Shown: one piece after another, positions 1 to 35,247 of the stretch
Position numbering within the stretch: the first letter of the stretch is position 1
Layout of the letters: each line of letters opens with the position of its first letter
NCBI GenBank assembly: GCA_025358525.1
Contig: JANYJI010000204.1
Location: 1-35,247 of the forward strand
Length of the DNA stretch: 35,247 bases
Direction: 5' to 3'
DNA from: Chloroflexota bacterium
GTDB lineage: Bacteria; Chloroflexota; Limnocylindria; Limnocylindrales; CSP1-4
The notes under the pieces: generated by a model
The model's database searches: none
The model's input: only the letters and a program-made list of their open reading frames with translations
Told to the model about the DNA's origin: nothing
Position numbers and translations under genes: made by a program

Positions 1-189
1 CGAGAGACCCCGCCCTCGGCGACGCCGATACGCTGCGCTGATCCCGGGGACGACTACCTGATCTCGCTCGCGGCCGACCAGCACGCCGTCCTAGTTTCTG
101 GGGACGGCCACCTCCTCGCCTTGGCGGGCGACTTCCCGATCCAGGCGCCGAGGGGCTTCGCCTCCACGGTCATCGACGCGACGGACTGA
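1..189 (+). CDS. PIN-domain toxin (COG1569/VapC-like), C-terminal part, truncated by window start
   Basis: Frame 1 is open from base 1 to TGA at 187-189 and reads ...DPGDDYLISLAADQHAVLVSGDGHLLALAGDFPIQAPRGFASTVIDATD, matching the PIN C-terminal pattern DDYL..A....LVSGD.HLL....PI..P..F. Not in the supplied ORF track because it lacks a start. Confidence 0.7.
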   Translation, partial: RETPPSATPIRCADPGDDYLISLAADQHAVLVSGDGHLLALAGDFPIQAPRGFASTVIDATD

Positions 190-267
190 CGCGTTTCGGT
201 CGTGCATTCGAGGCAACGACCGCGTCAGGTAATCGAGAGATAAGCGGCCACGGGCATCATCGGCGCC

Positions 268-519
268 ATGCCGACGCTCCTCCGGACCGGTCCGTACACG
301 TTCTTTATCGTCCTCCACGACTGTGCCGAACGGAGACATGTCCACGTCCGCGGTGGGGGCCGGGGTGAGGCCAAGTACTGGCTGGATCCATTGGTGGAGC
401 AGGCTGCCACTCGGGGCTACACTGGCCGCGAACTCGCACGTATCGATCGGGAGATCCGCGACCATCGTGGTTCACTCATCGGGCGATGGCACGAAATCTG
501 CGAAGGCGAAACAACGTGA
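268..519 (+). CDS. DUF4160 family protein (putative toxin-antitoxin-associated)
   Basis: 83 aa; MPTLLRTGPYTFFIVLHDCAERRHVHVRGGGRGEAKYWLDP...RELARIDREIRDHR matches the DUF4160 pattern (P.HVHV....EAK.WL.P). Confidence 0.85.
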   Translation: MPTLLRTGPYTFFIVLHDCAERRHVHVRGGGRGEAKYWLDPLVEQAATRGYTGRELARIDREIRDHRGSLIGRWHEICEGETT

Positions 520-797
520 ATGCCGCGCTTGTCCGGGATGTCCGCGTGGACGACCACCAGATCACCTTCATCCTCACGGACGATCGCGAGGTTTCTGCGC
601 CCACGTCCTGGTCGCGGCTATTGACGGACGCCACAGAAAGGCAGCGCGCCAACTGGCGCCTCGGTGGCTTCGGGACGTACGTCGAGTGGCCGTCGATTGA
701 CGAGCATGTCGGTCTCTGGACGCTGCTGGGCGTTTCGGAGGAGGAACTGATGGAGGCCTCCGGGTTCGAGATCGGCCGGAATCCCATTCACACTTGA
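486..797 (+). CDS. DUF2442 family protein
   Basis: 103 aa, overlaps the 3' end of the DUF4160 gene; V.VDD..I...L.D.R.VS.P..W...L..AT...R..W...G.G..V.WP.IDE typical of DUF2442. The true start may be downstream of 486. Confidence 0.85.
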   Translation: MARNLRRRNNVNAALVRDVRVDDHQITFILTDDREVSAPTSWSRLLTDATERQRANWRLGGFGTYVEWPSIDEHVGLWTLLGVSEEELMEASGFEIGRNPIHT

Positions 798-918
798 CGT
801 GCCTCGGTGGTTCGGGGATCTGGCCCGCCCCGAGAAGAGCCGCCGAAGAGCAAACGCGCCACCGCACGGTGACCGCACTGCTCAGCGCCCAGCGCCGCCT
901 CATCACCGGAGATAACCG

Positions 919-1164
919 ATGAGCCTGTTCCATTTTCTCCTCGTATACGACCTGCGCCAGCAACTGCTAGTAGACGTGCGCGAGTTCACTGACGCGACCG
1001 AGGCCACGGATGCCTATGGACAGGCCGAGCTCGAACATCTCGGAGACAGAGACTGCGAGATAGTCCTGGTCGGCGCCGACTCCCTGGACACGATCCGGAA
1101 GACCCACGGCCACTACTTCACGAAGGCCGGGGCGATCACGCTGCCCGAGCTGGTGGCCTCTTAG
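919..1164 (+). CDS. small conserved-looking hypothetical protein
   Basis: 81 aa ORF with GGAG Shine-Dalgarno 7 nt upstream of ATG (ccggagataaccgATG). Confidence 0.6.
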   Translation: MSLFHFLLVYDLRQQLLVDVREFTDATEATDAYGQAELEHLGDRDCEIVLVGADSLDTIRKTHGHYFTKAGAITLPELVAS

Positions 1165-1183
1165 CCGCTCGCGCCGGGCGGTA

Positions 1184-1218
1184 CGGATCGGGAAGGCGGG
1201 CGTTCCCGGAGGGATCCG
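1184..1218. terminator. candidate bidirectional hairpin between convergent genes
   Basis: CGGATC-GGGAA-N8-TTCCC-ggagg-GATCCG nested inverted repeat in the gap between the + ORF ending at 1164 and the - ORF ending at 1261; no U-tract. Confidence 0.35.
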
Positions 1219-1260
1219 AAGACAGCCGCAGCGCGTCAGGGCACACGCCAGAGGCCGGGG

Positions 1261-2778
1261 CTACTCCGTTCTTGCCTCGTCCAGCAACTGACCATCCGGC
1301 CCTTGGAGCTGCAGGAGCAACGGGACCATACCCAGGGCGTGAGTGGAGCAGCTGAGGCAGGGGTCGTAGGCACGGACCAGGGCGGAGACGCGGTTGAGGG
1401 CACCTTCTTGGATCTTGTTGCCGTCGACGAACCTCCTGGCCACCTGCAGGATTCCGCGGCCGATGGCGAGGTTGTTGTGGCCGGTGGCGACAATCAGGTT
1501 GGCCCAGGTCATGGCGCCGTTGTCGTCCACCTTGTAATGGTGGATGAGCGTGCCGCGCGGGGCCTCGATGATGCCGATACCCTCGAGGTTGTTGACACCC
1601 GCGTGGGCGCGGACTTTGGTCCCGAGGATGGCCGAGTCGTCGAGCAACTCCCGCATGCGCTCGAGGGCGTACAAAGTCTCGATGAGTCGCGCGTAGTGGT
1701 AGTGGAAGCCGCTCTGGACGATGCGGCCGAGACGCCCGCGGTACTCCTCGAGCTCCGCGTCGGCCTCCGGCGTGCCGCAGTGGTCGGCGACGTTCAGGCG
1801 CGCGAGCGGGCCGACGCGGTAGATGCCGTCGGGGTAGCCGACGGGCTTGTAGTACGGCGCCTTCAGGTAGGAATCCGGGAGTGTTGCCTCCCCGATATAG
1901 GTCGCGTAGTCGTCGGGATTCACCTGGTCGGCGATGATGCTGCCGTCAGGGCCGATGAAACGCAGGTTTCCGTCGTAGAGCCGCAGCGAGCCGTCCGGTC
2001 CGACGAGGCCGCAGTACATCGTGGGGAAGTTTGAGAAGGACTCGATCTCGTTCGGGAAACTGTCGAGCGTCTTCTTCCAGAGCGCGAGCGTGCGCTTCAC
2101 GATCGCCATGGCCGCGGGCAACTCGGCCAGCGTCATCTCTTGCGCCTGCTGGTCGAACTGGGCGTTGACGCCGCCAGGCACGATCCACGAGGGGTGGATG
2201 CGCTCCTTGGCGAGCCGCTCGATCACCTGCTGGCCGAACTTGCGCAGAGCGATCCCGTCGCGCAGTGCGTCGGGGTGTGCCTCGAGCAGCCCCGCGATGT
2301 TGCGCTTGGCAGGATCCGAGTCCATGCCGAGCAGCAGGTCGGGCGCCGAGAGGTGGAAAAAGGACAGCGCATGCGACTGCACGAACTGGGCGCAGTGGAT
2401 CAGCTCCCGCAGCTTCCCCGCGGCGGCCGGGATGCGCACGGCCATGATCTCGTCGCACGCCTTTGACGAGGCGAGCAGATGGCTCACCGGGCAGATGCCG
2501 CAGATGCGCGATGTGATCGACGGCATTTCGTAGTACGGCCGTCCCTCGACGAACTTCTCGAACCCGCGGATCTGGGTCACGTGGAACTGCGTGTCGGTCA
2601 CTTGCCCAGCATCGTCGAGTTTGATCGTGATCCTGGCGTGGCCCTCGATGCGCGACACGTGGTCGATCGTGATCTTCCTCATGGCTGGTCTCCTGGCCTC
2701 GGCCGGCTGCGGCGCGGGCGCATATGCCACGACCTCCCGACCCAGCGGGGCGCGCGATGTTGCCTTCCTGGTCGCCAT
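1261..2778 (-). CDS. hoxH: [NiFe] hydrogenase large subunit, HoxH-like (group 3)
   Basis: N-terminal NiFe ligand motif RICGICPVSH and C-terminal DPCLSCSTH followed by a 16-residue tail. A likely alternative start is MRKITIDHVSRIEGHARI at 2682. Confidence 0.93.
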   Translation of the reverse strand: MATRKATSRAPLGREVVAYAPAPQPAEARRPAMRKITIDHVSRIEGHARITIKLDDAGQVTDTQFHVTQIRGFEKFVEGRPYYEMPSITSRICGICPVSHLLASSKACDEIMAVRIPAAAGKLRELIHCAQFVQSHALSFFHLSAPDLLLGMDSDPAKRNIAGLLEAHPDALRDGIALRKFGQQVIERLAKERIHPSWIVPGGVNAQFDQQAQEMTLAELPAAMAIVKRTLALWKKTLDSFPNEIESFSNFPTMYCGLVGPDGSLRLYDGNLRFIGPDGSIIADQVNPDDYATYIGEATLPDSYLKAPYYKPVGYPDGIYRVGPLARLNVADHCGTPEADAELEEYRGRLGRIVQSGFHYHYARLIETLYALERMRELLDDSAILGTKVRAHAGVNNLEGIGIIEAPRGTLIHHYKVDDNGAMTWANLIVATGHNNLAIGRGILQVARRFVDGNKIQEGALNRVSALVRAYDPCLSCSTHALGMVPLLLQLQGPDGQLLDEARTE

Positions 2779-2786
2779 GCCCTGCC

Positions 2787-3335
2787 CTACCCGAACCGCA
2801 GCTTGGAGCCGAGGTCCGGCTCGCGGCCTTCGAGCAGCTCACTCAGCACAAACAGGATCGCGCTGGGTTTCGGAGGGCAGCCGGGGACGTGGACGTCGAC
2901 CTTGATCGCCGAGTGCAGCGGCTGCGCTTGCTTGAGCAGGGCGGGCACGCCGTCCGTCGGCACGCCTGGTCGCTCGGTGCCTGGTCGCTCGGTTGCGCCC
3001 TCGACGTATACGCGCTCGAGCAGCTTGCGCGTAGGGATGCCGTTGCGCATCGACGGCACGTTGCCTGTCACTGCGCAGTCGCCGAGCGCCACCACGACCT
3101 TGCTGCGCACCCGCGCGATCTTCGCGAGCTTGAGGTCGTCCTGGCTGCTGACCGCGCCCTCGATCACGGCCACGTCGACACCCTCGGGCCACTCCTGCGC
3201 GTCGACCAGCGGGCCGAACACGATGTCGGCCTTCTCAAGCACGGCGACGATGCCCTCGTCAAGGTCGAGCAGCGACATATGGCAGCCCGAACAGCCGTCA
3301 AGCCAGCAGGTGCCGATCTTCGCCTTGTCCATCAC
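2787..3335 (-). CDS. hoxY: [NiFe] hydrogenase small subunit, HoxY-like
   Basis: CWLDGCSGCHMSLLD, GDCAVTGN and VPGCPPKP proximal [4Fe-4S] ligand motifs. Confidence 0.93.
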   Translation of the reverse strand: MMDKAKIGTCWLDGCSGCHMSLLDLDEGIVAVLEKADIVFGPLVDAQEWPEGVDVAVIEGAVSSQDDLKLAKIARVRSKVVVALGDCAVTGNVPSMRNGIPTRKLLERVYVEGATERPGTERPGVPTDGVPALLKQAQPLHSAIKVDVHVPGCPPKPSAILFVLSELLEGREPDLGSKLRFG

Positions 3336-4039
3336 TGGCCCTCGCGCATCGAGGTCAGGCGGCTCACGCCGGCCCGCTGCTTAGTCATTTCCTCGACCCC
3401 CCAACCCTTCTCGGCCATGGCGCCCGTGGGGCAGGCCTGCACGCACTTGCCGCAGCTGGTGCAGCTCGTGGCTTCGCCCCACGGCCGTTGCAACTCGGAG
3501 ACGAGCCGCGAGTGGATGCCGCGGCCGGCGATGTCCCACACGTGCGCGCCCTCGATCTCGGCGCAGGTGCGCACGCAGCGCGAGCACAGCACGCAGCGAT
3601 TGTGGTCGAGGACGTAGCGCGGGTGCGTGGTGTCGACGCTGAGTCGCGGGTAGTTGTACGGGTAGCGAACGTGCGTGACGCCGTGGTCCTGCGCCAGGGT
3701 CTGCAGCTCGCAGTGGCCCGAGGAAACACACACGGCACAGACGTGATTGCGCTCGACGAGCAGCAGCTCAATGACCATCTTCCGATAGGACTGGATCTGG
3801 GGCGAGGTGGTGGCAACCGCCAGGCCCTCTTGCACGGGCGTAGTGCAGGCGGGCAGCAGGCGGGCGACGCCGGACACCTCGACCATGCACAGCCGGCACG
3901 CGCCGACCGCGCTGAGGCCTTCCATATAGCAGAGAGCCGGGATGTACTTGTCGTGGGCTCGGGCAACCTCGAGGATCGTCTGGCCCGCGGTTGCCGCGAT
4001 CACCTCGCCGTCGATGCGGACCTTCACCTTATCGGTCAA
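3332..4039 (-). CDS. hoxU: NAD-reducing hydrogenase subunit HoxU (NuoG-N-like, 2Fe-2S and 4Fe-4S ferredoxin domains)
   Basis: CYMEGLSAVGACRLCMVEV [2Fe-2S], HVCAVCVSSGHCELQ His-Cys domain, CVLCSRC..C and CTSCGKCVQACP clusters. Start set at TTG 4039 (GGGAGGA SD just upstream); the tracked ATG at 4087 would overlap hoxF. Confidence 0.9.
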   Translation of the reverse strand: MTDKVKVRIDGEVIAATAGQTILEVARAHDKYIPALCYMEGLSAVGACRLCMVEVSGVARLLPACTTPVQEGLAVATTSPQIQSYRKMVIELLLVERNHVCAVCVSSGHCELQTLAQDHGVTHVRYPYNYPRLSVDTTHPRYVLDHNRCVLCSRCVRTCAEIEGAHVWDIAGRGIHSRLVSELQRPWGEATSCTSCGKCVQACPTGAMAEKGWGVEEMTKQRAGVSRLTSMREGQ

Positions 4040-4050
4040 AACGATCCTCC

Positions 4051-7000
4051 CTATCTTTCGCTGCCGCGAACGTCGCAGCGCAGGCAACGGGTCGTTTCTT
4101 CCATCGCCGCCAGAGCCGTGAGGCCGAGCGACACCTCGGCATACGACTGCACTCGCTGGGCGGCCGGCATCTCGCCAGGCACGTGGCGGCCGAAGTCGCT
4201 CGGCGTCTCGGGCGGCTCCATCTGGTACTCGAAGTCGGGGATCAAGCTCGCGAAGCGGTCCTGCCCCATCAACCGCTTGTCGATGTTGCGGGCGGCCTTC
4301 TTGCCGATCCCCATTGCGTTCGACACGTTCGAGGCGCCGGTGATGAGGTCGCCGCCCGCATAGAAGCTGTCACGGCTCGTTTCGAGCGTGTAGCGGTCGA
4401 CCTCGATCGTGCCGGCCTCTTTCACCTTCAGGCCTGAGGCCTTGCAGAAGTCGGGGTCGACCTTCTCGCCGACGGCCAGGATCACGGTGTCGCACTCGAT
4501 GCGGATCACCTCGTCCGTCGGCACTGGCCGGCGGCGTCCCGAGGTGTCGAACTCGCCGGGCTTCGTTCTGACTGCCTCAATCGCGCGCACCTGGCCGTTC
4601 TTGTCGCCCGTGATCCGGTGCGGAGCCGCGAGATAGAGGAGCTTGGCGCCCTCGTGCTCGGCGGCCAGGATCTCTTCCGGAATCGCCGGCATGTCCTTGC
4701 GCTCGCGGCGGTAGACGATCGTGACGTCGGCGCCCAGACGACGCGCGGTGCGCGCGGAGTCGATCGCGGCGTTGCCTCCTCCGATCACCACAACGTTCTT
4801 CCCGACCGGGACCTGCTCGTTACGCGACACGGCCTCCAGGAACGGCAGCGCCGGGATCACGCCCGTGAGTTCGGTTCCGGGCAGATATACCCAGCCTTCC
4901 TTCCATGTGCCGATCGCGAGGAACACGGCGTCGTGCTGGTTGGCTAGCTCGTTGAGGCCGGGGCCCTCGCCCACGGTCACGTTGAACTGGAACTTCACGC
5001 CCAGCCGCTCGATCAGCTCAATCTCCTTGTCGAGGACCTTCTTCGGCAGGCGGTACTCCGGCAGCGCGTAGCGCAGCATGCCGCCGGCCTGCGGCCGCGA
5101 CTCGTAGACCGTGACGGAGTGGCCGAGGAGCGCCAGGTAGTAAGCACAGGCGAGGCCGGTCGGGCCGGCGCCCACGACCGCGATCTCGTGCCCGGTCGGC
5201 TCCAGCCTGCGCGCGAGCACCTTCTCGACCATCGGGTCGAACTTGTCGGTGAGCAACACCTCGTCGGCGATCTGGCGGTGGACATCGCGCATGTTCACGG
5301 ACTCGTCCACGGCGGCTCGGCGGCAGCGGTTGTCGCAGGGGTGCTGGCAGACGCGCCCCGTCGAGGCCGGCAGTGGGTTGTCGAGGATCACTGAGAGGAA
5401 CGCGTCCTCGAGCCGCTCCTCCTTGTACAGCTGCAGGAAGCGCGGGATGTTCATGTGGAGCGGGCAGGAGTTCTCGCATGGCGAGAGCGCCAGATCCTCG
5501 CACACGCCGGCGCGGCAGCGCTTCGCCACGATGTGGTCTTCGAACTCGTGCCGGAAGTGGCGCAGGCTCGTGAGAACGGGGTTGGGCGCGCTCTGGCCGA
5601 GCCCGCAGAGCGAGGTGTCACGGACCATGCGGCACAGCTCGTCGAGCGCCTCGATGTCCTCGTGCGTGGCCTTGCCAAGGGTGAAGCCGTTGAGCATGCG
5701 CAGCGCCTTGTCAAGGCCCACGCGGCACGGGACGCACTTGCCGCAGCTCTCCGAGTGCGTGAACTCGATGAAGTAGCGGGCGACGTCAACCATGCAGTTG
5801 TCTTCGTCCATCACAACCATGCCGCCCGAGCCCATGATCGAGCCGAGCTGCGCGAGCGTCTCGTAGTCGACAGGCGTGTCGAACATCTCCACCGGGATGC
5901 AGCCGCCCGAGGGGCCGCCCGTCTGCACGGCCTTGATGTCGCGGCCGTTGGTGCCGCCCTCACCGATGTCGTAGATGAACTTCGCGAGCGGCGTGCCGAG
6001 CGGCATCTCGACCAGGCCGGTGCTGTGCACCTTGCCGACCAGCGAGAACACCTTTGTGCCTGCGCTCTTGGCGCTGCCGATCTCGGTGAACCAGGCCGGC
6101 CCCTTGGAAACGATCGGGGCCACGTTGTACCAGGTCTCGACGTTGTTGATGTTGGTCGGCTTACCGTAGAGGCCCTTCTGCGCCGGGAACGGCGGCCGCG
6201 GCCGTGGCCGGCCGCACTCGTCCTCGAGCGACGCGATCAGGGCTGTCTCCTCGCCGCACACAAAGGCGCCGGCACCCTCGACCATCTCGATGTCAAAATC
6301 GAAGCCGCGCCCGAGCACGTTGTGGCCAAGGACACCGTAGGCCCGCGCCTGCTCAATCGCGCGCTCGAGGCGCAGCACCGCCAGCGGGTACTCGGCGCGC
6401 ACGTAGATGATCCCCTTGGCCGCGCCGGTGACGTAGCCAGCGATCATCATGCCCTCGAGGAGAGCGTGGGGGTCGGACTCGATCTCGTTACGGTTCATGT
6501 ACGCGCCGGGGTCGCCCTCGTCGGCGTTGCACACGAGGTACTTCTCGGGCCCGGCCGCCTTCGCCAGGAACTCCCACTTATTGCCGGTCAGATACCCGGC
6601 GCCGCCGCGACCACGCAGCTTCGAGGCCTTGATCTGCTCGATGACGCCGGCTGGGTTCTGGTCGATCAGGACCTTGTACAGGGCCTGATACCCACCGACC
6701 GCGATGTACTCCTCGATGTCGTCTGGGTTGATCAGGCCACAGTTGCGCAAGACGATCTTGACCTGCCCATTGAAGAACGGGATCTCGTTCCAGTTCGGCA
6801 CGTCCGGGTAGCCGGAGCCGTACTTCACGTGGCCGGTGAGATGGTCCCACTCCTCGATCTTGCACAGCACGATCTCGGCCGGCGGCAGTTGACCGAGGCC
6901 GTTCAAGATGTTGTCAACGTGGTTCGGCTGCACTTGGTGCAGCATCAGCAGCGGGCGGCCGGGCACCCACACATTGACAAGCGGCTCCTCGGCGCAGAAG

Positions 7001-7200
7001 CCGAAGCAGCCGACCGGCGCCAGTTGCACGGCGAGGCCGCTGGCGTCGATCTTGGACGCGAAGGCGCTGTAGACGGCCTCGGCGCCGTTGCCGGAGCCGC
7101 AAGTGCCCATACCGACTGCGATGCGCGGCCTGCTGGGCAGCAGCTTCGCAAGCCCGGCCTCGCGCACGGCGGAGAATGCGGCGAAGTCGTGAATCATCAC
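4051..7200 (-). CDS. hoxF: HoxF/NuoF diaphorase subunit fused to GltD/NfnB-like FAD/NAD(P)H oxidoreductase
   Basis: 1049 aa. Residues about 1-560: thioredoxin-like 2Fe-2S, FMN/NADH site (GRGGAGYLTGNKWEF, ADEGDPGAYMNR), SESCGKCVPCRVG. Residues about 565-1049: GltD 4Fe-4S (CENSCPLHMNIP...C..PCDNRCRR), FAD site (VVGAGPTGLACAYYL), NADPH site (VIGGGNAAIDSARTARRLGADVTIVYRRER), AGGDL.TGAS.V..A...GK.AA. Confidence 0.95.
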   Translation of the reverse strand: MMIHDFAAFSAVREAGLAKLLPSRPRIAVGMGTCGSGNGAEAVYSAFASKIDASGLAVQLAPVGCFGFCAEEPLVNVWVPGRPLLMLHQVQPNHVDNILNGLGQLPPAEIVLCKIEEWDHLTGHVKYGSGYPDVPNWNEIPFFNGQVKIVLRNCGLINPDDIEEYIAVGGYQALYKVLIDQNPAGVIEQIKASKLRGRGGAGYLTGNKWEFLAKAAGPEKYLVCNADEGDPGAYMNRNEIESDPHALLEGMMIAGYVTGAAKGIIYVRAEYPLAVLRLERAIEQARAYGVLGHNVLGRGFDFDIEMVEGAGAFVCGEETALIASLEDECGRPRPRPPFPAQKGLYGKPTNINNVETWYNVAPIVSKGPAWFTEIGSAKSAGTKVFSLVGKVHSTGLVEMPLGTPLAKFIYDIGEGGTNGRDIKAVQTGGPSGGCIPVEMFDTPVDYETLAQLGSIMGSGGMVVMDEDNCMVDVARYFIEFTHSESCGKCVPCRVGLDKALRMLNGFTLGKATHEDIEALDELCRMVRDTSLCGLGQSAPNPVLTSLRHFRHEFEDHIVAKRCRAGVCEDLALSPCENSCPLHMNIPRFLQLYKEERLEDAFLSVILDNPLPASTGRVCQHPCDNRCRRAAVDESVNMRDVHRQIADEVLLTDKFDPMVEKVLARRLEPTGHEIAVVGAGPTGLACAYYLALLGHSVTVYESRPQAGGMLRYALPEYRLPKKVLDKEIELIERLGVKFQFNVTVGEGPGLNELANQHDAVFLAIGTWKEGWVYLPGTELTGVIPALPFLEAVSRNEQVPVGKNVVVIGGGNAAIDSARTARRLGADVTIVYRRERKDMPAIPEEILAAEHEGAKLLYLAAPHRITGDKNGQVRAIEAVRTKPGEFDTSGRRRPVPTDEVIRIECDTVILAVGEKVDPDFCKASGLKVKEAGTIEVDRYTLETSRDSFYAGGDLITGASNVSNAMGIGKKAARNIDKRLMGQDRFASLIPDFEYQMEPPETPSDFGRHVPGEMPAAQRVQSYAEVSLGLTALAAMEETTRCLRCDVRGSER

Positions 7201-7742
7201 CGTGCGCTCTCCTTACGCAGCGCGTCGACCTCGCGCATCAGCGCCTGCTCCTTGACGTGCCCGCGGATCGCGTGGTCAATCTCGACCACCGGGGCGAGCG
7301 CGCACTGGCCGAAGCAGGCGACGGTGCGGATGGTGAGGCGCCGGTCCGGCGTCGTCAGCGTGAGCTTGTCGGCGTCGTCACTGGCCTCCCGCAGGCCCAG
7401 CTGGAGCTTCACGCGCTCGAGCAGCGCCCGGGAGCCGCGAGTGTGACAGGCCGTGCCACGGCAGATGGCCACGGTGTGCGTGCCCTGCGGATCAAGGTTG
7501 AAGAGTGCAAAGAACGTCGCGACGGCATAGACCTGCGACTGCGGGACGCCCGTGCGTGCAGCCACGTACTCGAGCGTCTCCATCGGGAGGTACTTGTTGC
7601 GGTTGCGGTCCTGCAGCTTCTCCAGGATGCCGAGCAGCGCGCCTGGGCGGCCGACCTGATCGCCGATGATCCGGTCGATCAGGTCCTGGTCCTCGTGATG
7701 CGGCGGCGGAGACACCGATCCGGTGGTCATCGAACTCTCCAA
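7197..7742 (-). CDS. hoxE: HoxE/NuoE-like thioredoxin-fold [2Fe-2S] subunit
   Basis: YVAARTGVPQSQVYAVATFFALF, C-R-G-T-A-C and VACFGQCALAPVV 2Fe-2S ligands; ATGA overlap with the hoxF start. Confidence 0.93.
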   Translation of the reverse strand: MESSMTTGSVSPPPHHEDQDLIDRIIGDQVGRPGALLGILEKLQDRNRNKYLPMETLEYVAARTGVPQSQVYAVATFFALFNLDPQGTHTVAICRGTACHTRGSRALLERVKLQLGLREASDDADKLTLTTPDRRLTIRTVACFGQCALAPVVEIDHAIRGHVKEQALMREVDALRKESAR

Positions 7743-7809
7743 AGGGAGGCCGTGCTCCGCTGGCCGGCGCAGTGAACGGCCTGCATGACGTACGGCGATG
7801 GCGGCGAGC

Positions 7810-8097
7810 CTAGGCTTCGCTGAGTCTGCGCAGTAGGGCCATCCGGACCAAGGTGGACTGGACTCTCATCCGCACGGGGAGCCGGCTGGCAGGTGCGCAC
7901 GCCATCGGGGCGACCGGCTGCCGCAGCGCGCCGACCACGATCTCCCGAAATCGCAACTCCGGGCCCGTCAGATTGTGCAGCCCAAGGGTTGGGGCTATTC
8001 TCCGCGCCTGCCGATGGCGGCTCTCGCTCCACGCCTGTCTGGCCCCACTCCCGTCGGCGTAACGATCGGGCCCCGGCGGGGTTAGAGCATGATGCAA
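7810..8097 (-). CDS. possible small hypothetical protein
   Basis: Minus-strand ORF upstream of hoxE; the last ~50 codons have strongly GC-biased third positions (LTGPELRFREIVVGALRQPVAPMACAPASRLPVRMRVQSTLVRMALLRRLSEA). True start unknown. Confidence 0.25.
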   Translation of the reverse strand: MHHALTPPGPDRYADGSGARQAWSESRHRQARRIAPTLGLHNLTGPELRFREIVVGALRQPVAPMACAPASRLPVRMRVQSTLVRMALLRRLSEA

Positions 8098-9141
8098 GCG
8101 TTCGGAGTCGTGGCAACGCTGACCCCGACTCGCCAGCGTCCCGGCGCGGCAGACAACGGAGGACCGACAGATCTCATGAAACTAACGAAGTCATCAGTGG
8201 CGCCCGCCGCTAAGCAGGAATCGGCGTCCACGCCGGAGTCGGCTCGCGCCCAGTCAGTGGCCGCAGCTGTTGAGGTCCCCACCGCCACTGCTGCAGTGGC
8301 AAAGCCGCGTGTCAGCCGCCGCCTGTCGAGGCCGGCCGACGACTGCGTTCGGGAAGGGCTGCTCAAGGGCAAGAAGGCGCTCGTGTTCGGCGTCGCAAAC
8401 GACCATTCGATCGCCTGGGGAATCGCCAAGGGACTCTACGACCAGGGCGCCGAAGTCGGCTTCAGTTCGATGGCGTCGCTGATCAAGCGCCGCGTCCGCC
8501 CGCTCGCCGCATCGATCGGGTCGACCTTCGTGGAAGGCTGCGACGTCCGTGACGATGACGAGATCAAGAAGGTCTTTCAGCGCTGGCACGCCAAAGAGGG
8601 CAATCTCGACATCCTGGTCCACGCGGTCGCATATGCCGAGAAGGAAGACCTGGCCGGCAACTTCTCCGCGACCAGCCGCGACGGCTTTCACACGGCCTTC
8701 GATATCAGCGTCTATTCGCTCATCGCCATGGTCCGCGAGGCCCGGCCATACATGCCGCCCGGCTCATCGATCATGACGATGACCTACTACGGCGCCGAGA
8801 AGGTCGTGCCCCACTACAACGTCATGGGCGTGGCCAAGGCCGCGCTCGAGGCTTCGACGCGCTATCTGGCCGCCGACCTAGGGCCGTCTGGCATCCGCGT
8901 CAACGCGATCAGCGCCGGCCCGATCCGGACGCTTTCCGCCCACGGCATCGCCGGCTTCAAGCTGATGTACGGCGGCTTCAAGGACGTCACGCCGCTCCGC
9001 TCTAACATCTCGATCGAGGACGTGGCCGGCACGGCCGTCTACCTGGCCAGTTCGCTCTCGGGCAAGACGACGGGCGAGGTCATCTATGTCGATGGCGGCT
9101 TCAACATCCTCGGGCTTCCAGTGGCCGACGAGCAGCTCTAG
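8089..9141 (+). CDS. fabI: enoyl-[acyl-carrier-protein] reductase (FabI-type SDR) with long N-terminal extension
   Basis: KKALVFGVANDHSIAWGIAKGL, DILVHAVAYA, YYGAEKVVPHYNVMGVAKAALEAS, GIRVNAISAGPIRTLSAHGI. Alternative start ATG 8176 with a GGAGGA upstream. Confidence 0.95.
   Translation: MMQAFGVVATLTPTRQRPGAADNGGPTDLMKLTKSSVAPAAKQESASTPESARAQSVAAAVEVPTATAAVAKPRVSRRLSRPADDCVREGLLKGKKALVFGVANDHSIAWGIAKGLYDQGAEVGFSSMASLIKRRVRPLAASIGSTFVEGCDVRDDDEIKKVFQRWHAKEGNLDILVHAVAYAEKEDLAGNFSATSRDGFHTAFDISVYSLIAMVREARPYMPPGSSIMTMTYYGAEKVVPHYNVMGVAKAALEASTRYLAADLGPSGIRVNAISAGPIRTLSAHGIAGFKLMYGGFKDVTPLRSNISIEDVAGTAVYLASSLSGKTTGEVIYVDGGFNILGLPVADEQL
9121..9138 (+). repeat. 18-bp direct repeat, copy 1 (gtggccgacgagcagctc), 3' end of fabI
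   Basis: 17/18 identical to 10470-10487 (gtagccgacgagcagctc). Confidence 0.6.
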
Positions 9142-9168
9142 CCCAGGCGACGCCCTCGCCTGAGCGAA

Positions 9169-9252
9169 GTCATGTGGTGCGGTGTAGGCGCCGGACTTCT
9201 GGCTGAGGGAGTCATGTGGTGCGGTGTAAGCGCCGCCTTCTGGCTGCCAGAT
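9169..9252 (+). repeat. two 42-bp tandem units starting gtcatgtggtgcggtgtaRgcgccg
   Basis: gtcatgtggtgcggtgtaggcgccggacttctggctgaggga (9169-9210) followed by gtcatgtggtgcggtgtaagcgccgccttctggctgccagat (9211-9252). Confidence 0.85.
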
Positions 9253-9289
9253 AAGCCGTGGGTGATGGGTCCGGTGCAAGCTCCGGTCC

Positions 9290-10045
9290 GTGAACGAGCA
9301 GCGGTTCGGGCGATCAGTTCGGGCGCTGCGGCACAGGCTCGGGTGGCGCCAGGCGGATCTGGCGCGTCGCTGTGGGATGTCTCAGTCGGCCGTGTCTCGG
9401 GTGGAACGCGGGCTGGTGGCCGGCGCCTCGTTCGGGGACGTCGGACGTATGACCGCTGCCCTCGGCGGCGAACTGGACGTTCGGATCTGGTGGCGCGGCG
9501 AGGAACTCGATCGGCTGCTTGATGCGACACATGCGGCGATCGGCGAAGCGCTGGTCCGGCTCCTCACGGATCTCGGCTGGGAGTGCGCGGTTGAGGTGAC
9601 GTTCGCGATCAGAGGCGAGAAGGGAACGGTTGACGTGCTGGCCTGGCATCGGCCGTCCGGCCGGCTGCTCGTCATTGAGAACAAGTCAGTCGTGCCAGAC
9701 CTGCAGAAAATGCTTGGCTCTCTGGATCGAAAGGTCCGACTCGCGCGCGAGATAGCCGCCGTGCGCGGCTGGCGCGCGACCGGAGTGGCCAAAGCGATCG
9801 TCCTGACGGGAACGGCCGCGAACCGCGCCAGGGCGAGGCGGTTTGGGGCCACGTTGACGGCGGTCCTGCCGCAGGAAGGGCGTGCCCTGCGCCGCTGGCT
9901 GGCGGAACCCGTCGGCCCGAACCCGGCCGCGCTCTGGTTCCTCACAGACAGCCACCTGATGACTGCTATCAAGCGGCGGAGGGTCCGGCGGGCCCGAATC
10001 GCGGCCCCGGACAGCAGCTCGAGAGGTCGCGCAAGCGTGACATGA
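9290..10045 (+). CDS. XRE-family HTH protein with C-terminal PD-(D/E)XK nuclease-like domain
   Basis: HTH: LGWRQADLARRCGMSQSAVSRVERG. C-terminal: E-V-TFAIRGEKGTVDVLAWHRPSGRLLVIENKSVVPDLQKMLGSLDRKVRLA with the D-X(n)-E-X-K signature. GTG start. Confidence 0.7.
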   Translation: MNEQRFGRSVRALRHRLGWRQADLARRCGMSQSAVSRVERGLVAGASFGDVGRMTAALGGELDVRIWWRGEELDRLLDATHAAIGEALVRLLTDLGWECAVEVTFAIRGEKGTVDVLAWHRPSGRLLVIENKSVVPDLQKMLGSLDRKVRLAREIAAVRGWRATGVAKAIVLTGTAANRARARRFGATLTAVLPQEGRALRRWLAEPVGPNPAALWFLTDSHLMTAIKRRRVRRARIAAPDSSSRGRASVT

Positions 10046-10106
10046 GACACGTCGAGCTCGTACGTGCCCAAGTCTGATCCCAAAGTGCGCCGCGAATTTG
10101 GATAGT

Positions 10107-10183
10107 AGTCACGCCGTGGCTAGACGAGACCTCCGCGGCCGCCGCGGGCTTGTACGAGTCACGCCTTGGCTAGACGAGACCTC
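10107..10183 (+). repeat. 27-bp direct repeat pair agtcacgccKtggctagacgagacctc
   Basis: 10107-10133 and 10157-10183 differ at one base (period 50). Confidence 0.85.
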
Positions 10184-10231
10184 GCGAGCGGCGGCGAGCG
10201 CCCGCGCCCCGCGCCATGCGCCCGCGACCCG

Positions 10232-10390
10232 CGCCCGCGGCTGCGGCTGGCCCGCCTACGCGCCCGCTCCTGCCGTTGGCCCGCCTACGCGCCCGCGGCC
10301 GCCACACGAGCCATGCGCCCCCTACGCGCCTGCGGCTGCGGCTGGCCCGCCTACGCGCCCGCGGCTGCGGCTGGCCCGCCTACGCGCCCG
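10232..10390 (+). repeat. degenerate 29-bp GC-rich tandem repeats (consensus cgcgcccgcggctgcggctggcccgccta)
   Basis: cccgcctacg recurs at 10251, 10280, 10346 and 10375; two adjacent intervals are exactly 29 bp; strongly C/G skewed low-complexity tract. Confidence 0.75.
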
Positions 10391-10469
10391 CGCCATGCTC
10401 CCGCGACCCGCGCCCGCGACACGCGCCCACGCCCGCCGTTGGCCCGCCATCGCAGGCCCGCGCCCGCCG

Positions 10470-10487
10470 GTAGCCGACGAGCAGCTC
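10470..10487 (+). repeat. 18-bp direct repeat, copy 2 (gtagccgacgagcagctc)
   Basis: 17/18 identical to 9121-9138. Confidence 0.6.
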
Positions 10488-10497
10488 GGGACCGCAG

Positions 10498-10986
10498 TCA
10501 GGCGCGCCGGCGCACCCGCCAGTGCAGCCACACGACCACAGCCACGAGGGCAATCGCCGCCCCCGCGGAGTCGATGCCGACATCCACGCCTGACGCGTGA
10601 CGACCGGCCGTAAACGACTGGTGAAACTCATCCGACGCCGCGTAGGCAAGCGTCAGCACCCAGCTGAGGACGACCGCGCGCCAGGGCGACATGAGGATGA
10701 GGCTCCCCCATCGTGGCGTGGAGATGAGCCTTCCCCGTCGCGGCGTGGAGATGAGCGCCTGCCAGACCAGCACGGCCAGGATACCGAACGCAGCCATGTG
10801 GCCGGCCTTGCGGAGGACGAAATCCAGGTCGGCCGCTTCGGCGACCCGCAGGTTCGGCGTAGCCGAGAGGACGAAAATGACGGCCGCCCAAATGGCGACG
10901 GCGAGCCACGCCAGAACGGGCCCGGGTCGCATCGGGGTCCGGGGCCGTGCGGCCGGATCTGCTGGCGTCACCGCGTGGTCGGGCAA
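10498..10986 (-). CDS. VanZ-like family membrane protein
   Basis: RKAGHMAAFGILAVLVWQ ... YAASDEFHQSFTAGRHASGVDVGIDSAGAAI = VanZ-like motifs (K.gH...F, DE.HQ.F..GR...v.D...n..Ga). Confidence 0.88.
   Translation of the reverse strand: MPDHAVTPADPAARPRTPMRPGPVLAWLAVAIWAAVIFVLSATPNLRVAEAADLDFVLRKAGHMAAFGILAVLVWQALISTPRRGRLISTPRWGSLILMSPWRAVVLSWVLTLAYAASDEFHQSFTAGRHASGVDVGIDSAGAAIALVAVVVWLHWRVRRRA
10697..10750 (+). repeat. 27-bp in-frame tandem duplication inside the VanZ-like gene
   Basis: atgaggctcccccatcgtggcgtggag / atgagccttccccgtcgcggcgtggag; encodes LISTPRRGR-LISTPRWGS on the minus strand. Confidence 0.85.
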
Positions 10987-10987
10987 G

Positions 10988-11737
10988 TCAGTCTGAACCG
11001 CCGGGCAATTCGAAGCGCATCAACCGCCAAACCGCCAGGGCGAGCGTGACCGCGACCAGAACGGCGGCCAAGATGAAGGCCGTGTCGGACGACAGACGCG
11101 ACTCCTGGACCGGCAGCGGGTAGATGGCGTTGGCCGCGCCCAGCGCGTACTGCCGGATCGACAGGTTGGCGATGCCCGGCAGCATGAACGAGAGCGCGCC
11201 TTCCCAGACGAGCATGTAGCCGACGCCGATGACGAGAGCCCGCCGCGTGAAGAGGCTTACCGCCAGGAATAGCGACGCGTAACAGACGGATCCGACTACG
11301 ACTCCCAGGACCTGCGCAGCAGCGGCCTTCAGGCCGTCCTCACCTATCGGGCCAAGCTCGATCGCTCCAGCCAGGGCCGTCGAACCACCCGCCAGCGCGA
11401 TCGAGACCGCCATCACGCTGATCGCCTTGGCCAGAACCACCAGCCATCGAGGGACAGGCTTGGCCAGCAGATAGACGATCGTGCCGTCGTCGATTTCCGC
11501 CCCGAACGCACCTGAGCCGAAGAGGATGGCAACGAGCGGCATGAGGATCGTGATGGCGATTGTGTCGAAGACGATCCGCGAATAGGAATCGATCTCGGTC
11601 CGCCCGGCAGCCCGGAACAGCACCGCGAGAAGCACCGGCAGGGCCGCCAGCAGGAGCAGCCAGACCGTTCGGCGACGGCCCATGAGCTGGCGCAGAGTGA
11701 TCCCGACTATCTCCGAAAAGGCGACGAATGATGCCAC
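10988..11737 (-). CDS. ABC-2 type transporter permease
   Basis: About 6 hydrophobic segments; FGSGAFGAEIDDGTIVYLLAKPVPRWLVVLAK is typical of ABC-2 permeases. Start set at GTG 11737 with GGGGAGGAG SD; the tracked 11893 start overlaps the ATPase gene. Confidence 0.85.
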   Translation of the reverse strand: MASFVAFSEIVGITLRQLMGRRRTVWLLLLAALPVLLAVLFRAAGRTEIDSYSRIVFDTIAITILMPLVAILFGSGAFGAEIDDGTIVYLLAKPVPRWLVVLAKAISVMAVSIALAGGSTALAGAIELGPIGEDGLKAAAAQVLGVVVGSVCYASLFLAVSLFTRRALVIGVGYMLVWEGALSFMLPGIANLSIRQYALGAANAIYPLPVQESRLSSDTAFILAAVLVAVTLALAVWRLMRFELPGGSD

Positions 11738-11751
11738 TTGGCTCCTCCCCC

Positions 11752-12714
11752 TCACCGTCGAACCAGGTATTCGAAAACCTTCTCCAGGGACTCGTCCTCG
11801 GAGAAGACCTCCGTGATTCGCACCCCGGCGGTACGACTTGCCCCGGCGATCAAGCGGCGAAAAGCCCCGAGCTGCGCGGTCTGCACGGAACACCCATCTG
11901 GCGTGAGCTCCACCGCGAAGACGGCCGGGTTCGTCATCAGGGCCGCGGCCAGCTTTCGGTCATCGCTCGAACGGATCGTGATCATGTGCGGCCGATCGGT
12001 CATCAGGGCGCGGATGGCATGGAAGTCCCCCGATGCCGCCAGGCGACCGGCAACCATGACCAGGATCTGCGTGCCGACCCGCTCGACCTCCTCGAGAATG
12101 TGCGAGGAGAAGAGGATGGTCCGGCCCGCCTCGGCCATCTGGCCGAGCAGGTCCATCATCGCGATGCGCTGACGTGGGTCCATGCCGTTGAACGGCTCAT
12201 CGAGGAGCAGCACCTGGGGGTCATGGACCAGTGCGCCGGCCACCTTCGCCCGCTGACGCATGCCCTTCGAGTACGTCCCGATCGGGCGGTCCATGGCGTC
12301 CTCGAGTCCGACGCGTCGGATCGCGTCAAGGGCGGCCCCATCCGCATCGCGCAGGCCCTGCAGTCGAGCGTTGAAACGGACGTATTCCAGGCCCGTCAGG
12401 AATGCGTAGACAGCCTCTCGTTCTGGAACAAGACCGATCTGCCGATACACCCCCGGATCGCGGTGGGGGCTGCGACCCAGGACCAGAACCTCCCCGGCGG
12501 AGGGCGCCAGGAAGCCGGCCAGCATGTGCAGCAGGGTCGTCTTGCCGGCGCCGTTAGGCCCGAGAAGACCGGTGACGCCGGGCCCGAGGCCGAACGAAAC
12601 GTCGTTGACGGCCACCACGTTCCCGTACCAGCGGGCGACGTTTCGAAGTTCGATAGCGAGAGGGCCCGCCTCGATCGGCGCTGCTGCGGGCCCTGTCAGC
12701 GGAGTGGCTTGCAT
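11752..12714 (-). CDS. ABC transporter ATP-binding protein
   Basis: Walker A GPNGAGKT, signature YSKGMRQR, Walker B VLLLDEPFNGMD. Start set at ATG 12714. Confidence 0.93.
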   Translation of the reverse strand: MQATPLTGPAAAPIEAGPLAIELRNVARWYGNVVAVNDVSFGLGPGVTGLLGPNGAGKTTLLHMLAGFLAPSAGEVLVLGRSPHRDPGVYRQIGLVPEREAVYAFLTGLEYVRFNARLQGLRDADGAALDAIRRVGLEDAMDRPIGTYSKGMRQRAKVAGALVHDPQVLLLDEPFNGMDPRQRIAMMDLLGQMAEAGRTILFSSHILEEVERVGTQILVMVAGRLAASGDFHAIRALMTDRPHMITIRSSDDRKLAAALMTNPAVFAVELTPDGCSVQTAQLGAFRRLIAGASRTAGVRITEVFSEDESLEKVFEYLVRR

Positions 12715-12716
12715 CG

Positions 12717-13673
12717 TCACGCCGGTACCCTTCGGTATCGGAATAGGAGAACCGTGGTGAACAGGACGACGCTGATCAGGGCCGCAATTGCATACTCCTC
12801 GGCTGTGAGCGAGCCGGTGAACCGGCCGGGTTGCAGGGCCTTGCCGAAGAACCAGTTGGTCGCGCCGTCGAGTGACGAGATCGGCATCACAAGGAAGAGC
12901 TTGTCCGTCCACGACCAGTCGCTACTCTGGCCGATGGCAAATACGGCCGCCGGGACAGCCTCGGCCAGCAAGACATAGGCCACGAGCGCGATCGCGGAGT
13001 AGGCCCGCCGGGGCGAGAACGAGGACACCGTCAGCGAGATCGCCGCCAACCCCAGGGCAATCAACCCGTTGGCCGGGAATGCCGGCAAGGCCTTCGGCAG
13101 CTCGTCACCAATAGCCTTGAAAGTGTCCGGCTTCATAAGGATGTCGCCGATGAAGAGCGCCACGCAAGGAACCATCAGCACCAGGAAGAGGGCCGCGGCC
13201 AGCGAAGCCAGCCGGGCCAGGGCGTACTCGAGACGACCCAACGACCTTGTGAAATAGAGCGGCAGGACGCGGTAGCGCTGATCGCGGCAGACCAGCTCTG
13301 GGGCCTGGGCGACGCAGAAGAAGAAGACCAGGAAGTAGAACATGCTGAAGTAGGAGTGGTAGGCCAATAGCTCCGGCTGTGGTCCGGAGCCATTGGTCAT
13401 CTCCTGAGAGATCACGGACGAAAAGGCCAGCTGGAACAGCGCCGGCAGGGCGTACAAACCGGTCAGGATGAAGGGTGCGGCCTTGGCCGTCATCGGCCGA
13501 CCGAAGCCCCAGACGCTCCGGAAGCTCTCCACGAAAAGGGACCACATGGCCCAGCTACGGCCACGGCGAGGACCGTCATAGTGCCGATAGCCGAGGTCGT
13601 AGATGCTGCCGCCAGGCGAACTGGCAGCCAGGGGGGCAGTAGTGCCCATTTGCTGCAGGTTCTGGGCGGTCAT
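12717..13673 (-). CDS. ABC-2 type transporter permease
   Basis: 318 aa with multiple TM segments, between two ABC ATPase genes; GYRHYDGPR N-terminal motif seen in ABC-2 permeases. Confidence 0.85.
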   Translation of the reverse strand: MTAQNLQQMGTTAPLAASSPGGSIYDLGYRHYDGPRRGRSWAMWSLFVESFRSVWGFGRPMTAKAAPFILTGLYALPALFQLAFSSVISQEMTNGSGPQPELLAYHSYFSMFYFLVFFFCVAQAPELVCRDQRYRVLPLYFTRSLGRLEYALARLASLAAALFLVLMVPCVALFIGDILMKPDTFKAIGDELPKALPAFPANGLIALGLAAISLTVSSFSPRRAYSAIALVAYVLLAEAVPAAVFAIGQSSDWSWTDKLFLVMPISSLDGATNWFFGKALQPGRFTGSLTAEEYAIAALISVVLFTTVLLFRYRRVPA

Positions 13674-14614
13674 TGCGGGCTCCCCGTCACCATCGCGGCA
13701 CCTGGCGATGCCGTGGCAGAGGCATCGCGGAAGAGGTCCTCGAGGCGGCCGCGCTCCTGTTGCATCCGGACCAGGGGCAGGGCCAGGTCGGCGACGGAGT
13801 CGCGCACCATGTCGTATAGAGCGTCACTTTCGATCGCGACGAGGACGCGACTGCCGTCCTGCCGGGCCCGTACGCCCTTAGCGGCGAGGGCGGCGACGAG
13901 CCGATCGGCGCCCTCCTCCACCTCGACCGCGAGAACCGGTGTCCGCTGGGTGAAATGTGAAATCGGAGCGGCGCTCAAGAGGTGGCCGGCGTCGATCGCC
14001 AGGAGGTACGTGCAGACCTGCTCGATCTCGCCGAGGAGGTGGCTCGCAACCACCACCGTGATCCCAAATTCGGTGCCGGTCCGCTTGATCAGATCGAGCA
14101 TCTCCTCGCGGCCGCTGGGGTCTAGGCCGTTCGTCGGCTCGTCGAGGAGCAGAACCTTGGGGTCGTGGACGAGGGCCTGGGCCAGCTTGACTCGTTGCTT
14201 CATGCCTGTGGAGTAGCCACCAATCTGGCGGTAGCGCTCCTCGTACAGCCCAACGTGACGGAGCACTTCGGCCGTTCTCTCGCGAGCGGCGGTCCGGGGC
14301 AGCCCGGAAATGCGGGCCATGTGGGTCACGAACTCGGTCGCGCCGACGTCTGGCGGCAGGCAGTCGTGCTCGGGCATATAGCCCACAACCTGGCGGATTC
14401 CACGCGTCTCGCGGACGCTGTCCATGCCCAGGACCGAGGCCCTGCCGCTGGTTGGGGTCAGAAGGCCAAGCAGGATCTTGAGGAGGGTACTCTTACCGGC
14501 ACCATTTGCTCCAACGAGCCCGATGATGCCCGGCTCAACTGCCAGGTCGAGCCTCTCGAGAGCCTTGACCTGTCCGAAGTGCTTGCTAAGGCCCGAGGTC
14601 TCTATAAGCGCCAT
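13670..14614 (-). CDS. ABC transporter ATP-binding protein
   Basis: Walker A GANGAGKST, signature YSTGMKQR, Walker B VLLLDEPTNGLD. Start set at ATG 14614 (MALIETSGLSKHFG). Confidence 0.93.
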   Translation of the reverse strand: MALIETSGLSKHFGQVKALERLDLAVEPGIIGLVGANGAGKSTLLKILLGLLTPTSGRASVLGMDSVRETRGIRQVVGYMPEHDCLPPDVGATEFVTHMARISGLPRTAARERTAEVLRHVGLYEERYRQIGGYSTGMKQRVKLAQALVHDPKVLLLDEPTNGLDPSGREEMLDLIKRTGTEFGITVVVASHLLGEIEQVCTYLLAIDAGHLLSAAPISHFTQRTPVLAVEVEEGADRLVAALAAKGVRARQDGSRVLVAIESDALYDMVRDSVADLALPLVRMQQERGRLEDLFRDASATASPGAAMVTGSPQ

Positions 14615-14760
14615 TGCCACATCTTGAACTCCTCGCTTCGCCGAGGCGTCATGATAACGGCCGATCCGTCGATCCGTCGTCCGACCGAAATCGTACTGGT
14701 CCCTCAAGCTGAGACTCGCCGACCCCCTGATAGTTGGCCTGACCGGGACGGAATCGTAAA

Positions 14761-15693
14761 GTGAACCCTCGCCGGGTTCAAGCCGCAGGCGCAGGCACCG
14801 ACACCTTTTGCGTGGAAGTCTTGACTAGCACCACTCTCGACCGAGCGCGGCAGATCGTCCAGCACGCGCATGCCATCAGCCCGTCCGCCAGCCTCCTCCG
14901 ACTGGAGCAGCAACTGCGACAGGGTGACTCGAACGCGCGACAGCTGGCCAAGCTGATCCACGGCTCCCCCGCCCTGGCCGCCCGGGTTTTGCGGATGGCC
15001 AACTCCGCCTTCTACGCCCCGGCCGAACCCGTGACCACGCTGTCGCGGGCGGTGGCGCTGCTGGGAGACACGGTTCTGCGCCAGCTGGTGCTGACCTCTC
15101 TGATAGTTTCTCGCCGGGCCGGCAACCGCAGCCCGCGCGAAGCCCTGGCCGCTGCCCGCTTGACCGGCGACGCCGTCCGTAGCGCGGTCGTCGGCAAGAC
15201 GCTCGCCCAGATGTCGCGGTCTGCGGATCCGGATACGGCCTTCGCCGCCGGCCTGCTGCACGACCTCGGCCACGTATATCTGCTCGACGACGTCGGCGAG
15301 CGCTACGCCGGCTACCTCCTCGATCCGCACGCCCACGACGCGCGCAATGCCGCCGGGCAACTGGAGATGGAGATCGAGCTGTCGGGTACGACCCATCAGG
15401 ACGTAGGCGCCGTCTTTGCCTACGAGTGGAACCTACCTCCGGTCATCGCCCGAGTCCTGTGGGACCACCACGTACCGAGCCCCGAGTCGCTGGGCGCGCT
15501 GATCGCCGCCGCCGACATTCTCGTTCGTGAACTGAGCTACCCCGCGATGGTAGATGCCGCCGACCGGCAGCTTGAAGGCGACAGCGCGCTGTCGGCCCTG
15601 AACATCGCTCGTGAGCGCTGGGAGGAGCTGACCTCGTCCGTGCGGGAGGCCTTCGCTGAGCTACTCTCGATCTTCGACGTGCAGGCTGCCTGA
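14761..15693 (+). CDS. HDOD domain-containing signalling protein
   Basis: LAKLIHGSPALAARVLRMANSAFYA...LSRAVALLGDTVLRQLVL...AFAAGLLHDLGHVYLL = HDOD pattern. GTG start. Confidence 0.88.
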   Translation: MNPRRVQAAGAGTDTFCVEVLTSTTLDRARQIVQHAHAISPSASLLRLEQQLRQGDSNARQLAKLIHGSPALAARVLRMANSAFYAPAEPVTTLSRAVALLGDTVLRQLVLTSLIVSRRAGNRSPREALAAARLTGDAVRSAVVGKTLAQMSRSADPDTAFAAGLLHDLGHVYLLDDVGERYAGYLLDPHAHDARNAAGQLEMEIELSGTTHQDVGAVFAYEWNLPPVIARVLWDHHVPSPESLGALIAAADILVRELSYPAMVDAADRQLEGDSALSALNIARERWEELTSSVREAFAELLSIFDVQAA

Positions 15694-15834
15694 CCCTCGG
15701 TCGCGCGAGCCCCAGCTCACACGGCCTAACCCCTCACGCTTGCTACATGGCAGGCGACGGCGGGCGAGGGATGCCCAGACGCGACGGCGGACAGAACTCC
15801 CGGGACAGCAGCTAATCGCAGTGGCGCAACGCCG

Positions 15835-17037
15835 TCAGCGGCCGCGCTTGGCGCCCGGGTTAGTCCGGCGATCGTACCAGCGGATCACGAACCAGCACGC
15901 CAGGAGGATGACCGCGGCCACCAGAGCGGCGCCCTGGACGGGCGGATAGCCCGCGATGCTCGTAGCCGTGTCGACGATAGTGGATGTCGTTGGCGGCTGG
16001 GGCGTGGTCAGAGCCGATGCAGTCGTGCCCGTGGGCCCAGCCGACGTCGGCCCGCCTTGACCCAGGAAGAGCGATGAGCCGCTGGGGACCGCGGCCATGG
16101 CGACCGCGGCCCGGTCATCCTTGAGTTCGAGTGTCCGCTGCAGCGAGCCCTTCGAGTCGAAGACTTGCACGCCCCTGGACTCGGCTACATGAAGGACCGA
16201 ACCCTCGTCGCTGGGCGTCATGGATATCGCCGCCTCGCGAGTGGTCGCGAACGCGATGGCCGTCTTCCCGTCGACCGTCCAGAGGCTCGTACCAGAAGCC
16301 ACGATGTCCGTCGACGCCATCGACGCCACGGCGATCGGGGGGGCGGACAGGGCTACCGTCCAGGTAGTGGCCAGCGACGTCAGGTCGACCCGCATCAGAG
16401 CGTTGGGGGTCTGGGTGACGACCAGGACGCCACCCCGGTCGCGGTCGATCGTCATAGCCACGATCCCGCCCGAAACGGTCGCCTTCTTCATGGTTGACGT
16501 GGCCGGATCAACAACCTCGAGCCAGCTCTTGCCGGCTTCGGCCACGACTACACGCGGATCGCGGCGATCGCCGGCGAGCAGGTTCCCGGATCCGGGCAGT
16601 TGAGAACTTTCGGTCACTGCCCCGCCATGAACCACGGCGAAGGCCAGAGTACGTCGAGTTGGCATCGTGGCCACGAGAACCTGGCCGGCTGGAAATGCCA
16701 GCGCCGAAACCTGGCCGGGCATCGTAATCGAGGCCTGGGCATCCAGGGTGGCGATGTCGATTGGAACCACTTTGGCGCTGGCGCCGCTGGCGTAGAGAGT
16801 GTGGCCATCGGGGCTGAAGGCCAGCGACTGCGGGGCCGGAACGATCGGAATCGTGCTCACGACCGTCGACGTCTTGACGTGGATTTCGAGCACCCCGGCG
16901 GAACTGGCCACGTAGAGGTCCCCCACCCCATTCGCCAGAACAGGGCCGGATAACGTCAGCGTCAGCAGCAACGCGACCACGCCGCTCGCTGCGAGTGCCT
17001 TCCCGATTTTCACGCAAATACCTGGCTCATTAGTCAT
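15835..17037 (-). CDS. secreted/anchored YVTN/WD40-like beta-propeller protein
   Basis: N-terminal signal-like segment (ALAASGVVALLLTLTLSGPVLA), propeller repeat (LAFSPDGHTLYASGASAKVVPIDIATL), C-terminal TM (GAALVAAVILLACWFVIRW) and basic tail. Confidence 0.75.
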   Translation of the reverse strand: MTNEPGICVKIGKALAASGVVALLLTLTLSGPVLANGVGDLYVASSAGVLEIHVKTSTVVSTIPIVPAPQSLAFSPDGHTLYASGASAKVVPIDIATLDAQASITMPGQVSALAFPAGQVLVATMPTRRTLAFAVVHGGAVTESSQLPGSGNLLAGDRRDPRVVVAEAGKSWLEVVDPATSTMKKATVSGGIVAMTIDRDRGGVLVVTQTPNALMRVDLTSLATTWTVALSAPPIAVASMASTDIVASGTSLWTVDGKTAIAFATTREAAISMTPSDEGSVLHVAESRGVQVFDSKGSLQRTLELKDDRAAVAMAAVPSGSSLFLGQGGPTSAGPTGTTASALTTPQPPTTSTIVDTATSIAGYPPVQGAALVAAVILLACWFVIRWYDRRTNPGAKRGR

Positions 17038-17074
17038 GCCTCGAGAGGTATCGGCCGGAACGAGTGGGATGGGA

Positions 17075-17109
17075 GGCGGCCGGACCGGCTATGAGTCGGT
17101 CCGGCCGCC
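17075..17109 (-). terminator. GC-rich hairpin downstream of flgE
   Basis: Perfect 13-bp inverted repeat GGCGGCCGGACCG-N9-CGGTCCGGCCGCC between the flgE stop (17144) and the next gene (17037); no U-tract. Confidence 0.6.
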
Positions 17110-17143
17110 CCTTGTCAAACGCTCCGCCGAGGCGGATTGACTA

Positions 17144-18388
17144 CTAACGCTTGAGGTTCACGAGATCCTGAAGCATCTCATCGGAAGTGGTGATGACGCG
17201 GCCGTTGGCCTGGAAGCCTCGTTCGGCCGTAATCATGCCTGTGAATTGGGTGGCCAGGTCCACGTTCGACATCTCGAGCGCGCCGGTCATGACCGTGCCG
17301 CGGCCGCCGGTGCCGGCGGTGCCGATGTTGGCCGCTCCGGAGGCAGACGTAGCGGCGAAGTTGTTCTGGCCGGCTCGCAGGAGGCCGGCCGAGTTCAGGA
17401 AGCCGGCGAGGGCGATCTGGCCCAGGACCTGCGTCTGGCCGTTGCTGTAGACGCCCGAGAGCTGACCGGCGTTGCCGACGGCGAAGGTGACCAGGGTGCC
17501 CGAGGTAAAGCCGTCGGTCTGGCCGGCGGGCTGGCTCGTGCCGCTGAACTGGGTCATCTGGGTGAAGTTGATGGCAGGCATCGTGGCAGTTGCGCCGTCT
17601 GGGAAGGTGAAGCTCAGGCTTCCAGTGGACGCCGTCTCAATGCCTGCCGTGGAGTAGGTCAGGGTGCCGTTGTTGGTGGGCGGAGCGGGCGTCTGGGCGA
17701 TGGCGATGCCGGCATCGGCCGCATCCTTAGTGGCGATCCAGCTCCAGTCATTTGCCGCGGTCTTGGTGAAGGTGATCTTCACGGAGTGGGCAATACCCAG
17801 GCTGTCGAAGACCGTCATCGTCGTTGGGACCGTGGCCCCAACCGCCACGCCGGCGTCGAGGTTTCCGTTGAGATTCACGGTCGAGGTTGCGAGAGCGGTA
17901 GTGCGCTGGCCGATCGGGATTACGAGGTTAGTGATCGGCTGGGTGATGTCGATCTTGCCGGCAGCGTCGGCCTGCCAGCCCTGGACCTTCAGGCCGCTGG
18001 CCGGGTTGGCCAGTGAGCCGTCGAGGGCGATGTCGAAGGCGCCGTCGCGGGTGTAAACGGTCTGCGATCCATCCGACTCGATGAAGAAGCCGTCACCCTG
18101 GATTGCCATGTCCGTCGTCTTGCCGGTCGACTGCAGGTTGCCCTGAGTCTGCAGAACGTCGATGCCGGCGACTGTCATGCCGAGGCCAATCTGAGCTGGG
18201 TTAATGCTGCCGAGGCCGCCCTGCGGGGCAGTGGCGCCGTGGAGAGTCTGCGAGAGGATGTCCTGGAAGTTGACGCGGCCGGACTTGAAGCCGACCGTGT
18301 TTACGTTGGCGATGTTGTTGCCGATGACGTCCATCATGATCTGATGGCCGCGCAAACCGGAAATCGCCGAGAACATTGAGCGCAGCAT
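17144..18388 (-). CDS. flgE: flagellar hook protein FlgE
   Basis: MLRSMFSAISGLRGHQIMMDVIGNNIANVNTVGFKSGRVNFQDILSQTL and C-terminal MSNVDLATQFTGMITAERGFQANGRVITTSDEMLQDLVNLKR. Confidence 0.95.
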   Translation of the reverse strand: MLRSMFSAISGLRGHQIMMDVIGNNIANVNTVGFKSGRVNFQDILSQTLHGATAPQGGLGSINPAQIGLGMTVAGIDVLQTQGNLQSTGKTTDMAIQGDGFFIESDGSQTVYTRDGAFDIALDGSLANPASGLKVQGWQADAAGKIDITQPITNLVIPIGQRTTALATSTVNLNGNLDAGVAVGATVPTTMTVFDSLGIAHSVKITFTKTAANDWSWIATKDAADAGIAIAQTPAPPTNNGTLTYSTAGIETASTGSLSFTFPDGATATMPAINFTQMTQFSGTSQPAGQTDGFTSGTLVTFAVGNAGQLSGVYSNGQTQVLGQIALAGFLNSAGLLRAGQNNFAATSASGAANIGTAGTGGRGTVMTGALEMSNVDLATQFTGMITAERGFQANGRVITTSDEMLQDLVNLKR

Positions 18389-18522
18389 TCGAGTGCCTCC
18401 TAAGGCTGGCGTTCACGCCTCATGGCGCGACGCGATGTGGCGTCCGCGGGCAGGCCAGCTTCCTCAGAGAGGTCCGGCTATCGACCTGACACACACGGCG
18501 GACTGTGGTTTTGCGATTGCGC

Positions 18523-18540
18523 GTTTGGCTTCCGCCAAAC
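18523..18540 (-). promoter_or_regulatory. RNA hairpin with GGAA tetraloop in the flgE leader
   Basis: Minus strand GTTTGGC-GGAA-GCCAAAC, perfect 7-bp stem. Confidence 0.45.
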
Positions 18541-18547
18541 CGCATGT

Positions 18548-18577
18548 GTAATTGCGGAGCTTCAGCTACGCAATTAC
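18548..18577 (-). promoter_or_regulatory. hairpin spanning the stop codon of the TIGR02530-like gene
   Basis: GTAATTGCG-g-AGCT-TC-AGCT-a-CGCAATTAC, 9-bp plus 4-bp inverted repeat. Confidence 0.5.
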
Positions 18578-18997
18578 TACGGCGTCTATCTGCGTGAAAA
18601 CACGCTCCTTGCTCTTGTTCGGCTCAACGGCCGTTACCACGGTGTGGCTGGGTACGTGGACGACGAAGGCGTACTGGTCGAGCATCACCAGGGACTGCCG
18701 GCTGCCGCGCTGGCTGAGGGTATCCATGGCCTTGCTGAGGCGATCCAGTTGCTCCCCGGCGAGGGGGATCTGACGCTGCTCGACGCGTCTGAGGGCATGC
18801 TCCGAAACGTGGAGCGAGCGCTCATCGGCTGCCGCGAACAGCGCATCCCGGAAGGCCGAGCTGCCGCCCGATGGCGGCGGCGCCCCCGATGTGGGCTGGT
18901 CGAGCGGGCTCGAGCTAGGCGCCTGGCTCGGATCTCTGACGAGACCTCCGCCCTGCAACGCCAGTTCGGGCGCGATGCGATCGATCGTGACAATCAC
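18566..18997 (-). CDS. flagellar operon protein, TIGR02530-like
   Basis: LHVSEHALRRVEQRQIPLAGEQLDRLSKAMDTLSQRGSRQSLVMLDQYAFVVHVPSHTVVTAVEPNKSKERVFTQIDAVVI; located between flgD and flgE as typical. Confidence 0.85.
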   Translation of the reverse strand: MIVTIDRIAPELALQGGGLVRDPSQAPSSSPLDQPTSGAPPPSGGSSAFRDALFAAADERSLHVSEHALRRVEQRQIPLAGEQLDRLSKAMDTLSQRGSRQSLVMLDQYAFVVHVPSHTVVTAVEPNKSKERVFTQIDAVVIA

Positions 18998-19030
18998 CTC
19001 CTGTTGGCTGGTGCGGTCCTGGCCGCGGTT

Positions 19031-19528
19031 CTAGATGCTGGGGTTCGTCACGTTCGTGACAGCATCGGGCTTGATATATTGGCTGCCAATTTGCAGTACG
19101 AGGCCCGCGTCGTTGGACTGCGTAACCGAGGTCACGACGCCGTCCACGGCCTTCCCGTTGACGTCCACGCCGGTCACTCGTTTGCCGATCAGGGCTGAAC
19201 TCTGGGCCAGCTGCGAACCCGTTAATGCCTTCTCAACCTGCTGCAGTGTCTGGATCTGCGACATCTGAGACAGCTGCGAAAGCATCTGCTGGTCGTCGAC
19301 CGGCTTAGTCGGATCCTGGTTCTGGAGTTGCGCCAGGAAGAGCTTCATGAAGTCGTCGGTCGTCAGGCCGTACATGCTCGACGACCCGCTCTTGCTGACC
19401 TGGGCGGCGCCTCCCGAGCCCGAGCTGGCGTTCGTGGCGGCAGCCGGAGTCGCGGTCGCGTTGGCGGCCGCCCTGTGGCCACTGACGAAGGGAGTGAAGG
19501 GCGTGAAGGTGGTTGGGCTGATGCTCAT
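19031..19528 (-). CDS. flgD: flagellar hook capping protein FlgD (short form)
   Basis: DDFMKLFLAQLQNQDPTKPVDDQQMLSQLSQMSQIQTLQQV...ALIGKRV. Start set at ATG 19528; the upstream part of the tracked ORF overlaps fliK. Confidence 0.92.
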   Translation of the reverse strand: MSISPTTFTPFTPFVSGHRAAANATATPAAATNASSGSGGAAQVSKSGSSSMYGLTTDDFMKLFLAQLQNQDPTKPVDDQQMLSQLSQMSQIQTLQQVEKALTGSQLAQSSALIGKRVTGVDVNGKAVDGVVTSVTQSNDAGLVLQIGSQYIKPDAVTNVTNPSI

Positions 19529-19541
19529 CAGACGGCTCCTC

Positions 19542-22112
19542 TCAGGCTCTGATATCGAGGGACGGGCCGCCCGGGAGCGGCCCACGTTGAATTGGCCGGG
19601 TGGCTCTCGTGGTTTCTGGCCGGAGCACCGGCGTGGCAGGGGACGTGCTACTCGAGGGACCGCCCGACCCGGCGCCCTGACCGGAGTTGTGCCCGGAACC
19701 GCCCCCGGCCGCGCCCGAGTTCTGACTGCCGAGACCTTGACCTTGTTCGCCGTGGCCGCCCTGGCCAGCGCCGGCGCCGTAGCCACCATTGGCTGTCCAG
19801 CTGGCAGCATCGAAGGCGTTGCCGCCGGTGCGGCCGCCGGTTGTGGCACTGCCGCCGCTCTCGCTGCGGACTGTGACGCTGACGCCTGCCAGAGCGTCGC
19901 TAGTGGCGCGGATGTGGGCCGCAGCCTCGGCCAGAGCGTCGGCCGCGACGCGGTCACGCACGACAAGCTGGGCCTGGACGACTTCCCCTGCCCGGCCGGT
20001 CACGACAAGTCGCACGTCGCCCAGGACAGGGTCGCTGAGCCGGGCCTCGAGGGATGGGCCGGCCGAGGTCTGGTAGGTATGGATAGTCTGAACGACTTGG
20101 TTCATCAGTTTCTCAGCCGAGTCCCCAAGCGCGGCCGGTCCCGTGTTGCCGACGACCGCCTCGGCCGACAGTGTTTTCGGAGCGGCACCGGTGACTGAGG
20201 CCGCGGCCGCGGCGAATGAGGCCGCTGAATCGGCCGCAGAGGCTAAGGCGCCGGGGGCGGATGCCGGGGCGGGATCGCTCGCGCGAGTGGCGGAGTCGGT
20301 CGAGTCGGAGTTTGCAGTCTGGTCCGTGGCGGTTCCGACGGCGGCCCCACCTTGCTGGGCAGCGACGCCGATGACGCGCGGCCCGGCCGTGGCTGGGGAG
20401 GTCGCCGTGTCGGTCACCGAGGCGGACGTCGCGAAGGACGATGGGCCGTTTCGTCGGACCACGCGCGGCCCGATACGAGCCACGTCGGCGACCACAGCCG
20501 AGTCGGCAATCGCGGCCGAGGCCTGGATTTCGGGCGGTACGGGCTGACCCGCCTGGTCCTGATTGACCGCCGACGCCAGCGTGGCCGCCTCACTGCCAGC
20601 CGGGGCAGTGGGCCGGACGAGAGCTGGGGCAGACGGCATTGAGGCGATGCCCGGAGGTCCGGAGACAGGGCCGGTCGGAGAGGCCGGCGCCGCGGACAGG
20701 GCCGTGGACGTCATCGGGATATGCGCATTAGGGCTCGTGGGGTGCGCAGTGGACGCGACCACCGGTGCGGGTGCCGTGGCCCGGGCCTGGGCGCCGGACT
20801 GGGTCCCGGCCGGCGGTTGATCGACGAGCCGCTGAGTCTGGGCCGACCCAACATTGGCGGCCGGGCGAGTCGTTGACGTCGCGGATGGTCCGGAGGGGTC
20901 TGCGTTCAGAGCCGCCACAGGAGCCAACTCCACAACCTGCGACGGCCGAGTCGAAGGGGCGTTCGCGACGGCGTCCGTCGGGGCGACCAGAGCGGGCTCG
21001 ACAGAGGTCGGCGTCGCGGCGGGCCCGGCGGCCGTGGATCCGACCTGCGCAGGCGCTGCCGCAGTTGGAACTGGACGCGGCACGGCAGAGGCCTCCGGGC
21101 CGGTGGCGCGGCCATCGGCCGCCGTTGGCGCGGCCGGCACGGCCACGCCAGCCGGCGTAGCTGCCGTAACGGCCGTTGCGGGCGGCGTAACCGCGGCTGT
21201 TGCCGTCGCCACTTGAGTCGCACTGACCGACGAGGCGGCCGTCGCAAGAGTCTGAGCCGCAGAGGCAACCGTCCGAACGGACGGGGCCGCATCCACGGCC
21301 GTGGCCGAGGCCACCACAGCTGAGGTGACTGGCATACCGGCCGAGGCAGTCTGGGAGGATGCCGGCACAGATGAAGTCGGGTCCTGCGTCGCGGCGTCTG
21401 CTCCCGCCGCCATGCCCTGGCGACCCACGGTCGATTCCCGGGTCCCGGAGGCTGATGTAGCCACTCCGATGGACTGGGCCGGCGCCGAGGCTCGGCCAGC
21501 GGCCTCAATAGCGCCAACGGCCGCGGCCGCGGAACCGGCCGCCGACGAGGCGGAAGACCCTGCGCTGGCGCCGCCGGCCTCGGGCACGATCGAAGCCGCG
21601 ACCATGGCCGCACTGAACGTCGACGCTGCCTGACCCTCGGCCCGGTCGGGCGCGGCGGCGGCCGCACTCGAGCGCCGCGCGGAGCTGGCGGAAGCGGTGT
21701 TGAGTTTGGTGGTCCGCGTCGTCAGCTTGGAGACGGGCCTGTTCGGCCGGGAGGTCAGGCCGGTGCTTTCGGCGGCTCTGTAGGCCAGTTGGCCCGCGGA
21801 ACCATAGGCGGTCGGGCGTACGGGAGCGTGCCGGGCCGATGCGGCGTGCCACACGGGCGTTTCGCCCGCCTTGGTAAGCCCTTCTTGCGGGCCCGCTGGG
21901 GTGTCAATTCGGCCGAACCCACTTGCCACCGTCGCTACACCACGGACAGCCGCCTCCCGCGCTGCTTCGTCCCTGGCGTCAAGACGTACAGCCTGAGCCT
22001 GGGCGAATGCATCGCTGAAGGTCATCTCGTCCGCTGCCACAGGAACGTTGAGCGGGCCAGGAATCGGACCGACGCCTGGACCGAGCGTGACGTTGGCGTT
22101 TAGACCGGCCAT
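19542..22112 (-). CDS. fliK: flagellar hook-length control protein FliK (Ala/Pro/Thr-rich)
   Basis: 856 aa low-complexity linker, then a Flg_hook-like domain (LEARLSDPVLGDVRLVVTGRAGEVVQAQLVVRDRVAADALAEAAAHIRATSDALAGVSVTV); position between flgB and flgD. Confidence 0.8.
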   Translation of the reverse strand: MAGLNANVTLGPGVGPIPGPLNVPVAADEMTFSDAFAQAQAVRLDARDEAAREAAVRGVATVASGFGRIDTPAGPQEGLTKAGETPVWHAASARHAPVRPTAYGSAGQLAYRAAESTGLTSRPNRPVSKLTTRTTKLNTASASSARRSSAAAAAPDRAEGQAASTFSAAMVAASIVPEAGGASAGSSASSAAGSAAAAVGAIEAAGRASAPAQSIGVATSASGTRESTVGRQGMAAGADAATQDPTSSVPASSQTASAGMPVTSAVVASATAVDAAPSVRTVASAAQTLATAASSVSATQVATATAAVTPPATAVTAATPAGVAVPAAPTAADGRATGPEASAVPRPVPTAAAPAQVGSTAAGPAATPTSVEPALVAPTDAVANAPSTRPSQVVELAPVAALNADPSGPSATSTTRPAANVGSAQTQRLVDQPPAGTQSGAQARATAPAPVVASTAHPTSPNAHIPMTSTALSAAPASPTGPVSGPPGIASMPSAPALVRPTAPAGSEAATLASAVNQDQAGQPVPPEIQASAAIADSAVVADVARIGPRVVRRNGPSSFATSASVTDTATSPATAGPRVIGVAAQQGGAAVGTATDQTANSDSTDSATRASDPAPASAPGALASAADSAASFAAAAASVTGAAPKTLSAEAVVGNTGPAALGDSAEKLMNQVVQTIHTYQTSAGPSLEARLSDPVLGDVRLVVTGRAGEVVQAQLVVRDRVAADALAEAAAHIRATSDALAGVSVTVRSESGGSATTGGRTGGNAFDAASWTANGGYGAGAGQGGHGEQGQGLGSQNSGAAGGGSGHNSGQGAGSGGPSSSTSPATPVLRPETTRATRPIQRGPLPGGPSLDIRA

Positions 22113-22114
22113 GG

Positions 22115-22564
22115 CTAGCGCCCTCCGAGCACGGTGTTGAGCTGTGCGAACTTGCCGGCGATCAGCCGCGCGTTCGCCGAGTACTTGATCTGGGTCTGCG
22201 TAAGAGCGGTCATCTCGGTCTCGAGATCGACCCTGTTGCCATCGTTGCGGGTGTTCTCGTTGACGGTCGAGACGTCGGCTGACGAGCCGTTACCGGCGGT
22301 GCCCGTGGCGGAGTAGTGGCGTGAATCGGTCGTCTTCATGGCCACGTCCGCGGACGGGCCGGCCGATGCCAGGAGGGCGTTCCCAGGTTCGGTCGACCAA
22401 GCGGCGATCTCACGCTTGAGGGCCGTCTGGAAGTCGACCGCCTGGGGTGCATAACCGGGCGTATCGATGTTGGCGAGGTTGGAAGAGATGATCGACTGCT
22501 GAGCCGTCAGGCCATCGAGGGCCTGGCTCAGAATGGACGTAGTGCGATCGATCAGGCCGCTCAT
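22115..22564 (-). CDS. flgB: flagellar basal-body rod protein FlgB
   Basis: ALDGLTAQQSIISSNLANIDTPGYAPQAVDFQTAL...VDLETEMTALTQTQIKYSANARLIAGKFAQLNTVLGG. Start set at ATG 22564, ATGA overlap with the upstream gene. Confidence 0.93.
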   Translation of the reverse strand: MSGLIDRTTSILSQALDGLTAQQSIISSNLANIDTPGYAPQAVDFQTALKREIAAWSTEPGNALLASAGPSADVAMKTTDSRHYSATGTAGNGSSADVSTVNENTRNDGNRVDLETEMTALTQTQIKYSANARLIAGKFAQLNTVLGGR

Positions 22565-23700
22565 GCGGCAGCCTCCTGATAGCTGTTCCACTTACCTAGG
22601 ATCCGCGCGATGTAGCCCCGAGTGCTTGCGGGGACTGCCCCAAGACGACCAACGGTTCCCGGTCCCGCGTTGTAGGCGGCCAGGGCCAGGTCGACTCGAC
22701 CGAAGCTCTTGAGTTGCGTGGCGAGGTACTTGGCCCCGCCGTTGAGGTTCTGCTGCGCATCGAACGGGACGGTGACGCCGAGCGAAGCGCCCGTTCTGGG
22801 CATCAGCTGAGTCAGGCCCTGGGCTCCACAGCTGGAAACGGCCTTGGGATTGAAGCTCGACTCGGCGGCGACGAGCGAGGCCAGCAGCGACGGGTCAATG
22901 CCATTTGCGATTGCCGCCGAACGGATCTCGGCCGCGTACGGGATGAGCGAAGATGCCGCATCGAAGCGGGCCAGCGCGGAACTGCCGGATACCTCCGTGA
23001 GCGACGACGGGTCGCGCGGGTTGGGGCCGAGTAGTGTCGTGGGATCGGGCATATTGCCGGCGGCCAACCAGCTGGACGGGTCCACCGCCGCACCGGCGCT
23101 CGTGTACAGCCCGAAGTGGAGGTGTGGGCCGGTAGTTACGCCTGTCACGCCCACGCGGCCGACCGACTGACCCGCGGCGACGCGCTGGCCAACGGTTACC
23201 GCCAAAGACGGATCGAGGTGTGCGTACAGAGTGCTGTAGCCGTTATCGTGGCGGATTTTGACCACGACAGCACCGTCGGACTGGCGTCCGGCGTAGGTGA
23301 CCGTGCCCGACGCGGCTGCACCAACGGCGGCGCCGAGTGGCGCGGCCAGGTCGATGCCGTTGTGGTAATGGGCGTATGTCACACCGCCTACCGTCGCCGA
23401 CGGCTCGAGGGTCTCGCTGGAAGGCCCGAAAGACTGGGTCAGGGGCGCTCCGGGAAGCGGCGAAGTGAAGCGTGCGTACGACCTACCGTTCGACGCGGAC
23501 ACGCCGCTCGCGGCGGAGTCGGCGGAGCCGGCGGGCGACGAGGCGTAGCTCTGGAGAACGCCCGAGAAGGGCGATCCACTGACCAGCCCTTGCCCAGCCG
23601 TGTCCAGAATAGAACGACCGCCCGGGGCCCAGCTGGGATCCATGCTGTTGATGAGCGAGTCGAGCTGCGAGATCCGCGAGATGCAGTCGGTGTAGCTCAT
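22561..23700 (-). CDS. bifunctional M23 (LytM) peptidase / SLT lytic transglycosylase in flagellar operon
   Basis: M23: HYHNGIDLAAPLG...VKIRHDNGYSTLYAHL...GPHLHFGLY. SLT: LLASLVAAESSFNPKAVSSCGAQGLTQLMPRTG...NLNGGAKYLATQL...LALAAYNAGPGTV. Confidence 0.93.
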   Translation of the reverse strand: MSYTDCISRISQLDSLINSMDPSWAPGGRSILDTAGQGLVSGSPFSGVLQSYASSPAGSADSAASGVSASNGRSYARFTSPLPGAPLTQSFGPSSETLEPSATVGGVTYAHYHNGIDLAAPLGAAVGAAASGTVTYAGRQSDGAVVVKIRHDNGYSTLYAHLDPSLAVTVGQRVAAGQSVGRVGVTGVTTGPHLHFGLYTSAGAAVDPSSWLAAGNMPDPTTLLGPNPRDPSSLTEVSGSSALARFDAASSLIPYAAEIRSAAIANGIDPSLLASLVAAESSFNPKAVSSCGAQGLTQLMPRTGASLGVTVPFDAQQNLNGGAKYLATQLKSFGRVDLALAAYNAGPGTVGRLGAVPASTRGYIARILGKWNSYQEAAA

Positions 23701-24152
23701 CGGTTCTGCCTCGTCCGGCGACTGGCGAACTGCGTCGTGGCTATCTCGGCCATGGCCAGGACATCGAGATGCTCTCGTTGGCGCCTCTCCGCGACCTGGA
23801 ATCGGTCCCTCAACCGCTCCACGACCTCGCGCTGCCGGTTGGCATCCGCCAGGACTCGACGGGCTTCAAAGAGAGCGTTTGTCGCCCGGCCCAACTGCTC
23901 CTGCGTAGCGACGATCGCCCGCTGCGCGGCGGCCACAGCGAAGACGGCCGACTGGAGTTGTCCAGCCTCAGCCCGTTTTGTCTGGAGGCCTGCGAGCCAG
24001 CGCAGCTCCTCACCCGCCCGCCCCTGCGCGGCTTCCACGACAGCCACGGCGCGCTGGTGAACATCGATGGAGCGGCTCAGTTCGATGCGAGCCGTCTCCT
24101 CTGCCATCTCGCGTAGGCGCAGGACGATACCGAGGCGGAAACGACCGCTCAT
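23697..24152 (-). CDS. fliJ: flagellar export chaperone FliJ
   Basis: 151-aa coiled-coil (FRLGIVLRLREMAEETARIELSRS...) directly downstream of fliI with ATGA overlap. Confidence 0.8.
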   Translation of the reverse strand: MSGRFRLGIVLRLREMAEETARIELSRSIDVHQRAVAVVEAAQGRAGEELRWLAGLQTKRAEAGQLQSAVFAVAAAQRAIVATQEQLGRATNALFEARRVLADANRQREVVERLRDRFQVAERRQREHLDVLAMAEIATTQFASRRTRQNR

Positions 24153-25669
24153 CGAGGCTCACCCCGCAACATTGGCGGTAAAACCATGCCGACCGGGACG
24201 GGCTGCGGCTGAGTCACGACGCCACCGGGCGCGGCAGTCGGACGAGCGACAGAGATCCCAGTGCCCATGAGCGCCGCGGCCTGCAGCACGCCGGTGGCCT
24301 CCATGTCTCGGCGAGCGGTGACGATGTCGGATGACTCCTCCAGTTCCTGGCAGAGGAAGGCCTCGAGGGCCGGCCGCAGCGCGATAGCCTCATCAATGGC
24401 CGGGTTGGAGCCGTGGGCGTAGGCGCCGACCTCGATCAGGTCACGCGCGCCCTCGTACTCGGCCAGGGCGGCTCGGACGGCGCCGGCGATCCGCATATGG
24501 CTTTTGTCCACCACGGCCGGCATGGCCCGCGAAACGGAGGCGAGCACGTCGATGGCCGGGTAGTGGTTGCGCTCGGCCAGCGAACGAGACAGGACGATGT
24601 GGCCGTCGAGGATCGACCGCACGGTGTCCGCGACCGGCTCGGTCATGTCGTCGCCCTCGACAAGGACGGTGAAGAAACCGGTGATTGTTCCGAACTCGGT
24701 ATTGCCGGCCCGCTCGAGGAGGCGCGGCAGGAACGAGAAGACGGACGGTGGGTAGCCGCGCAACGCCGGGGGCTCCCCCGCCCCCAGACCGATTTCGCGC
24801 TGGGCCATGGCCAGCCGCGTGACCGAGTCCATCATGAAGAGGACGTCCTTGCCCTCGTCGCGGAAAGACTCGGCGATGGCCGTGGCGATCTCCGCCGCCT
24901 TGAGCCGCAGGAGCGCCGGCTGGTCGGACGTGGCGACGACGACGCAGGACCGAGCGAGTCCCTCCGGGCCGAGCTGTTCGTCGATGAATTCCTGCACCTC
25001 GCGGCCTCGCTCGCCGATCAGGGCGATCACATTTACGTTGGACGAGGCGTGGCGGGCGATCATCGCCAGGAGCGTCGACTTGCCGACGCCCGAGCCGGCG
25101 AAGATGCCAAGCCGCTGGCCCTTGCCCGCCGCCAGCAGCCCGTCCAAAGCGCGCACGCCGGTGGAGATCGGAGTGGAGATACGCGCCCGTCCCAGTGGAT
25201 GAGGCGCCGCGCCGGTGACGACTCGATACTTGGCGCGGAGCGGACCCAGGCCGTCCAACGGTCGTCCGAAGCCGTCGAGCACGCGGCCCAGGACAGCCGG
25301 ACCGATCGGGACGCGGAACTGCTGCTCGCGCAGGCGCACCGCGGAGCCGGGCCGGACGCCTGAGAGATCGCCGAAGGGGACGAGAGTAATGAGCCCATCC
25401 TTGAAGCCGACCACCTCGGCACTGACCATGCCTTCGGGCTCGAGGTCGATCCAGCAGATAGAGCCAAGCTGAAGGATGAGTCCGGCAGCTTCGACAGTGG
25501 TGCCGATCACCCGGACCACCTCACCGGTGGCCTGGAATCGCGAGGCTGCCTCGGCTGCCTCGATGAGGTGACGCAGCAACGGCGATGTGCTCCCGTCGTC
25601 GGGGCCCAGGTGGCTGCGTGCGTGCCGCTTGGTCATCACGGCCTGGCTGCCGCCGAGAAGGCCACTCAT
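24149..25669 (-). CDS. fliI: flagellum-specific ATPase FliI
   Basis: GIFAGSGVGKSTLLAMIAR Walker A, ALIGERGREVQEFI, DVLFMMDSVTRLAMAQREIGLGAGEPPALRGYPPSVFSFLPRLLERAG. Confidence 0.95.
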   Translation of the reverse strand: MSGLLGGSQAVMTKRHARSHLGPDDGSTSPLLRHLIEAAEAASRFQATGEVVRVIGTTVEAAGLILQLGSICWIDLEPEGMVSAEVVGFKDGLITLVPFGDLSGVRPGSAVRLREQQFRVPIGPAVLGRVLDGFGRPLDGLGPLRAKYRVVTGAAPHPLGRARISTPISTGVRALDGLLAAGKGQRLGIFAGSGVGKSTLLAMIARHASSNVNVIALIGERGREVQEFIDEQLGPEGLARSCVVVATSDQPALLRLKAAEIATAIAESFRDEGKDVLFMMDSVTRLAMAQREIGLGAGEPPALRGYPPSVFSFLPRLLERAGNTEFGTITGFFTVLVEGDDMTEPVADTVRSILDGHIVLSRSLAERNHYPAIDVLASVSRAMPAVVDKSHMRIAGAVRAALAEYEGARDLIEVGAYAHGSNPAIDEAIALRPALEAFLCQELEESSDIVTARRDMEATGVLQAAALMGTGISVARPTAAPGGVVTQPQPVPVGMVLPPMLRGEPR

Positions 25670-26472
25670 GCGACCTCCTCCTCGATCGTGCCGTGGGCGA
25701 GATTCGGAATGGCTCGATCGAGGGCGATGCCGATCTCCTCGAGCTGGGCTTCCAGGCCCGCCTCGACGAAGCCGTGCTCATAGCGAAGAGTGCAGCCGCC
25801 TGCAGGCAACGTGGGGTCGCCCTCGAATAGCCACTTCTTGCCCAGGTACGCTCGGCCGTGCAGCGCTTCCCAGGCCTGGGCAACCGGCTCCACGGCCGCG
25901 GGGTTCAGGAGGACATGGGCGTCGGGCGAGCCGTTGATCGTGCTCACGGCTGCTTCGAGAGCGGCGCACAGCAGACTCGGCTCGATGCGAACCTCGTGCT
26001 GGATGATCCGTTTGGCCACCGCCAGAGCCAGCTCCGCGATCGAGTGGGCAATCTCGGAGGTCCTGTCAGGGGCCACGGCCTGGAGTCGCTCGGCCAGGGC
26101 GGAAGCGCCCTCGACTGCGGCTCGAAGCTCAGCCTCGGCACGGTTGCGTCCGATCTCGTAGCCACGATCTTCCGCGGCTCGCTCGATGAGCCGAATCTCT
26201 TCGGCCAGGGCGGCCTGATCGGCACTGAGCGCGACTGACTGCGGGCTGCCGGCCTCCGACGGAACGCCACCTCGAGCGCCGCCGTGCGCGCCGCCCCAGT
26301 TACGGCCACGCAGGACCGAGGTCGTGCCAGTCCGCTCCCCTGCCCGAACTGCTGGCGAAGCGGGCACCACGGACGACGCCACGGTTCCTGGGGACGCGGC
26401 GGCTGACTGCGACGCACTCGCCCCGGCCGGGCCGCCATCGTCGTGAATGAGTCGCCAGCTAGACGAAGGCAT
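25666..26472 (-). CDS. fliH: flagellar assembly protein FliH
   Basis: C-terminal FliH/V-ATPase-E-like region (LALAVAKRIIQHEVRIEPSLLCAALEAAV...VLLNPAAVEPVAQAW) between fliG and fliI. Confidence 0.88.
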   Translation of the reverse strand: MPSSSWRLIHDDGGPAGASASQSAAASPGTVASSVVPASPAVRAGERTGTTSVLRGRNWGGAHGGARGGVPSEAGSPQSVALSADQAALAEEIRLIERAAEDRGYEIGRNRAEAELRAAVEGASALAERLQAVAPDRTSEIAHSIAELALAVAKRIIQHEVRIEPSLLCAALEAAVSTINGSPDAHVLLNPAAVEPVAQAWEALHGRAYLGKKWLFEGDPTLPAGGCTLRYEHGFVEAGLEAQLEEIGIALDRAIPNLAHGTIEEEVA

Positions 26473-27475
26473 CTTCCGTGCCTCCGCGGTTGATCGTGAT
26501 CTCGTCGCTGTCTTCGAGCTTCTTGATGGTGTCGATGATCCGCTGCTGGGCTTCCTCGACTGCCTTCATGCGGACCTGGCCCGCCATGCTCATCTCCTCG
26601 CGCAGCATCTCGGAAGCGCGCTGGGACATGTTCTGGAAGAACTTGAGCCGCAGCGCCTCGGTCGCGGGTCGCAGGGCCAGGGCCATGTCCTTGGCATCCA
26701 ATTCGCGGACGAGCCGCTGCATGGCGCGGTCATCGAGCAGGACCACGTCGTCGAAGACGAACATGAAGCGGCGGACCTCATCGGCCAGCTGGGAGTCCTG
26801 TTCGGCGAGGGCAGCCAGGATCTGGCGCTCGTTCGTCCGGCCGACCTGGTTGAGGACACTGGCCAGCGGTCGGGTTCCACCGACGGATGTGACTTCGGTC
26901 ACGACCGAGGACAGCTTGCGCCGAAGCCCGTCCTCGACGATCGACACGGCTTCCGGAGTGATCTGCTCGGTCAGGGCGATGCGCTTGGCGACCTCGACCT
27001 GCACCGGCGGATCGAACTGGGTGAGGATCCGGGCTGCGGCTCGAGGGTCGATGTGAGCGAGGACGATGGCGATCGTCTGGGGGTGCTCGTCCGACAGCAG
27101 CCCCGCACCCTGCATTGGATCGATGTCGCGCAGGAAGTCGAATGGGATGATCTGCTGGGCTTGGTGGACGCGGTCCAGCAGCTCGCGAGCCTTGCTCTCA
27201 CCGAAGGCCTGGGCGAAGAGCTCGACGGCGTAATTCTCGCCGCCGGGCAGGACTCCGGCATGGGCGAAGAGTCCTGCATAGGCCTCTTCGAGAATGGCGT
27301 CCCGAACGTTGGAATCAACGGCCGGCATGCGCAGAAGCTCGAGGGCGACTCGGTCGAGCGCCTCGGGCGGCAGGCGGGCCAGGAGCTTGGCCGATGCCTC
27401 GGTGCCGAGCGTGATGAGCAGCGCCGCGGCCTTGCGCGGACCACTCAGGGCCAGGGTCGCCGCTTCAGGGCTCAT
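26459..27475 (-). CDS. fliG: flagellar motor switch protein FliG
   Basis: LSDEHPQTIAIVLAHIDPRAAARIL, FVFDDVVLLDDRAMQRLVRELDAKDMALALRPATEALRLKFFQNMSQRASEMLREEM. Confidence 0.95.
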   Translation of the reverse strand: MSPEAATLALSGPRKAAALLITLGTEASAKLLARLPPEALDRVALELLRMPAVDSNVRDAILEEAYAGLFAHAGVLPGGENYAVELFAQAFGESKARELLDRVHQAQQIIPFDFLRDIDPMQGAGLLSDEHPQTIAIVLAHIDPRAAARILTQFDPPVQVEVAKRIALTEQITPEAVSIVEDGLRRKLSSVVTEVTSVGGTRPLASVLNQVGRTNERQILAALAEQDSQLADEVRRFMFVFDDVVLLDDRAMQRLVRELDAKDMALALRPATEALRLKFFQNMSQRASEMLREEMSMAGQVRMKAVEEAQQRIIDTIKKLEDSDEITINRGGTEDAFV

Positions 27476-29175
27476 CGGTGGCGATCGTCTTCGCGCAGCC
27501 AGCCGTGCATCAGCCCGGCGAGGGCCTCAGGCCGCTCGTCGGCGACCATCCGCAGCCGCTCCTGGATGCGGCCCTGGGGCGTCGCATTCGGTACGTCAGC
27601 TGCCGCCGGGGCATCCGGGGCCGTACTGGCGGGGATCCCTACGCGACCGGGCGTCGGACCGAAGGCCGGCGCGGAGCCAATAGGACCGAGGTCGAAAACC
27701 GTCTCGTCGGCCTTGCGGCGCAGGGCGGAGAGGTTGAGCCATAGGAGCAGCAGCATGATCGCGGCGAACAGAGTGCCGATAATCGTACCGCTCATGCCGC
27801 TGACGGTCTTCATGAGATCGGACGTGGCTGCGCTAGACGGGTTCCCGGCCGAGGCGGAAGCCGGCGCGGCGAACGACACCGCCTGGACCGCGATCACGTC
27901 GCCCCGAGTGGCGTCGAGGCCGATCGCCGCTCCGATGCTGGTCTTGAGTGTGTCGGCCGTGAGGGTGCCCAGCGCGCCCTGGTCGACGAAGACCGCGACG
28001 GAGATCTTCTTGACCACGCCCGGCTCGGTTACGACGTGCTGGACCGTCTGGGAGACGCTGTAGTTGACGGTCGTCTCCTCATGCAGGTATCCGGAGCCGG
28101 AGGTAGTTCCTGTGCCTGAGCCTGAGCCGGAGCTGGGCGAGGCGGATGCGGTCGGCGATCCCGAAGGGTTGGCCGAGGCCGAGGCGGCCGGCGCGGCCGT
28201 TGTCGAAGCAGCCACGCACAGGCCTGGGTAGGACGGCAGGCCGGGTATGTTGGAATTGGTGCCCGGTATACCGCAGGCGCCCCCACTGGCCGACGGGCCG
28301 TACTGCTCGGTGACGTTGTGGATGCTCACCGGCGGGTTGCTACCGGCCGGGGCGTAGGTCGTGATCTGCTGCTCGATCTTGCTCGTGTCGACCTGGGCGG
28401 AGACCGCCACGGACGAGCGCCCGGGGCCGAGGGCGGCGGCTATGAGACCTTCGATCTTTGCCTTGAGCTGCTGCTCGACGAGGTCCTTGGCCTGCGCGGC
28501 GGCCGTACTTGCCGAGCCGGACGCTCCGGCGAAAACGTGGCCCTGATCATCTGTAACGACGATGTTGTCCGTGATGAGCCCTTGGACCGACCGGGACACG
28601 GTATTGACGATGGCCTGCACAAGGCCGTTGGACGGGGTCTTTCCACCCGCCATTGTCAGGACGACCGCGGCGCTGGCTGGCGTGTCCTGCGAGGAGAGGG
28701 CGCCGGTCTGAGCGAGAACGATGGCGACCCGGGCGCTGGCCACGCCTTCCATTCCCTGGATGGTCTTGGTCAGCTCGCCCTCGAGTGCCCGCTGGTAAGT
28801 CACGCTCTGGTCAAACTGCGACTGCCCGAAGCCCTGCTTGTTGAAGAGTTCCCACCCCTGGGCGCTGCTGCTGCCGTCGGTCTGCACGCCTGCCTTCGCG
28901 GCTGCGATCTTGGCGTCGCCCATCTTCTCGACCGGAACCTCAATGGTCGACCCGGCGTCGGTCAGCTGGTATGCGATGTTGGCCGTGCGCAGGGCGTTCT
29001 CGATTAGGCCCGCGTCCGCCGCGGACAGCTTGGTGAAGGCGGGCGTGTAGCTGGGCTTGCTGGCGAACATGACCAGGACGCCGATCATGGCCACCGCCGC
29101 GAGGGCCGCGCCAACGATGCCGATCCGCTGTGCGATCGAGAGTTGCTTCAGAATTGCCTGGGCCTGCTCGTTCAT
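27472..29175 (-). CDS. fliF: flagellar MS-ring protein FliF
   Basis: QRIGIVGAALAAVAMIGVLVMFA, LEGELTKTIQGMEGVASARVAIVL, VNYSVSQTVQHVVTEPGVVKKISVAVFVD, C-terminal TM. Confidence 0.95.
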   Translation of the reverse strand: MNEQAQAILKQLSIAQRIGIVGAALAAVAMIGVLVMFASKPSYTPAFTKLSAADAGLIENALRTANIAYQLTDAGSTIEVPVEKMGDAKIAAAKAGVQTDGSSSAQGWELFNKQGFGQSQFDQSVTYQRALEGELTKTIQGMEGVASARVAIVLAQTGALSSQDTPASAAVVLTMAGGKTPSNGLVQAIVNTVSRSVQGLITDNIVVTDDQGHVFAGASGSASTAAAQAKDLVEQQLKAKIEGLIAAALGPGRSSVAVSAQVDTSKIEQQITTYAPAGSNPPVSIHNVTEQYGPSASGGACGIPGTNSNIPGLPSYPGLCVAASTTAAPAASASANPSGSPTASASPSSGSGSGTGTTSGSGYLHEETTVNYSVSQTVQHVVTEPGVVKKISVAVFVDQGALGTLTADTLKTSIGAAIGLDATRGDVIAVQAVSFAAPASASAGNPSSAATSDLMKTVSGMSGTIIGTLFAAIMLLLLWLNLSALRRKADETVFDLGPIGSAPAFGPTPGRVGIPASTAPDAPAAADVPNATPQGRIQERLRMVADERPEALAGLMHGWLREDDRHR

Positions 29176-29188
29176 CGATCAGCCGCCC

Positions 29189-29560
29189 CTAGATCTGAGT
29201 CCGCATGATTTCCTGATAAGCCTCGAGCACCTTGTCGCGAACTGCGACTGCAGCCTTCAGGCTCACCGAGGCCTCTTCCATCTGGAGCATCACGGTGTGC
29301 AGGTCGGCCGACCCACCCCCGGCGAAGCTGGCCATCGACGCATCCGCGGATGTCAGCTGGGTGTTGATGCTGCCGAAGGCGTCGCTCAGGGAGTTGAGGA
29401 ACGAGTTGCCCGACGATTCGGCCCCGGCGGCACTGCCGTCTACGGTGCCCGCGCCGTTGAGCGTGCTGGCGCCGGAGACGCCGTTTACGCCCGACAAGCC
29501 AGAGAGGCCGGATACGCCCGCCACTCCGGAAACTGCTGAGATGGCTCCGATCGGGTTCAT
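29189..29560 (-). CDS. fliE: flagellar hook-basal body complex protein FliE
   Basis: C-terminal LHTVMLQMEEASVSLKAAVAVRDKVLEAYQEIMRTQI; between flgC and fliF. Confidence 0.92.
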   Translation of the reverse strand: MNPIGAISAVSGVAGVSGLSGLSGVNGVSGASTLNGAGTVDGSAAGAESSGNSFLNSLSDAFGSINTQLTSADASMASFAGGGSADLHTVMLQMEEASVSLKAAVAVRDKVLEAYQEIMRTQI

Positions 29561-29563
29561 GGC

Positions 29564-29983
29564 CTACGCCCTGCCAAGGTCGAGTGCGTCGAGCGCCTGC
29601 TGCTTGGCGGCTTGGGCGACCGTGGCGTTGATCTGGTAGGAGCGAGCCGCACCCATCATGTCGGTCATCTCCGAGGCTACGTCGACGTTTGGATAGTTGA
29701 CGAAGCCGGTCTGGTCGGCGTCGGGGTTGCTGGGGTCGTAGACGCGCGTATTTGGCTTAGGCGGCTGCACGATGGCCACGGCCGCGACGCCCTTGGCGGC
29801 TCCCATCGGACCCATCTGCTGGGCCTGGAAGACGACCGCTTCCTCCTGGTAGGGTTGGCCTTTTTGACCGCCGGCGGTCCTGGTCGTCTGGGCGTTTGCG
29901 AGATTGCTGGCCGCGACATCCATTCGCAGGCGTTGGGCAGTGAGGCCCGAGGCGGCGATACGGATCGTGTCGAATACGCTCAT
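29564..29983 (-). CDS. flgC: flagellar basal-body rod protein FlgC
   Basis: MSVFDTIRIAASGLTAQRLRMDVAASNLANAQTT...VYDPSNPDADQTGFVNYPNVDVASEMTDMMGAARSYQINATVAQAAKQQALDAL. Confidence 0.95.
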   Translation of the reverse strand: MSVFDTIRIAASGLTAQRLRMDVAASNLANAQTTRTAGGQKGQPYQEEAVVFQAQQMGPMGAAKGVAAVAIVQPPKPNTRVYDPSNPDADQTGFVNYPNVDVASEMTDMMGAARSYQINATVAQAAKQQALDALDLGRA

Positions 29984-30092
29984 GAAACGCGTCCTTCGGC
30001 TGTTCGGTGAACTCTCTCCGGGGTCTATCGACGTCCATCAACTCACCGAAACCGCGAGCATCTTCGGCTGGCCGGAGGGCCGCCGGTATCAG

Positions 30093-30116
30093 GGTCTGCC
30101 CTCGGACCGGCAGACC
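30093..30116. promoter_or_regulatory. perfect inverted repeat GGTCTGCC-N8-GGCAGACC in the flgC/HK divergent intergenic region
   Basis: 8-bp perfect arms; a third half-site GGCAGACC at 30155-30162. Confidence 0.45.
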
Positions 30117-30301
30117 TTTGGTACGGCCCTCGGGCGAGCGAGCGGACCTCCCCGGGCAGACCCTCCGAGCGGCCCCCTCTATCGGGCAGGCATTGACTTG
30201 TCACCCAAACCGGCCACCCGTTCGGCCAGCAGGCAACCTCTGCGACGTCATCCGTTGCGGCGCTGCACCGTGACAATGTCGAGGCCATACTTGACGCCTC
30301 G

Positions 30302-31759
30302 ATGGAAGAGCGGAACCTAGCCCGCCATCTCTCAGGAGCCGAGCTTTGGGCCCGCGTGGACAACGCGGCCAGCTGGGTTGGTTTGCTGTCGCCCGAGGAC
30401 CACCCGGCTGCGGCGTCCCCGGACGCTGGCGGCAATGGCCAGTCCTGCGCGGCAGAGCCCGCCGGGCAAGCAGCCGGTGCCAGGTCCGCGGCCGAACATT
30501 CAGCGGTGGCCCTTGTGTCGGGCTGGGAGGATGGCGAGCCGTTCTGCGCCACTGTCTGCTCCACCGACGTTGGCCTTCGGTTCTGCCGCCGCTGCCCGGA
30601 GGAGTTGGCCGCGCGCGTCCTGTCCACTGGCCGGGCCGCCCACGGCCAGTGCCGCGCCGGAGGCGCCCTGCTTGGATTCCCCGCCCCGCGCGGCTCCCGG
30701 ACGACCGCCGCGATTCTCCGAGTGGGACCGCCCAGCCAGCGCGAGGCGGCCTCTGTCGCGGACAAGACCCGCGTCACTCCCGGCGCGCTCCGGCGCGCGG
30801 CCCGGCAAGCACCACCACCCAACGCCCGAGCGGCACTGGCCGCGGCCCGAGTCCTGCGAGACCCGGCGCGCCTCTTCGAGTGGCAGGTCCAACAGCGGAC
30901 CCGCGGCTCGAACCGGCGCCGCACCGCCACGGCGGCGCTGGCCCAGATGGTGGCAACGAGCGAAGAGTTCTACGAGCTGTACCGCGCCTCGCAGAAGCAA
31001 CGCCGCGAACTCGCGCGAAACCAGCGACGTCTCGACCTACTGGCCCGCCAGACCCTGCAAGCCAGCGATCTCGAGCGGGCACGCATTGCCCACCAGATCC
31101 ACGACACGGCGGCCCAGTCGATGGTTAGCGCCTTCCGATTTCTAGATGCAGCTCGGACATACGCGCAGCAACACCCAGACGAGTCGATCGACTCGTACCT
31201 GGAATCTGCCTCGGACCGGATGGTCACGGCCATCAAGGAGGTTCGAGCCGTGCTCAACGACCTGCTCCCGCCCGGTCTGGAAGAGTTGGGTCTCGGCCAG
31301 GCCATCCGCAGTCGCGCCAAGTCGCTCGACGCCGAGTCCGGCATGGAGACAACGATCGAGGGCGATTTGCCCCGGCTCGATGACTGGGTTGAGCAGGCGC
31401 TGTACGGCATGACGACGGAGGCCCTGACCAACGCCGTCCGCCACTCCCAGGCTCATACCGTCCGTACGGACCTGAGAGTCACCAAGGGCCGGGCAGTCAT
31501 CACCGTCCACGATGACGGCCAGGGCTTCGATCCGGCCGCGGCCGAGCGCCGTCGTCAGGGGGGCGGACTGGGCCTCCTCGGCATCGTGCGACAGGCGAGA
31601 TGGCTGGGCGGGGCCGCCTCAGTGCGAAGTTCGATCGGCTCTGGCACCCTTGTCAGGATTTCGATCCCGATTGCCCGCCACGCGGGGACTCGGGCGGGCT
31701 ACCCTGGCGTGAGCAGCGATGCTGCTCACGGAGGACGGAACGAAGAAGGGAAGTCGTGA
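30302..31759 (+). CDS. cytosolic DesK/NarX-type histidine kinase with Cys-rich PocR-like N-terminal sensor
   Basis: C-X3-C-X8-C-X2-C-X18-C (FCATVCSTDVGLRFCRRCPEELAARVLSTGRAAHGQC); H-box ERARIAHQIHDTAAQSM; HATPase TEALTNAVRHSQA...VHDDGQGFDP...GGGLGLLGI. No TM segments seen. Confidence 0.85.
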   Translation: MEERNLARHLSGAELWARVDNAASWVGLLSPEDHPAAASPDAGGNGQSCAAEPAGQAAGARSAAEHSAVALVSGWEDGEPFCATVCSTDVGLRFCRRCPEELAARVLSTGRAAHGQCRAGGALLGFPAPRGSRTTAAILRVGPPSQREAASVADKTRVTPGALRRAARQAPPPNARAALAAARVLRDPARLFEWQVQQRTRGSNRRRTATAALAQMVATSEEFYELYRASQKQRRELARNQRRLDLLARQTLQASDLERARIAHQIHDTAAQSMVSAFRFLDAARTYAQQHPDESIDSYLESASDRMVTAIKEVRAVLNDLLPPGLEELGLGQAIRSRAKSLDAESGMETTIEGDLPRLDDWVEQALYGMTTEALTNAVRHSQAHTVRTDLRVTKGRAVITVHDDGQGFDPAAAERRRQGGGLGLLGIVRQARWLGGAASVRSSIGSGTLVRISIPIARHAGTRAGYPGVSSDAAHGGRNEEGKS

Positions 31760-32427
31760 ACGAGCGAGCGCGCGTCCTGCTCATTGACGACCACGAGATG
31801 GCTCGCCGCGGCCTCCGCGCGATGCTCTCGGCGGCCGATTGGATCGAAGTCGTCGGCGAGGGCGACGCCTGTGAGAGCGGACTCAAGCTGGTGGAAGAGC
31901 TCCAGCCTGACATGGTCCTGCTAGACATTCGCATGCCTGGCCTCGACGGCCTGGCCTGTCTGGAGCGCATCAAGGCCAAGTACCCACGCGTCGCCGTGGT
32001 CATCGTGACCCTCTACGACGACCGCCGATACGTGCTGGAGGCCATTCGCCGCGGTGCTTCCGGTTACCTCCTCAAGGATGCGAGCACCGCCGCAGTTATT
32101 CAGACGCTCCACAATGTCGCCAACGGCCAGCTGGCAGTGGAACCGCAACTCCTGCGAGAGGCGCTGGCCACGCGCGATGAGGCGCCGCCCGCCGGCGACT
32201 CCGCCCGCCAGCGCGCCGAGCAGTACGCCCTGACACCGCGGGAACATGACGTTCTGCTCCTGGTGGCCGAGGGGATGACCAACAAGGAGATCGGCGGTCG
32301 CCTTTCGATCACCGAAGACACTGTCAAGAAACACGTCCAGAACATCATCTGGAAGCTTCGCGCGGCAGACCGGACTCAGGCTGCAATCATGGCCCTAAGA
32401 CTCGGCCTACTGGAATCGCCCACCTGA
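31756..32427 (+). CDS. NarL/LuxR-family response regulator
   Basis: VLLIDDHEMARRGLRAML...DMVLLDIRMPGLDG...GYLLKDAS and LTPREHDVLLLVAEGMTNKEIGGRLSITEDTVKKHVQNIIWKL. GTG start at 31756 (GTGA overlap with the HK stop). Confidence 0.93.
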   Translation: MNERARVLLIDDHEMARRGLRAMLSAADWIEVVGEGDACESGLKLVEELQPDMVLLDIRMPGLDGLACLERIKAKYPRVAVVIVTLYDDRRYVLEAIRRGASGYLLKDASTAAVIQTLHNVANGQLAVEPQLLREALATRDEAPPAGDSARQRAEQYALTPREHDVLLLVAEGMTNKEIGGRLSITEDTVKKHVQNIIWKLRAADRTQAAIMALRLGLLESPT

Positions 32428-32444
32428 TGGCGTGGGCGGCGTTT

Positions 32445-32504
32445 CCAACACCAGCAGGCACAAAATTCCCGTTGGTGTTGGCCGCTGGCACCAGATTTGG
32501 TGTT
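32445..32504 (+). terminator. hairpin-rich region downstream of HK-RR operon; candidate terminator
   Basis: CCAACACCA-N19-TGGTGTTGG (32445-32481) and CACCA-GATT-TGGTG followed by TTTT. Confidence 0.4.
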
Positions 32505-32532
32505 TTCCCTATCAGGGTTAGCCCCTAAACGG

Positions 32533-32559
32533 TCAAGTTCGGCCGTTGGTGCCCGATCA
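32533..32559 (+). promoter_or_regulatory. sigma28 (FliA/SigD)-like promoter upstream of flaG-like gene
   Basis: TCAAGTTC-N11-CCCGATCA vs consensus TAAAGTTT-N11-GCCGATAA: 12/16 matches with exact spacing. Confidence 0.55.
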
Positions 32560-32572
32560 CTCAATTACTCAC

Positions 32573-32878
32573 ATGACTACCAACGACCTGCTTCCAACGA
32601 CCCTCGTAACCACCGGAACCGCTCCGGCGGCGATCTCGAAGGCAGCCCCCCAACAGGTGGGCCCGCATAAGGATCGTTTCGCCAAGCAGGGCGGTCCAGA
32701 CGTCTCCTTCAAAGGGCCGGACGGGATGACTGAGGCGTACGCGGTCTTCCAGATCGATCCTGAGAGCAAACAGATCCAGGTGATGGTCGTGGATGCGCAG
32801 GGTCAGATTCTTCGTGTGATCCCACCGCACTCGGTCTCCCAAATGATGCAGTCGATGGGCCGATACCGGCGACTATAG
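32573..32878 (+). CDS. FlaG-like small flagellar protein
   Basis: C-terminal AYAVFQIDPESKQIQVMVVDAQGQILRVIPPHSVSQMMQSMGRY resembles FlaG (f.vd....i.v.vvD...geviR.IPp). ATG at 32573 preferred over the TTG at 32546. Confidence 0.6.
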   Translation: MTTNDLLPTTLVTTGTAPAAISKAAPQQVGPHKDRFAKQGGPDVSFKGPDGMTEAYAVFQIDPESKQIQVMVVDAQGQILRVIPPHSVSQMMQSMGRYRRL

Positions 32879-32909
32879 GCTGCAACCCGGAGATCGGCCG
32901 ACGACCGGT

Positions 32910-32937
32910 TCAAGTCCGGGCCCCTTCAAGCCGATGC
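32910..32937 (+). promoter_or_regulatory. weaker sigma28-like promoter upstream of cheC
   Basis: TCAAGTCC-N12-GCCGATGC; -10 matches GCCGAT, spacing 12 rather than 11. Confidence 0.3.
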
Positions 32938-33033
32938 CCCGACAGGATCGCAGCGGTCCTGCCTGCCGCGGCAAGCGGCGATGAGGACGCCGGCCGTGGC
33001 TCTGAGCACCAACTCTCAAGGAATCGGCCTCCG

Positions 33034-33678
33034 ATGGCCCTGACCCTCTCTGAAGCCGGTCAAAACATCGTCGCAGGGACATTCGGGCGGGCGATGAAAC
33101 GCGCCGGCGAGGCCCTCGGCGCGATGTCCGGCCAGGTGATCGAAGTCCAGGCGCCATTGCTGCGCCGTTGCACGGCGGCGGACGTTCTGACCATGGCCGG
33201 CGGACCCGAGTCGATCGTCCTCGCCGTCTACGTCGGCATCACTGGCTCGCTTCAGGGTCATGCCCTGCTGCTGTTCTCGCCGGCTGACGCCCATCGTCTC
33301 GCCCAAATCCTCCTGACGGGCCTCCTGGGCCCGGGCGAGTTGCCGATGGACAAGACGGCCGACATCCTGGCCTACGACGAGCTTGAGCTCTCGGCCCTCC
33401 AAGAGGCCGGCAACGTCACCATCTCAGCCTTCCTCAACGAACTCGGAATGCACCTCCATGAGCCCGTTCAACCGACGCCACCGCAGGTGATCGTCGAGAT
33501 GGCGGGAGCCGTACTCGACGCTGTGCTGCTCGACCTGGTGAGCGACGCTGACCAGGTGCTGGCCGCCAAGACAACCTTCAGCGAAGGCGGCCGCGCGATC
33601 GAGTGCACCATGTTTGTCCTGCCACGCGACGATAGCCTCCGGGTCCTCCTGGATGCTCTCGGAGCGATCGGAATATGA
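33034..33678 (+). CDS. cheC: chemotaxis protein CheC (CheY-P phosphatase family)
   Basis: ELSALQEAGNVTISAFLNELGMHL...PPQVIVEMAGAVLDAVL = CheC signature; followed by cheD. Confidence 0.85.
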   Translation: MALTLSEAGQNIVAGTFGRAMKRAGEALGAMSGQVIEVQAPLLRRCTAADVLTMAGGPESIVLAVYVGITGSLQGHALLLFSPADAHRLAQILLTGLLGPGELPMDKTADILAYDELELSALQEAGNVTISAFLNELGMHLHEPVQPTPPQVIVEMAGAVLDAVLLDLVSDADQVLAAKTTFSEGGRAIECTMFVLPRDDSLRVLLDALGAIGI

Positions 33679-34160
33679 CGCTCACTCAGAGCCCCAGCCT
33701 CCTGGTGGCCGGCATTGGCGAGATGGTCATGAGCTCCAGCCCTGACGCCCATCTCGTGGCCTACGGCCTCGGTTCTTGCATCGCCCTGGCGGTCTGGGAT
33801 CCCCGAGCGATGGTCGGCGGGCTGGCCCATTTCATGCTTCCCAGCGGGCCCGCCAACAACTGCAGCCCGGTCAAGTTCATCGACACCGGCCTCGACACTT
33901 TTCTGACGGCCATGGAGGCCAAGGGCGCCGTCCTGAGCAGGAGCCTCCTCAAGGCGGCCGGCGCCGCCGCGATGCTGACTATTGGTGGAGGCCTCGCCAT
34001 TGGCAAGCGCAACGCAGAGTCGATGCAGTCTGCCCTCGCCGACAGAGGACTCTCGCTCGCGGCCTGTGCGTTGGGAGGAAACGCCGGCCGAACGGTTCAA
34101 CTTGACGTGGCCACCGGCCGACTCCTAATCAAGAGCCTGTCTTCTGTTTCTGAATTGTAG
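33675..34160 (+). CDS. cheD: chemoreceptor glutamine deamidase CheD
   Basis: YGLGSCIALAVWDPRAMVGGLAHFMLPS...IGKRNAESM...CALGGNAGRTVQLDVATGRLLIK. Confidence 0.93.
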   Translation: MTLTQSPSLLVAGIGEMVMSSSPDAHLVAYGLGSCIALAVWDPRAMVGGLAHFMLPSGPANNCSPVKFIDTGLDTFLTAMEAKGAVLSRSLLKAAGAAAMLTIGGGLAIGKRNAESMQSALADRGLSLAACALGGNAGRTVQLDVATGRLLIKSLSSVSEL

Positions 34161-34183
34161 TTCGAGTAGTGGGAGCACCCGCG

Positions 34184-34543
34184 ATGGCAAAGATCCTCGT
34201 CGTTGACGACGCGGCCTTTATGCGTCTGCGGGCTTCGAAGTTGCTCGTCGAGGCTGGCCACCAGGTCCTCGAGGCGGAGAATGGGCGACTGGCGGTTGAG
34301 ATCTATATGCGCGAGCGACCAGACTGCGTCCTCATGGATATCACGATGCCCGAGATGGACGGCCTCGAAGCGCTTGCCGAGATCCGCGCGAAGGATCCCC
34401 ATGCGCGAGTGGCGATGCTGACCGCTATGGGCCAGCAGGCGATCGTGATGGATGCCATCAAACGTGGAGCTCGCGACTTCGTCGTCAAGCCGTTCGCAGC
34501 AGATCGAGTCCTTGCGGCCGTCAACAAGCTCCTGGCTGCCTGA
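34184..34543 (+). CDS. cheY: chemotaxis response regulator CheY
   Basis: MAKILVVDDAAFMRLRASKLL...CVLMDITMPEMDGLEALAEI...DFVVKPFAADRVLAAVNKLL. Confidence 0.92.
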   Translation: MAKILVVDDAAFMRLRASKLLVEAGHQVLEAENGRLAVEIYMRERPDCVLMDITMPEMDGLEALAEIRAKDPHARVAMLTAMGQQAIVMDAIKRGARDFVVKPFAADRVLAAVNKLLAA

Positions 34544-34630
34544 CAAGTCACCAGCCGCCTGAACGCAGCCAGGACCACCTGGGTTTCCTGGAACGGCGGC
34601 CTCGACGGCCCCCGAAAGTCGGAGCTAAGC

Positions 34631-35247
34631 ATGGCCCGGATCCGAGTTCTGATCGTCGACGACTCGGCCTTCATGCGCCACGCGCTTTGCCGCCTCCTTG
34701 GCGAGGTCCCCTCACTTGAGGTCGTCGGGGCCGCGACCCAAGGCGAAGAAGGACTGGCACTGGCCCGTGCCCTGAGGCCCGACGTCATAACTCTCGACGT
34801 CGAGATGCCAATCCTCGACGGCCTTGGGATGCTCAAGCGCCTGATGCTCGAGATTCCTACGCGCGTTGTTATGCTCTCGAGCCGCACGACGCTGAACGCG
34901 CAGGAAACCCTCGACGCCCTCGAGTTTGGGGCCATCGATTTCGTGCCCAAGCCCTCCGGCTCGCTCTCGATCGACATCGGCCGCGTCGGAGAAGAGCTCG
35001 TGTCAAAGATCGAGGCGGCGGCGGCAATGCCCGAGGCTGCCTTCCTGCGTCATCGCCAGGTCTCGGCAATGAACATGACCCTGGCCAACAACGTCGCCAC
35101 CAGAGAAGCCGCTGCCCTCGCCGCCGATGCCTCGCCCGCCGACCTGCTCAGCGCCCCCCGCCTGCGCGCCATGCCCGCGATGACGGTCCGGCGGCCGCCT
35201 AGCGATACGATCCGAGTCGCCGCCCGCAAGCTCGTGGTGGTGGCGGC
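34631..35247 (+). CDS. cheB: CheB protein-glutamate methylesterase, 5' part, truncated by window end
   Basis: ATG 34631, frame open to the window end: MARIRVLIVDDSAFMRHALCRLLGEVPSLEVVGAATQGEEGLALARALRPDVITLDVEMPILDGLGMLKRLM...GAIDFVPKPSG...RKLVVVA. Not in the ORF track because the stop is outside the window. Confidence 0.9.
   Translation, partial: MARIRVLIVDDSAFMRHALCRLLGEVPSLEVVGAATQGEEGLALARALRPDVITLDVEMPILDGLGMLKRLMLEIPTRVVMLSSRTTLNAQETLDALEFGAIDFVPKPSGSLSIDIGRVGEELVSKIEAAAAMPEAAFLRHRQVSAMNMTLANNVATREAAALAADASPADLLSAPRLRAMPAMTVRRPPSDTIRVAARKLVVVA

Follow-up and report, generated by a model that had tools for sequence, protein, structure and literature searches.

The bifurcating NiFe-HydABCSL of Acetomicrobium mobile (PDB 7t2r/7t30) is the closest described system, and its B2 [2Fe-2S] cluster is bound by C438, C476 (mostly Thr in homologues), H525, C531 and C536 (PMC8880783, PMC9304861). 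The B2 histidine occurs in virtually all BfuB proteins and is absent from non-bifurcating homologues, and the published Bfu definition requires the B3/B4 domain (PMC9304861). The C1-B2 arm of the Bfu enzymes is the proposed low-potential route to ferredoxin. In StnABC the FAD of the GltD homologue is not bifurcating and hands NADPH electrons to the FMN module, the cluster equivalent to HoxE C1 is essential, and an unusual ligand of the proximal cluster is Lys170 in StnC and Glu in NfnB (PMC10482914). StnABC and Nfn-ABC (PDB 8oh5, 9bov, 9n5u) carry the GltD module in their A subunit, retain B3/B4 in the B subunit and contain no hydrogenase. A BfuB with DPD_II and FAD/NAD(P) domains in place of B3/B4 has been described from Hydrogenedentota, in their sub-type I BfuABC [FeFe] hydrogenase; the same study judged that the group 3d NiFe enzymes of these bacteria lack two clusters and probably cannot bifurcate (PMC11406978). 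The canonical group 3d HoxFUYH and HoxEFUYH enzymes (5xf9, Synechocystis) have a single nucleotide site.

The fused subunit and its operon

The window, which is the whole 35,247-nucleotide stretch of Chloroflexota DNA that was analysed, contains a tight five-gene operon on the minus strand in the order hoxE-F(GltD)-U-Y-H (Table 1). The start of the fused gene overlaps the hoxE stop, and GGAG stands upstream of both the hoxE and hoxU start codons. The fused gene is read from GTG 7200, with an alternative ATG at 7197 that would give 1048 aa. A sequence-only reading of this DNA had described one uninterrupted frame joining HoxF/NuoF to a GltD module within a hoxE-F-U-Y-H order, and our analysis agreed on both points. 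The four Pfam domains expected from that description were all found (Complex1_51K at residues 190-361, NADH_4Fe-4S at 472-556, Fer4_20 at 559-648 and Pyr_redox_2 at 672-964), and the C-terminal RCLRCD lies at 1038-1043.

Table 1. Coordinates of the operon genes and of the parts of the fused subunit within the window.
Feature	Position	Strand	Details
HoxH / HydL [NiFe] large subunit	1261..2778	-	505 aa; PF00374; best PDB match 7t2r_D
HoxY / HydS small subunit	2787..3335	-	PF01058; best PDB match 7t2r_E; one [4Fe-4S] cluster
HoxU / BfuA-like subunit	3332..4039	-	~235 aa from TTG 4039; best PDB match 7t2r_A
Fused BfuB/HoxF-GltD subunit	4051..7200	-	1049 aa, one open frame
GltD/StnC-like half, residues 572-1043	4072..5487	-	PF14691, PF07992; best PDB matches Nfn-ABC/StnC A subunits
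Linker, seven residues 568-574	5479..5499	-	last B2 Cys to first GltD cluster Cys
BfuB/HoxF half, residues 1-567	5500..7200	-	PF01512, PF10589
HoxE / BfuC-like subunit	7197..7730	-	177 aa from ATG 7730; PF01257; best PDB match 7t2r_C

For all five subunits the best PDB match was 7t2r/7t30 (E-values: fused subunit 1e-181, HoxH 8e-160, HoxU 3e-69, HoxY 4e-45, HoxE 2e-30). The window enzyme has the five-subunit build of NiFe-HydABCSL together with its B1, B2, C1, A1-A4, S1 and NiFe sites, but it carries GltD instead of B3/B4 and its BfuA is short, HoxU-like and without A5. In the HoxH tree the window clade groups with 7t2r_D and the HoxH of 5xf9 falls outside both; the PDB rows in our trees were sequences taken from printed alignments. 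Gene order and the HoxU family are shared with the canonical group 3d enzymes (HoxU scored 350.1 bits against NF005745, cut-off 333), but by the 7t2r matches and the HoxH tree these enzymes are not the nearest relative. Of the earlier Hox framing, the complete HoxF/NuoF plus GltD in a hydrogenase operon was upheld, and canonical Hox gave way to NiFe-HydABCSL as the nearest system.

HoxE contains the C1 [2Fe-2S] ligands C90, C95, C139 and C143, all four of which are kept in 26/26 relatives. HoxU carries clusters A1-A4, with 15 Cys kept in 26/26, and has no A5, GltD or H-cluster domain. The four cluster Cys of HoxY are kept in 18/18, while HoxH has both CxxC ligand motifs, which are conserved across relatives, and a C-terminal extension beyond DPCLSCSTH. 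A hypD gene for NiFe maturation is present in the same genome.

The junction and the GltD module

The HoxF half consists of an N-terminal thioredoxin-like domain followed by the FMN/NAD domain. The thioredoxin-like region has three Cys (C34, C65, C69), like StnB/NfnB; 7t2r_B has four (the B5 [2Fe-2S] site). The B1 [4Fe-4S] ligands are C486/C489/C492/C532, and alignment to 7t2r_B placed the B2 site at C469/T507/H556/C562/C567. Conservation of B2 among the 48 fused proteins was high, with C469 kept in 47/48 and H556, C562 and C567 in 48/48, and with Thr in 38 and Cys in 3 at position 507. All three of the bifurcating-type features of PMC7311640 (A233/M235, F313 and GGPSG) are present in the window protein.

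The first GltD cluster Cys lies 8 residues past the last B2 Cys, and in Fdx-type BfuB proteins (n = 47) the first B3 Cys lies 12-13 residues past it. No match to the Fer4 dicluster of the B3/B4 ferredoxin domain (IPR017896) was found in the 1049-aa protein, in which GltD follows directly after B2. Given this position after B2, GltD occupies the place of the ferredoxin-docking domain and, judged from the sequence, B3/B4 is replaced by a GltD/StnC-type module. The sequence-only reading had proposed that a second flavin and nucleotide site may couple H2 to two nicotinamide pools; such coupling is predicted by our analysis too, but the module is not simply an addition to HoxF. With B3/B4 absent, the published definition of Bfu beta subunits does not cover the fused protein, although the protein may still function like one. 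An AlphaFold model of the fused protein (pLDDT 86, pTM 0.60) has a hinge at 571-577 with pLDDT <50, and the orientation of GltD is not fixed in it. Structure search with this model returned the same families as the sequence comparisons, with no chain among the best 50 PDB chains spanning both halves; against solved structures the NuoF half gave E = 1e-181 and the GltD half E = 6e-109, both well beyond what chance would give.

The ligands of two [4Fe-4S] clusters are found in the GltD half (C575, C579, C618, C622, C626, H641, C1039, C1042), of which the first five Cys are kept in 48/48 proteins and the last two in 45/45 rows with data. The first two ligand Cys of NfnL-type proteins sit at the C-terminus in this module, as in StnC. 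Both Rossmann folds are nearly invariant in their motifs, that for FAD with GAGPTG at 677 (GxGxxG) and that for NADPH with GGGNAA at 807 (GGGNxA) and YRR at 830. The FAD- and NAD(P)H-binding residues on which the earlier reading depended are thus intact, with their motifs conserved among the 48 fused proteins, and we infer NADP(H) specificity from homology and family. The module is under purifying selection (dN/dS 0.06-0.18). Dead-end cluster branches are found in relatives (A4/A5 in 7t2r, C1/C2 in StnC; PMC8880783, PMC10482914), and GltD could by analogy be a structural or regulatory relic that transfers no electrons, but conservation of the FAD, NADPH and all cluster motifs across phyla, with low dN/dS, makes this highly improbable.

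At position 641, the proximal-cluster ligand, His was found in 34 rows (the window clade) and Lys in 14 (other fused proteins), and Glu was never found. Arg 717, aligned with NfnB R201 and StnC R239, is invariant among fused proteins. This invariance and a fold that is the same as that of NfnL would suit a second bifurcating flavin at the GltD FAD as in NfnAB, which was suggested for the [FeFe] sub-type I enzymes (PMC11406978). However, NfnAB-like bifurcation at this FAD is not favoured because position 641 is His or Lys and not the Glu of NfnL; in addition StnC, with Lys, is not bifurcating at its FAD (PMC10482914), and the operon has no NfnS-like partner gene. We give this alternative hardly any credence and take the FAD to be of the StnC kind. 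Bifurcation as raised by the sequence-only reading accordingly stays possible for the enzyme, but not favoured at this site. As for identity with known systems, NfnAB is ruled out by His641 and the lack of an NfnS-like gene and the sub-type I [FeFe] enzyme, whose BfuB architecture the fused protein shares, by the lack of an H-cluster. StnABC and Nfn-ABC share with the window enzyme a BfuB-type FMN subunit and a StnC-type GltD with two [4Fe-4S] clusters, FAD and NADPH, but identity with StnABC is ruled out by the location of GltD, here on the B subunit.

Recurrence of the fusion and its catalytic partners

This junction was seen again in 48 aligned homologues, some of which (L091-L095, L123, L124) come from independent genomes of the genus and family to which the window belongs. 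Because it is shared by these 48 loci and is under purifying selection, the fusion is not an assembly join, which settles the assembly error that the earlier reading had named as a risk. Full-length fusions were found in Chloroflexota, Acidobacteriota, Pseudomonadota, Kiritimatiellota, Bacteroidota, Omnitrophota and Spirochaetota, most of these relatives being metagenome bins, and dN/dS was 0.04-0.37 across all parts tested.

The fused protein is accompanied by HoxYH in the family of the window and in many Acidobacteriota, by [FeFe] HydA in L028, L029 and L032, and by a molybdopterin formate dehydrogenase in L114, L115, L117-L119, L122 and L038, as would be expected of a self-contained NAD/NADP head. 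Other Chloroflexota (L112, L113, L116, L120, L121) have HoxYH and, beside HoxU, a weak FdhF-like stretch (23-31% identical) that we read as a degenerate HydA tail. The three [FeFe] relatives fall in the fused clade of the window; in the sub-type I BfuABC enzymes the catalytic module is [FeFe] HydA with an H-cluster where the window has HoxU and HoxYH. A BfuB-GltD fusion has already been described for [FeFe] hydrogenases (PMC11406978), and of the novelty claimed earlier it is the pairing with NiFe that stands, joined now by that with formate dehydrogenase; the fusion itself is not new. No description of a NiFe-GltD or HoxF-GltD enzyme, or of a formate dehydrogenase version, was found in open-licence PMC papers.

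Trees of the HoxF half and of the GltD half agree on the window clade, within which the FeFe rows branch first. The fused label requires at least 2-3 changes on supported branches of the HoxF trees, leaving a single origin of all fusions unsupported, and 5 changes on the HoxH tree. From these changes we conclude that heads and catalytic modules were re-paired.

Nine Acidobacteriaceae-type rows forming one clade have E-FG-U with no adjoining catalytic gene in the stretch examined, and some of the contigs stop shortly beyond it. In six of the genomes (L015, L020, L030, L033, L036, L037) a plain HoxEFUYH is encoded apart from it, on a different contig. That these orphan modules, without adjacent HoxYH, are included in the purifying selection reported above would fit an Stn-like enzyme in which ferredoxin is still involved via HoxE/HoxF or HoxU, a single complex then handling ferredoxin together with H2, NADPH and NADH. 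Consistent with this, the HoxF half groups with StnB/NfnB in trees and Synechocystis HoxEFU binds ferredoxin at the HoxE/HoxF junction (PMC7363133). B3/B4, the established ferredoxin-docking domain of the family, is nevertheless absent from every fused protein examined, and we consider ferredoxin involvement unlikely.

A putative electron path

The reading that we put first, tentatively and at a little short of an even chance, is that the operon encodes a NiFe-Bfu-like soluble [NiFe] hydrogenase in which NADP(H), reached via GltD, replaces ferredoxin and is coupled to NAD. It builds on the subunits, cluster ligands, placement and conservation of GltD and loss of the ferredoxin domain, all of which the sequence can establish, and it is favoured by the 7t2r matches, the retained B2 ligands, the bifurcating-type residues and the C1 cluster of HoxE, as well as by the pairing of the fused protein with three kinds of catalytic module and the agreement of the HoxF and GltD trees on the window clade. 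H2 would be oxidised at HoxH and electrons would pass along S1-A3-A2-A1-B1 to the FMN in HoxF, as in 7t2r. NAD+ would take a hydride at the FMN, while the low-potential arm would run from HoxE C1 to B2, the GltD [4Fe-4S] clusters and the FAD, which would reduce NADP+ in place of ferredoxin. The net reversible reaction would be 2 H2 + NAD+ + NADP+ = NADH + NADPH + 2 H+.

Counted against this reading are the missing B3/B4, the unfixed orientation of GltD in the model, the assignment of NADP specificity by homology, and two proteins without B3/B4. One is the HydB of S. wolfei, which does not bifurcate (PMC11406978, PMC7311640). The other is a paralogue on contig C217 of the same genome, a plain HoxEFUYH whose HoxF has neither B3/B4 nor GltD, stopping directly past the B2 motif, and yet retains B2 and the bifurcating-type residues. 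The paralogue rules out B2 or the residues of PMC7311640 as proof of bifurcation, and these signatures are necessary at best. Both proteins speak for the chief rival, a two-headed, non-bifurcating enzyme in which the FMN serves NAD(H) and the GltD FAD serves NADP(H), each equilibrating with H2 through shared clusters, so that it acts as H2:NAD(P)+ oxidoreductase and transhydrogenase. The homologous FAD of StnC, a simple NADPH entry site (PMC10482914), points the same way. Free equilibration would, however, collapse the NADPH/NADH gradient, and the fused clade keeps B2 and C1 almost unchanged, two clusters for which a plain diaphorase has no obvious use. On the sequence evidence we regard a plain two-headed diaphorase as a serious possibility beside coupled bifurcation, though a somewhat doubtful one.

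Extended to the whole family, the coupled NiFe-Bfu-like reading would describe a ferredoxin-independent bifurcating branch, with NADP+ via GltD on BfuB as the low-potential and NAD+ as the high-potential acceptor, a head shared by NiFe, FeFe and formate dehydrogenase modules, and a fusion that arose more than once. We advance this broader proposal with some added reserve. Such a natural domain swap would test the B2/C1 arm as the low-potential path in Bfu enzymes, which is still debated. If the coupled reading is true, one enzyme feeds both catabolism (NADH) and biosynthesis (NADPH) from H2 without ferredoxin. From physiological potentials of -280 mV for NADH, -380 mV for NADPH and -414 mV for H2 (PMC9304861), we calculated that direct NADP+ reduction needs ~0.07 atm H2 and coupled reduction of NAD+ and NADP+ ~0.0015 atm. 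A coupled enzyme would therefore let NADPH be made where there is too little H2 to reduce NADP+ directly.

Further operons in the same genome

On contig C217 (locus L089), the genome from which the window derives carries another NiFe operon, whose HoxF is plain and which serves as a natural control for the fused enzyme within the same genome. This HoxF retains B2 and the bifurcating-type residues, although it ends directly after the B2 [2Fe-2S] motif and contains neither the ferredoxin domain nor GltD. In the complex I cluster on contig C146 (locus L090) the GltD module of the NuoG-like protein is inserted between the 2Fe-2S domain and the 4Fe-4S dicluster, a placement matching that in StnC, and this cluster is possibly an NADPH-linked complex I.

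Features of the window and of further contigs of the same genome
Feature	Location	Strand	Remarks
Second NiFe operon with plain HoxF	C217 (L089:5062-9612)	-	
Complex I cluster with NuoC, NuoD, NuoH, NuoF and a GltD-bearing NuoG-like protein	C146 (L090:5438-8389)	+	
Small DUF2442 protein	window 489-797	+	downstream of hydrogenase operon
GC-rich tandem repeats	window 9160-9246 and 10198-10436		units 42-bp; 6/29/95-bp
Flagellar/chemotaxis-like gene set	window about 17000-34500		translations only

Related fusions in other genomes

Operons of HoxE, fused HoxF-GltD and HoxU without an adjoining catalytic subunit were observed in Acidobacteriaceae (L018, L020, L030, L033, L036, L037). Purifying selection acts on these orphan operons, and most of the genomes also contain a separate plain HoxEFUYH. 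The operons of L019 and L021 nest within Acidobacteriota in trees, though the bins are labelled Ancalomicrobiaceae, reflecting either lateral transfer or mislabelled bins.

Molybdopterin formate dehydrogenases adjoin BfuB-GltD fusions in L114, L115, L117, L118, L119, L122 and L038, possibly formate/NAD/NADP versions of the same head. Two BfuC-BfuB pairs, one GltD-fused and one plain, lie close to a single BfuA in L120, L122 and L038; these clusters perhaps encode complexes with two nucleotide arms. A diverged fused homologue (L097/L111, contig 65 of genome G015) has one in-frame TAG stop.

Remainder of the window

The tandem repeats flank an HTH-domain gene on both sides. The flagellar/chemotaxis-like set comprises, as judged from translations, hook, rod, MS-ring, FliI- and FliG-like ORFs and response regulators.
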